Virus record (IMG/VR): IMGVR_UViG_3300043410_001642
Span: 1 to 41,119 of that record
Length of the DNA: 41,119 nucleotides
Origin: a virus
Reading direction: 5' to 3' (one strand)
Both the position numbers and the translations under genes were made by a program. Below are positions 1 to 41,119 of this stretch, in pieces. The notes beneath the pieces were generated by a model. It saw nothing but the letters and a program-made list of their open reading frames with translations, had not been told where the DNA came from and ran no database searches. Positions within the stretch are counted from its first letter, which is position 1. Each line of letters starts with the position of its first letter.

Positions 1-162
1 CATAGTTATTCTGAAAATCTAACTCTATGGGAGGAATTGTATGAAAACCATATGGATGGTTATTGGACATTAGCGAAAATCAATGAACAAAAGAGAATCG
101 CTGATAATTACAAAGAAGTAAAATCCAATAGAACCTCTCCTAAAAAAATTCTACAAAAATAG
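1..162 (+). CDS. 3' end of an unidentified gene (53 residues visible)
   Basis: Frame 1 is open from the first base to a TAG at 160-162, giving 53 C-terminal residues that begin HSYSENLTLWEELYENHMDG and end KKILQK. The tail is lysine-rich. I do not recognise a domain. It lies directly upstream of the gp32-like gene on the same strand, separated from it by a promoter region, so it is probably the last gene of the preceding operon. Confidence 0.5.
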   Translation, partial: HSYSENLTLWEELYENHMDGYWTLAKINEQKRIADNYKEVKSNRTSPKKILQK

Positions 163-168
163 AGTTAA

Positions 169-232
169 AAATATTTGGAACTTAAAGAATTATTTCATAT
201 ATTTGTTTTAAGTTTTTGAGTTCCAAATATTT
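169..232. repeat. 14-bp perfect inverted repeat around the gp32 promoter
   Basis: The arms AAATATTTGGAACT (169-182) and AGTTCCAAATATTT (219-232) are exact reverse complements, 36 bases apart. The left arm contains the -33 box of the promoter at 174-205, and its -7 box lies in the spacer. RNA started from that promoter would contain only the right arm. The repeat is therefore either a DNA-level operator, or a hairpin in read-through RNA that ends the upstream operon. No U-tract follows the right arm, which weakens the terminator reading. Confidence 0.6.
174..205 (+). promoter_or_regulatory. Bacteroidetes-type promoter before the gp32-like gene
   Basis: TTTG (174-177), a 20-base spacer and TATATTTG (198-205) match the known Bacteroidetes -33/-7 promoter. 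The spacing is identical to that of the promoters at 4038, 9967 and 13663. A start site near 209 would give a leader of about 74 bases. A second TATATTTG at 232-239 has no good -33 box. Confidence 0.65.
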
Positions 233-282
233 ATATTTGTAAAGCTTAAACTTTAATTTTTTAAAACTTAAATACATAAAAC

Positions 283-1164
283 ATGGCGACAAATTTAGAC
301 GCAATCAGAGCCCGTCTTAACAAATTGCAGGGCACACAAAAGACATCCGATTCTCTTTGGAAACCAACAGTCGGAAAACATCAACTTCGTTTAGTACCTT
401 ACAAATTCAACAAAGAAATTCCTTTCATTGAATTGTATTTCCACTACAACATCAACAACAAATCTTATTTATCTCCAGCTTCTTTCGGAAGACCTGACCC
501 TATTGTAGAGTTTGCTGACAAACTTAAAAGAATGGGGGGAAAGGAAGATTACCGCGAGGCTAAGAAAATGGAGCCAAAATTAAGAACATTTGTTCCAGTA
601 TTGGTTAGAGGATTGGAACACGAAGGTGTTAAATTTTGGGGATTCGGTAAGACCGTTTACCAAGAATTATTAGGTTATTTTGCAGACCCTGATTATGGTG
701 ATTTATCTCATCCGTTAAATGGTAGAGATATCGTAGTAGAATATACTGCACCAGAAGGTGGGGCTTCTTATCCAACAACAGGCATCAGAGTAAAACCTAA
801 CTCTACTAAATTGCACGATGAAGATGCTAAAATCAAAGATTTGTTGGAAAATCAAAAAGATATTACATCTATCTATTCTGAATTATCTTACGATGAGTTG
901 AAGAAGATTTTAGAGAATTGGTTAAGTGGTAACACAACCGAAGATACTGCAACTTCTGCGACACAAGAAACAATTGTTGCTAAATCTGAACAATCAGTAG
1001 CTGATTCTTTCGATTTTGATTCTAAACCACATCAATTAGATGATGTTGTAGAACAACCAGCGGCAAAACAACCAACATCTGAATTACCTTGGGATGATGA
1101 AAAACCAGCGGTAGCTAAAACTACTCAACAAGTAGCAGATGCATTCGAAGATTTATTCAAATAA
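283..1164 (+). CDS. 32: gp32-like single-stranded DNA-binding protein
   Basis: This 293-residue protein resembles T4-like gp32, which coats single-stranded DNA at replication forks and in recombination. The central part has the aromatic- and lysine-rich stretch KFWGFGKTVYQELLGYF followed by a DP-rich loop, typical of the phage OB-fold core. The C-terminal 80 residues are a low-complexity acidic tail ending in a short hydrophobic patch (ADAFEDLFK). This is the usual gp32 arrangement for recruiting partner proteins. There are no cysteines, so the zinc site of T4 gp32 is missing. It is followed 8 bases later by the UvsX-like recombinase, and both are read from the promoter at 174-205. Auto-regulation through the AT-rich leader is possible but not shown. 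Confidence 0.85.
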   Translation: MATNLDAIRARLNKLQGTQKTSDSLWKPTVGKHQLRLVPYKFNKEIPFIELYFHYNINNKSYLSPASFGRPDPIVEFADKLKRMGGKEDYREAKKMEPKLRTFVPVLVRGLEHEGVKFWGFGKTVYQELLGYFADPDYGDLSHPLNGRDIVVEYTAPEGGASYPTTGIRVKPNSTKLHDEDAKIKDLLENQKDITSIYSELSYDELKKILENWLSGNTTEDTATSATQETIVAKSEQSVADSFDFDSKPHQLDDVVEQPAAKQPTSELPWDDEKPAVAKTTQQVADAFEDLFK

Positions 1165-1172
1165 TATAGATT

Positions 1173-2291
1173 ATGGCAAAAAATGATTTAGCAGACATTT
1201 TGGTTGATAGTCTGAATAAGAAACAAAAAGACCAAAAAATCGCCTTCTATTTAGATGATGATTCGGAAGGAGCACCAACCAATGTAAATGGATGGATTTC
1301 AACCGGAGCAGCGATGTTAGATGTTGCTATTTCTAACCGACCATATGGTGGTATTCCAGTAGGAAGAATTACCGAACTAACGGGTTTAGAGCAGAGTGGT
1401 AAATCATTACTATCTGCTCACCTTTTAGCGGAAACTCAAAAGCAAGGTGGTATTGCAGTATTAATTGATACTGAAACTGCGGTGAGTAGAGAATTCTTTG
1501 ATGCAATCGGAGTAGATGTATCTAAACTATTGTATGTAAGTGTTGATACAGTAGAAGATATCTTTGAAACAATTGAAACCATTATTGAAAAGGTTAGAGA
1601 AAAGGATGCACAAAAATTGGTAACAATCGTAGTGGATTCGGTAGCAGCAGCATCTACTAAGAAAGAGATGGAGGCTGATTATGATAAAGATGGTTATGCA
1701 ACTGATAAGGCAATCATCATATCAAAGGCAATGAGAAAAATTACCAACACAATTGGTAGACAAAAAATTGCAGTTATTTTCACAAACCAACTTCGTCAAA
1801 AATTAGGTGTGATGTTCGGTGACCCTTGGACAACAAGTGGTGGTAAAGCATTAGCATTCCACGCTTCAGTTCGCTTAAGATTAAAGAATGTTGGGCAAAT
1901 CAAAATGAAGGTTGGTGGAAGTGATAAAGTAGTAGGTATTTCAGTAAGAGCACAAGTTGTTAAAAACCGATTAGGGCCACCATTGCGTTCAGCGGATTTC
2001 GATATCTTCTTTGATAGGGGTATTGATAATTACGGAAGTTGGTTGACGGTAATGAAGGAAAACAAATTGGTTAAACAAGGTGGTGCATGGTATGAATATA
2101 CCGATACCGATACCGGTGAAGTAATCAAATTCCAATCTAAAGATTTCATTAAGATGATGATGGATAATGAGGAATTAAGAGAGCAAATTTACAAAAGAAT
2201 TTGTGAACTAACAATTCTTCAATATAAGAAAGATACTTATGATATCGACAATATGGAAGTTGATAGTGCATTACCAAATGAGGTAGAATAA
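1173..2291 (+). CDS. uvsX: UvsX/RecA-like recombinase
   Basis: A 372-residue RecA-fold ATPase that forms filaments on single-stranded DNA and catalyses strand exchange. The Walker A motif GLEQSGKS is at residues 71-78. The Walker B strand VTIVVDSVAA is followed by an FTNQLRQK segment, equivalent to the RecA glutamine sensor region, and then by a GGKAL turn. The length is close to T4 UvsX (about 390). The C-terminus is acidic (ALPNEVE). It follows the SSB gene at 8 bases, as expected for partners in recombination-dependent replication. Its stop overlaps the start of the next gene by one base. Host RecA is the alternative relative, but the position inside a T4-like replication cluster favours UvsX. 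Confidence 0.88.
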   Translation: MAKNDLADILVDSLNKKQKDQKIAFYLDDDSEGAPTNVNGWISTGAAMLDVAISNRPYGGIPVGRITELTGLEQSGKSLLSAHLLAETQKQGGIAVLIDTETAVSREFFDAIGVDVSKLLYVSVDTVEDIFETIETIIEKVREKDAQKLVTIVVDSVAAASTKKEMEADYDKDGYATDKAIIISKAMRKITNTIGRQKIAVIFTNQLRQKLGVMFGDPWTTSGGKALAFHASVRLRLKNVGQIKMKVGGSDKVVGISVRAQVVKNRLGPPLRSADFDIFFDRGIDNYGSWLTVMKENKLVKQGGAWYEYTDTDTGEVIKFQSKDFIKMMMDNEELREQIYKRICELTILQYKKDTYDIDNMEVDSALPNEVE

Positions 2292-3019
2292 TGAATAAAC
2301 TATGGATATTTGGTGATTCATATTCAACATATAATAGAGAGAGGCAGGCTGATGGAGTTTGCCTCTCCATTTATAGTGAAGTTGCTAATCACTTAAATTT
2401 ACAAGAAGAAAATCACGCTATATCAGGAGTTGGTTCTCATGATATATTCACTAATATATTAAAGAAATTGCCTGAATATAAATCGGGTGATGTTATTATA
2501 TTTCAATTATCGTTTTTGAATAGGGTTTCTTATTTGGATAAATTGGAATATAGAACATTGAATGAACATGAGAATAAATTATTTTCTCATGGTAAATCTT
2601 TATTTCTACACCCTCAATTTTATCATAGCACTAAAAGAAAATTGGATGATTTTGAAGTTGAAAAACTATCAAAATTCATGAGAGATATTGATGATAATAT
2701 GTTGGATTATTATTTTAAATTCTTAATTCAAGTAAAGTATATCATTTCATTTTTGGAATCAATTGGGGTGGATATGAGAATTATTTTATTAGAAGATAAA
2801 AATTTAAAATACAATTCTTCTATTGATATGACGGTTTTAAACTTAATTGATGATTTAGATATAGGTCATAAACTTATTAAATTCAATGGTAAGTATGATT
2901 TAATGGCATCTCCTAATTACAAAGAAGAAGGAGAATATGAATACCATCATTTCAGTTTAGAAACAATTTTAAAATATTCGGAAGATATAAAAACAAACTT
3001 TAATGAACGACAAGTATAA
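2291..3019 (+). CDS. SGNH/GDSL-like hydrolase fold protein
   Basis: A 242-residue protein starting MNKLWIFGDSYS. The GDS block with its nucleophile serine close to the N-terminus, and a later SGVGSHD block, fit the SGNH hydrolase family (esterases, lipases and carbohydrate deacetylases). VIIFQLSFLNR may correspond to the third block. The usual C-terminal D-x-x-H pair is not clear: the best candidate is the YHHFS stretch near residue 217, with no aspartate at the expected spacing, so activity is uncertain. It overlaps the recombinase by 1 base and the exonuclease by 17 bases, so it is co-translated with replication genes. A second SGNH-like gene lies at 17672. The substrate is unknown. Confidence 0.6.
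   Translation: MNKLWIFGDSYSTYNRERQADGVCLSIYSEVANHLNLQEENHAISGVGSHDIFTNILKKLPEYKSGDVIIFQLSFLNRVSYLDKLEYRTLNEHENKLFSHGKSLFLHPQFYHSTKRKLDDFEVEKLSKFMRDIDDNMLDYYFKFLIQVKYIISFLESIGVDMRIILLEDKNLKYNSSIDMTVLNLIDDLDIGHKLIKFNGKYDLMASPNYKEEGEYEYHHFSLETILKYSEDIKTNFNERQV
2339..2367 (+). other. GC-rich intragenic hairpin
   Basis: GAGAGGCA (2339-2346) pairs with TGCCTCTC (2360-2367) around a 13-base loop, near the start of the SGNH-like gene and just after the recombinase. It is unusually GC-rich for this sequence. No U-tract follows, so it is more likely an RNA processing or stability element, or chance, than a terminator. Confidence 0.4.
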
Positions 3020-4037
3020 AAGTTTACTGAAAGAGATGGATAAAGAACATTCTATTGTTAGAACCAGAAATTCAAAGGTTCTATTCATAGATGGACTTAA
3101 TACATTTTTTAGATGTTGGAGCACAAATCCAACGATGAATGAAGATGGGGATCATGTAGGAGGAGTTGTTGGATTTCTAAAGTCAATAGGAATGGTTATA
3201 CGACAAGAGAACCCAACAAGAGTAGTTGTTATATTTGATGGAAAGGGTGGTTCTCAAAAGAGAAGACAAACTTTTTCAAATTACAAAGCAGATAGAAAAG
3301 TTAAGTTCAGAGTAAATCGTCAATATGATGATATGATGAGTGAAGAAGATGAACAACTTTCATTAAAAAGACAAATAAGTTGGTTGGGTAATATATTAAG
3401 TATTTTGCCAGTAACCACTATGGTATATGATAATATTGAAGCAGATGATGTTATTGGTTATTTATCTAAACAAGTAATAACTGAAGATGAAAATGCTTTA
3501 ATACTTTCATCTGATAAAGATTTTTTACAATTAGTATCAGATAATGTAAATGTTTGGAATCCTCTTAAAAAGGAAAAGATTACAAAAGAAAGATTGGTAG
3601 AATTATATGGAATTCATCCTGAAAACTTTATTTGGTATAGAGTATTAGATGGTGATAAATCTGATAATATTGATGGAGTAAAAGGATGCGGATTAAAAAC
3701 TTTACAAAAAAGATTACCTTTATTCGAAGGAGATAAAAGAGTTACGATAGAGGAACTATTACAGGCAGCGGAAGCTGAAAAAGATAAATACAAAGTTTTT
3801 CAAACTATTATAGATAGTAAAAAAATTATTGAAAGAAATTTTGATTTAATGCAATTGGATAATCCTGATATAAGTGGAACTACTAAATTAAAAATAATTG
3901 ACAAATTTAGAGAGCAGGTAGAACCAATGGATAAGATGAAATTTATTGGTATGGGTATGAAGTATAAGATATTACAAAATTGGACTGATGTAAATGATTG
4001 GTTACGAAGTTCATTTGGTAATTTAATCTTAAAATAA
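3003..4037 (+). CDS. rnh: 5'-3' exonuclease / RNase H (FEN-PIN family, T4 Rnh-like)
   Basis: A 344-residue flap-endonuclease-type nuclease that would remove RNA primers and 5' flaps from the lagging strand. Acidic metal ligands are visible in order: the LFIDG aspartate (residue 30), IFDGK, the IEADDVIGY cluster, and SSDKDFLQL. Then comes the helix-hairpin-helix part DGDKSDNIDGVKGCGLKTL, which binds DNA behind the flap. Length and order match T4 RNase H and the 5'-3' exonuclease domain of Pol I. It overlaps the upstream SGNH gene by 17 bases. A promoter starts right after its stop. Confidence 0.85.
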   Translation: MNDKYKSLLKEMDKEHSIVRTRNSKVLFIDGLNTFFRCWSTNPTMNEDGDHVGGVVGFLKSIGMVIRQENPTRVVVIFDGKGGSQKRRQTFSNYKADRKVKFRVNRQYDDMMSEEDEQLSLKRQISWLGNILSILPVTTMVYDNIEADDVIGYLSKQVITEDENALILSSDKDFLQLVSDNVNVWNPLKKEKITKERLVELYGIHPENFIWYRVLDGDKSDNIDGVKGCGLKTLQKRLPLFEGDKRVTIEELLQAAEAEKDKYKVFQTIIDSKKIIERNFDLMQLDNPDISGTTKLKIIDKFREQVEPMDKMKFIGMGMKYKILQNWTDVNDWLRSSFGNLILK

Positions 4038-4069
4038 TTTGGAAATTAATAAATAATATTTTATATTTG
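4038..4069 (+). promoter_or_regulatory. Promoter directly abutting the helicase start codon
   Basis: TTTG (4038-4041), a 20-base spacer and TATATTTG (4062-4069) form a full copy of the phage promoter. The ATG of the helicase gene follows only four bases after the -7 box. Start of transcription about four bases past the box would place it at or next to the ATG, so the mRNA from this promoter may be leaderless. Confidence 0.7.
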
Positions 4070-4073
4070 AGGT

Positions 4074-5435
4074 ATGAGTGAAAATGTAGATAATTTATCA
4101 AAATACGGGCAGAGTTATCAAACGAAGGTTGTATCTAATTTGGTCGTTGATAGACCATTCTTAGAGCAGGTATCTGATATTTTGGAAACAAAGTATTTCG
4201 AATCTGATACTAATAAATGGATTGTTGATGTAACTAAACGATATTTTCACAAATACAAAAATATTCCAACTACCGATTATTTTAAAACTGAAGTTCAAAC
4301 CATATCTGATAATACATTACAACAAAATGTATTACAACAATTAAAAGCGGTATATCAAAACACTGCTCACTCTGATAGAGAATGGGTTAAATCTGAATTC
4401 GTAACTTTTTGTAAAAATCAAAACTTTAAAAATGTAATTCTTAATTCAGTAGAGTTATTAAAAACCGGTCAATTTGAGAAGATTGAAAAGATGGTTAAGG
4501 ATGCGGTTAAAGTTGGTCAAACTAATGATTTAGGTTTGGATTACAAAGAAGAAATTGAAGTTCGCTTTGAAGAAGTAAATAGAAGAACAGTTGGAACGAG
4601 TTGGGAGGTAATTGATGAATTGATGGATGGTGGCTTAGGGCCAGGTGAATTGGGAGTAGTTGTTGCACCATCTGGAATTGGTAAAACTTGGGTATTGGCA
4701 TCATTAGGTGCAGCAGCGGTTAAAGCAGGAAAGAATGTATTACACTATACTTTAGAACTTACACAAAACTATGTAGGTCAAAGATATGATACTATATTTA
4801 CTTCAATTCCATCTGCTGATTTGAAAGAGAATAAAGAAGAAATCAAAGAAAAGGTTGGTAGATTAAAAGGTGGATTGATGATTAAATATTACCCACCAAA
4901 AGGTATCACTGCTAATACAATTGCAGCACATGTTGATATGGTTAGACAGACTAAATTCCAACCCGATTTAATTATTATAGATTATGCGGATTTATTAGTT
5001 TCTACTAATTCAAAGAACAATTCTGATTATGCAGAGCAAGGTGGTATCTATATTGATTTAAGAGCTTTGAGTGGTGAATATCAAATTCCAATTTGGACAG
5101 CATCTCAAACAAATAGAAGTGCAATTGATTCGGAAGTAATTCAGGCAGATAAGATTGCAGATTCATATGCAAAAGTTATGAATGCCGATTTCATTATATC
5201 AGTTAGTAGAAAAGATGCGGATAAATTAAACAACACTGCTCGATTCCATGTTATGAAGAATAGATTTGGGCAAGATGGTTTAACATTCCCTGCAAAGATG
5301 GATACTAACAAAGGTATTATTGAGGTTTACTCTTCTACATCTCCGAATGGTATAATTACACAAAAAGAATCTAAGAACGGAGAGTTATTACAAAAACAAT
5401 TACTTCATAAGAAGTATGTAGAAAATATGGGATAA
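4074..5435 (+). CDS. 41: gp41-like replicative DNA helicase (DnaB/RecA fold)
   Basis: A 453-residue hexameric helicase that would unwind the fork ahead of the polymerase. The N-terminal 150 residues are the helical collar. The RecA-type motor follows with Walker A APSGIGKT near residue 198, a DnaB-like HYTLEL segment, Walker B LIIIDYADLL, and the glutamine sensor ASQTNRSA. An arginine-rich VMKNRFGQDG stretch fits the DnaB arginine-finger region. T4 gp41 is 475 residues. A promoter immediately upstream (4038-4069) fixes the start. No gp61-like primase was found in the window. Confidence 0.87.
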   Translation: MSENVDNLSKYGQSYQTKVVSNLVVDRPFLEQVSDILETKYFESDTNKWIVDVTKRYFHKYKNIPTTDYFKTEVQTISDNTLQQNVLQQLKAVYQNTAHSDREWVKSEFVTFCKNQNFKNVILNSVELLKTGQFEKIEKMVKDAVKVGQTNDLGLDYKEEIEVRFEEVNRRTVGTSWEVIDELMDGGLGPGELGVVVAPSGIGKTWVLASLGAAAVKAGKNVLHYTLELTQNYVGQRYDTIFTSIPSADLKENKEEIKEKVGRLKGGLMIKYYPPKGITANTIAAHVDMVRQTKFQPDLIIIDYADLLVSTNSKNNSDYAEQGGIYIDLRALSGEYQIPIWTASQTNRSAIDSEVIQADKIADSYAKVMNADFIISVSRKDADKLNNTARFHVMKNRFGQDGLTFPAKMDTNKGIIEVYSSTSPNGIITQKESKNGELLQKQLLHKKYVENMG

Positions 5436-5436
5436 T

Positions 5437-5712
5437 ATGAATAAATTAGAAATAGTAGATGAGGTATGTGCTGGTATGGCAATATTAGATTATTTTGATG
5501 ATGCTATTATTGGATATGATGTATCTACTAAAAGAATTGTATATGATTGGAAAATGATGGTTGATATTTTAATCAAAGACCATAGTTTGAACATTCAGGA
5601 AGCGGAAGAATATATCGAATATAATATTCTATCATTACACCTAACAAATGATAATGGTGATAATATAACTCCTATTATTTTTGATAAATTTTATTATGAT
5701 GATAAACTATAA
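5437..5712 (+). CDS. Small conserved-looking phage protein of unknown function
   Basis: 91 residues, acidic, starting one base after the helicase stop and overlapping the methyltransferase start. Its middle, with IQEAEEYIEYNILSLHL, resembles a small protein common in phages, in which an EA-x-E-Y-x-E-Y-N signature precedes a short extended segment ending in a TPI-x-F-like stretch. I do not know its function. The tight coupling to the helicase and methyltransferase supports its being translated. Confidence 0.6.
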   Translation: MNKLEIVDEVCAGMAILDYFDDAIIGYDVSTKRIVYDWKMMVDILIKDHSLNIQEAEEYIEYNILSLHLTNDNGDNITPIIFDKFYYDDKL

Positions 5713-6757
5713 TACTTTTGCAAAGTTTATAGAATGGGATGAATTGGATTTAGAATACGAAAGAGTTACTCAAAATATAAAAGATATAGAAAATGTTACA
5801 GAAGCATTGGATATAATCTTTAGATATCATAGAAGAAAAGGATTTCCACATTACCATTCTACAACCGATAGTAAGGTTAGTGATATGAAAGCACTATCCG
5901 AATTCGATGAATCTGGTATATTCAGAGATGGATATATTGACCAAACTATGCATTGCTTAGGTTTAGCATGGAGTTATTTTCCACATTGGGTAGATGTTCA
6001 ATGTGGTAATAGTAAAATGAGACCAATTGATTATTGGAATGATGATACTAAATTAAAAGAGATTATACGAAAGACTTGGAATTGGCATCTTAAGCATAGT
6101 GATGGTAAATTTACTTTAAATCGTTTAAGACAAAATTTTAAAATATACGGAGGTAATCAGACGGTTAGTAATTTCAGACCATCTGCTGCCAAATGGATTT
6201 ACAATACATATGGTGGAGAAACTATATGGGATATGAGTTGTGGATGGGGAGGAAGATTGATTGGATTCTTAACAAGTAATTGTAAAACATATATAGGAAC
6301 TGACCCATCGGAAAAAACTTACGAAGGGTTGTTACGATTAAATAAAGAATTGAATTTTTACGGAAAAAATGTCATACTCCATAAAATGGGTTCTGAAGTA
6401 TTTGTTCCGGAAAAAGAATCATTAGATTTATGTTTTACATCTCCTCCTTATTTTGATACTGAAAAGTATAGTGAAGAGGATACACAATCGTATAAAAAGT
6501 TTCCTACTCCTCATTTATGGGTAGAGGGATTCTTAAAACAAACTATGGCAAATTGTCATATTGGGTTGAAGAAAGAAGGAAAATTATTATTGAATATAGC
6601 AAATACGCCTAAGCATAAAGAAATAGAAACTGAAACTATTAGAGTAGCAAACGAAGTTGGATTTACTTTGGATAAAACTATAAAACTTGCACTATCTTCT
6701 ATTGCTGGAAAGGGTATTAAATATGAACCAATATTCATTTTTAGCAAGAAAAACTAA
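5696..6757 (+). CDS. TSPPY-type DNA methyltransferase (copy 1)
   Basis: About 353 residues from ATG 5696 (a further ATG at 5699 is equally possible), overlapping the previous gene by about 17 bases. It has a SAM-binding motif I-like segment DMSCGWGGRLIGF followed by YIGTDPSEKTYEG, and a catalytic TSPPYF motif. This combination belongs to amino-methyltransferases acting on cytosine N4 or adenine N6 in DNA. The N-terminal 170 residues are an unrecognised domain and may set target recognition. The gene at 16458 is a paralogue with the same order of motifs (S-x-GWG-x-R, DP, TSPPYF, YS-x-x-DTQS). Likely role: modifying phage DNA against host nucleases. The target sequence cannot be told from here. 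Confidence 0.75.
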   Translation: MMINYNTFAKFIEWDELDLEYERVTQNIKDIENVTEALDIIFRYHRRKGFPHYHSTTDSKVSDMKALSEFDESGIFRDGYIDQTMHCLGLAWSYFPHWVDVQCGNSKMRPIDYWNDDTKLKEIIRKTWNWHLKHSDGKFTLNRLRQNFKIYGGNQTVSNFRPSAAKWIYNTYGGETIWDMSCGWGGRLIGFLTSNCKTYIGTDPSEKTYEGLLRLNKELNFYGKNVILHKMGSEVFVPEKESLDLCFTSPPYFDTEKYSEEDTQSYKKFPTPHLWVEGFLKQTMANCHIGLKKEGKLLLNIANTPKHKEIETETIRVANEVGFTLDKTIKLALSSIAGKGIKYEPIFIFSKKN

Positions 6758-6769
6758 AGAAAAAATAGG

Positions 6770-6804
6770 GTAAAAAAATTTCTAAAGAACCACAAATTTT
6801 TTAC
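6770..6804 (+). other. AT-rich hairpin between methyltransferase and nrdB
   Basis: GTAAAAAAATTT (6770-6781) pairs with AAATTTTTTAC (6794-6804) with one bulged A. It occupies the 102-base gap before nrdB. It could be a weak terminator or a leader structure. I see no TTTG-N20-TATATTTG promoter in this gap, although TATATATCC and TATTTATT stretches are present. Confidence 0.35.
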
Positions 6805-6859
6805 AATATATATCCTATTTATTCTTACCTATTAAGAAACAAAAAGTGAAGTTTTAGAA

Positions 6860-7873
6860 ATGAGCAAATTATTTACAGAAAGAATTCCATTTAAGCCGTT
6901 TGAATATCCAGAGTATTATACGGAGGGATGGTTAAAGCAAATGCAGGCGTTTTGGTTACATACCGAAATTCCGATGCAGATGGATGTTAAGGATTGGAAT
7001 GAGAATTTAAGTGAATCAGAAAAGCATTTAGTGGGAAATATCCTTTTAGGATTTGCACAAACTGAATGTGCGGTTTCTGATTATTGGACAGGAATGGTTA
7101 CTAAATGGTTTCCAAAGCATGAGATTAAACAAATGGCAATGGCATTTGGTTCTCAGGAAACAATCCATTCAATTGCATATTCGTATTTAAACGAAACATT
7201 AGGATTAGAAGATTTTGAAGGATTCTTGCACGATGAGGCAATGAAGGAAAGATTTGAATTATTAACTAATACAACTGCTGATTGGACTCCAATTGATTTG
7301 ATGAAGAACAAAAAAGCAAGAATTGAAGTTGCTCGTTCATTAGCAATCTTTTCGGCGTTTGCTGAAGGTGTTGCATTATATTCATCATTTGCTGTATTAT
7401 ATTCTTTCCAAATGAGAAACTTATTGAAGGGAATTGGTCAACAAATGAAATGGAGTGTTAGAGATGAATCCTTACACTCAAAGATGGGTTGTCAATTATT
7501 CAGACATATGTGTGTAGAATATCCAGAATTATTGGAAGAAGCAAAAGAGGATATTTACAAAGCAGCGAAAATCATCATTGATTTAGAACATAAATTCATT
7601 GATAAGATTTTTGAAATGGGTGATTTAGAAAATTTGAAAAAAGAAGATTTAAAACATTTCATCTCCAAAAGAGTTAATGAAAAATTGGGAGAATTAGGAT
7701 ATAACCCAATACCTGGCGGTGATGATTATTTTGAATTTAATGATAAAAAAGCATCTCAATTAGATTGGTTCTACCATTTGACTGGTGGAGTAACTCATAC
7801 CGATTTCTTTGCAATCAGACCTACTGATTATTCAAAAGCGGGAGAGGGTGAGAATTGGGATGATATATTTTAA
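6860..7873 (+). CDS. nrdB: Class I ribonucleotide reductase, beta (radical) subunit
   Basis: This 337-residue ferritin-like subunit makes the radical used by the alpha subunit to turn ribonucleotides into deoxyribonucleotides. All metal ligands can be aligned with E. coli NrdB by spacing: E69 (D84 in E. coli), E100 and H103 in ETIH, E169 in FAEG, and E203 and H206 in DESLH. Y107 sits at the radical tyrosine position. The first ligand is Glu rather than Asp, as in some class I subgroups. The C-terminus ends GENWDDIF, an acidic-aromatic tail that would dock on the alpha subunit. It is followed by nrdA and a thioredoxin, giving a complete reduction module. Confidence 0.93.
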   Translation: MSKLFTERIPFKPFEYPEYYTEGWLKQMQAFWLHTEIPMQMDVKDWNENLSESEKHLVGNILLGFAQTECAVSDYWTGMVTKWFPKHEIKQMAMAFGSQETIHSIAYSYLNETLGLEDFEGFLHDEAMKERFELLTNTTADWTPIDLMKNKKARIEVARSLAIFSAFAEGVALYSSFAVLYSFQMRNLLKGIGQQMKWSVRDESLHSKMGCQLFRHMCVEYPELLEEAKEDIYKAAKIIIDLEHKFIDKIFEMGDLENLKKEDLKHFISKRVNEKLGELGYNPIPGGDDYFEFNDKKASQLDWFYHLTGGVTHTDFFAIRPTDYSKAGEGENWDDIF

Positions 7874-7894
7874 TAACAACGAACTTATAGAATT

Positions 7895-9676
7895 ATGAAG
7901 AACTACGGCGAAGATTTCGGGTGGGAGGTAGATGTGGATTTCCCATCATGGGGAAACAATGAGATATATGTGAAAACTATATCTAAAACTTATTTGCAAG
8001 CAGGTGAGAAACCGAAAGATGCGTATTGGAGAGTTGCTACGGCAGTTGCTAAAAGATTGGATAAACCACAATTGGCAACGAAATTTTTTGATTACATTTG
8101 GAAAGGATGGTTGTGTTTAGCAACTCCGGTATTATCAAACACAGGAACGGATAGAGGATTACCTATCAGTTGTTTTGGAATTGATGTAGGTGATAGTATC
8201 TATGAAATTGGTAATAAGAACTTAGAATTGATGTTATTGGCAAAGCATGGCGGTGGTGTTGGTATTGGAATCAATATGATACGACCTGCGGGCTCTAAAA
8301 TTACAGGTAATGGAACAAGTGATGGTATTATACCATTTGCTAAGATATACGATTCTACGATACTCGCAACGAATCAGGGCAGTGTTAGAAGAGGTGCAGC
8401 ATCGGTGAACATTAAAATTGAACACAAAGACTTTGATGATTTCTTAGAGATTAGAGAACCAAAGGGTGATGTGAATAGACAATCTCTAAACCTACATCAG
8501 TGTGTAGTGGTTAGTGATAGATTTATGAAGAAGTTGGAAGAAGGTGATAGTGAAGCAAGAAGAAAGTGGGGTAAATTATTACAAAAGAGAAAAGCAACCG
8601 GAGAACCATATATTATGTATAAGGGTAATGTAAACAAACAAAACCCTGAAATGTATAAGAAAAACGGATTGAAAGTGCATATGACTAACATTTGTTCTGA
8701 AATCGTTTTACATACCGATGAGCAACATTCATTCGTTTGTTGTTTATCTTCTTTAAACTTAGCTAAATACGATGAGTGGAAAGATACGGATTTAGTTTAT
8801 ACATCAACAATATTCTTAGATGGTGTATTAGAAGAATTCATCCAAAGAGCTAAGAACTTAAAGGGATTTGAGAATTCAGTTCGTTCAGCAGAAAGAGGTA
8901 GAGCATTAGGATTGGGTGTATTAGGATGGCATACTTACTTACAACAAAAAGGATTACCATTTGAAGGTTTACAAGCTCAATTTGAAACTCGTAAGATTTT
9001 CTCTGGAATTAAGATTGAATCTGAAAGAGCAAGTAGAGATTTGGCAAACGAATATGGAGAACCATTATGGTGTAGAGAAAGTGGTTTGAGAAATACTCAC
9101 TTAAGAGCAGTAGCACCAACAGTATCTAACTCTAAATTGAGTGGTAATGTTAGTAGTGGTATTGAACCATGGGCAGCAAATGTATTTACGGAACAAACTT
9201 CAAAAGGAACATTCATTAGAAAGAATCCTGAATTAGAAAGAGTGTTAAGAAAAATCGGAAAGAACAATAAAGAAGTTTGGGATAAGATTTTAGAAGACGG
9301 TGGTTCGGTGCAAGGATTAGAGTTCTTAGATGAGTGGTGTTTTTTAGATGGTAAATTAGTTGAGTGTTCTGAAGTAACTGAAGAATCTCACAAAGGTAGA
9401 TGTAATTCAGTTAAGGATGTATTTAAAACATTCAAAGAAATTAACCAATTGGATTTAGTAAGACAAGCAGGTGTAAGACAACAATATATTGACCAGGCAG
9501 TTTCTCTTAATTTGGCATTTCCTGCAACGGCAGAACCAAAATGGATTAATCAAGTTCATATGGAAGCGTGGAAGCAAGGTGTTAAAACACTTTATTATAT
9601 GAGAACTGAATCGGTATTAAGAGGAGATATTGCACAAAAGGCAATGGATCCAGAATGTGTAAGTTGTGAAGGATAA
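7895..9676 (+). CDS. nrdA: Class I ribonucleotide reductase, alpha (catalytic) subunit
   Basis: A 593-residue catalytic subunit. Visible active-site parts are C93 (PISCFG), the N-x-C-x-E motif at N265/C267/E269, the second redox cysteine in CCLSSLN, the radical-transfer tyrosine pair Y567-Y568 in TLYYMR, and a C-terminal C588-x2-C591 pair that passes electrons from thioredoxin. At 593 residues it is clearly shorter than E. coli NrdA (about 760). There is no room for an N-terminal ATP-cone, so feedback inhibition through that domain is probably lost, as in many phage enzymes. It sits 21 bases after nrdB and 23 bases before the thioredoxin. Confidence 0.92.
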   Translation: MKNYGEDFGWEVDVDFPSWGNNEIYVKTISKTYLQAGEKPKDAYWRVATAVAKRLDKPQLATKFFDYIWKGWLCLATPVLSNTGTDRGLPISCFGIDVGDSIYEIGNKNLELMLLAKHGGGVGIGINMIRPAGSKITGNGTSDGIIPFAKIYDSTILATNQGSVRRGAASVNIKIEHKDFDDFLEIREPKGDVNRQSLNLHQCVVVSDRFMKKLEEGDSEARRKWGKLLQKRKATGEPYIMYKGNVNKQNPEMYKKNGLKVHMTNICSEIVLHTDEQHSFVCCLSSLNLAKYDEWKDTDLVYTSTIFLDGVLEEFIQRAKNLKGFENSVRSAERGRALGLGVLGWHTYLQQKGLPFEGLQAQFETRKIFSGIKIESERASRDLANEYGEPLWCRESGLRNTHLRAVAPTVSNSKLSGNVSSGIEPWAANVFTEQTSKGTFIRKNPELERVLRKIGKNNKEVWDKILEDGGSVQGLEFLDEWCFLDGKLVECSEVTEESHKGRCNSVKDVFKTFKEINQLDLVRQAGVRQQYIDQAVSLNLAFPATAEPKWINQVHMEAWKQGVKTLYYMRTESVLRGDIAQKAMDPECVSCEG

Positions 9677-9699
9677 TAATTAAAATAAAAGAAAAAGAT

Positions 9700-9960
9700 A
9701 TGGTAACAGTTAAAAAATTTAGTGCAAGTTGGTGTGGCCCTTGCAAAACTCTTAAACCAATGTTTGAAGAGGTAAAAGCCGGATTTACAAATGTAGTATT
9801 TGAAGATGTGGATGTTGATGAGAATTTTGAATTAGCATCTAAATACGGAGTTCGTTCAGTTCCGACTGTTGTAATTGAAAATAATGGGGTTGAAGTAGGT
9901 AGATTTACCGGTGTTCAATCTAAGATGGCTTATACTAACGCTATTAACGAAAATCTTTAA
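9700..9960 (+). CDS. Thioredoxin-like protein
   Basis: 86 residues with the redox motif W11-C12-G13-P14-C15 and the cis-proline segment RSVPTVV, arranged as in thioredoxins. It is shorter than E. coli thioredoxin (about 108), as is common for phage thioredoxin or glutaredoxin proteins. Position immediately after nrdA points to its job: reducing the C-terminal cysteine pair of the phage ribonucleotide reductase in the host cytoplasm. An A-rich leader without a Shine-Dalgarno sequence precedes the ATG. Confidence 0.9.
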   Translation: MVTVKKFSASWCGPCKTLKPMFEEVKAGFTNVVFEDVDVDENFELASKYGVRSVPTVVIENNGVEVGRFTGVQSKMAYTNAINENL

Positions 9961-9966
9961 TTTTTA

Positions 9967-9998
9967 GTTGGAAATATCAGAAAAAAGTCGTATATTTG
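9967..9998 (+). promoter_or_regulatory. Promoter before the glycosyltransferase/polymerase genes
   Basis: GTTG (9967-9970, in GTTGGAAAT), a 20-base spacer and TATATTTG (9991-9998) match the other phage promoters. It begins 7 bases after the thioredoxin stop. The predicted start of transcription, near 10002, shows that the downstream gene cannot use the TTG at 9968 and most likely begins at ATG 10022. Confidence 0.7.
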
Positions 9999-10021
9999 TT
10001 CCAACAAAAATTATAGAAAAA

Positions 10022-11128
10022 ATGGTGTTTTGGGAAGGTGCTAATAGTAGTTCAGCTAGAAAGGTATTAATTATACCTAACATAACAAACCTAAAGAATT
10101 TAGAAAAAGATTCATTCATAGATGTAATCTATAATCATATAATCTCCCTCAATAAGGAGGGGGATTATTTTTTTCACTTAATCCTACCAAAAGCAGTAGG
10201 TAAATTAAATTTACCAAATGTTCAACAACATTTAGTTGATATTTCTGGAAACATTCTTGCAATGAGAGTTGTGTTTCCAATTGAAATAATGAAACTATTA
10301 AAGAATTTGGAATATGATGTAGTTTATTCTCATATGCCAGATTGGTTTCAGGTAGCAAGATTCACACAAAAAGACATAGTTGGGTATTCTCATTGGTTTG
10401 AAATGAGAAGTTGTAATGCCGAAGACCGTTTGGCTAATTTTAGAAATATGGTTGTGGCTTTGTATCAAGTTACCCGAATGAAATGTTGTTATCTTAATAC
10501 AAAAGAACAAAAAGATAGAATCATTGAAGAGGCAAAAGAATGGTTTAATGATAATGTTATTAATACATTAGAAGAGAAATTAGTAGTTTGGAATTTAGGA
10601 GTTCCTTCTGATAAAATATTAGATAAACCTTCAGAGGAAAAAGAAAATGTAATTGTATTCAATCATAGATGTATTGCAAATAAAAACTATTCTGGATTTA
10701 TTAAATTGATGAAAGAATATAGAGAAAGAAGACAGGATTTCGTTGTATGGCTTCCTCAATTAAGTGATACTCCGGAAGAGAGTTGGATGGATAATTCTAA
10801 ATTGGATAAAGAAGAATACTATAAGAAACTACAAAAATGTAAAGTAGGGGTTCAGATGAGACAAACACATTATGGTTGGAGTGTAGCTGCAACTGATTGT
10901 ATGATGAACGGAACTCCTATGATATTTCAAGAATCTGATTGTTACAAAGAGATAGACCCAACGGCACATTTCTTCAAATACAAAAAGGATTTCTTTGATA
11001 TGTTGGATAAATTCTTAGATGATGAAAGTTATAGAAAGGAATATGAATTAAAGGCGTTAGAGAGAAGCATTCAACTTTCTAACAACGATGATAAAATGAT
11101 TAAAGAACTACATAAACAATTGAATTAG
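10022..11128 (+). CDS. GT-B fold glycosyltransferase-like protein
   Basis: 368 residues from ATG 10022, chosen because the upstream promoter overlaps the only earlier in-frame start. The C-terminal half has features of GT4-type glycosyltransferases: a strand-turn VIVFNHRCIANKNYSGF that opens the second Rossmann domain, and SVAATDCMMNGTPMIFQESD, the place where the nucleotide-sugar ribose and phosphates are bound. The N-terminal half is divergent. It lies between the ribonucleotide reductase module and DNA polymerase, away from the glycan island. A DNA-modifying glycosyltransferase, as in T4, is therefore worth considering but not shown. An intrinsic-terminator-like hairpin is embedded at 10141-10174. 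Its stop overlaps the polymerase start by one base. Confidence 0.65.
   Translation: MVFWEGANSSSARKVLIIPNITNLKNLEKDSFIDVIYNHIISLNKEGDYFFHLILPKAVGKLNLPNVQQHLVDISGNILAMRVVFPIEIMKLLKNLEYDVVYSHMPDWFQVARFTQKDIVGYSHWFEMRSCNAEDRLANFRNMVVALYQVTRMKCCYLNTKEQKDRIIEEAKEWFNDNVINTLEEKLVVWNLGVPSDKILDKPSEEKENVIVFNHRCIANKNYSGFIKLMKEYRERRQDFVVWLPQLSDTPEESWMDNSKLDKEEYYKKLQKCKVGVQMRQTHYGWSVAATDCMMNGTPMIFQESDCYKEIDPTAHFFKYKKDFFDMLDKFLDDESYRKEYELKALERSIQLSNNDDKMIKELHKQLN
10141..10174 (+). terminator. Intrinsic-terminator-like hairpin inside a coding sequence
   Basis: AATCTCCCTC (10141-10150) and GAGGGGGATT (10157-10166) form a 10-bp stem with one G-U pair and a 6-base loop. An A and seven T follow (10168-10174). 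This is the best intrinsic terminator shape in the window, yet it is in the middle of an intact reading frame, about 170 bases downstream of the promoter at 9967-9998. It could act as an attenuator or produce a short RNA. Confidence 0.6.
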
Positions 11129-13662
11129 TGTATCAAAACATATATTTTCAGAGAAACAATAATACTATCCACATTTGGGATGATGTAAAGGGATATTTCA
11201 CAATGCCGTATCAACGATATGCATTCAAACCTGCACTCAATGGAGAATGGGAAAGTATTTACGGAGATAGATTAACAAAAGTTTTTAAGTATTCAAAAGA
11301 TGATGAAGGTTTATTTGAAACGGATGTGCCGGAAGTAACCCGAACATTAGTTGATTTATATACCAATTCGGATATTCCATCAAAGGGACATAAAATCTTA
11401 ACATTTGACATTGAGGTTGAAATGGAAACTGGAATGCCCGATACTGAAAAGGCATTGAATGAAATCACTTCTATTGCGATGCATGATTCGGTAGATGGTT
11501 CTCAATATGTTTTGATTTTAGATAAAGATAGAAAAGTTAGTAAAAGAGAAAAGGATAATATTTCAATTTTACCATTTGATACCGAACAAGAATTATTACA
11601 AAAATTTTTAACAATATATGAAAGTATTGCTCCAACGATTTTAACAGGTTGGAACATTGACTTCTTTGATATTCCTTATTTATATAATCGTTTGAAAAAT
11701 GTTGTAGGTGAAAGAAATGCAAAAAGATTATCACCTATTAAAGAAATGTTTTTCTCTCCATATAGAAAGAGATGGTTTATCGGAGGAGTATCTGCATTAG
11801 ACTACTTAACCCTTTATCAGAAATACAACTACAAAGAATTAGATAACTATCGTTTAGATACTGTCGCAAGAATTGAGTTGGGTAGAGGTAAAGTAGAATA
11901 TACCGGTAACTTAGATGAGTTATTCAAAAACGATATTGAAAAGTTTATTGAGTATAACTTAGAAGACGTTAGATTGATTGTAGATATGGATAAGAAACTA
12001 CAATTTATTGAATTAGTTAGAGGTATCTGTCATGCCGGTCATATTGCTTATGATGATTTTATCTTTGCAGGTAGAATTATGGAAGGAGCACTTTTATGTT
12101 TCTTAAGACAAAGAGGATTGGTAGCATCTAATAAAATGAAGAAAGAAGATTCAGATGCACGAATTGATGCGATGAGAGAAAGTGGAGGCATTGATGAAGG
12201 TGCAAAAGATGAGAAGTTTATCGGAGCATATGTAAAAGACCCGATTGTTGGAAAGCACGATTGGATTTATGACTTGGATTTAACATCACTATATCCATCA
12301 ATTATTATGAGTTTGAATATTTCACCGGAAACAAAGATGACAAAGGTGGAAGATTGGGATATTGAAAGATATATTAAAGGATTGGATGAAACATATACTA
12401 TTATGGGTAAGACCGTTAGTAGAGAAAGATTTCAACAATTCATAAAAGATAATGATTATGCTATTTCATCAAATGGTGTAATTTATAGAAGAGATAAAAA
12501 AGGATGTATTCCATCAATCTTAGAAGAGTGGTTTCAAAAGCGTGTGGAGTATCGTAAGTTGGAAAAGAAATATGGTGAGGAGGGTGATAAAGAACAATAT
12601 GCATTCTATGGTAAAAGACAATTGGTGCAAAAAATCTTATTAAACTCATTATATGGTGTATTGGGATTACCTTCATTCCGTTTCTATGATATTGATAATG
12701 CGGAAGCAGTAACTACAACAGGCCAGACAGTAATTAAAAATACTGCTAATATGTTGAATATCAAATACAATAAAGAATTGGGAACAAAGGATATAGATTA
12801 CAATATCTACATTGATACGGATTCAGTATTCTTTTCATCAGTTCCTTTATTAGACCATAGATTTCCTAATTGGAGAAATGAAGATGATGAAGAAATTGCC
12901 TTAAAAGTGGATGCTATTGCAGGTGAGAGCCAAAACTTCTTAAATAACTTCTATGATATGTTAGCATCAAAAGCATTTAACATTGATACACATAGATTGC
13001 AAATTAAAAAAGAGTTTGTTTCTAAGGCAGGATTTTGGGTAGCAAAGAAAAGATATGCACAATGGATTATTGCGGAGAATGGTATTAAATGTGACCAACT
13101 GCAAGTAAAAGGATTGGATGTGGTTCGTTCATCATTTCCTCAATCGTTCAAAGATTTTATGAAACAAACTTTGATTGATATTCTAAGAGGTGAGCAAAAG
13201 GAAACTATGGATGAAAAAATCATAACATTTAAATCATCTCTACCATTAGTAAAGCCGTATAACATTGCAAAGAGTAGTTCAGTTAAAGAATTATCTAAAT
13301 ATACACCTGCTAAAGGAGCAATGTTCCAATTTATGAAAGGAACTCCTGCCCATGTTAAAGCAGCATGGACTTACAATCAATTATTAAAACACTTTAATTG
13401 TGGTTTCAAATATTCACCTATGAAGAATGGTGATAAAATGAAATGGGTATATCTTAAACAAAACCCATTAGGATTGGAAACTATTGCATTTAAGGGTGCA
13501 GATGACCCGGAAGAAATTGAATCATTCGTAAAGAATTACATAGATTACGATATGATTTTTGAAAGAGAAATGCAGAATAAATTAGAGGATTTTTATAGAG
13601 CATTAAGTTGGGGAAATTTACAATTGAAAATCACTAAATCTGATAAATTTTTCTCATTTTAA
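11128..13662 (+). CDS. 43: Family B DNA polymerase with proofreading exonuclease (gp43-like)
   Basis: An 844-residue replicative polymerase starting at GTG 11128, which overlaps the previous stop by one base. The 3'-5' exonuclease domain has DIE (D94, E96), GWNIDFFDIPYL and YNLEDVRLI. The polymerase domain has motif A DLDLTSLYPSI near residue 382, motif B KILLNSLYG near 502, motif C YIDTDS at about 561-566, and the KKRYA motif that contacts the primer terminus. The C-terminus, TKSDKFFSF, is a short hydrophobic tail like the clamp-binding peptide of T4 gp43, fitting the gp45-like clamp encoded next. The length is slightly below T4 gp43 (898). There is no sign of an intein or intron. Confidence 0.94.
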   Translation: MYQNIYFQRNNNTIHIWDDVKGYFTMPYQRYAFKPALNGEWESIYGDRLTKVFKYSKDDEGLFETDVPEVTRTLVDLYTNSDIPSKGHKILTFDIEVEMETGMPDTEKALNEITSIAMHDSVDGSQYVLILDKDRKVSKREKDNISILPFDTEQELLQKFLTIYESIAPTILTGWNIDFFDIPYLYNRLKNVVGERNAKRLSPIKEMFFSPYRKRWFIGGVSALDYLTLYQKYNYKELDNYRLDTVARIELGRGKVEYTGNLDELFKNDIEKFIEYNLEDVRLIVDMDKKLQFIELVRGICHAGHIAYDDFIFAGRIMEGALLCFLRQRGLVASNKMKKEDSDARIDAMRESGGIDEGAKDEKFIGAYVKDPIVGKHDWIYDLDLTSLYPSIIMSLNISPETKMTKVEDWDIERYIKGLDETYTIMGKTVSRERFQQFIKDNDYAISSNGVIYRRDKKGCIPSILEEWFQKRVEYRKLEKKYGEEGDKEQYAFYGKRQLVQKILLNSLYGVLGLPSFRFYDIDNAEAVTTTGQTVIKNTANMLNIKYNKELGTKDIDYNIYIDTDSVFFSSVPLLDHRFPNWRNEDDEEIALKVDAIAGESQNFLNNFYDMLASKAFNIDTHRLQIKKEFVSKAGFWVAKKRYAQWIIAENGIKCDQLQVKGLDVVRSSFPQSFKDFMKQTLIDILRGEQKETMDEKIITFKSSLPLVKPYNIAKSSSVKELSKYTPAKGAMFQFMKGTPAHVKAAWTYNQLLKHFNCGFKYSPMKNGDKMKWVYLKQNPLGLETIAFKGADDPEEIESFVKNYIDYDMIFEREMQNKLEDFYRALSWGNLQLKITKSDKFFSF

Positions 13663-13694
13663 TTTGGAAAATCAAAATAAAACAACTATATTTA
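13663..13694 (+). promoter_or_regulatory. Promoter before the sliding clamp
   Basis: TTTG (13663-13666, in TTTGGAAAA), a 20-base spacer and TATATTTA (13687-13694), which differs from the others only in the last base. It starts immediately after the polymerase stop. The predicted leader is about 30 bases and very A-rich. A separate promoter would let the clamp be made in excess of the polymerase. Confidence 0.62.
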
Positions 13695-13727
13695 CAAAAA
13701 TAAAAAATAAAAATTAAAACAATCGTT

Positions 13728-14444
13728 ATGGACAAAAATCGTTTAAATCGTTTCATTTCTAAGTATAACTTAGCTGGGTTAGTAGAATCAGTATCTTGGA
13801 AATCAGAAGGAAACACATTAACCACAAAATTCATTTCAGATGATAAGACCGTATTAGGTTCAGTATCAGTAAGTGAATTTGAATTTGAAGATTCTACTAT
13901 TGGTGTGTATAACACAAACACATTAAAAAGTTTGTTAGGTGTATTAGGAAATGACATCAACATTACATTAAAGAAAGCTGATGAAAAACCTATTTCATTA
14001 TCTTTAACATCGGATTCAACTACTATTCAGTATCAATTAGCTGATTTGGCGGTTATTCCAAATGTACCAGATTTGAAACAATTACCTGAATTCGGTATCT
14101 CAATTGATATGGATGGTAATTTTATTGAGAAATTCATCAAAGCTAAATCAGCATTGAGTGATATTGATAACTTTACAGTTTTATCTGAAAAAGGTAAATT
14201 GAAAATTGTAATTGGTTATTCTAATATCAATACAAATAGAGTTGAATTGGTAGTAAATGATGCATTTGATGGTGAAGTTAAACCAATTTCATTCTCTGCT
14301 AAATACTTTAAGGAAATCCTTTCTGCTAACAAAGAAGCTAACAAAGCAACTTTAAAAGTATCTAAAGAAGGTTTAGCAAATGTAGATTTTTCAGTTGATG
14401 GATTTACTTCATCTTATTATTTAGTAGAAGTACAATTATCATAA
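13728..14444 (+). CDS. 45: Sliding clamp (gp45-like)
   Basis: A 238-residue protein of the right length for a T4 gp45 monomer (228), which trimerises into a ring that tethers the polymerase. Sequence similarity to the family is low. The call rests on its position between polymerase and clamp loader, on the length, and on the alternating beta-rich pattern with paired repeats typical of clamp folds (residues about 1-110 and 115-238). In T4 the clamp also activates late transcription, which may matter here because late-type genes lie downstream. Confidence 0.8.
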   Translation: MDKNRLNRFISKYNLAGLVESVSWKSEGNTLTTKFISDDKTVLGSVSVSEFEFEDSTIGVYNTNTLKSLLGVLGNDINITLKKADEKPISLSLTSDSTTIQYQLADLAVIPNVPDLKQLPEFGISIDMDGNFIEKFIKAKSALSDIDNFTVLSEKGKLKIVIGYSNINTNRVELVVNDAFDGEVKPISFSAKYFKEILSANKEANKATLKVSKEGLANVDFSVDGFTSSYYLVEVQLS

Positions 14445-14461
14445 TTTAACCCAATCAAAGT

Positions 14462-15409
14462 ATGAGTTTTTTTGAACAACAAGAAGAAGTAGTTCATTCA
14501 CTTTGGGTAGAAAAATATAGACCTACAAAGTTGGATGATTATGTAGGTAATGAAAATCTTAAAGCAAAGGTAAAGGGATATTTACAAAGTGGTGATATCC
14601 CTCACCTATTGTTTTATGGAAAAGCGGGAACGGGAAAAACAACATTGGCTAAACTGATTGTTAAAAACATTGAATGTGATGTTATGACAATCAATGCATC
14701 AGATGAAAATAATGTTGATACAGTTCGTAATAAAGTGAAAAACTTTGCAAGTGGTGTAGGATTTAAACCATATAAGGTTGTTATCTTAGATGAGTTTGAT
14801 TATATGACACCAAATGCACAGGCATTGTTAAGAAACTTAATGGAAACATTTTCTAAACATTGTAGATTCATTTTGACTTGTAATTACATTGAGAAAATCA
14901 TTTTACCGATTCAAAGTAGATGTCAATCTTTCCAAATCGTTCCACCTACTAAAAAAGATGTAGCGGTTCAAATCGCATCAATCTTAAAGAAAGAAGATAT
15001 ACAGTTTAATCCATCTGATTTAGTTCCTATTGTAGATGCTTATTATCCGGATATTCGCAAAATTATCAATACTTGCCAATTGGCTTGTGTAGATGGTGTT
15101 CTTAAAACGGATAGTGCTACAATTGTAGATACTGATTTTAGATTAAAGTTAGTTGAACTTTTAAAATCAAAAGACCAAATCAGAAATAAGTTTATGAACA
15201 TTAGACAATTGGTAGCTGATAATAGAGTTACTGATTTCACCGATACATATTCTTATTTATATGATAAGTTAGATGAGTATGCGACTGGAAATGTAGCACC
15301 TGTTATTCAGGCATTAGCTGAAGCAACTGCAAAAGATGCTTTAGTAGTTGATAAAGAAATTCAATTTATGGCTGGAATAATTGCGGTATTACAAATATTA
15401 AATAAGTAA
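14462..15409 (+). CDS. 44: Clamp loader large subunit, AAA+ ATPase (gp44-like)
   Basis: A 315-residue AAA+ ATPase that opens the clamp ring and places it on primed DNA. It begins with the typical LWVEKYRPTKLDDYVGN segment of RFC/gp44 proteins. Walker A is GKAGTGKT at about residues 53-60, Walker B is VVILDEFD, sensor 1 lies in FILTCNY, and the trans-acting arginine is in the SRC motif (QSRCQSF). Length matches T4 gp44 (319). The small subunit (gp62-like) is not adjacent as it is in T4, but about 4 kb downstream at 19511. Confidence 0.92.
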   Translation: MSFFEQQEEVVHSLWVEKYRPTKLDDYVGNENLKAKVKGYLQSGDIPHLLFYGKAGTGKTTLAKLIVKNIECDVMTINASDENNVDTVRNKVKNFASGVGFKPYKVVILDEFDYMTPNAQALLRNLMETFSKHCRFILTCNYIEKIILPIQSRCQSFQIVPPTKKDVAVQIASILKKEDIQFNPSDLVPIVDAYYPDIRKIINTCQLACVDGVLKTDSATIVDTDFRLKLVELLKSKDQIRNKFMNIRQLVADNRVTDFTDTYSYLYDKLDEYATGNVAPVIQALAEATAKDALVVDKEIQFMAGIIAVLQILNK

Positions 15410-15681
15410 TGAAACAATTATTAGTATATTTTTTTGTAATACTTTCACAATTAGCATTAGCTGTTTTTAAAGTATTAGAAATCAAATGGGTTGTTGAAAA
15501 TAATATTACAAAATCGGTTATACTATTTAATATACAAACATTATTTTGGATTGCTTCTACTGCATGGTCAGTTGATAGTTTTCTTAAAGGAGATTGGATT
15601 ACTATAATATTATTCTTATTATCAGGATCAATTGGTAAAATTGTTATTCTGAAATACTTCAAACGAAGAGAAACAATATGA
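15409..15681 (+). CDS. Small membrane protein, three predicted helices
   Basis: 90 residues with three hydrophobic stretches, at about residues 4-20, 36-55 and 63-80, and a basic C-terminus (KYFKRRETI). It overlaps the clamp loader stop by one base and the next gene by four, so it is part of a translationally coupled run. I see no family motif. Holin or host-membrane-altering roles are possible, but nothing in the sequence picks one. Confidence 0.6.
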   Translation: MKQLLVYFFVILSQLALAVFKVLEIKWVVENNITKSVILFNIQTLFWIASTAWSVDSFLKGDWITIILFLLSGSIGKIVILKYFKRRETI

Positions 15682-16445
15682 AAGAATTAGAATTTTTTGA
15701 TTTTGGTTATGAACAATTAGATGGTGATGTAAACTTACCTCCAATTGTAATTGAAGAAATTGAAGGAATATATGTAGTAAGAGAAGACCTTTTACCAGGA
15801 GGAACTAAAAGAAGAGCAGCATACAATTATGTTCTTCGTTATCCAAATATAAATAATTGGGTATATGCTTCACCAAGACAAGGATATGCACAATTAGCAT
15901 TGGCATATGTTTGTAGAGATTTAGGAAAGAAAGCAATTATATATGTTCCAGATAGTGATGAGAAAACTGATTTAACATTGGAAGCAGAAGCAGTGGGAGC
16001 AGAAGTAAATCAAGTTCCTAATGGTATGTTGACAGTAATTCAAAGAAGAGCAAAAGACAGAGTTAAAGGAAGCGAAGATACAACTGCTTTAATTCCATTT
16101 GGATTAGACCATCCAATTATTATTCAAACTATTGCAAACTTTGCTAAACAATTGCCCATAACACCAACTGAAGTGTGGAGTGTTATGAGTAGTGGAACTT
16201 TGAGTAGAGGATTACAAACTGCTTGGCCTGAAGCTAAGGTGTATGGTGTTCAGATTGGACATGGAACAACGGAAAGAGAAATGGGTAGAGCAATAACAAT
16301 TCCAAAAAGAATGCCTTTCCAAAAAGATTGTCCCATAAATGAAAGACCTCCGTTTCCTTCATCTTTGACTTATGATAGTAAAGCGTGGAAACATATTAAA
16401 GAAATGGCTTCACCCGGAGCTTTATTTTGGAATGTTGGGGCATAA
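15678..16445 (+). CDS. PLP-dependent enzyme of the tryptophan-synthase-beta fold
   Basis: 255 residues. The N-terminal segment VVREDLLPGGTKRRAAYNYV resembles the PLP-lysine loop of fold type II enzymes (D-cysteine desulfhydrase, ACC deaminase, cysteine and threonine synthases), with K44 as the likely Schiff-base lysine. A following ASPRQGYAQLALAYVCRDLG matches the substrate-binding S-x-x-x-G-x-x-A helix, and VMSSGTLSRGL is a candidate phosphate-binding loop. It is shorter than the usual 320 or so residues. It is packed against a DNA methyltransferase and an SGNH-like gene. Known phage PLP enzymes alter hypermodified thymidines, but they belong to other folds, so a role in nucleotide or DNA modification is only a hypothesis. 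Confidence 0.7.
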   Translation: MKELEFFDFGYEQLDGDVNLPPIVIEEIEGIYVVREDLLPGGTKRRAAYNYVLRYPNINNWVYASPRQGYAQLALAYVCRDLGKKAIIYVPDSDEKTDLTLEAEAVGAEVNQVPNGMLTVIQRRAKDRVKGSEDTTALIPFGLDHPIIIQTIANFAKQLPITPTEVWSVMSSGTLSRGLQTAWPEAKVYGVQIGHGTTEREMGRAITIPKRMPFQKDCPINERPPFPSSLTYDSKAWKHIKEMASPGALFWNVGA

Positions 16446-16457
16446 AAAAGATATAAA

Positions 16458-17687
16458 ATGTATTTAGATTATTTCGACAAATTTAAGGGAATGACTCCCT
16501 ATCTCCATATCGGTAAAGAAGAATGGACTTATATAAAAAGCACATTTGATATAAATGATGTTAAGGAAACATTAGCTGATATTCTAATGGAGTATCCTAT
16601 TCCTTATGCTGATATTAAAGAATCAGAAGCATTGGATGCATATAAGAGATTAAAAGGAACATGGTGGGCTGATATCCTTAAAGAAGGAGAATGGTTTCCG
16701 AGAAAAGCATCAGAAAGTAATTACCCTTTAACATTCAGAGGTAAACAACAATACTTCAGTAGAAATAATGTTGGTAATGAAGCATCTAATTTTTTTCAAC
16801 AAGCAAATCGTTGGAGTGTAGACGGAACAGTTTCTCCTGGGCCAAAAAGAACTTGGGAAACGAGAGAGTTTATGATTTCACTTATGGGTGGGTTATATAC
16901 TCTTAAGTTTGATGAAATTGATAGAAACTCATTGAGAACTTGTTTAGGGTTGAGAAAATACATTTGTGCACAATTTAAACCAAATGTGGCAAAAGCGTTA
17001 TATGATTATTTAAAAGTTGAAAATGTATTAGATTTTTCAGCAGGTTGGGGAGATAGAGTAGCAGGATTTTATGCAAGTGAATATGGAAAACATTATGTGG
17101 GGATTGACCCGAGAAAAGAAAATCATCCGATATACAACCAACAGGCTGAATGGTATGAAAAACATCGCACATTCTTTGAGGTTGATAAGAAAGCAGAATT
17201 CCATTGTTCTCCTGCGGAAGACTTTGATTTCACTCCATTCGAAAATCACTTTGATATTGTTTTCACATCACCCCCGTATTTCAATGTGGAGAGATATTCT
17301 TACGATGATACTCAAAGCTGGGTTAGGTATAAATCCATAGATGCTTGGAATGAAATGTTTTTACATAAAGTAATTCATAACCTATGGCCAACGATACGCA
17401 AAGGGGGTTATTTGGCAGTTAATATTGCGGATGTATATGCTAAATCAAATGATAGAGAAAAGGGATATGTGGAGATTACAAACCCAATGAATGATTATAT
17501 CAAAACATTAGGTGCTGAATATGAAGGATGTTTGGGCATGGAAATGGCCAAAAGACCTGGTTCTGCAGGAGCAGGTGCAATCATTGAAGGTGATGAAGGA
17601 AGATATACCGAAGAAGCAATTGCAAAAGCGGAAGAAGCAAAAGGTAAAAGATTTTGTGAACCAATTTGGATATGGAAAAAGCTATAA
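16458..17687 (+). CDS. TSPPY-type DNA methyltransferase (copy 2)
   Basis: A 409-residue paralogue of the methyltransferase at 5696. The SAM-binding segment DFSAGWGDRVAGF is followed by YVGIDPRKE. The catalytic motif is FTSPPYFNVE with YSYDDTQSW behind it, the signature of cytosine-N4 or adenine-N6 methyltransferases. It has about 60 more residues than copy 1, mostly a longer C-terminal region ending in a charged helix and CEPIWIWKKL. The N-terminal 190 residues are unrecognised and differ from copy 1, which suggests a different target. It is directly downstream of the PLP-fold gene and overlaps the SGNH gene by 16 bases. Confidence 0.75.
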   Translation: MYLDYFDKFKGMTPYLHIGKEEWTYIKSTFDINDVKETLADILMEYPIPYADIKESEALDAYKRLKGTWWADILKEGEWFPRKASESNYPLTFRGKQQYFSRNNVGNEASNFFQQANRWSVDGTVSPGPKRTWETREFMISLMGGLYTLKFDEIDRNSLRTCLGLRKYICAQFKPNVAKALYDYLKVENVLDFSAGWGDRVAGFYASEYGKHYVGIDPRKENHPIYNQQAEWYEKHRTFFEVDKKAEFHCSPAEDFDFTPFENHFDIVFTSPPYFNVERYSYDDTQSWVRYKSIDAWNEMFLHKVIHNLWPTIRKGGYLAVNIADVYAKSNDREKGYVEITNPMNDYIKTLGAEYEGCLGMEMAKRPGSAGAGAIIEGDEGRYTEEAIAKAEEAKGKRFCEPIWIWKKL

Positions 17688-18580
17688 AAAAAGTAATACT
17701 ATGGGGGTGTTCAATCGGATATGGGTTGAACGCTGATAAAGATAAAATATTTGGGCAACGAATAGCCGATTGGCTAGAAGTTCCTTTTGAAAATATATCC
17801 ATATCAGGAGCAGGAAACATTGTAGGAGCAAATGTGATATTGAATAAACCAATTGATTTTTTCAAAGATAGTTTAGTTTTATTTCAAACTACATACTTTG
17901 AAAGACAGATTGATAAGGATATGATACCAAATCCGTTCTTTGATAATCGTTTCTATAAAGAAGTATTTACAAATACATTTCAAATAGACGAATTTGAAAA
18001 GGAATATAAAACAAAAGCCGATATTTTACGAATAGATGATTGGGTTGGTTATTGGACTGATTACAAACCATTTTATGATAGAAAGTATTGGAACTATAAA
18101 CAAGATTTTGACCATAACAAATGGGTATCATATTTAAGAGAATTGTTCAAACAAAACTCTTATCATTTATATTTGGTTCATCAATGGTTTAAGAAAAATA
18201 ATATACAACATTTATTCTTTGATATTCCTGTTCCAATGATGGGATATAAATTAAAATATAGAGATTACCAATTATCGGATTGTGAATTTTATTCAAAAGC
18301 AACAATTAGATTTTTGACAGAAAGAAGTGATGAAAAAAATTCATTTTATGATAAATTCAAAGATGAAGATTTCTTTTTCATAGATGAAATAGATGAAAAG
18401 AATAAAGTTTCAGATATTCTTATAGAACCAATTTATAGCGGAACTGATACAACAATATGGAAAGAATTCCTATTGCCGGATAGACCATATGGAACACCGG
18501 ATAATTCACATCCAAATGAAGAGGGTCATAGAAAAGTATTTGAGATATTACAACAAAATATAAAACAAAAAATAAATTAA
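17672..18580 (+). CDS. SGNH-like hydrolase (copy 2)
   Basis: 302 residues from ATG 17672; the in-frame TTG at 17666 is less likely. GCSIGYG near the N-terminus is a variant of the GDS block with serine retained. SISGAGN gives the second block. Near the C-terminus DNSHPNEEGH supplies the catalytic D-x-x-H pair in its usual context. This is therefore a better candidate for an active esterase or deacetylase than the gene at 2291. It overlaps the upstream methyltransferase by 16 bases. The substrate is not evident. Confidence 0.68.
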   Translation: MEKAIKKVILWGCSIGYGLNADKDKIFGQRIADWLEVPFENISISGAGNIVGANVILNKPIDFFKDSLVLFQTTYFERQIDKDMIPNPFFDNRFYKEVFTNTFQIDEFEKEYKTKADILRIDDWVGYWTDYKPFYDRKYWNYKQDFDHNKWVSYLRELFKQNSYHLYLVHQWFKKNNIQHLFFDIPVPMMGYKLKYRDYQLSDCEFYSKATIRFLTERSDEKNSFYDKFKDEDFFFIDEIDEKNKVSDILIEPIYSGTDTTIWKEFLLPDRPYGTPDNSHPNEEGHRKVFEILQQNIKQKIN

Positions 18581-18585
18581 AAGTT

Positions 18586-18927
18586 ATGGCACAAATTTTA
18601 GGAAACCAACAACAACCTCAACAACCAAAATTAGATTGGTCACAGGCACAAGATTTTACTTGTTCTCATTGTGGGAGTGAATATTTCATTAATGCAGTTA
18701 TGGTAAAGAAATTTTCAAAGTTCGTTACCGGAACATCTAATGATGCGGTAATTCCAGTTGATATTTTATTATGTGGAAATTGTGGTAAACCAGTAGATGA
18801 ATTAATTCCACATCAATTAAGAAAGAAGCCTGAAGAGCAACCACAAACTGAAACAACTTTACAAACTGAAGCTCCACAAACTGAAGGAGGAGATGTTCAG
18901 AAATCTTCATTGACATTAGACCTATAA
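18586..18927 (+). CDS. Zinc-ribbon protein of unknown function
   Basis: 113 residues with two C-x2-C pairs (CSHC and CGNC) about 40 residues apart, the pattern of a zinc ribbon. Between them is KKFSKFVTGTSNDAVIPVD, a stretch I associate with a small protein found in other T4-like phages. The last 40 residues are a Q/T/E-rich disordered tail ending in SSLTLDL, a hydrophobic end that could be a clamp-binding peptide. A role in transcription, as a small co-activator, is a guess from the ribbon and the tail. Confidence 0.62.
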   Translation: MAQILGNQQQPQQPKLDWSQAQDFTCSHCGSEYFINAVMVKKFSKFVTGTSNDAVIPVDILLCGNCGKPVDELIPHQLRKKPEEQPQTETTLQTEAPQTEGGDVQKSSLTLDL

Positions 18928-18938
18928 ATTATTGGAAT

Positions 18939-19511
18939 ATGAAAGTAATGTTTGTTTGTGCGTTAAAAGAGGAATCGGAAGGATATGATACATTATTTGA
19001 TTTCCCAATAGTTCACACAGGTGTTGGTAAGATAAATGCAGGATATAAAACCGCTTTGGGTATTATTCAACATAAACCCGATTTAGTATGTAACTTTGGA
19101 AGTTGTGGTAGTTTCACAATGGAAAAGGGTATGTTATTAAAGGTTAAAGATGTATATAATGGGGATATGGATGCGGAGCCGTTAGTTCCGTATTCTATCA
19201 CTCCGTTTGATACCGATGGTGATTACTTAACCATTGAGAATGAAGGAGTTAGCTGCTTTACGACGGAAACCTTTATTAGTAAGGAAAAGGTTCAAAATTT
19301 CTCCCCTAAAAAGTTGGAATTATTAAATAAATGTAGTATATTTGAAATGGAATTATACTCAATAACAAGAGTTTGTAAAGAGTTTAAGATACCTATTGTT
19401 TCTTACAAATGGGTTTCAGATGATGGTAACTTAAACGATTGGCAAGATAATTGTAAAATAGGGTATAGTAAATTTAAATTAGAATTCTATAACAATTATA
19501 TCGCATCTTAA
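18939..19511 (+). CDS. Nucleoside phosphorylase / MTA-SAH nucleosidase-like protein
   Basis: 190 residues of the PNP/UDP phosphorylase fold. It shows ALKEE near the N-terminus, HTGVGKINAGY, the NFGSCGS turn, and the E-M-E segment FEMELYSITRVCK that binds the ribose. An Asp in SDDG could serve as the base-protonating residue. It is somewhat shorter than MTA/SAH nucleosidases (about 230). Such an enzyme would remove S-adenosylhomocysteine made by the phage's own methyltransferases, or salvage bases. It shares one base with the gp62-like gene. A full promoter motif lies inside at 19313-19344. Confidence 0.72.
   Translation: MKVMFVCALKEESEGYDTLFDFPIVHTGVGKINAGYKTALGIIQHKPDLVCNFGSCGSFTMEKGMLLKVKDVYNGDMDAEPLVPYSITPFDTDGDYLTIENEGVSCFTTETFISKEKVQNFSPKKLELLNKCSIFEMELYSITRVCKEFKIPIVSYKWVSDDGNLNDWQDNCKIGYSKFKLEFYNNYIAS
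19313..19344 (+). promoter_or_regulatory. Promoter motif inside the nucleosidase gene
   Basis: GTTG (19313-19316, in GTTGGAATT), exactly 20 bases, then TATATTTG (19337-19344) reproduces the intergenic promoters. An in-frame ATG begins at 19347, two bases after the -7 box. It could drive the gp62-like and nuclease genes, or make a leaderless mRNA for the last 55 residues. Confidence 0.5.
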
Positions 19512-19975
19512 TGGCTAAGACACTATTTGATCACTTAAACGCAATTACGAAAGACCAAGATCCTAAGTATTTTGATAAGTTATCAGAAGAAGATAAAAAG
19601 ACTTGGAGTAATTATATGGTTCATAGGTTTTTATCTATGGATTATGATTTCGTAGAAGCTATTGCAGATTTACAACCATTGACACAAACAATGGAGCCTA
19701 AATTGTTTTATCTTTTATTGTTAGGAGTTATTCCTCCTGGCAAAAGATACTTACGATATGTAAAGGGTAAATCAGAAGAAACTACAAATGAAAAATTAGT
19801 AGAACTATTACAAATAGAATATAATTGTTCTAAGAATACTGCAATAGATTACTATAATATTCTGAATGCTATAAAAGAAGGTCCAGAATATTTTGAATAC
19901 CTTAAAGGAAAATATGGAGAGGTAGAAAAAGAAAAAGGTAAAAAAAGTTCTAAACCAAAAACAAAAAAGAAATAA
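19511..19975 (+). CDS. 62: Clamp loader small subunit (gp62-like)
   Basis: 154 residues resembling T4 gp62 in order and wording: a helical start, a segment around YDFVEAIADLQPLTQTMEPK, then LLGVIPPGKRYLRYVKG (gp62 has a similar VPRGKRYGKW stretch), a helix like LVELLQIEYNCS, and NTAIDYYNIL (compare NDAINYKSIL in gp62). The C-terminus is a lysine-rich tail not present in T4. It would be the single non-ATPase subunit in a 4:1 loader with the gp44-like protein. It is shorter than T4 gp62 (187) and starts at the overlapping ATG 19511. Confidence 0.75.
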   Translation: MAKTLFDHLNAITKDQDPKYFDKLSEEDKKTWSNYMVHRFLSMDYDFVEAIADLQPLTQTMEPKLFYLLLLGVIPPGKRYLRYVKGKSEETTNEKLVELLQIEYNCSKNTAIDYYNILNAIKEGPEYFEYLKGKYGEVEKEKGKKSSKPKTKKK

Positions 19976-20835
19976 TGGCAAGAGTATCATTTTCACAATA
20001 TTCAATGTGGAATTCTTGCCCTCAACAATATAAGTTATCTTATATAGATGGGTTATCAATTTCAAATGCGAATATTCATTTAATTTTCGGAACTGCGATG
20101 CACGAAACATTACAAAAGTTTTTAGATGTAATGTATAATGCTACTAAATCCTCTGCAATGGCAATGGATTTGGATATGTTGTTAAAGGATAGATTAGTTG
20201 AAAACTTTAATAAGGAGAGAGAGAAATTAGGAGAAAATGAATTTCCTTGCACTAAAGAAGAGTTGGAAGAATTCTTTGGGGATGGTAGAAAAATATTACA
20301 ATACTTTAAAAGTAAGTTAGTATTATTCTTCTCTAAAAAAGGTTATGAGTTAGTTGCAATAGAATTACCATTGAATATGCAGATTAAAGATAATGTGCAT
20401 TTTATTGGATTTGTGGATATCATAATCAAAGAGATTGCAACTAAGAAAATAACAATCATTGACTTTAAAACATCAACAGCTGGATGGAGTAAATATCAGA
20501 AATCAGACCCTATTAAAAACGCACAAATTCTTTTATATAAGAAGTTCTATGCGGAAAAATATAAGATTGATGAAGATAAAGTAAATGTAGAATTTCATAT
20601 TCTTAAGAGAAAGGTTAAAGAAGATGCTGATTATCCTATTCCTCGTATTTCTAAGCATGTACCAGCAAGTGGTAAACCATCTATTAACAAAGCATGGAAA
20701 GGATTTATGGAATTCGTAGATAGTGTGTTTGATGTGGATGGAAAATATAAAGAAATAGATTACCCTGCAAAGAAAGGAAAGCAGTGTGATTGGTGTGAAT
20801 TTAAAGAAAGAAAACTTTGTTCAGTATGGAGTTAA
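19975..20835 (+). CDS. PD-(D/E)XK nuclease with Fe-S cysteines (Cas4/RecB-like)
   Basis: 286 residues. GTAMHE (motif with the catalytic histidine), FVDIIIKE (metal-binding Asp) and IIDFKTS (D163-x-K165) form the RecB-family active site. A conserved Q near KNAQILLY completes it. C15 (NSCPQQY) together with C271, C274 and C282 at the C-terminus (C-x2-C-x7-C) gives four cysteines placed as in AddB/Cas4-type Fe-S nucleases. It is most likely a 5'-3' or end-processing exonuclease for recombination. It starts one base before the end of the gp62-like gene. A CRISPR Cas4 role is not supported because no array or other cas gene is present. Confidence 0.82.
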   Translation: MARVSFSQYSMWNSCPQQYKLSYIDGLSISNANIHLIFGTAMHETLQKFLDVMYNATKSSAMAMDLDMLLKDRLVENFNKEREKLGENEFPCTKEELEEFFGDGRKILQYFKSKLVLFFSKKGYELVAIELPLNMQIKDNVHFIGFVDIIIKEIATKKITIIDFKTSTAGWSKYQKSDPIKNAQILLYKKFYAEKYKIDEDKVNVEFHILKRKVKEDADYPIPRISKHVPASGKPSINKAWKGFMEFVDSVFDVDGKYKEIDYPAKKGKQCDWCEFKERKLCSVWS

Positions 20836-21164
20836 TAAAAGGGATACTATGGGGAATAGCGGGGCAGATATCATCCTTTATGCAACTTCAGGGTAGTATA
20901 AAATTCGGATGGTTTGATAAGTATCCTATTATTATCATAATGAGTGCAATGCCAGGAATGTGGTTTTATTTAAAATCAGTAAATCATTTGGTTAATGCAT
21001 TTGGAGGAGCATTATGGCCTTCTCGTTTAATTGGGTTTGGTATTGGAATAATGGTATTTGTTACAATGAGTATCATTATGTTTAAAGAACCTATTACCCT
21101 AAAAACCTTAATTTGTTTAATATTAGCAGCCAGTATATTAGGAGTTCAAATATTTTGGAAATAA
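20826..21164 (+). CDS. Small multi-helix membrane protein (DMT/SMR-like)
   Basis: 112 residues from ATG 20826, overlapping the nuclease gene by 10 bases; the in-frame TTG at 20817 is unlikely. Four hydrophobic stretches can be seen, ending in LICLILAASILGVQIFWK. The pattern of a glycine-rich first helix, a conserved proline and a terminal helix resembles half of an EamA or small multidrug transporter. No catalytic motif exists. Function in infection is unknown. Confidence 0.58.
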   Translation: MELIKGILWGIAGQISSFMQLQGSIKFGWFDKYPIIIIMSAMPGMWFYLKSVNHLVNAFGGALWPSRLIGFGIGIMVFVTMSIIMFKEPITLKTLICLILAASILGVQIFWK

Positions 21165-21165
21165 T

Positions 21166-21205
21166 TATCGTTTTCTAAAAAATAAATATATATATTTATA
21201 TATAC
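21166..21205 (+). promoter_or_regulatory. AT-rich promoter-like element, second class
   Basis: TTATCGTTTTCTA (21166-21178) and TATTTATATATAC (21193-21205) occur in the 55-base gap before the ribbon-helix-helix gene. The first part recurs before the HNH-like gene (TTATCGTTTTTTA at 40420). The second recurs before the genes at 32990 and 36526. It differs from the TTTG-N20-TATATTTG promoters and may be a middle or late class. Confidence 0.4.
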
Positions 21206-21219
21206 AAATAGAAAATGAT

Positions 21220-21411
21220 ATGGATGTTAAATTAACAAGTGTGAAAATCTTAAAAGATTTATATACACAATTCAAAAGGGTTACAATAGATGACAAAATG
21301 AGTTTACAAAAATTAGTAAATCGTTCTTTAACTCTATATGTAGAAGACCCTAACTTCAAAGAAAAAATTGATTCATTTGCAGAACTACAAATTTCAGGTT
21401 CTCAATTTTAA
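21220..21411 (+). CDS. Ribbon-helix-helix DNA-binding protein
   Basis: 63 residues with the Arc/CopG-like layout: a short strand DVKLTSVKI, then helix KDLYTQFKRVTI, then a second helix beginning MSLQKLVNRSLTLYV. These form a dimeric DNA-binding fold. The remaining 17 residues are a small tail. It is the first gene of the block containing the glycan island and has its own AT-rich upstream element, so it may regulate that block or repress itself. A toxin-antitoxin antitoxin is the alternative, but no toxin partner follows. Confidence 0.7.
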   Translation: MDVKLTSVKILKDLYTQFKRVTIDDKMSLQKLVNRSLTLYVEDPNFKEKIDSFAELQISGSQF

Positions 21412-21418
21412 TTAAGTT

Positions 21419-22807
21419 ATGAGTAATAAGAAAAAAACAATCTTACTTTTATCGGATGATTTAAGAATGCATAGTGGTATTGCTACTATGTCAAAAGAAA
21501 TAGTTTTAGGAACGCTTGATAAATACAATTGGATTCAAGTGGGAGCAGCAGTTCAACATCCTGAAGCTGGAAAAATAATTGATGTATCGGAAGATGCGAG
21601 AAAAGTAAGCGGGGTAGAAGATGGTAGTGTAATAATTTATCCTTACAATGGATATGGAGATGCTGATTTAATTAGAACATTGTTGAATAAACATGAAATT
21701 GATGCAATCCTACACTTTACTGACCCTAGATATTGGATTTGGTTATATGATATCGAACATGAAATCAGACAAACTACTCCGATATTCTTCTATCACATTT
21801 GGGACGATTTACCAGACCCTTGGTATAATAGAGATTACTATGAAAGTTGTGATTGGATTGGTTGTATTTCTAAACAAACTTATGGTATTACCAAAAGAGT
21901 TGGCCAATTGGATAACAACAAAACATGGCAACCTAGAGAGGATTGGCAAGTAAGTTATGTTCCTCATGGTGTATCTGATTTATACAAACCATTGGATACG
22001 ATTAATTTAGATTTGAAACAAAAATTATTTGGTTCAAACAATTATGAATATATCTTATTCTGGTCTAATAGAAATATCAGAAGAAAACAACCTGCTGATG
22101 TAATATGGGCTTTTCAAAAATTCATTGATGGATTGCCAGAAGAAAAGAAAAAGAAAGTAATGTTGTTAATGCACACTCAACCCGTAGATGAAAATGGAAC
22201 GGATTTGATTGCAGTAGCAGGTAGAATAGCACCTAATGCGGAGATAAAATTCTCTACTAATAAATTATCAACCGAACAATTGAATGAGTTGATGAGTTTG
22301 TGTGATGTATCGGTTAATATTTCAGGTAACGAAGGATTTGGTTTAACAACTGCCGAAGGAATTATGGCAGGTATGCCTTCTATACTTTTAGTAACCGGTG
22401 GATTGCAAGACCAATGTGGATTCAAATTAAATGGAAAATATTTAACTGCTGAAGATTATGTTAAGATTGGTTCTTTGCATGATTGGAGAGAATGGGAAGG
22501 AAAAGTAGAACATGGTGAATGGGTTAAACCTTTATGGGCAAAAGCTCAATCAATGAATGGTTCAGTTCCTACTCCATATATTATTGATGATAAAGTGGAT
22601 GTGGTTGAATTAGCAGAAGCTATGAGATATTGGTATGATATCCCAAAAGAAAAAAGAAAAGAAATGGGTTTAAAAGGTAGAGAATATTTCTTATCAGAAA
22701 ACGGATTCTATGCAAAAAGAATGTGTGATACAATGGCAGAAGGAATGGAAACTGCATTTAAAAATTGGAAACCTAAAGAAAGATTTGACGTATATAAAAT
22801 TAAATAA
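21419..22807 (+). CDS. GT4-family glycosyltransferase
   Basis: A 462-residue GT-B glycosyltransferase. The N-terminal Rossmann domain has LLLSDDLRMHSGIATMSKEI, an S-G-I-A motif like that of phage and capsule GT4 enzymes. The C-terminal domain has FWSNRNIRRKQP and the donor-binding NEGFGLTTAEG with the E-x7-E spacing, followed by the nucleotide-contacting GMPSILL. It retains a sugar-nucleotide-dependent retaining transferase signature. It opens an island of sugar genes, and MazG follows after 2 bases. The acceptor is unknown. Confidence 0.85.
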   Translation: MSNKKKTILLLSDDLRMHSGIATMSKEIVLGTLDKYNWIQVGAAVQHPEAGKIIDVSEDARKVSGVEDGSVIIYPYNGYGDADLIRTLLNKHEIDAILHFTDPRYWIWLYDIEHEIRQTTPIFFYHIWDDLPDPWYNRDYYESCDWIGCISKQTYGITKRVGQLDNNKTWQPREDWQVSYVPHGVSDLYKPLDTINLDLKQKLFGSNNYEYILFWSNRNIRRKQPADVIWAFQKFIDGLPEEKKKKVMLLMHTQPVDENGTDLIAVAGRIAPNAEIKFSTNKLSTEQLNELMSLCDVSVNISGNEGFGLTTAEGIMAGMPSILLVTGGLQDQCGFKLNGKYLTAEDYVKIGSLHDWREWEGKVEHGEWVKPLWAKAQSMNGSVPTPYIIDDKVDVVELAEAMRYWYDIPKEKRKEMGLKGREYFLSENGFYAKRMCDTMAEGMETAFKNWKPKERFDVYKIK

Positions 22808-22809
22808 TT

Positions 22810-23109
22810 ATGAGTTTTGATGAATTAATTGAAAATGTATCAGGATGGGCAGCTGATAAAGATATTTTAAAAAAAGAAAATGCCCCTAAACAATTATTAA
22901 AGGTTTTAGAAGAAGTAGGTGAAACTGCGGGAGCATTATTAAAATCTAAAGATGAAGAAATTAAAGATGGTATTGGTGATTCATTTGTAACACTTATCAT
23001 TTTGGCTAAACAATTAGGTTTAGAACCTGCGGATTGTTTAGAAGCAGCATGGAATGAAATTAAAGATAGAACAGGTAAGACTGTTAATGGTGTATTTGTA
23101 AAAAACTAA
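22810..23109 (+). CDS. mazG: MazG-like nucleotide pyrophosphohydrolase
   Basis: A 99-residue all-helical protein with the EEVGE metal-binding segment and a later GIGDSFVTL (E-x-x-D type) segment, as in MazG and phosphoribosyl-ATP pyrophosphohydrolase families. It would hydrolyse a (d)NTP or related nucleotide to the monophosphate, and phage MazG proteins are thought to adjust host nucleotide or alarmone pools. It is inserted between two glycosyltransferases with 2-base spacing on each side. Confidence 0.82.
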   Translation: MSFDELIENVSGWAADKDILKKENAPKQLLKVLEEVGETAGALLKSKDEEIKDGIGDSFVTLIILAKQLGLEPADCLEAAWNEIKDRTGKTVNGVFVKN

Positions 23110-23111
23110 TT

Positions 23112-24347
23112 ATGAGCAAACCCTTTTTATTATATCAAGCACCTATTTCTACCAGAAGTGGTTATGGGGATCATGCTAGAGATTTGTTATTCTCATTAAG
23201 AGAATTGAACATATATGATATTAAAATAGTTTCAACTCGTTGGGGAAATACTCCAATGGATCAGTTAAATCCTGAAAATGAATTTGATAAATGGGCAATT
23301 GATAATATAGTATCTGAAATTCATCAACAACCCGATGTGTATATTCAAATGACAGTGCCAAATGAATTTAGAAAAGTTGGTAAATATAACATAGGTGTTA
23401 CTGCGGGTATCGAAACGACCGTTATCCCTAAAGATTGGGTAGATGGTTGTAATAGAATGGATTTAGTAATTGCAACATCCGAACATTCTAAGGAAGGAAT
23501 ATTAGGGACAGTATATACTGAAAAAAATAGAGAAACCCAACAAATTATTGCAGAACATAGAGTTACAACTCCGGTTGAAGTTTTATTTGAAGGAGCTGAT
23601 TACAATGAAATAAAAGGAATTGATAAATTAGATAAAGTAAAAGAAAATTTTGCATTTCTATTTGTAGGGCATTGGTTGCAAGGTGATACATATCATGATA
23701 GAAAAGATGTTGGTGGTATGATTCAAACTTTCTTATCAGCATTTGCTAAAACAAAAGGTGAAAAACCTGCATTGATTTTGAAAACATCTTCTGCTGGATT
23801 TAGTATTAGAGATAGAGAAGAAATGTTAAGAAAGATTGATAGAATTGCTTCGACTGTAAGAAGTGATGCTTCAATATATCTTTTACATGGTGATTTATCA
23901 AACGAAGATATGTGGAAATTATACAATGATGATAAAATCATAGCTATGATTTCGTTTACCCATGGTGAGGGATTTGGTAGACCTTTATTAGAGTTCAGTT
24001 TGACAGGAAAACCTGTAATTGCATCTAATTGGAGTGGACATACAGATTTCTTAACACAAAAGGGTTCAGTATTATTAGATGGTGAGTTAAAGAATGTTCA
24101 TGATTCTGCGGCAAATCAATTTTTAATGAAAGAATCTCAATGGTTTTATGTAAATTATTCTAATGCGGCTATTAAATTAACTGAAGTATTTAATAATTAT
24201 GATAAATACCTTTCTGAATCTACAAAAATGGGAAATGAAAATAAAATTAAATTTTCTCATAAAAAAATGACTGAAGAATTAGGTAAGTTGTGTAGTAAAT
24301 ACATTAAGGTTGCAAAGCATGTTGATTTAGTATTACCTGAATTTTAA
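23112..24347 (+). CDS. GT4-family glycosyltransferase
   Basis: 411 residues. STRSGYGDHARDLL at the N-terminus is a donor/acceptor loop like that of GT4 enzymes. The C-terminal domain has FVGHWLQGDTYHDRKDVGGM and HGEGFGRPLLEFSLTGKPVIAS, the E-x7-E-type donor site. It is similar in design to the gene at 21419 but not a close copy. Both are probably used in the same sugar chain. A DUF-like gene follows 7 bases after the stop. Confidence 0.83.
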   Translation: MSKPFLLYQAPISTRSGYGDHARDLLFSLRELNIYDIKIVSTRWGNTPMDQLNPENEFDKWAIDNIVSEIHQQPDVYIQMTVPNEFRKVGKYNIGVTAGIETTVIPKDWVDGCNRMDLVIATSEHSKEGILGTVYTEKNRETQQIIAEHRVTTPVEVLFEGADYNEIKGIDKLDKVKENFAFLFVGHWLQGDTYHDRKDVGGMIQTFLSAFAKTKGEKPALILKTSSAGFSIRDREEMLRKIDRIASTVRSDASIYLLHGDLSNEDMWKLYNDDKIIAMISFTHGEGFGRPLLEFSLTGKPVIASNWSGHTDFLTQKGSVLLDGELKNVHDSAANQFLMKESQWFYVNYSNAAIKLTEVFNNYDKYLSESTKMGNENKIKFSHKKMTEELGKLCSKYIKVAKHVDLVLPEF

Positions 24348-24354
24348 ATAACAA

Positions 24355-24948
24355 ATGGGAGCACATCAATTATATACACCTAAATGGACTAATTTAATTA
24401 CCGGTTTCAATGAGATTCCTCATGGAATGATGAAGCCTGGTAATTTTTACAAAATATCCGTATATCGTTATGCTGACCCAGAGAAAACAAAAGTATTGTC
24501 AGGTGTGGATACTGCTTACATATTTTTCATAGGTAGATATATCACAAATGGTAAAGTTCACTTCTCTGCTTTAAAATTAAAGCATGTTAGTCCAGAGAAA
24601 TTCTTTGATTCAATAAGAACGGCTATGGATAGAATTGATGAGAAAAAAATTGATGAGAGTATTGAATTTAGATTGTTATTAAAACATTTTCCAAAAGATG
24701 GAAGACCTTTATTTAATTTAATAAAGAGAGTTCCGATTATATACCATGATAATTATAGAGAATATTTAATGACTTCCATTAAAAATGTTTCACTTATTGA
24801 TATAGATAAGCAATATTTGAAAAGTAAATTTTTACCTGGATATAATAAGAATAAAAGAGTATTGGAAAGAAAAGAAGATTTGAATATAAAACAACCTGTT
24901 GTTAAAAAGAATCCACCTCCATCTGATAAAAAAATTAAAGATAAATAG
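24355..24948 (+). CDS. Hypothetical protein, basic C-terminus
   Basis: 197 residues. Begins MGAHQLYTPKWTNLITGF and contains aromatic-rich, beta-like stretches (KISVYRYADPEK, AYIFFIGRYI) followed by a helical part and a lysine-rich tail ending SDKKIKDK. I do not recognise a family. It sits inside the sugar island between a glycosyltransferase and a small protein, but nothing in it shows a sugar-related role. Nucleic-acid binding through the basic tail is possible. Confidence 0.55.
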   Translation: MGAHQLYTPKWTNLITGFNEIPHGMMKPGNFYKISVYRYADPEKTKVLSGVDTAYIFFIGRYITNGKVHFSALKLKHVSPEKFFDSIRTAMDRIDEKKIDESIEFRLLLKHFPKDGRPLFNLIKRVPIIYHDNYREYLMTSIKNVSLIDIDKQYLKSKFLPGYNKNKRVLERKEDLNIKQPVVKKNPPPSDKKIKDK

Positions 24949-24950
24949 TT

Positions 24951-25178
24951 ATGACATCAAAAGAATTTGTTATTTGGACTAAAGGTTTTGTTGCCGGTTC
25001 TAATAATTTCAATTTAACACCTGCTGGGTGGCAAGAATTAAAAGATAAATTGGGGGAAGTAAATGATGAAGACCCTAATAAATTATTAAAAGATTATGTA
25101 AATCCATATGGAGGTAAATATACAACTACTTCTACTATACCACCCTATACAACCGGTGGAAATGATATAAAAGATTAA
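24951..25178 (+). CDS. Small hypothetical phage protein
   Basis: 75 residues starting MTSKEFVIWTKGFVAGSNNF, then NLTPAGWQELKDKL. This pattern (EF-x-x-W-x-x-G-F, followed by T-x-x-x-W-x-x-x-K-x-x-L) is typical of a small helical protein found in many phages, of unknown role. The C-terminal third is proline-, threonine- and tyrosine-rich and probably disordered. It begins 2 bases after the previous stop. Confidence 0.6.
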   Translation: MTSKEFVIWTKGFVAGSNNFNLTPAGWQELKDKLGEVNDEDPNKLLKDYVNPYGGKYTTTSTIPPYTTGGNDIKD

Positions 25179-25179
25179 G

Positions 25180-25803
25180 ATGAAAATAAGTTACGCAATA
25201 ACAGTTTGCAATGAGTTAAATGAGATAACTTCTCTTATTAACTTTTTGTTACCAAGAATAGATAAAGAGGATGAGGTTGTAATCCAATATGATTCCGAAT
25301 CCGTTACAAAAGAAGTAAAGGATTATTTGAATGTAATAGGAGATTTACAAAAGCAAATAAATGTAATAACATTTCCTCTAAACAAAGATTTTGCATCATT
25401 TAAGAATAACTTAAAAGGAAATTGTAATGGCGATTATATTTTCCAAATTGATGCAGATGAAGAACCTTCCGAGATTTTATTAGAAAGATTAAAAAGAATA
25501 TTAGAAGCAAACAATGTGGATATTGTGTTTGTTCCTAGAGTAAATACTGTCAATGGTTTAACATCCGACCATATTCAAAAATGGGGATGGAACTTAAATG
25601 ATAAAGGTTGGGTGAATTGGCCTGATTATCAAACAAGAATTTATAGAAATACTCCTGAAGTAGAATGGTATGGGAAGGTTCATGAAAGAATAACTGGATA
25701 TAATACATTTAGTAACTTTCCTGCCGAAGAATCATACTCTTTATATCACCACAAAGAAATAGAGAGACAAGAAAAACAAAACAATTTTTACAATAATATA
25801 TGA
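25180..25803 (+). CDS. GT2-family glycosyltransferase
   Basis: 207 residues of GT-A fold. It starts with YAITVCNELNE (nucleotide-binding strand and loop) and carries the metal-binding D-x-D as FQIDADEEPS. Later, WPDYQTRIYRN and WYGKVHERITG match the acceptor-side motifs of GT2 enzymes of the WaaE/KdtX type. At 207 residues it is a minimal catalytic domain. It overlaps the GDP-mannose dehydratase gene by 4 bases (ATGA). Confidence 0.8.
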   Translation: MKISYAITVCNELNEITSLINFLLPRIDKEDEVVIQYDSESVTKEVKDYLNVIGDLQKQINVITFPLNKDFASFKNNLKGNCNGDYIFQIDADEEPSEILLERLKRILEANNVDIVFVPRVNTVNGLTSDHIQKWGWNLNDKGWVNWPDYQTRIYRNTPEVEWYGKVHERITGYNTFSNFPAEESYSLYHHKEIERQEKQNNFYNNI

Positions 25804-26771
25804 AAAAGAAAAGAGCACTTATCACCGGTATAAACGGAATGGATGGTTCGCATTTAGCAGACTTCCTTTTGGAAAGAGGTGATTACGAAGTATTTGGTAT
25901 TGAAAGAAGAAAGGCGAATTATTATTCACCTAATATAGAACACTTAAATGGTAAGATATCTCTAATAAAAGGAGATTTATCAGACCAAAACTCTTTGTTA
26001 AGAGCTATTAAAGACTGTGAACCACATGAAGTATATAACTTAGGGGCACAATCATTTGTAGGTGAAAGCTGGACAATGCCAGAACAAACATCTGATATCA
26101 CAGGTTTAGGAGCATTAAGAGTGTTGGAAGCCATTAGAGAATATGGTAATAAGAATACTAAATTCTATCAGGCATCTTCTTCTGAAATGTTTGGTAAGAA
26201 AGGTGGTGTAGCAAACGAAGATACTACATTCTATCCTTGTTCTCCATATGGTGTATCTAAATTATATGCACATTGGATTACTAAAAATTATAGAGAATCT
26301 CATGGTATGTTTGCAGTAAGTGGTATCTTATTTAATCATGAATCTGAAAGAAGAGGGCATGAATTTGTAACTCGTAAGATTTCAGATGGTGTTGCAAGAA
26401 TTCATTTAGGATTAGCAGACCATATCTCATTGGGTAATTTAGAATCTAAAAGAGATTGGGGTTATGCACCTGATTATGTTGAAGGTATGTGGTTAATGAT
26501 GCAACAAGAGAAATCTGATGATTATGTATTAGCAACCGGTGAAACACATTCAATTAGAGAATTCTTAGATGAAGCGTTCAAACATATTGGAATTGATAAT
26601 TGGTCTAAATATATTAAGGTAGACCCTAGATTTATCAGACCGGTTGAGGTTAGTTACTTATTGGGAGATGCGAGTAAAGCTAAAGAAAAATTAGGATGGC
26701 AACCAAAAACATCCTTTAAGGATTTAGTGAAAATTATGGTTCAAAATGATATCAAATTATTAAAGAAATAA
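25800..26771 (+). CDS. gmd: GDP-mannose 4,6-dehydratase
   Basis: A 323-residue short-chain dehydrogenase/reductase enzyme that converts GDP-D-mannose to GDP-4-keto-6-deoxymannose, precursor of fucose, rhamnose and related sugars. It shows the NADP-binding loop ALITGINGMDGSHLADFL, GDLSDQNSL, the catalytic SSSEMFGK and Y-x3-K (YGVSK), and the substrate loop NHESERRGHEFVTRKI. These are diagnostic for GMD. No GDP-fucose synthase or other follow-up enzyme is recognisable nearby, so the next step may use host enzymes or the C-methyltransferase-like protein at 27724. Confidence 0.92.
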   Translation: MKKKRALITGINGMDGSHLADFLLERGDYEVFGIERRKANYYSPNIEHLNGKISLIKGDLSDQNSLLRAIKDCEPHEVYNLGAQSFVGESWTMPEQTSDITGLGALRVLEAIREYGNKNTKFYQASSSEMFGKKGGVANEDTTFYPCSPYGVSKLYAHWITKNYRESHGMFAVSGILFNHESERRGHEFVTRKISDGVARIHLGLADHISLGNLESKRDWGYAPDYVEGMWLMMQQEKSDDYVLATGETHSIREFLDEAFKHIGIDNWSKYIKVDPRFIRPVEVSYLLGDASKAKEKLGWQPKTSFKDLVKIMVQNDIKLLKK

Positions 26772-26773
26772 TT

Positions 26774-27715
26774 GTGAAGAAAAAGATATTATTCATAAGT
26801 AGAAAGGCTGAAAGATGTGGAGTAGCGGATTACGGAGGAAGAGTAAACGCTGCTTTACAAAAATCTGAATTGTTTGAAACTCATTGGGCAGAAATAGAAA
26901 CTGGGGAAGAGTATATAAATTGGTTTAATAAAGTAAAACCTGATTTGGTATTATACAATTATTATCCAGTCATATTACCTTTTGTAACCGATGAGTTTTT
27001 AAAACCATTTAGACATGTTCCTCATGTTGCTGTATATCATGAAGTTGGATTCTATTTCACACCAACTGCAATTATTGATATAGATTCAACTTTGAGTGAT
27101 AATGTTGATAATAAAGTATTCATTTCTCCTAGACCACTTTTTGAAGATATTGAATTCAAAGATTTTCCTCCAAATGAAGTTCCAACGATAGGAAGTTTTG
27201 GATTTGGATTTCCAGATAAAAACTTTCCTAAGATTGCTGAATTGGTATGTTCACAATTTGATAAAGCTAAAATTAGATTAAATACTCCATTTGCTACATT
27301 TGGAGATTGTGATGGTGCGAGAGCAAAAGCTGAAGTTGAAAAGATGAGGCAGATAATTGATAATAGTGGTAAGGATATTGAATTGGAAGTGAATCATGAT
27401 TTTTTAGAACATATAGATTTATTAAACTTTTTAAGACAAAATGATATAAATGTTTTTTTATACGACCCGCATACAACGAGAAGTTTAAGTGGAAGTATGG
27501 ATTATGCATTATCAGTTAGAAAGCCAATCGGAATAAGTAGAAGTTGGATGTTCAGACATGTAAATTGGGTTAAACCTTCGATATATGTAGATGAACGACC
27601 ATTGAGGGATATAATAGCAGATGGTATAGAACCATTGAAACCAATTTATGAAAAACATTCAAACAAAGCGTTATTGGAGAAATACGAATACGCATTAACA
27701 ACAATATTAAATTAA
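26774..27715 (+). CDS. GT-B glycosyltransferase-like protein
   Basis: 313 residues from GTG 26774, two bases after gmd. It starts KKKILFISRKAERCGVADYG, an N-terminal loop like that of GT4 enzymes acting on capsule or O-antigen, and has FLYDPHTTRSLSGSMDYALSVRKPIGIS in the donor domain. The E-x7-E motif is not obvious, so activity or donor type is uncertain. It is very probably part of the same glycan pathway. Confidence 0.65.
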   Translation: MKKKILFISRKAERCGVADYGGRVNAALQKSELFETHWAEIETGEEYINWFNKVKPDLVLYNYYPVILPFVTDEFLKPFRHVPHVAVYHEVGFYFTPTAIIDIDSTLSDNVDNKVFISPRPLFEDIEFKDFPPNEVPTIGSFGFGFPDKNFPKIAELVCSQFDKAKIRLNTPFATFGDCDGARAKAEVEKMRQIIDNSGKDIELEVNHDFLEHIDLLNFLRQNDINVFLYDPHTTRSLSGSMDYALSVRKPIGISRSWMFRHVNWVKPSIYVDERPLRDIIADGIEPLKPIYEKHSNKALLEKYEYALTTILN

Positions 27716-27723
27716 GAAATAAT

Positions 27724-28956
27724 ATGAGTAAATTTACGAAAAAGTTGTTCAGTTTAGGAGAACTTTATGTTTCAGATTTTATCAATGTAGATTCTGATGC
27801 AAGAGCAGGGAAACATGATATGACCCTTGTTATTGATGAGAGATATGGTGCAGCTCGTTTAGATAAGTGCACTCCAATACATTCTATGTTTGGAAAGTAT
27901 TGGTATAGAAGTGGAATTAACACAACTATGAGAAACGAATTAAAAGGTATCGTAGAAAGTGTTGAATCCGTTCACAAATTAAACGATGGTGATTTGTGGT
28001 TAGATATTGCATGTAACGATGGAACACTTTTAAGTTATGTTCCCTCTAATGTTAAGAAGTTGGGTATTGACCCTGCTGAAGATTCGTTCAAAGCAGAATC
28101 ATCTAAAATTGCTGATGAAGTAATTCAAGATTATTTTTCATTAGAAAGTTTTAAGCGTTCTAAGTTTAAGAAAAAGAAAGCAAGTGTAGTAACTTGTATT
28201 GCTATGTTCTATGATTTAGATGAACCTATCGGTTTCTTAAAGGATGTATCTAAAGTAATGGAAGATGATGGATTGTTTATTATTCAAATGAGTTATACTC
28301 CATTGATGATTAAACAATTGGCTTTTGATAACATTTGTCATGAGCATGTTTACTATTGGGGATTAACTTCTATGCAAAAGTTATTAAACAAAGCAGGATT
28401 AAAAGTAGTTGATGCTCAAGTAAATGATGTTAATGGCGGAAGTTTCAGATTATACATCAAAAAGAAGAAATCAAATGTAACTTCATTTGCAACTGCACCA
28501 TATAGAGATGTATGTGATGTAAGAGTTGAATCTTTGGCTAAATGGGAAAAAGGATTGAAATTGGATAAAGAAGATATTTGGGTAGATTTCTTTGCCAGAA
28601 TTGAAGCGTTAAAAGAACAGACTGTTAATTTCATAAAAGCGGAGAAAGCTAAAGGTAAAGTTATTTGTGGTTATGGTGCTTCTACAAAAGGAAATACCTT
28701 ATTACAATACTTTGGTTTAGATAATACTTTGATTGATGCAATTGCAGAAAGAAGTGAGTATAAATTTGGTTTGAAAACAATTGGAACTAATATCCCAATC
28801 AAATCAGAAGAAGAAGTAAGAGCAATGAACCCAGATTATATGTTAGTATTACCTTGGCACTTCATTTCAGAATTTATTAAAAGAGAAGATGAATTTTTAT
28901 CTAAAGGTGGTAAATTCATCGTTCCTTGTCCAACCTTTGAAATAATCGGAAAATAA
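27724..28956 (+). CDS. Sugar C-methyltransferase-like SAM enzyme
   Basis: 410 residues with the three-part layout of NDP-hexose C-methyltransferases (TylC3/NovU type). A short N-terminal part here has few cysteines, so the usual zinc site is degenerate. The SAM domain has WLDIACNDGTLLSYV. The C-terminal Rossmann-like domain has ICHEHVYYWGLTSMQ, NGGSFRLYI and VICGYGASTKGNTLLQYFG. Such enzymes methylate a 4-keto-6-deoxysugar, the very product type of GMD two genes upstream, which gives the island a coherent pathway. It would place a methyl branch on the sugar. Confidence 0.78.
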   Translation: MSKFTKKLFSLGELYVSDFINVDSDARAGKHDMTLVIDERYGAARLDKCTPIHSMFGKYWYRSGINTTMRNELKGIVESVESVHKLNDGDLWLDIACNDGTLLSYVPSNVKKLGIDPAEDSFKAESSKIADEVIQDYFSLESFKRSKFKKKKASVVTCIAMFYDLDEPIGFLKDVSKVMEDDGLFIIQMSYTPLMIKQLAFDNICHEHVYYWGLTSMQKLLNKAGLKVVDAQVNDVNGGSFRLYIKKKKSNVTSFATAPYRDVCDVRVESLAKWEKGLKLDKEDIWVDFFARIEALKEQTVNFIKAEKAKGKVICGYGASTKGNTLLQYFGLDNTLIDAIAERSEYKFGLKTIGTNIPIKSEEEVRAMNPDYMLVLPWHFISEFIKREDEFLSKGGKFIVPCPTFEIIGK

Positions 28957-28957
28957 T

Positions 28958-29581
28958 ATGAACAAACTATTAAATCAAAAAGAACATCAAAATTATCAAT
29001 CTGCTTTGCAATTGATGAAAGAACATTCTCCTGAAATGTTAGCAAGAAAAATTCCAGAAGCGTGTATTCAACAGGCATTTACATTGCAAACTGCTTTGGA
29101 TTTAACTCCAAAGGGAGGATTAGTATTATCTGCTGGAAGCTGGGAAGATACTGCTACTGAAAGTTTGAAAAAATTAGGATATGTTGTAACGGATGTAGAC
29201 CCGATGATTAATTCGGATCTTAAAACTTATTTTGATAACAACCCACAGCTACATAATAAAATTGATTCAGTAGTATCAACATCAGTTATAGAGCATGTTC
29301 AAAATGACGAAGAATTTATAGATTGTATTTGTAAATTATTAAAGAAGGGTGGATATGGAATTGTAACAATGGATTACAACAATGATTATTTAAATGGTAA
29401 TGTAACCAAACCAAACGAAGATGTTAGGTTATATACTGAATATGATTTGAGAGTGAGATTGAATTCGGTATTAGAACAAAATGGTTGTGAATTATTGAAC
29501 GCAGATTATAGTGGAACAAATGATTTCTGCTATGCTGGTCATTGGTACACATTTGCTACATTTGTATTTAAGAAAAAATAA
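28958..29581 (+). CDS. SAM-dependent methyltransferase, class I
   Basis: 207 residues starting one base after the previous gene. GGLVLSAGSWEDTATESLK is a variant of the SAM-binding motif I, with GYVVTDVDPMI supplying the acidic residue that binds the ribose. VVSTSVIEHVQNDEEFI and LLKKGGYGIVTMDY are typical motifs IV and V of small-molecule and sugar methyltransferases. Probably modifies a hydroxyl of the glycan or a precursor. The substrate is unknown. Confidence 0.72.
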   Translation: MNKLLNQKEHQNYQSALQLMKEHSPEMLARKIPEACIQQAFTLQTALDLTPKGGLVLSAGSWEDTATESLKKLGYVVTDVDPMINSDLKTYFDNNPQLHNKIDSVVSTSVIEHVQNDEEFIDCICKLLKKGGYGIVTMDYNNDYLNGNVTKPNEDVRLYTEYDLRVRLNSVLEQNGCELLNADYSGTNDFCYAGHWYTFATFVFKKK

Positions 29582-29584
29582 TAA

Positions 29585-30247
29585 ATGAACGAGATATATA
29601 AATCGGAAACTGGTCTAGATAAGTGGATAAGAGAAAATGTATTCACTGATTATGAATATAAAGGTATTATGATAGAAGTAGGAGCGGCAACGCCGGAAAC
29701 TATTTCAAACTCATACCATTATAGAATAAATGGATGGAGAACGATTTGTATTGAACCAAATCCTTATTTCATAGAATTGCATAAAAAATCAAATTCTGAA
29801 GCTTATCAATATGCCTGTTCAGATGTTGATAAAAATGAAGTTGATTTTATAGTAGTAGGTAACGAAACGAATGATAGTGACTTAAATTATCATTCGTTTT
29901 CACACCTTGACACTACTGATATTTTAATAAATGGTGAAATAGCAGAAGATTGGAAGAATGTATATCATTCATCTGATAAGAAAACAATAAAAGTTAATGT
30001 TAGAAAACTTGATACTATTTTAACCGAATTAAATGTTGATAGGATAGATATATTAACAATTGATGTGGAAGGTAATGAAATGAATGTATTAAAAGGATTT
30101 GATATAGTAAAATATAATCCATCTATAATCGTAATAGAAAACATATCTAGACTTGATATTTTTAGAGAATTATTGAAGGAATATGGATATACTAATATTA
30201 TTACATTAGGGGGATATGATGAGATTTATGTAAATGATAAAAAATAG
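29585..30247 (+). CDS. FkbM-family methyltransferase
   Basis: 220 residues. MIEVGAATPETISNS (motif I), WRTICIEPNPYF, VRKLDTIL and IDILTIDVEGNEMNVLKGF are the diagnostic order for FkbM-type O-methyltransferases, common in bacterial and phage glycan clusters. It would O-methylate a sugar hydroxyl. The gene contains a 12-bp hairpin at 29865-29899. Confidence 0.82.
   Translation: MNEIYKSETGLDKWIRENVFTDYEYKGIMIEVGAATPETISNSYHYRINGWRTICIEPNPYFIELHKKSNSEAYQYACSDVDKNEVDFIVVGNETNDSDLNYHSFSHLDTTDILINGEIAEDWKNVYHSSDKKTIKVNVRKLDTILTELNVDRIDILTIDVEGNEMNVLKGFDIVKYNPSIIVIENISRLDIFRELLKEYGYTNIITLGGYDEIYVNDKK
29865..29899 (+). other. 12-bp hairpin inside the FkbM gene
   Basis: AAACGAATGATA (29865-29876) and TATCATTCGTTT (29888-29899) are perfect reverse complements around an 11-base loop, with one more T after the right arm. 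A 12-bp exact stem is unusual in coding sequence. The short T-run makes it only a weak terminator candidate. Confidence 0.5.
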
Positions 30248-30250
30248 TTT

Positions 30251-30601
30251 ATGATTAAGATAAGTTTAGACGAAGCATATGTGTTTGATTTATTATCCAT
30301 TTATTCGGTTAAAATAGATAATAGCGATGGTGATAAAAGAGAACAAAGTTTTAAAAACTATAATTTATTGTGTAAAGAAATACAAAATCAAATAGGTGTA
30401 GCTAAATTTACTCAAATTATTAATAGTAATGAATATAATAATTTAAAAATTGCTAACCAATTAGTTTTTAATTTAGTTGATAGAGCAAATGAAAATGAAT
30501 TGGCAAAAGAAACGGCTGGTGCTAATTATGAAAGATATCTTAAAAAAATAGAATTACAAAAGAAATTTTTTAACACTAATGTAACTGAAATTAAACTATG
30601 A
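30251..30601 (+). CDS. Hypothetical helical protein
   Basis: 116 residues, mostly helical, starting MIKISLDEAYVFDLLSIYSVKI. No recognisable motif. It overlaps the next gene by four bases (ATGA) and is embedded in the sugar island. The N-terminal wording is reminiscent of small phage proteins that begin with an ISLDEAY stretch, but I cannot name a family. Confidence 0.55.
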   Translation: MIKISLDEAYVFDLLSIYSVKIDNSDGDKREQSFKNYNLLCKEIQNQIGVAKFTQIINSNEYNNLKIANQLVFNLVDRANENELAKETAGANYERYLKKIELQKKFFNTNVTEIKL

Positions 30602-31338
30602 GTGAAATCAAATCATATTTGCAAGGAGGTAAATTAGGAGATTTAATTCATAGTTTAGTTGTATGTAAATTCAACTATGAATTCTTTAATTACAAAGCTG
30701 ATTTATATATCGGTAATATAGGTGATAATTTTGAAAAGGGATTGGAATATACCTATAATGATTTAAAGCCGGTATTGGAACAACAAGAGTGGTTAAATTC
30801 ATTTGGTATATACACTGACCAACATATTGATATCAACTTAACAAAGTTTAGAGATAGTGGTTATCTATACACCACAAATTGGATTGAAATATATTTTGGT
30901 GAATTTTTTAACGGAATGCCTGCACCAAAGGAATATAGTTGGATTACTTTACCAAAAGATGAAAACTTACAAAATACTTTATTGATAAATCGTTCTATGA
31001 AACCAATGACCGAAAAGGTCACTGAATTCTATAAACAAGTAATAGATGAAAATAAAGATTTAGATAAAGCGTTTATATGTTTTGATGAAAATCAATATAA
31101 TAATTTTACACTTAGAAATGAATGTAGAATGATTAAAGTAAATAGTTTATATGATTTCTTTCAAAAAATAAATAGCTGTAAATTATTCTTAGGTAATCAA
31201 TCCGGTCCAATGGCTTGGGCTACATCTATGAATGTACCAAGAATAATAGAATTATTAGCAAGAACGGATAATGTTCATTATATAAAGGATACCGAATATT
31301 ATTCAAATTTTAAATGGTTTCAAGGAGATACTGCATAA
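30598..31338 (+). CDS. GT-B (GT9/heptosyltransferase-like) glycosyltransferase
   Basis: 246 residues. The N-terminus SYLQGGKLGDLIHSLVVCKF resembles the G-x-x-GD-x-I/L entry loop of ADP-heptose transferase-like enzymes. Near the C-terminus, CKLFLGNQSGPMAWATSMNVPRIIEL matches the donor site of the GT9 family (strand, G-x-D/Q-S-G, helix, P). It is short for the family (about 340), so it may be a reduced member. It overlaps the following GT2-like gene by one base. Confidence 0.68.
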   Translation: MSEIKSYLQGGKLGDLIHSLVVCKFNYEFFNYKADLYIGNIGDNFEKGLEYTYNDLKPVLEQQEWLNSFGIYTDQHIDINLTKFRDSGYLYTTNWIEIYFGEFFNGMPAPKEYSWITLPKDENLQNTLLINRSMKPMTEKVTEFYKQVIDENKDLDKAFICFDENQYNNFTLRNECRMIKVNSLYDFFQKINSCKLFLGNQSGPMAWATSMNVPRIIELLARTDNVHYIKDTEYYSNFKWFQGDTA

Positions 31339-32501
31339 TGAGTAACATATCAACACTAGTAGGATTAAAAAACAATTTAGAATATTCTAAAAAGTTTTAT
31401 ACAAGATTTAGGGAAGTTTACCCAACGGAAGAATTGTGTTTTGCCAGTTATGGTTCTGATGATGGAACTAATGAATGGTTGGATTCTTTGACTGATGAAA
31501 ATTTAAAATATTACTATTCAAAAGATAAGAAAACATTTTCAGATACATTCAACAAATGTGCCGAAATAGCAACCAAAGAATATATAGTGTTTTGTCATAA
31601 CGATATTGTTATGTTAGAAGGCTGGTTGGAGAACATAGAAAAACATTTAAACAAATCAACCGCGGTAACATATACTACCATAGAACCTCCTATATTTTCC
31701 GATCATGAAAGGCCTGGAAAAATAATAAGAGATTTTGGTTTAGAATTTGAAGATGTAAATTATGAAGAATTAGAAAAGTTTGGGAAGGAAACACAAGAAA
31801 AATATAAAAACCAAACAACGGAAGGAAATGCATTTTTTATAGCACAACATAGAGGTATGTATTTGGCAATTGGTGGTATGGATAATTTGTATTCCCCAAT
31901 GTTTTGTGAAGATGATGATATTCTTTTTAGATTAAAACTATTGGGTATTCGTACAATAGTTAGTTTGGATAGTATAGTATATCATTTCGTATCAAAAACA
32001 TCTCGTTTCTCTGAAGAACATAAAACTAATACTCAAGAAATAGAACGAAAATCTAATTTGAACAAAGTTAGAAAATGGGGTAGAATAGGTTTAACCACTG
32101 ATTTACACACTTATGATATTGGTTTAATTATACCAAATTGTAATGAAGATATATTGAGAGCATTAGAGCCATTTGTATCGACTATATTTGTAGATTGTGA
32201 TTTTATTAATTATATAAATTCAGAGCAACCTAATACTAAAATAAATCTATCAAGAAAGATAAAACCAATCAATAGTGTTAGGGATAATGATATTATACTT
32301 AGATGTAATGATGTATCTAAATTTACAAATGATGATTTTGGGTTGATTGCGAATCTTTCTAACTTTATATCAAATGAACAGGTTAAGCCTAATACAACAT
32401 TTGATTTTCAAAATTTCACTTTTAATGTGAAATCTAAGAATACATACGAACACAAATTAGTAAGTCTTAAATCAGATTATTATTTAGACAAATGTATTTA
32501 A
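31338..32501 (+). CDS. GT2-like glycosyltransferase with extra C-terminal domain
   Basis: 387 residues from ATG 31338, which overlaps the previous stop; the earlier in-frame TTG at 31314 is unlikely. The GT-A part (residues about 1-230) shows FASYGSDDGTNEWL, VFCHNDIVMLEGW (metal-binding N-D-x) and MYLAIGGMDNLYSPMFCEDDDILFRLKLLG, the conserved end of GT2 catalytic domains. Residues 240-387 form a second, unrecognised beta-rich domain. It overlaps the next gene by 10 bases. Confidence 0.75.
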   Translation: MSNISTLVGLKNNLEYSKKFYTRFREVYPTEELCFASYGSDDGTNEWLDSLTDENLKYYYSKDKKTFSDTFNKCAEIATKEYIVFCHNDIVMLEGWLENIEKHLNKSTAVTYTTIEPPIFSDHERPGKIIRDFGLEFEDVNYEELEKFGKETQEKYKNQTTEGNAFFIAQHRGMYLAIGGMDNLYSPMFCEDDDILFRLKLLGIRTIVSLDSIVYHFVSKTSRFSEEHKTNTQEIERKSNLNKVRKWGRIGLTTDLHTYDIGLIIPNCNEDILRALEPFVSTIFVDCDFINYINSEQPNTKINLSRKIKPINSVRDNDIILRCNDVSKFTNDDFGLIANLSNFISNEQVKPNTTFDFQNFTFNVKSKNTYEHKLVSLKSDYYLDKCI

Positions 32502-32923
32502 TATCCTTAAGAGGAAACATATTAGGAGTAGACGAAAAGAAAGAAAATAAACCCTATCAGATACAAGAAGTTATCAGGATGGGGTTTCATTGCTGGGTAG
32601 ATGTATGGTGGCATAATGACCAATTTTATTTAGGAACTAATGAACCATATTATCCAATTAAACCATCATTCCTTAACATCTTTGCTCTTTGGTGTAATGC
32701 AATGAATTTTGATACCCTTATTAAATTAAAAGAACAAAGAGCTCCTCATTATTTTCAATGGCAAGGAGACCCGTTGCTTACAAATACCGAACATATTATT
32801 ACCGATATTCCTTTGGAAATTGAAATTGATAATACTATTTTAATTACTGATGAATATCAATATAGTGAAATAGGATTAAAAGGTATAATTTCGGAGAATA
32901 TTGCTTCCTTTCAAATAGGTTAA
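32492..32923 (+). CDS. Degenerate phosphodiesterase-like protein of the sugar island
   Basis: 143 residues. GFHCWVDVWWHNDQFYLGTNEPYYPI and ALWCNAMNFDTL resemble a small protein family in polysaccharide clusters that is related to glycerophosphodiester phosphodiesterases, in which E-x-D-V and G-H-D-E-P motifs are expected. Here E is W, and H-D is T-N, so key catalytic residues are missing. It is the last gene of the island; a 66-base gap with AT-rich promoter-like elements follows. An accessory or binding role is more likely than catalysis. Confidence 0.5.
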   Translation: MYLISLRGNILGVDEKKENKPYQIQEVIRMGFHCWVDVWWHNDQFYLGTNEPYYPIKPSFLNIFALWCNAMNFDTLIKLKEQRAPHYFQWQGDPLLTNTEHIITDIPLEIEIDNTILITDEYQYSEIGLKGIISENIASFQIG

Positions 32924-32935
32924 ATATCACTTTCA

Positions 32936-32988
32936 TATATTTATCATTGTAGTTATGTCTAACCTAAAAAAGATATATTTATATACAC
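32936..32988 (+). promoter_or_regulatory. Tandem AT-rich elements before the virion-internal block
   Basis: TATATTTA (32936-32943) and TATTTATATACAC (32976-32988) lie in the 66-base gap between the glycan island and the block beginning at 32990. The second is nearly identical to elements before 21220 and 36526. It ends one base before the ATG, so a transcript started from it would be leaderless or start further down. No TTTG box is found at 20 bases. Confidence 0.4.
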
Positions 32989-32989
32989 T

Positions 32990-33730
32990 ATGGATATAAA
33001 AGAACAAATTAACCTATTTTTAGAACAAAACACCCCATCTGATACCGAATCATGGAATCAGATTGTTTCTGAAGCAAAAAATAAATTTGATGTTTACCCA
33101 TCTGCATATGCAAATGGATGGATTATTAGAGAATATATCAACGCTGGTGGTGCATTTGTAAACGAAGATGAAGACCCTCAACATGTAGCACAGGCTCTAC
33201 CTCAAACAAAAGAACTTAAAGGTAAATTAATTGGTGAAAAGTTAATGCAATATTTCAGTGAAATTGGATTAAAGCATGCTTGTTATCAAAATGAGGGTGG
33301 AGAAGTAAAGGTAATCGGATTAAATAAAGACCAGGTTAAGGAAGCAATTGATAAAATTGTGAAAGAATGGGTTAGTAATAAAATGCAAGAAATTGGATTA
33401 CCAGCAGGAGTTGGATTAAACCTTCCAGGTGGTTCAATCAATGGAGCACCATCGGAAGATGATGTTGATTCAATGAAAGATAAGTTAGGTAGAAATGAAT
33501 CAATTGATGGTAGAGGGCAAGCGTTATTAATGACGTTTAAAGATATAGTAAAAAATCATTCTTCATTAAAAGTAAAAGATTATGGAAAAACAACTTTAGT
33601 AGATGTTCAATCTGCTAATGTGGTTTTGAAGTTATATGATGCATTATCGGATAAGAATAAAGAATCATTGTTTAAAATGCCAGTTCCAAAGATGATACAA
33701 ATGGCTTGGCATGTAATGGGTAAAAAATAA
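32990..33730 (+). CDS. Putative virion-associated protein with phage YPSAYAN domain
   Basis: 246 residues. Residues about 20-55 contain KFDVYPSAYANGWIIREY, the hallmark of a small domain (DUF5872-like) frequent in T4-like phage structural or DNA-associated proteins. The middle is helical and acidic, with a GLPAGVGLNLPGG linker at about 143-155. A GRNESIDGRG stretch near residue 168 partly resembles the cleavage sites of the next gene. The last 70 residues are helical. It opens the block of putative prohead proteins and has no leader of the M-(I)-K-L type. Confidence 0.55.
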   Translation: MDIKEQINLFLEQNTPSDTESWNQIVSEAKNKFDVYPSAYANGWIIREYINAGGAFVNEDEDPQHVAQALPQTKELKGKLIGEKLMQYFSEIGLKHACYQNEGGEVKVIGLNKDQVKEAIDKIVKEWVSNKMQEIGLPAGVGLNLPGGSINGAPSEDDVDSMKDKLGRNESIDGRGQALLMTFKDIVKNHSSLKVKDYGKTTLVDVQSANVVLKLYDALSDKNKESLFKMPVPKMIQMAWHVMGKK

Positions 33731-33744
33731 AATAAGATAGTAAG

Positions 33745-34938
33745 ATGAATATGAATTTAAAAGGAATTATGAATAGTTTAGGTGCACAACCTGGACAAGT
33801 AGTATCTGACCCGTTTGCAAGAGCATTTGCACCTGCGCCGGTTGTTAAAGAAGAAACAATAAATGAAGAGGATCATGAAGTATCTATGGCTCAGAAAACA
33901 TTAGATGATATAATCAAAAATGCAACTGAATTAAAAGCTAAAATAGGTGAAGCTGAAACGGATTTACCAGCTTGGATTCAGGATCATATCAGTAATTCTG
34001 CAAACTATATTGACCAAGCAGCAAGTGGATTCTATAAAAATGAATCAATAAACGAAGAGGAAATTAAATGGAATGCAGTTGAAAATGCAATCATTAATTT
34101 TCTAAAAATGAATACAAAGATTTTAGATAAAAGAGTTAAAGATAGAGATACTGCAGGAGTTAAAGGTGGGTTAAAATCTATTATTAGTGGTTTAACTAAT
34201 GCACAGAGAAGTTTGAAATTAGAATCAATAAACGAAGTATCATATACTGTCAAAGCAAAAAATGCGTATGAATTTGTAAATGGTGCATATTCAGTTTTAG
34301 GTGCTTATTTAAGAGATGAAAAATTAGATAGTAGTGCAAAAGCTGCTCTTCAAAGAGTGGTAAAAGATTTAGAAGGATTGAGAAAGTATTTTTTCTCTAT
34401 GAAAGATGAATCAATAAACGAAGCATTCAAACATATTATATCAGTAGAAACTCCAACTCAAGTAGTTTCTAAACCAATAGCGGCACAAATTGAAAAATTA
34501 GCTAGACAAGGTGTTAGAGCATCTGAAATTGGTTTGAAAATGGGATTTGTAGGAAACCAAAAAGCAGCAACCGATGCTTTCCAAAAAGTAAAAAATCAAA
34601 TTTATTTTAAATTAAATAAATCTGAATCAGTAAACGAAGCAAGATTAACTGATATTGTTAATTCTATCATTGAAACTCCTGTAATTGGTAAAATGGTAGT
34701 TAATGCTCCTTCAACTACTCAACAAGTATCTGAAGCAAAAAAATATGATGTTGGAGCAGGGTTTATGGGAAATGGTTTAACTATTTGGAATAGAGCTGAA
34801 GAAGAACATGGAGATTATAGAATCATTGCACACATTGACCCATATGGTAAAATTAGTATTAGAGATAAAGAAATCCCATCTAATGTTATGAATATGATTA
34901 AAGATTGGGCTGAGGCAATTAAAAAAGGCGATAAATAA
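33745..34938 (+). CDS. Putative prohead-protease-processed polyprotein, five or six sites
   Basis: 397 residues. Recurring E-(S/T)-(I/V)-N-E motifs end at E41, E104, E164, E226 and E298, and a weaker QVSE ends at E330. The pieces between them are about 32 to 72 residues. P3 is Ile or Val and P1 is Glu, as in T4 gp21 cleavage sites (L/I-x-E). The pieces look like separate small domains: one with TDLPAWIQDHISNSANYIDQ (a helical module seen in other T4-like virion proteins), others helical, and the last with GNGLTIWNRAEEEHGDY, a known small phage module. The N-terminal piece is proline/alanine-rich. I infer it is packaged and cut into modules. Tail-fibre repeats are less likely because the domains differ. 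Confidence 0.6.
   Translation: MNMNLKGIMNSLGAQPGQVVSDPFARAFAPAPVVKEETINEEDHEVSMAQKTLDDIIKNATELKAKIGEAETDLPAWIQDHISNSANYIDQAASGFYKNESINEEEIKWNAVENAIINFLKMNTKILDKRVKDRDTAGVKGGLKSIISGLTNAQRSLKLESINEVSYTVKAKNAYEFVNGAYSVLGAYLRDEKLDSSAKAALQRVVKDLEGLRKYFFSMKDESINEAFKHIISVETPTQVVSKPIAAQIEKLARQGVRASEIGLKMGFVGNQKAATDAFQKVKNQIYFKLNKSESVNEARLTDIVNSIIETPVIGKMVVNAPSTTQQVSEAKKYDVGAGFMGNGLTIWNRAEEEHGDYRIIAHIDPYGKISIRDKEIPSNVMNMIKDWAEAIKKGDK
33853..34639 (+). repeat. Dispersed 16-base repeat GAATCAATAAACGAAG
   Basis: Exact copies start at 34042, 34222 and 34408. A copy with one change (GTA for ATA) starts at 34624, and a copy with two changes starts at 33853. A related copy lies in another gene at 37548-37563. 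They encode the E-S-I/V-N-E sites and keep the same codons, including AAC for Asn, although AAT is common around them. Confidence 0.75.
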
Positions 34939-35258
34939 TGGATACACAAAACATTTATACCGTCTTAGTAACAATAGTGACTGTTTTAGGAGGTGCATCT
35001 GCGTGGAGATTCTATGAGAAAAGAGCAATGCATAAGGAAAGAGATGAAGATTTCATCAGACACGATTGTAAAGACCGAATTTCTAAATTAGAAGCCCTTT
35101 TAGAAGCATCTGCAAAAGAAAAAGATGACTTAAGAGTAATGGTATTAAACCTTACTAAAGAAGTAGCGGCGTTAAGTGTAAAGGTTGAATTCCTTACAAA
35201 AGAAAACGAAGATCTTCATAAAAAAACTAAAACATCAAGAAAAGTAATAAACGGATAA
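34938..35258 (+). CDS. Small protein: membrane helix plus coiled coil
   Basis: 106 residues. Residues 5-23 (IYTVLVTIVTVLGGASAWRF) form one membrane-spanning or signal-anchor helix, followed by a charged region and a long heptad-rich helix at about 40-95 with leucines at regular spacing (SKLEALLEASAKEKDDL and on). The end is basic. The design is that of a membrane-anchored coiled coil, as in spanins or phage membrane scaffolds. It overlaps the polyprotein gene by one base and precedes the HAD phosphatase by one base. Confidence 0.62.
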   Translation: MDTQNIYTVLVTIVTVLGGASAWRFYEKRAMHKERDEDFIRHDCKDRISKLEALLEASAKEKDDLRVMVLNLTKEVAALSVKVEFLTKENEDLHKKTKTSRKVING

Positions 35259-35259
35259 G

Positions 35260-35805
35260 GTGATAAAACTTACTGAAATAATTTCTAGAAGTTTATTCTT
35301 AGAGGATAAAAAGTTAAGAGTATTTGATTTTGATGATACTCTTGTTAAAACTACATCCTTTATTTATATTACTCATAAAGGAGGAGGAAAATCTAAATTA
35401 ACTCCTGGACAATATGCAGTATATAAAGAAAAGCCGGGAGACCAATTTGATTTTAGAGATTTTAATGCAGTTAATAATCCAAAGGTAATCAAAGGTTATT
35501 TTGAATTATTAAAAAGAATGGCAGCCGATTCAAGTAAAGCAGTATATATCTTAACTGCTAGAGCTGCATATCAACCCGTATATAATTTTATTAGAGATAG
35601 TGGTATTAAAGATGTTTTCGTTGTTGCGTTGGGTGATAATAACCCAGAATCAAAAGCTGATTGGATAGAGAAGGAAATTCAAAGAAATGGGTATGATAAT
35701 ATTTATTTCGTAGATGATTCTGCTAAAAATGTAGATGCGGTAAAGAGAAGATTAAACAAATACCCTACTATTAGAAAGAAAGTCCAATTGGTTAAACATG
35801 GTTAA
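35260..35805 (+). CDS. HAD phosphatase with capsid-targeting-like leader
   Basis: 181 residues from GTG 35260. Residues 1-15 (MIKLTEIISRSLFLE) look like the short leaders of neighbouring virion-internal genes. The HAD core follows immediately: RVFDFDDTLV with D23 and D25 as nucleophile and acid, ILTAR (motif II), a lysine in ESKADWIEK (motif III), and FVDDS (motif IV). This is the class that includes polynucleotide 3'-phosphatases and small-molecule phosphatases. Missing cap insertions suggest an open active site for a large or nucleic-acid substrate. If the leader is real, the enzyme could be packaged and delivered with the DNA. That is inference. It overlaps the oxygenase gene by 8 bases. 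Confidence 0.7.
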   Translation: MIKLTEIISRSLFLEDKKLRVFDFDDTLVKTTSFIYITHKGGGKSKLTPGQYAVYKEKPGDQFDFRDFNAVNNPKVIKGYFELLKRMAADSSKAVYILTARAAYQPVYNFIRDSGIKDVFVVALGDNNPESKADWIEKEIQRNGYDNIYFVDDSAKNVDAVKRRLNKYPTIRKKVQLVKHG

Positions 35806-36496
35806 GAAAGAGATATTAGAAAACGGATGTTATACTGGCAATTTAGCCGAAATCAATCCTTCCTTATTAGATACATTAGAAACCTTAAGCGAATTAAGGA
35901 ATCATGAATTATACACAAGAGTAACCCATTCATATAGTAAAGCGGTAGATTCTGAATCCACTTTTAATAAAACATTTGAAGAAGCGGATGCGGTTAGAGA
36001 ACATCACTTAAACTTAAAGAAAAAAGGAGAACCTATTTGGCAAGTATTCTACACATATAATAATGAAAATGAAAAGAGTTCAAAGCTATTACATAAATAC
36101 ATACCTACTATAAGGGATTTGTTTATGGAGATAGTTCGTTATTGTTATGGAGAGGATATTGCAAGTAAAGTGTGGGAGGTTAATGGTAGTAATATAAACC
36201 TTACAAATTTTAGAAAGGGATGTTTTATTGAGAATCATGCCGATGGAGGAGGTAAGAGAATGGTGTGTAATATTCTAATATACACTAATCATGATTGGGA
36301 AGAAGGATTCGGAGGAGAGTTGGTATTGGAGGAAAAATTCAAACAACAACCCAAATTTGGTAATTTTGCAGTGTTGGATTTTATGACACATAACCCATTT
36401 CACTTAGTTACACCAATTGAAAAGGAGGGAATCAATAGATTTGCTCTACTTACAGGAATTTTATACGAAGAAAATTACTTTAATTCAATCATTTAA
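35798..36496 (+). CDS. 2-oxoglutarate/Fe(II) oxygenase
   Basis: 232 residues. The double-stranded beta-helix core carries an H-x-D pair in IENHADGGG, a distal histidine in NPFHLVTPIE, and the 2-oxoglutarate-binding arginine in NRFALLTG, the order of prolyl-hydroxylase-like oxygenases. Such enzymes occur often in T4-like phages, where they may hydroxylate proteins or nucleotides. It overlaps the HAD gene by 8 bases and has no leader of the type seen on its neighbours, so it may act in the infected cell rather than in the virion. Confidence 0.75.
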   Translation: MVKKEILENGCYTGNLAEINPSLLDTLETLSELRNHELYTRVTHSYSKAVDSESTFNKTFEEADAVREHHLNLKKKGEPIWQVFYTYNNENEKSSKLLHKYIPTIRDLFMEIVRYCYGEDIASKVWEVNGSNINLTNFRKGCFIENHADGGGKRMVCNILIYTNHDWEEGFGGELVLEEKFKQQPKFGNFAVLDFMTHNPFHLVTPIEKEGINRFALLTGILYEENYFNSII

Positions 36497-36509
36497 TATT
36501 TATATATAC
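36497..36509 (+). promoter_or_regulatory. TATTTATATATAC element before the tandem paralogues
   Basis: TATTTATATATAC overlaps the end of the oxygenase stop region and stands 16 bases before ATG 36526. It is identical to the element at 21193-21205. No -33 box is visible upstream. Confidence 0.4.
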
Positions 36510-36525
36510 TTAAAATAACATAACA

Positions 36526-36783
36526 ATGACAGTTTCTGAATTCAAATTAGAAAATCACAAAAGTATCACCGCAGAAGTGGCTGAGAATCAAGCATTATAC
36601 GATGGAACACACGCTGAAGAGGGTGATAAGTTGATAGATTGCTTTTTAGTATCAGAAGACGGTGAAGAAAAATTAATATACATAATCCCATCTCAATTAG
36701 CAGATTTTGAAATAGTTGAAGATTTGGAGTATGATGTATTCATTCCGTTATCAGACCAAAAATTCAAAGTTAAACTTAAATAA
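36526..36783 (+). CDS. Small acidic protein, tandem paralogue A
   Basis: 85 residues. Begins MTVSEFKLENHKSI and ends LSDQKFKVKLK. It is homologous to the next gene: MTV-x-E-x-KLEN, LY-x-G, G-x-K/L-x-D, S-x-L, F-x-IV and QKF-x-VK are shared in the same order. No known domain. The predicted all-beta, acidic character and the position in the prohead block suggest a small structural or virion-decorating protein, but this is not shown. Confidence 0.6.
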   Translation: MTVSEFKLENHKSITAEVAENQALYDGTHAEEGDKLIDCFLVSEDGEEKLIYIIPSQLADFEIVEDLEYDVFIPLSDQKFKVKLK

Positions 36784-36785
36784 GA

Positions 36786-37061
36786 ATGACAGTATTAGAA
36801 TGGAAATTAGAAAATTCAGTAGTAGTAACCGATGATAACTATGAGATGTTAAACACAACACAAATGTTATATAGTGGTGCTGAAATAACAAAAGGTTCTA
36901 AATTTATGGATGCAATATGCGAAACCGAAGAATTTGGACCTAAGACAGTTTACTTTTTAGATAGTGAATTGTATGAATTATTTGATATCGTAGATAATCC
37001 TGAATGGGATGATATGACTCCAGTAGCTACTCAAAAATTCACAGTAAAACCAAAAGCATAA
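36786..37061 (+). CDS. Small acidic protein, tandem paralogue B
   Basis: 91 residues, starting two bases after paralogue A. It begins MTVLEWKLENSVVV and ends TQKFTVKPKA. Divergence from A is high but the signature positions are kept, so the duplication is old. It has six more residues, mainly in the first loop. It is followed after 3 bases by the larger leaderless polyprotein gene. No domain recognised. Confidence 0.6.
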   Translation: MTVLEWKLENSVVVTDDNYEMLNTTQMLYSGAEITKGSKFMDAICETEEFGPKTVYFLDSELYELFDIVDNPEWDDMTPVATQKFTVKPKA

Positions 37062-37064
37062 GAA

Positions 37065-38114
37065 ATGCCAGCAGTAAGTAAAGCACAACAAAGATTTATG
37101 GGTATGGTGCATGCAGCCGATAAAGGCGAAACACCAGCATCCCCTGAAGTAGCAAAGGTATCAGCTTCTATGAAAGATTCAGATGCGAAAGATTTTGCTT
37201 CTACTAAACACAAAGGATTGCCTGATCATGTTAAAGAAGCAGTTAAGGAAATCGTAAGAGGTGTATTAAGAGGAGAAGGAGCATTTGGTTCAGTAGGTGG
37301 TGGAGCAGAAGATGCTAGAAACCTAATGGAGATGAGCCCTAATGATGTTCACTTTAAAACTATTATTAAATTATATGATAGAGGTGGTTCATTTACTAAA
37401 AAGAAAGTAGGAGTAGTGGTATCTAGAAATCCTAGAGCATCAAGAAATACAATTATTGATGACTTGAAAGATATGGATTATCATGAAATTCTTAATGCTG
37501 AAGATGAATTAGGTATAAAAGAAATAGTTGAAAAACGAATCGCAGAACAATCGGTAAACGAAGCTAAATATCCAACTGACTTAAAAGTGGGTTCGGTAAT
37601 TTTGGGGCAAGGATTCACAATGTTAAAAGGAATTGAAGGCGGAAAATACTACAAAGTTGTTGCAATAGATGATTATTCGGCAACATTAGTTCCATCTGAT
37701 AAGAATGGTAATGTAAAAGGTTCATCAAAAGTTAGACATAAATTAGATTCAATTGAAGGTGGTATTAGAACTGCTAAGAGAGGTGATGAAAACGGAATTG
37801 TTGTAATAAAAGAATCAGTAACCGAAGAACATGATTGTGGATGTAATGAAGATTATGATTGTGGATGTGGTGGATTACATGAACACCATATCAATGAAGA
37901 TATAAATGCGGATGCAAATGGTATAGCAGGTTTAACTGCTTCTAGAGCAAATGCGGTTAAAGATTTCATAGAAAAGCATAAATTAGATTCAAACAAATTA
38001 TATCAGTTCTTAAAAAAGGGTGGATTGAAAGATAAAATGGATTTCGTAACTGCATTAGTTGGGAAGCCGGGTAATTCTATTCAAACAAAACTAATAAAGC
38101 AATTTAGTAAATAA
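37065..38114 (+). CDS. Putative processed virion protein with DUF3008-like start and metal-binding peptide
   Basis: 349 residues. Residues 1-55 (PAVSKAQQRFMGMVHAA, then DFASTKHKGLPDHV) match the DUF3008-like module of phage and bacterial proteins. Candidate protease sites end at E166 (EQSVNE), E254 (KESVTE) and E278 (HHINE). Residues 172-248 (DLKVGSVILGQGF to NGIVVI) are a domain that recurs in the protein at 38406. Between E254 and E278 is a 24-residue piece with two DCGC units and several histidines, probably a metal site. Residues 279-349 are a helical basic module. The site pattern suggests four released pieces. Confidence 0.6.
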   Translation: MPAVSKAQQRFMGMVHAADKGETPASPEVAKVSASMKDSDAKDFASTKHKGLPDHVKEAVKEIVRGVLRGEGAFGSVGGGAEDARNLMEMSPNDVHFKTIIKLYDRGGSFTKKKVGVVVSRNPRASRNTIIDDLKDMDYHEILNAEDELGIKEIVEKRIAEQSVNEAKYPTDLKVGSVILGQGFTMLKGIEGGKYYKVVAIDDYSATLVPSDKNGNVKGSSKVRHKLDSIEGGIRTAKRGDENGIVVIKESVTEEHDCGCNEDYDCGCGGLHEHHINEDINADANGIAGLTASRANAVKDFIEKHKLDSNKLYQFLKKGGLKDKMDFVTALVGKPGNSIQTKLIKQFSK

Positions 38115-38115
38115 G

Positions 38116-38394
38116 ATGAAATTAAAAAATTTAATAGAAGTAAAATACTTAAACGAAGCATCATCAGTAGACCTTACGGAAATACCCGTAACGCAAGCTA
38201 AACAAGTATTGGCATTTGAAAAGGTATTAGGAGGAAAACATACCGATTTATGGGATGGTATTCACGGATATATTGTTTCAATTAAAGTACCTAATGGAAA
38301 AGAAAGATTGATGAGTGATGATTTAAAGAAATTACTTTCTTTAAAAATTCGTTGGATTGAGATAACTGGACAAGACATATATTTAGGATTCTAA
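38116..38394 (+). CDS. Small protein with capsid-targeting-like leader
   Basis: 92 residues. The first residues MKLKNLIEVKYLNEASS hold two candidate sites of the (L/I)-x-E type (LIE and LNE|A), like the leaders of neighbours. The rest is a small alpha/beta piece with no known motif. It shares the DNA stretch ATGAAATTAAAA with the next gene. Starts one base after the preceding stop. Confidence 0.6.
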   Translation: MKLKNLIEVKYLNEASSVDLTEIPVTQAKQVLAFEKVLGGKHTDLWDGIHGYIVSIKVPNGKERLMSDDLKKLLSLKIRWIEITGQDIYLGF

Positions 38395-38405
38395 TAAACA
38401 TTACA

Positions 38406-39683
38406 ATGAAATTAAAACATATACTTAATCCATCTCCTATTGTAGAATCTGACCTTAAGGTTGGAAATATGTATATGGTGCATGGGTATCCTCTTCTAAA
38501 AGGATTATTCCCAAACAAATACTATAAAATTCATTCTATTGATGGAGATGATGTAACTCTTCAACAAGTTAATCAATTTGGTAAAATAACCAATTTATCA
38601 AATGCTCCAGTAACACATAAATTATCTTCAATTAAGGCATCAGTTCAAAGTATTGGAAATGGTGATGCAAATGGTTTAGAATTAACAAACGAAGCAACTG
38701 CATCTGAAATTGTGAAAGATTTGGATAAAGTTAGAAATGATTTAATTAAAAAAGTAGATGTATTAATTGCTAAAAAGAAGAAACTTTATTCTAATGTAGA
38801 TATTGAATCACCAATGAGTGCTGATGAGAAACAATTAGATAAAGATATACAATCTATATTTTCACAAATTCAACAAATAATTCAACAAAAAAGAAGTTTG
38901 AAAAGTGAATCCGTAAAAGAAAATAAAATGATGAAATTAAAAGATGTCTTAAAAGAATCTGCTGGGTTTAACAAAAAGATAAAGAGTGATTTGGATTCAT
39001 ATTTAAAAGATTTTAAAAGTGGTACTCCTACACATCAATGGGCTGTTAAAGAAATATTAAAAAGTGCATTAACTGATGCAAATTTTCATAGTGCAGCTAA
39101 GAAAGTAGATTCATTATTTTCTAGAGCTAAATACGAAGAAGATTCTGCTAAAGAAAAATCATATCAAAACGCGGTAGAAAGAAAAGGTAGAGAAATTGCT
39201 AATAAAGCAAAATGGGATGGATATGAAATCATAGATGCTATATCATTTTATACATCAATGACAATAGGTCATCCACTTGGACAAAAAATAAATTCATTAA
39301 AGGAAGGAACAATTCCTCAACATATTAATAAAGTTGAATCTAAATTATCACTTAAAACTCTTATGAACGAAGCAAAGTTTCCGGTATATCACAAAACATA
39401 TACATCTGCTATTAGTTCAGCATTAGACTGGGTTGAAAAAATGGGGTATGAATATGATGAAGAAGAAACTGCGAGAGAAATAGGAATGGGGCCAAAAAAA
39501 CCATCCGAAGGTAAAACAAATAGATTTTCTATTTCATTAACTAAAAAAGGTAAGCCGGTAAAACAACATTTACAAATACAGGTTTACAATATGGGAACAT
39601 TCAAAAGAAACTCTGATGGTTCTAAGACTAGAAGTATGTGGGGTGGACAAAATGAATATGAATTAAATTGTTATATAGGGTAG
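38406..39683 (+). CDS. Putative multi-domain processed virion protein with leader
   Basis: 425 residues. The leader MKLKHILNPSPIVE fits an I-x-E site after E14. Residues 16-93 repeat the domain found at 172-248 of the protein at 37065 (DLKVG, LKG, YYK, HKLSSI, GDANGL). Candidate sites then occur in LTNE|A, ESVKE, DVLKE|S (preceded by an internal MMKLKDVLKE that copies a leader) and LMNE|A. The last module, about 100 residues (FPVYHKTYTSAISSALDWV to ELNCYIG), resembles a stand-alone T4-like phage protein with GPKKPSEGKTNRFSISL. The whole looks like fused genes. No catalytic motif. Confidence 0.62.
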   Translation: MKLKHILNPSPIVESDLKVGNMYMVHGYPLLKGLFPNKYYKIHSIDGDDVTLQQVNQFGKITNLSNAPVTHKLSSIKASVQSIGNGDANGLELTNEATASEIVKDLDKVRNDLIKKVDVLIAKKKKLYSNVDIESPMSADEKQLDKDIQSIFSQIQQIIQQKRSLKSESVKENKMMKLKDVLKESAGFNKKIKSDLDSYLKDFKSGTPTHQWAVKEILKSALTDANFHSAAKKVDSLFSRAKYEEDSAKEKSYQNAVERKGREIANKAKWDGYEIIDAISFYTSMTIGHPLGQKINSLKEGTIPQHINKVESKLSLKTLMNEAKFPVYHKTYTSAISSALDWVEKMGYEYDEEETAREIGMGPKKPSEGKTNRFSISLTKKGKPVKQHLQIQVYNMGTFKRNSDGSKTRSMWGGQNEYELNCYIG

Positions 39684-39730
39684 GTAATAAAGGTTATGCT
39701 AGATTGTAACATTAAAAAAGTTTTAACAAA

Positions 39731-39859
39731 ATGGCAAAAGCAAAAGGTTCAGCATCATCTCAAAAAGTTACATTTGGTAAAAGAGGAAAGGGTAAATACA
39801 AAAAAAGTTATGGCCCTAAAGCTCAAAAACCAAAAAGATATCGTGGTCAAGGAAGATAA
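39731..39859 (+). CDS. Small very basic protein (42 residues)
   Basis: MAKAKGSASSQKVTFGKRGK followed by a lysine/glycine-rich remainder ending YRGQGR. ATG 39731 is preceded by an A-rich leader, and the frame ends at TAA 39857-39859. It is very rich in K, R, G and S with almost no acidic residues, as in small DNA-condensing or core proteins. It is short enough to be missed by length filters. A longer overlapping frame at 39696-39878 on the same strand has poor composition and is rejected. Confidence 0.62.
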   Translation: MAKAKGSASSQKVTFGKRGKGKYKKSYGPKAQKPKRYRGQGR

Positions 39860-39887
39860 CAATATATTAGAGAGATAGACAAATTCC

Positions 39888-39920
39888 GAAGGGGGGCGGG
39901 GGGTATCCTCTTCCCCTTTT
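39888..39920 (+). terminator. G6-C-G6 tract with C-rich partner, possible terminator
   Basis: GAA is followed by six G, a C and six G (39891-39903), then a pyrimidine-rich stretch with CCCC and four T (39913-39920). AAGGGG (39889-39894) can pair with CCCCTT (39913-39918). It lies 30 bases after the small basic gene and is the most G-rich stretch in an otherwise AT-rich window. A strong hairpin plus T-run fits a terminator. A guanine quadruplex structure is the alternative. Confidence 0.5.
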
Positions 39921-39953
39921 CCCTTTGTCCTCCAACCTAAATTTTTTTGATAG

Positions 39954-39964
39954 TATTTATAGAT
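39954..39964 (+). promoter_or_regulatory. TATTTATAGAT element before a leader-bearing gene
   Basis: TATTTATAGAT immediately precedes ATG 39965. It is a weaker version of the AT-rich element seen at 21193, 32976 and 36497. TTTG at 39924-39927 lies at about 26 bases, which does not match the 20-base spacing of the other class. Confidence 0.3.
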
Positions 39965-40414
39965 ATGATAAAATTAACACAATTATTAAAAGAAGCACAT
40001 GAGCACGATAGAGATATGGTCGTTGGTGTAGCGGAGATTCTTCGTATGGTAGATGATATTGATAATAGAGATGATATCGCCGATGAGATGATGGATAAAT
40101 TTGATAGAGAGGGAGTTGATTACGATGTTGATGAATTTCTTCAAATGTGTGGGTTGAGTTCATTGGAAGAGGCCGCTCCGATGTTAAATAAACCTAAAGT
40201 ATCAAAAGCACCAAAAGGTGTTAAGAAACAACCTCTACCTCAAAGTGAAAAACCAACGGATGTAACGGATAAGATTAAGAATGCACAAACTCGTTTGAGT
40301 ATAATTCGAAAGCAATTAACTCTCCCACATACATCGGATGCAAAGACGAAATTACAAAAGAGAATCATCAAAACACAGGATACAATAAAGAACCTAAACG
40401 CAAAGAAAGGGTAA
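39965..40414 (+). CDS. Small protein with T4-like capsid-targeting leader
   Basis: 149 residues from ATG 39965 (the earlier in-frame TTG at 39947 lies in the upstream element). The leader MIKLTQLLKE|A has Glu at position 10 followed by Ala, like the T4 internal-protein leader MKTYQEFIAE|A. Next comes a conserved helical part (HDRDMVVGVAEILRMVDDI, EFLQMCGL) that I recognise from other T4-like phages, then SSLEEA and a long basic, lysine-rich helical tail with QKRIIKTQDTIKN. Likely a virion-internal or core protein. Confidence 0.62.
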   Translation: MIKLTQLLKEAHEHDRDMVVGVAEILRMVDDIDNRDDIADEMMDKFDREGVDYDVDEFLQMCGLSSLEEAAPMLNKPKVSKAPKGVKKQPLPQSEKPTDVTDKIKNAQTRLSIIRKQLTLPHTSDAKTKLQKRIIKTQDTIKNLNAKKG

Positions 40415-40453
40415 AAAATTTATCGTTTTTTACACCCATTAGATATATATAAT
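40409..40453 (+). promoter_or_regulatory. Hairpin and promoter-like element before the HNH-like gene
   Basis: GGGTAAAAAA (40409-40418) can pair with TTTTTTACACCC (40426-40437) with a two-base bulge, and the stop codon of the previous gene lies in the left arm. TTATCGTTTTTTA (40420-40432) copies the element at 21166. From G40425, 20 bases lead to TATATAAT (40446-40453). The combination may be a second promoter class; the hairpin is weak. Confidence 0.35.
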
Positions 40454-40471
40454 AGAACAAACACTATTAAA

Positions 40472-41119
40472 ATGGGTGAAAATGAAAATGAAGATAAGCC
40501 GGTAGAAAAGGTATATGTCTTCAATAGGAATTACAAAGAATATTACGAAAAGAAAGCAAGAGAAGAATCGGAAAAGAATTGGAGACCGCCGGCTCAAGGT
40601 GGGATTCTTCGTAGAGGTAAATTATCTCGTCCCCTATTACAATCGGAAATAGAAGATATGCAAAAACAAGCACAATCGGCAAAACATTGTGCCCGTTTGT
40701 TAGGAGTATCATATCCAACCTATAAGAAGTATGCCAAAATGTATGGTATATTTGATAATTGTAAGAACGAAGCGGGAGTTGGAATTAAGAAGTTAAATAA
40801 GGGTAGAAAGAGTTGGGCTTTGGAAAACATCTTAGAAGGGAACAACCCATCATATCCTAATTGGAAATTAAAAAGAAGGTTACTTCAAACGGGTTATATG
40901 CCCCAAGTATGTGCGAATTGTGGATACGATGAATGTAGAGTAACTGATAACAAAGTTCCACTTCTTTTGGATTATATGGATGGAAATCGTAAAAACCACA
41001 AATGGGATAACCTCCGTATGTTGTGTTACAATTGTTGGTTTCAGATAAATGGGGATTTGTTTGGAAGAGCAATGAGAAATGTGAAGAAGGATGCGTGGGA
41101 TTATCAATACATACATAAA
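40472..41119 (+). CDS. Helix-turn-helix protein with degenerate HNH-like zinc domain (partial)
   Basis: Open from ATG 40472 to the last base, 216 residues so far. The N-terminus is acidic. AKHCARLLGVSYPTYKKYAKM is a helix-turn-helix. The C-terminal part has CANCGYDEC, then LLLDYMDGNRKNHKWDNLRM and LCYNCW, the layout of HNH endonucleases with two C-x2-C zinc pairs. The usual LDH is LDY and the final NCH is NCW, so both catalytic histidines are missing while the asparagine is present. It probably binds DNA without cutting. A terminase- or transcription-related role is possible. A homing endonuclease would need the histidines. Confidence 0.7.
   Translation, partial: MGENENEDKPVEKVYVFNRNYKEYYEKKAREESEKNWRPPAQGGILRRGKLSRPLLQSEIEDMQKQAQSAKHCARLLGVSYPTYKKYAKMYGIFDNCKNEAGVGIKKLNKGRKSWALENILEGNNPSYPNWKLKRRLLQTGYMPQVCANCGYDECRVTDNKVPLLLDYMDGNRKNHKWDNLRMLCYNCWFQINGDLFGRAMRNVKKDAWDYQYIHK

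Follow-up and report, generated by a model that had tools for sequence, protein, structure and literature searches.

Internal proteins of phage T4 are each made with one leader, which is removed by one cut to leave one protein. The T4 prohead protease gp21 cuts after L/I-x-E, and in the leader residues 4 and 7 serve targeting and residues 8 and 10 processing, which is blocked when position 10 is an Asp (PMC9026906). The known internal proteins of T4 block type IV restriction (PMC9026906, PMC12373910). Polyvalent proteins of phages and conjugative elements have been likened to viral polyproteins by Iyer et al. 2017 (PMC5512222). A sequence-only reading of the locus described below stated that no system was known to cut one packaged protein into at least five domains, which is consistent with searches of open-licence papers.

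Setting and gene content of the block

The window, a stretch of 41,119 nucleotides (positions 1 to 41,119 of the IMG/VR record IMGVR_UViG_3300043410_001642), is contained in a 141-kb record of a T4-like phage whose host is probably a member of Bacteroidota. A tblastn search with structural genes of relatives found none of those tested in the 141-kb record, indicating that the virion module is missing. The search for a gp21-like protease, proposed in the sequence-only reading, found none in the record, which also lacks all tested structural genes, while the protease is present in three relatives; since every structural gene tested is missing and not just the protease, the record is regarded as incomplete. 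A PF03420 search of the record gave no match, with control genomes equally silent, and no match was obtained with phrog_23 in the record or in a megablast comparison of its first 25 kb with phages. The block of interest contains the following features (a slash marks the predicted cut).

32990..33730, plus strand: gene of a DUF5872-like "YPSAYA" module, which stands directly after IVSE/A (33065-33073) (PF19197, E 4e-4; phrog_27331)
33745..34938, plus strand: putative packaged polyprotein of 397 aa with some six modules (four ES[IV]NE, ETINE, QVSE)
35260..35805, plus strand: HAD/polynucleotide-kinase-phosphatase-like protein with a leader-like start (phrog_415, E 1e-8)
37065..38114, plus strand: DUF3008-headed multi-module protein (PF11450)
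37548-37562 and 37812-37826, plus strand: sites QSVNE/A and ESVTE/E in the preceding gene
38116..38394, plus strand: leader-type protein, start MKLKNLIEVKYLNE/A (from the sequence)
38406..39683, plus strand: multi-module protein with ESVKE (38907-38921) and LMNE/A (39360-39371) ahead of a YHK module
38928..38957, plus strand: internal T4-type leader MMKLKDVLKE/SAGF at residue 175 of the preceding gene
39965..40414, plus strand: protein headed by an exact T4-type leader of 10 aa, MIKLTQLLKE/A (leader 39965-39994)

Leaders ending in Glu had been proposed for the genes at 35260, 38116, 38406 and 39965. The last of these carries the exact form, which agrees with the T4 leader at each characteristic position (hydrophobic residues at 4, 7 and 8, Glu at 10). 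The starts of 38116 and 38406, the latter being MKLKHILNPSPIVE/S, end in I/L-x-E, yet exceed the length of the T4 leader. Gene 35260 has a GTG start, MIKLTEIISRSLFLED; it lacks both a Glu at the expected position and any L/I-x-E site, and its membership in the cargo set is not supported by sites. No T4-type N-terminal leader was found in 33745, 37065 or 35260. In 38406 the sequence-only reading named the longer N-terminal start and overlooked the internal leader, which resembles the N-terminus of the relatives' gp23 (MKINNILNE/SAGF). Judging by its sequence, gene 38406 apparently comprises two leader-bearing units within one frame; its modules are common to leader genes of a relative, G003, and to a Methylophilales phage. 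Repeated E-S-(I/V)-x-E stretches, claimed for three genes, were confirmed only in 33745; the motifs of the other two are degenerate, with a single ESVTE and a single QSVNE in 37065 and a single ESVKE in 38406. The block is mixed, since leader and sites are both lacking in the genes at 34938, 35798, 36526 and 36786.

The block is preceded by replication and glycosyltransferase genes, and no recognisable T4 late-promoter core was seen upstream of its genes. Together with the lack of tested structural genes in the record, this would fit early expression unrelated to virions, the likeness of the modules to packaged ones then being historical. Such an explanation appears extremely unlikely: in S-SCSM1 a cluster of virion proteins lies in a comparable place, near nrdA/nrdB and away from the head genes (PMC9602691), and the leader at 39965 and the sites at 33745 are intact. 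The block is considered a likely virion-cargo island of a T4-like phage.

The candidate polyprotein and its modules

The sites predicted in gene 33745-34938 are as follows.

33853..33867, plus strand: ETINE/E ahead of a DHEVSMA module ([ILVM]xE before the module in 14 of 15 homologues)
34042..34056, plus strand: ESINE/E, DNA seam GAATCAATAAACGAA (bordering a linker that AlphaFold2 models with low confidence)
34222..34236, plus strand: ESINE/V, the same DNA seam, GAATCAATAAACGAA (sequence and AlphaFold2)
34408..34422, plus strand: ESINE/A, again with seam GAATCAATAAACGAA (sequence, AlphaFold2 and homologue starts)
34624..34638, plus strand: ESVNE/A, DNA seam GAATCAGTAAACGAA (sequence and AlphaFold2)
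34723..34734, plus strand: QVSE/A ahead of the C-terminal KYDxGxGxMGNGLT module ([ILVM]xE in 8 of 8 homologues)

ESINE occupies residues 100-104, 160-164 and 222-226 and ESVNE residues 294-298, with further sites at residues 37-41 (ETINE) and 327-330 (QVSE/A). ES[IVL]NE is absent from all other ORFs of the 141-kb record (233 in total), where within-protein shuffling gives a chance expectation of 0.21. A chance origin of the cluster was rejected (four copies against about 0.2 expected).

In the AlphaFold2 model of this protein, the motifs fall at loops or at the borders of the linkers that separate modules (pTM 0.23), and the KYDxGxGxMGNGLT module is modelled confidently, with pLDDT mostly 78-94 past residue 330. 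A fold search with the model returned a single weak match, an unnamed protein of the Tenacibaculum phage pT24. Single-sequence AlphaFold2 modelling of an 818-aa polyprotein from locus L030 was uninformative (pLDDT 37). Homologues of the 33745 modules were found in other orders at 36 IMG/VR loci. The polyproteins contain at least two distinct domains per polypeptide in variable architecture, as polyvalent proteins do. Pfam analysis of ten of them gave only DUF3008 and weak matches, with no recognisable effector or peptidase domains; Pfam and PHROGs together suggested almost no function for the modules.

Gene position, packaging and module exchange in related phages

A gp21-type protease (PF03420, E 1e-31 to 1e-35) and gp23 (PF07068) were identified in three relatives. 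In two near relatives with structural genes, G001 and G002, all ORFs with ES[IVL]NE are located either immediately upstream of gp17 or in the interval from gp21 to gp22-gp23. Four genomes contain 4, 7, 8 and 2 copies of the motif in one to three ORFs each (about 0.2 expected), and dozens of further viral reading frames carry it, with at most nine copies each. The relatives' own gp23 has L-V-S-E/A, L-L-D-E/A or L-I-S-E/A at one aligned place, and VINE/S occurs past the catalytic region of gp21. Val is frequent at P3, beyond the strict T4 rule, and is also present there in the relatives' gp23; Ala directly follows the site in 27% of cases vs 7% background. Sites per 100 aa numbered 0.70 within the prohead/cargo block vs 0.13 outside it in G001 (P=2e-8), 0.65 vs 0.10 in G002 (P=1e-9) and 0.28 vs 0.09 in G003 (P=0.004), and looser sites, [ILV][NSD]E/[ASGEVT], reached 0.37 in the present block vs 0.12 elsewhere (P=0.0045), several of the statistics in this work being based on non-independent homologues and on blocks picked after inspection. 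The proposed leader scan of relatives detected the T4-type leader in their polyprotein B and in nine genes of G003. Seven MIKLKSLLKE-type genes are consecutive in G003; of 234 starts, 9 have the leader, compared with 3 of 950 internal Met.

In G001 and G002 one polyprotein gene is situated between gp21 and gp22; the N-terminal domain of its product is also encoded on its own, by a single-domain gene at the equivalent position in Mel-JY01. This position would suit a prohead core (scaffold-type) protein like T4 gp22, gp67 or gp68, whose gp21 fragments leave the head without any delivered cargo; T4 core proteins are indeed cut into several fragments, most of which exit the head (PMC9026906), and long SPN3US propeptides are cut several times (PMC10052503). 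However, a separate acidic gp22-like gene fills the place directly upstream of gp23 in G001-G003, and identity of the polyprotein with gp22 was rejected on this ground. The modules are also diverse and exchanged between phages, unlike a conserved scaffold, and their sizes are those of retained T4 internal proteins (at 6-10 kDa, of the smaller ones). Moreover, mature virions of cyanophages still contain related module proteins. A scaffold role is judged unlikely.

In published mass spectrometry data for S-CREM2 virions (PMC10665884), the module proteins gp137 (4 peptides, 4.1% coverage) and gp160 were detected, and gp160 shares the YPSAYA module of 32990..33730. Five of the six S-CREM2 proteins with a strict leader are virion proteins in these data, compared with 52 of 219 CDS detected overall (P=0.003). 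The S-SCSM1 study (PMC9602691) likewise reports ORF91 and ORF93 in virions by mass spectrometry and annotates a 69-aa homologue of the DUF3008 module of 37065 as a virion protein. This virion evidence comes from relatives using other [LI]xE sites, not ES[IV]NE.

Homologous modules occur in differing orders and contexts, with homology breaking at the motif. The homology of both partners breaks at most 8 aa from it in 40% of cases vs 2.6% by chance, and twenty module families have at least two different neighbours. Comparison of these sequences shows gain, loss and reordering of modules at the seams. Tandem duplication of one domain was rejected as the origin of the strings, because modules lying between seams are unrelated to one another. 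[ILVM]xE stands ahead of module starts in 7/7, 14/15, 8/8, 4/4 and 8/8 homologues vs 19-29% at random positions, directly before the start even where all upstream sequence differs. For YPSAYA modules a site is nearby in only 4 of 19 homologues. The polyprotein modules also exist as single leader-bearing genes, as in G003.

The motif is conserved at the DNA level as the 15-mer GAATCRGTAAACGAA, in which AAC is used at 82% vs 34% genome-wide and GTA at 99% of Val codons vs 40%. This conservation is sharply confined to five codons, as would be expected if the motif were a mere flexible linker or recombination seam, without cutting, in polyvalent-type multi-domain proteins of the virion or of host takeover; some polyvalent proteins are delivered uncut. 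An uncut linker is nevertheless very unlikely: other I/L/V/M-x-E sequences can stand before identical module starts, among them those of single-gene leaders and of Methylophilales phage proteins that do not have the DNA word, and neither the confinement of the motif to genes adjoining the prohead protease nor the excess of Ala after it is explained.

The preferred reading, which appears likely, is that strings of modules are freed inside the capsid by the prohead protease from one precursor. The claim of packaged, partly multi-domain cargo with gp21-type sites between domains is well supported by the comparison with relatives, but it holds only in part because the leader is exact in one of the four named genes and unfit in another, and cleavage and packaging are predicted from sequence. 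In this scheme, single-cargo genes would have a T4-type N-terminal leader, and the others would be polyproteins with modules of about 50-90 residues between [ILV]-x-E sites, of which ES[IV]NE may be a stereotyped extreme form. Precursors would enter the prohead core via the leader or a fused core-protein domain; as the head matures, a gp21-type protease would cut behind each seam's Glu; and the freed modules would stay in the head, be ejected with the DNA and act early in infection, perhaps against host defences, like T4 Ip1-3. The conserved DNA word of the seam probably aids in-frame recombination.

What is new here is that the motif is conserved as DNA too (GAATCRGTAAACGAA), so that it may double as protease site and in-frame recombination seam. 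Combinatorial cargo, with the 15-bp word as swap seam in DNA and prohead-protease site (ES[IV]NE) in protein, is proposed tentatively, as plausible but somewhat doubtful. If the dual role is true, any module that lands between two seams is turned into an injected protein of its own. A modular polyprotein cut by the capsid-maturation protease would allow many small effectors to be packaged from one gene and swapped like cassettes, and the mixing of modules at seams would give phages a novel route to assembling and exchanging the cargo that they package. Seam and leader also offer an easy means of recognising injected proteins in marine and freshwater T4-like phages, most of whose genes are unnamed, and new anti-defence proteins may well be found among the modules.

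Comparison with known systems

Polyvalent proteins resemble the products of the block in many domains per polypeptide, predicted co-delivery with DNA and variable architecture. They differ in that effector domains are recognised in them and a peptidase is often embedded (PMC5512222), whereas the modules here are tiny, without an embedded peptidase, and the predicted cut would be made in trans by the prohead protease. In phiKZ-like head proteins, which are cut by gp175/gp245 (SPN3US, PMC10052503), a gp21-related protease, a short Glu motif and several cuts per propeptide are likewise found, but the cuts remove N-terminal propeptides and the mature part is one protein, in contrast to the module strings proposed here.

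Cyanophage virion-associated proteins (S-CREM2, PMC10665884; S-SCSM1, PMC9602691; S-SM1, PMC3037559) share the DUF3008 and YPSAYA modules, and T4-type leaders are present on the virion SAM hydrolase, kinase and cytidylyltransferase/NMNAT of these phages; the available excerpts of the three reports do not mention the leader or sites. The cyanophage sites are generic [LI]xE, in contrast to the stereotyped ES[IV]NE seam.

T4 IPI-IPIII and Alt are alike in their leader (hydrophobic 4, 7 and 8, Glu 10), in the gp21-family protease identified in three relatives and as small variable cargo in shifting gene islands. The T4 internal proteins shed the leader (Alt also a C-terminal piece), whereas the block described here would encode multi-site module strings recombined at a repeated seam.

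Seam motifs and leaders in the putative cargo block

The seam motif ES[IVL]NE, a predicted prohead-protease site, occurs four times in gene 33745 (genes are named by start position in the window), as three ESINE and one ESVNE, together with ETINE and QVSE|A (bar, predicted cut). No other ORF of G000, the record containing the window, carries the motif, and residue shuffling within its proteins gives an expected count of 0.21. The sequence-only reading had claimed such repeats also for genes 37065 and 38406, which contain degenerate copies only. It had further placed leaders at four genes. That of gene 39965 (MIKLTQLLKE|A) fits exactly the relevant positions of the T4 leader, in which 4 and 7 serve targeting and 8 and 10 processing (PMC9026906); genes 38116 and 38406 have longer, leader-like N-termini ending in LNE|A and IVE|S, whereas 35260 shows no fit. 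A second exact leader, MMKLKDVLKE|SAGF, absent from that reading, sits mid-gene in 38406; this gene resembles a pair of units in one frame, each with its own leader.

The AlphaFold2 model of the 33745 protein, built from 17 sequences, is of low confidence overall (pLDDT 55, pTM 0.23). In it, all four motifs fall in loops or at low-confidence linker edges between helical modules, and the C-terminal alpha/beta module after QVSE is modelled with confidence; the model fits, as weak evidence, a beads-on-a-string arrangement.

The phage and the prohead genes of its relatives

Since the window encodes gp32, UvsX, gp41, NrdA/NrdB, DNA polymerase gp43, a clamp candidate and a clamp loader, the phage is T4-like; identity to the near relative G001 is 81% for nrdA and 54% for the polymerase. 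The IMG/VR virus record (141,368 bases), of which the window forms bases 1-41119, is incomplete, because the terminase, portal, protease, scaffold, major capsid and sheath genes of G001 have no match anywhere in it. Outer-membrane TonB-type receptor genes in the record suggest a Bacteroidota host. Two receptor-like genes of the record are:

G000 46187-48793 and 59360-62377 (L001): TonB-dependent receptor; carboxypeptidase-regulatory-domain plus beta-barrel protein; outer-membrane receptor-like, apparent signal peptides

These two receptor-like genes and a C-type-lectin-domain protein (G000 51283-53601) are unusual for a T4-like phage; the receptor-like genes are possibly decoy or exclusion receptors, or the result of chimeric assembly. 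In addition, G000 contains a nicotinamide phosphoribosyltransferase gene and GroES/GroEL-like genes (111674-113137 and 116410-118337) and about ten consecutive small genes with alike N-termini, MLxIENxxKxxG (about 132203-135873, L005/L006), apparently a tandem family. A block of glycosyltransferase-like and sugar-metabolism genes (window 21419-32501) precedes the putative cargo block; its relative position matches that in Microcystis phage Mel-JY01.

Both the protease (PF03420) and gp23 (PF07068) are present in G001, the near relative G002 and the more distant G003. The order in G001 and G002, with names assigned by position and similarity, is polyprotein, gp17, gp20, two genes, gp21, polyprotein A, polyprotein B, small genes, an acidic gp22-like gene and gp23; only in G001 do a few small genes separate the first polyprotein from gp17. 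All ES[IVL]NE sites of both genomes lie inside these three polyproteins. Polyprotein B begins with MKKLKDLLKE|S and the relatives' gp23 with MKINNILNE|SAGF. At one and the same place gp23 has QLVSE|A in G001 and G002, QLLDE|A in G003 and QLISE|A in Mel-JY01, which, judged by T4, is probably the gp23 maturation site. The G001 gp21 contains VINE|S past its catalytic part. G003 carries seven genes in a row, each a leader followed by a short cargo, and some of them match modules of the polyproteins. Its terminase large-subunit gene (106261-109068, L060) is apparently interrupted by intein-/homing-endonuclease-like reading frames, and a 1513-aa cargo-like protein (98421-102962, L060) has an intein-like end.

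Module shuffling and the DNA seam

Three IMG/VR scans returned 36, 29 and 44 loci in overlapping sets. Together with the four genomes, scans one and two gave 61 distinct motif-bearing frames with up to nine motifs each; the third added 34. Splitting the first set at the motif yielded 179 segments, which fall into 100 families; 29 families have two or more members, and 20 have at least two different neighbours on a given side. With the motif masked, 71% of the internal ends of BLAST matches between polyproteins fall no more than 8 aa from a motif (random, 30%), and 40% do so in both partners (random, 2.6%), these ends not being independent of each other.

As a stricter check, the sequence just upstream of one module was compared across different proteins, the modules being named by sequence words. 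[ILVM]xE lies within 16 residues upstream in 7/7 distinct cases for YHK, 14/15 for DHEVSMA, 8/8 for KYDxGxG, 4/4 for KYPTDLK and 8/8 for KHxIS, against 19–29% at random positions; the upstream sequences comprise, among others, ESVNE seams, MDE|A (Methylophilales phage) and, in stand-alone genes, MIKLKSLLNE leaders. The exception is YPSAYA (4/19), where the searched word perhaps sits further inside the module; a seventh module, with one of two cases, is too scarce for a verdict. These comparisons show that modules are shuffled at the seam and that [ILVM]xE is conserved at module starts. One IMG/VR polyprotein (L172, residues 499-805) carries behind ESVNE seams a large C-terminal module with P-loop-like GGAASGKG (phrog_5268), a possible enzyme cargo.

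At the DNA level, the exact seam GAATCAGTAAACGAA is found at 39 of 88 sites. Its Asn is encoded by AAC in 82% (34% genome-wide) and its Val by GTA in 99% (40%), so that conservation goes beyond the amino acids, and it drops sharply outside the five codons. Copies with at most one mismatch in G000–G002 are almost all in frame within polyproteins; one G001 copy (one mismatch) falls in an unrelated small ORF. We read the conserved DNA as a recombination seam; alternatively, its identity may stem from recent copying of one linker.

Virion proteins and known systems

Leader proteins and modules of relatives are present in virions according to published data of others. Mass spectrometry of cyanophage S-CREM2 virions detected a SAM hydrolase (MKDFDSFLEE), gp13 (MKDLHSFLTE), a kinase (KRFDAFLTE), a cytidylyltransferase (MKNFSSFLTE|A) and gp136 (MQTFSMFFSE), as well as module proteins gp137, thinly, and gp160 (PMC10665884, Table 3). 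These leader ends resemble the phage's own gp23 site, GLLTE|A. The strict leader pattern occurs in 6 of 219 S-CREM2 proteins, five of them detected (P=0.003); with looser leader length, five of eight were (P=0.02). The Cas9-annotated virion protein gp12 (L093 7704-10313) carries a leader-like FASFMAE|A some 20 residues from the start given in its annotation, which suggests that the leader is longer or that this start is misplaced. In cyanophage S-SCSM1, both NMNAT (MKSFLQFLKE|A) and a DUF3008 module protein of 69 aa are virion proteins, some virion proteins being possibly carry-over, as its authors caution (PMC9602691).

In the proposed mechanism, precursors would enter the prohead and the polyproteins would be cleaved; the cargo would be retained, might be ejected and would presumably be functional. 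A literature search, mainly of open-licence papers, found no description of packaged polyproteins cut by a prohead protease. The closest known systems are the T4 internal proteins by mechanism and polyvalent proteins by architecture.

Follow-up and report, generated by a model that had tools for sequence, protein, structure and literature searches.

A coding repeat at predicted protease sites as a probable homology patch for module exchange in polyprotein genes of T4-like phages

Among the systems closest to the genes considered here, the tail adhesin gp38 of T-even phages reportedly swaps segments through recombination between its conserved glycine-rich motifs, in work attributed to Tetart and colleagues in 1998. 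A second precedent, said to have been described by Arbiol and colleagues in 2010, is that of the PeSLs, mobile regulatory cassettes of T4-type phages made of intergenic promoter/stem-loop elements. The polyprotein genes described here resemble gp38 in that short conserved coding motifs lie between variable, exchangeable segments and serve as points of recombination, and both features of gp38-type swapping, exchangeable segments between conserved coding motifs and breakpoints at these motifs, were found. In gp38, nevertheless, the glycine-rich motifs stay in the mature protein, whereas here the motif (ESxNE) is a predicted protease site and the modules are unrelated folds that vary in number and order; neither gp38 homology nor glycine-rich motifs were found in the polyproteins. 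As with the PeSLs, short conserved DNA at module borders would promote shuffling in T4-type phages. In contrast to these intergenic elements, however, the repeat is intragenic and coding: each of the 118 distinct matches is in frame within an ORF, and none has a PeSL-type position between genes.

The head of T4 offers a third comparison. Its prohead protease gp21 cuts after L/I-X-E and has as substrates the internal proteins IPI-III, Alt and the core proteins gp67, gp68 and gp22 (PMC9026906). The predicted sites described here resemble these in ending in x-E, and many leaders of the group (MKxxxLLxE) share length and ending with the T4 capsid targeting sequence. T4 internal proteins, however, consist of a single mature protein behind one leader, whereas in the arrays up to nine sites, with mostly Val at P3, divide up to ten short modules per chain (median 76 residues). 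Likewise, phage polyvalent proteins are multidomain polypeptides whose domains occur in varying combinations and which are believed to be packaged and ejected (PMC5512222), but they carry recognisable enzymatic domains, whereas the present modules are short and have near-identical sites between them. Domain mosaicism in phage proteins, the ongoing shuffling of protein fragments between phages (PMC10684548), is also comparable, although a search of that text found no discussion of breakpoints, linkers or cleavage sites and no DNA-level junction of this kind. In the openly accessible literature that was searched, no paper describing these arrays was found. On the evidence here, the arrays work like gp38-type swapping and resemble the T4 internal and core head proteins in the gene location seen in relatives and in predicted processing, while being a member of neither.

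The window, by which we mean the whole 41,119-nt stretch analysed, comes from a virus record of 141,368 bases and represents a fragment of a T4-like phage, with a T4-like replication set comprising UvsX, a DnaB-type helicase, a family B polymerase, a clamp loader and ribonucleotide reductase. It also contains, at 21419-32501, a long run of glycosyltransferase-like, methyltransferase-like and sugar-metabolism-like genes in what is a lytic-type phage genome. The modular gene (Table 1) has ETINE at residue 37 of its product and ESINE or ESVNE at residues 100, 160, 222 and 294. The 16-base sequence GAATCAATAAACGAAG is exact in repeats 2, 3 and 4, with one mismatch in repeat 5 and two in repeat 1, all in frame. 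The five positions are those given in the preliminary description, whose spacing of about 60 codons compares with measured distances of 63, 60, 62 and 72 codons, and which was also correct in reporting Asn as AAC and Ser as TCA in the four close copies.

Table 1. Features of the window (positions counted from its first letter)
Feature	Position	Strand	Remarks
UvsX-like recombinase	1173..2291	+	presumed engine of short-homology recombination; phrog_97, E = 2e-76
Modular predicted polyprotein gene, 397 aa	33745..34938	+	six segments with five ETINE/ESINE/ESVNE sites between them
Junction repeat 1	33853..33868	+	GAAACAATAAATGAAG, ETINE|E, two mismatches
Segment F54 (N-terminal module)	33868..34056	+	relatives in cyanophages (S-CAM9, S-RIM8, others), where VNE also follows
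Junction repeat 2	34042..34057	+	exact, ESINE|E
Segment F6 ('B'), 60 codons	34057..34236	+	most widely shared module; in several different genes and positions
Junction repeat 3	34222..34237	+	exact, ESINE|V
Segment F8 ('D'), 62 codons	34237..34422	+	common to L001, L006, L009, L012, L019, L020, L134
Junction repeat 4	34408..34423	+	exact, ESINE|A
Segment F17, 72 codons	34423..34638	+	common to L015, there directly after F6
Junction repeat 5	34624..34639	+	GAATCAGTAAACGAAG, ESVNE|A
Segment F57 (C-terminal)	34639..34935	+	constant gene end in L015 and, by alignment, L003 and L016
DUF3008-headed modular gene	37065..38114	+	degenerate junctions at 37548 and 37812
Neighbouring gene	38406..39683	+	degenerate in-frame junction at 38679 (ELTNEA)

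Three further near-matches, also in frame, lie in two neighbouring genes, at the degenerate junctions listed in Table 1, which brings the window to eight matches with at most three mismatches against 1.1 expected (maximum six in 100 dinucleotide shuffles). Throughout the 141-kb record, every match with at most two mismatches falls within the cluster. The segment between the two junctions of the DUF3008-headed gene shares 86% identity with a single motif-to-motif segment of L003, and a further L003 segment is missing there. Upstream of this gene, two adjacent small ORFs (36526-36783 and 36786-37061) have similar starts and layout (MTVSEFKLEN.. and MTVLEWKLEN..) and look like tandem paralogues; an apparent tandem paralogue family of seven small ORFs (101-132 aa, starting MLxIxN..) is likewise seen at about 133481-135870 of record G000 (L042). 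An AlphaFold model of the whole polyprotein was poor (mean pLDDT 51, pTM 0.22) and only suggests helical hairpins within three central segments, with low-confidence stretches around the sites.

For the window gene alone, a codon null gives P = 0.009 for at least three identical 15-mers among the four ESxNE copies, so that this gene by itself is suggestive and not decisive. Because of this modest evidence, relatives were collected in three scans of viral contigs, yielding 116 distinct genes with 263 motif sites. Homologues of the window gene occur in 36 IMG/VR loci, many of them matching single segments only. The carriers are all metagenomic contigs except for one named isolate, which speaks for a misjoining of contigs at the short repeats. 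Nevertheless, complete genes are letter-identical across separately assembled datasets (L009/L010/L011, L012/L013/L014 and L021/L022/L023/L036). Sixteen bases are also shorter than the usual assembly words, which counts against misassembly as well, and we give this explanation a negligible probability.

The relatives confirm that the domains between the repeats are unrelated to each other, as the preliminary description held, since the segments sort into different sequence families (71 upstream and 72 downstream, with 137 junction types). As many as 26 upstream families join at least two different downstream families, and one of them joins ten. The window gene has the architecture F54-F6-F8-F17-F57 and L015 has F54-F6-F17-x-x-F57; the N-terminal part, F17 and the C-terminal part are common to both, F8 is found only in the window, and two segments found only in L015 precede the point at which the shared C-terminal part resumes. 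L012 (F3-F6-F8-F26) and L020 (F3-F6-F7-F8-F26) differ by one extra 180-bp motif-to-motif unit in L020, between flanks that are 97.4 and 99.7% identical. Similarly, a 150-bp motif-to-motif unit present in L019 is its first difference from L009, behind an upstream flank of 99.3% identity, and extra units of 282, 294 and 135 bp occur in L167 (relative to L161), L171 (relative to L169) and L135, respectively. In L153 and L161, two internal segments are in reversed order between flanks that are 97% identical. Finally, segment J is present with 90% DNA identity in different polyprotein genes of two phages (L020:8536-8715 and L021:85-264), and modules therefore also move between loci. Domain order is thus not identical among homologues, whole motif-to-motif segments having been gained, lost, replaced or reversed in order, and these alignments establish the genes as modular at the sequence level.

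The direct repeats, at their fairly regular spacing of 60-72 codons, could resemble a decayed tandem array, in which an ancient duplication diverged, the spelling was inherited and ordinary deletions account for the differences. However, the segments between the repeats belong to unrelated families, near-identical genes differ by the insertion of segment J, which also occurs in a different gene of a second phage, and the order of segments is reversed in near-identical genes. Vertical descent of this sort appears already contradicted by the family, segment J and segment-order data, and we consider it extremely improbable.

The content of the modules was also searched. Comparison with Pfam, PHROGs and PDB sequences led to no firm indication of module function, no PHROG or Pfam assignment was obtained for the polyproteins at the curated cut-off, and segment F6 had no match among isolated phages. 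The last module of one polyprotein (L021:10814-11026) has a weak, below-cut-off Pfam match to the CarD/TRCF RNA-polymerase-interacting domain and no PDB sequence match. In L001 (10001-10759) and L002 (10001-10750), the orthologous gene ends after segment F8 (..ESVNT/KSLRLTKLK), and DNA resembling the C-terminal segment of the window gene is present downstream of the stop.

Pooling the relatives makes the case decisive: the pattern GAATCR[A/G]TAAACGAA is present at 98 of 193 sites, where the null gives 7 on average and 19 at most. Taking one site per non-homologous upstream segment family, which removes the shared descent of flanks, this pattern is still matched by 38 of 71 sites (null 2.6, maximum 9). 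At ESxNE sites, Val is encoded by GTA in 133 of 145 cases (background 42%), Asn by AAC in 134 of 193 (background 35%) and Ser by TCA or TCG in 155 of 193 (background 43%). By way of control, the 35 copies of TINEV, a fixed cleavage-type site of the scaffold protein gp22, show 15 different spellings. The codon-shuffled model put forward in the preliminary description as a check fails to give the observed number of identical copies, and these sequence counts demonstrate a DNA spelling shared across unrelated flanks. Chance as the source of the repeat is ruled out by the shuffle, codon-null and family-sampled counts. A frame-independent or double-stranded DNA element is ruled out as well, the 118 distinct matches all being in frame and on the coding strand.

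The positions at which related genes cease to match were then compared with the motif. For blocks of at least 90 bp and at least 93% identity, 44 of the 57 unique ends are no more than 3 nt away from a motif (null mean 3.3, maximum 11 of 2000). In a wider set of near-identical blocks, 87 of 176 ends come within 3 nt of the edge of a motif, where 1.6% would be expected. Most ends that are far from a counted motif fall at degenerate xVNE/xLNE sites (GKLNE, KVNE, GVNE) outside the search pattern. Pairs, events and counts share ancestry, so that the nominal P values are too small and need to be read with caution. The stronger argument is how sharp the peaks are: left ends cluster at -1/0 relative to the start of the motif and right ends at 0/+1 relative to its end. 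The gradient predicted for crossovers inside the motif is weak. The same behaviour is seen at the individual repeats of the window gene. At repeat 2, DNA downstream is at least 95% identical to that of L035, L001, L024 and others, while the upstream DNA is unrelated; L015 carries a different segment after repeat 3, and its HSP with the window resumes at repeat 5 (34624); the HSP with L006 extends to the end of repeat 4 (34423) and ends there. The ends of near-identical DNA blocks therefore coincide with motif edges, which was the breakpoint check proposed beforehand, and recombination at the repeat is, as judged from the sequences, well supported.

These observations bear on whether the DNA or only the peptide matters. 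Illegitimate recombination could occur at many places, with the survivors being those joined at the protease site and with no role of the DNA in pairing. Such an explanation agrees with the sites being domain boundaries by nature, with every DNA match being in frame and encoding the motif, and with the synonymous spelling of Ser and Asn not being constant within lineages. Nevertheless, the breakpoints keep to the motif edges (-1/0 and 0/+1) and do not spread over the adjacent linker codons, codons are shared across unrelated flanks far above usage (as with Val GTA and Asn AAC above), which selection on the peptide fails to explain, and the comparable fixed TINEV sites of gp22 are freely spelled. 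We therefore regard a role of the peptide only as unlikely.

At the other extreme, the 15-mer could be a dedicated site that a homing endonuclease or site-specific recombinase recognises, in which case the gene would be an integron-like array of in-frame cassettes. The segments do act as cassettes between direct repeats and the breakpoints are resolved to the nucleotide; against this, a scan of ten polyproteins revealed neither nuclease nor recombinase domains, and the 30 window ORFs scanned with PHROGs included no site-specific recombinase. In addition, the motif is absent outside coding frames and from the other strand, many spellings are tolerated with recombination still occurring, unlike at a specific recognition site, and T4-type short-homology recombination suffices (PMC9391042). 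A dedicated site is accordingly very improbable.

Regarding the constancy of the repeat, the preliminary description proposed that the DNA, and not just the peptide, is kept. This is true of comparisons between non-homologous contexts but fails inside a lineage, where segment pairs of at least 95% identity show differences at 4.2% of motif nucleotides and at 1.6% of the remainder. Per residue, the motif codons for Val, Ile and Glu are held more than their surroundings in orthologous segments, and those for Ser and Asn less. Strict purifying selection on the DNA spelling is ruled out, given that the motif Ser and Asn codons vary more than neighbouring ones. Several pairs, among them L155/L165 (288 nt) and L035/L151 (291 nt), are identical up to the motif, differ in the motif and then continue into different segments, and motif mismatches average 1.5-1.7 per pair when one flank is swapped and 0.5 when neither is. 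Since motif variation tracks flank swaps, the repeat would be a junction at which variants drawn from one common pool are joined. A set of near-identical variants that are traded at the junction describes it better than does a DNA signal under strict conservation, and the variation that accompanies segment swaps seems to fit crossovers in or at the motif, not a rigidly selected DNA signal.

Taken together, we consider it probable that a coding repeat of a predicted protease site doubles as a homology patch for the exchange of polyprotein modules. The idea of a junction sequence at which segments are added or exchanged by homologous recombination, already advanced in the preliminary description, is supported by the architectures, the breakpoints and the codon null, the mechanism itself being read from sequence. 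In this process, the 15-16-nt repeat would separate small independent modules and offer short homology, through which co-replicating phage genomes, or two copies in one genome, could recombine. Whole in-frame modules would thereby be inserted, deleted, replaced or reordered, each new join keeping the cut site and the frame. We infer that the UvsX-type system of the phage would drive this recombination; as T4 recombines at 2-10 bp of homology (PMC9391042), 15-16 bp would be ample. Selection for domain boundaries alone would likewise enrich breakpoints near the sites, and selection keeping only crossovers at domain boundaries must contribute too, but homologous recombination through the repeat appears to be the best-supported mechanism.

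The repeat would encode a prohead-protease site, E-S/T-I/V-N-E, with cleavage predicted after the last Glu. Sites 1-4 of the window gene read I-N-E, whereas site 5 and most relatives read V-N-E, so that P3 is mostly Val versus the L/I of T4. Peptidase_S77 and Gp23 genes are present in related records, and PF03420 occurs in 8 of 16 of them and is absent from the 141-kb fragment of the window, in which gp21 and gp23 were not found. As with the T4 core genes, the polyprotein genes of relatives lie between a gp21 homologue and the scaffold gene, the order in L006, L009 and L012 being gp21 - polyprotein - scaffold - MCP. In the MCP of L006, TLLE|N is found at 48-52, at the mature start implied by alignment to mature T4-type capsid protein. 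A leader of about 10 residues ending in L/I-x-E (MKxLLxE-type) was not found in the window gene, which starts MNMNLKGIMNSLGAQ. MKxxxLLxE starts, similar to the T4 capsid targeting sequence, are common among the other ORFs of the group, e.g. in the related loci L006, L009, L012 and L021: 118 of 972 ORFs have one, whereas control residues in place of the Glu give 3-12. From this setting, we infer that a T4 gp21-type protease would cut at the sites and that the modules would be head-packaged proteins; that the released modules might be packaged and ejected is a guess by analogy with the T4 internal proteins. Judged by capsid protein, the closest phages in culture are Microcystis phage Mel-JY01 and Flavobacterium phage immuto (53-56% identity), relatives that may point to Bacteroidota hosts.

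More broadly, and only tentatively, since we hold it to be somewhat short of probable, a large group of uncultured T4-like phages may keep combinatorial, head-packaged small proteins as cleavable arrays. The protease site would serve there as a universal DNA recombination adaptor, such that any module from any array could be inserted anywhere in frame, be released separately and possibly be ejected into the host. The arrays draw attention to small proteins that lack annotation and are probably co-packaged with the genome, and the MKxxxLLxE leaders could serve to predict further head-packaged proteins. The 71 upstream and 72 downstream families with their 137 junction types constitute a natural data set for measuring short-homology recombination in wild phages, and whether modular exchange is guided by junction DNA identity or by protein selection alone is now directly testable. 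Seen at nucleotide resolution, these genes indicate how modules can shuffle without breaking the reading frame or the processing, in that the cut site would itself be the joint.
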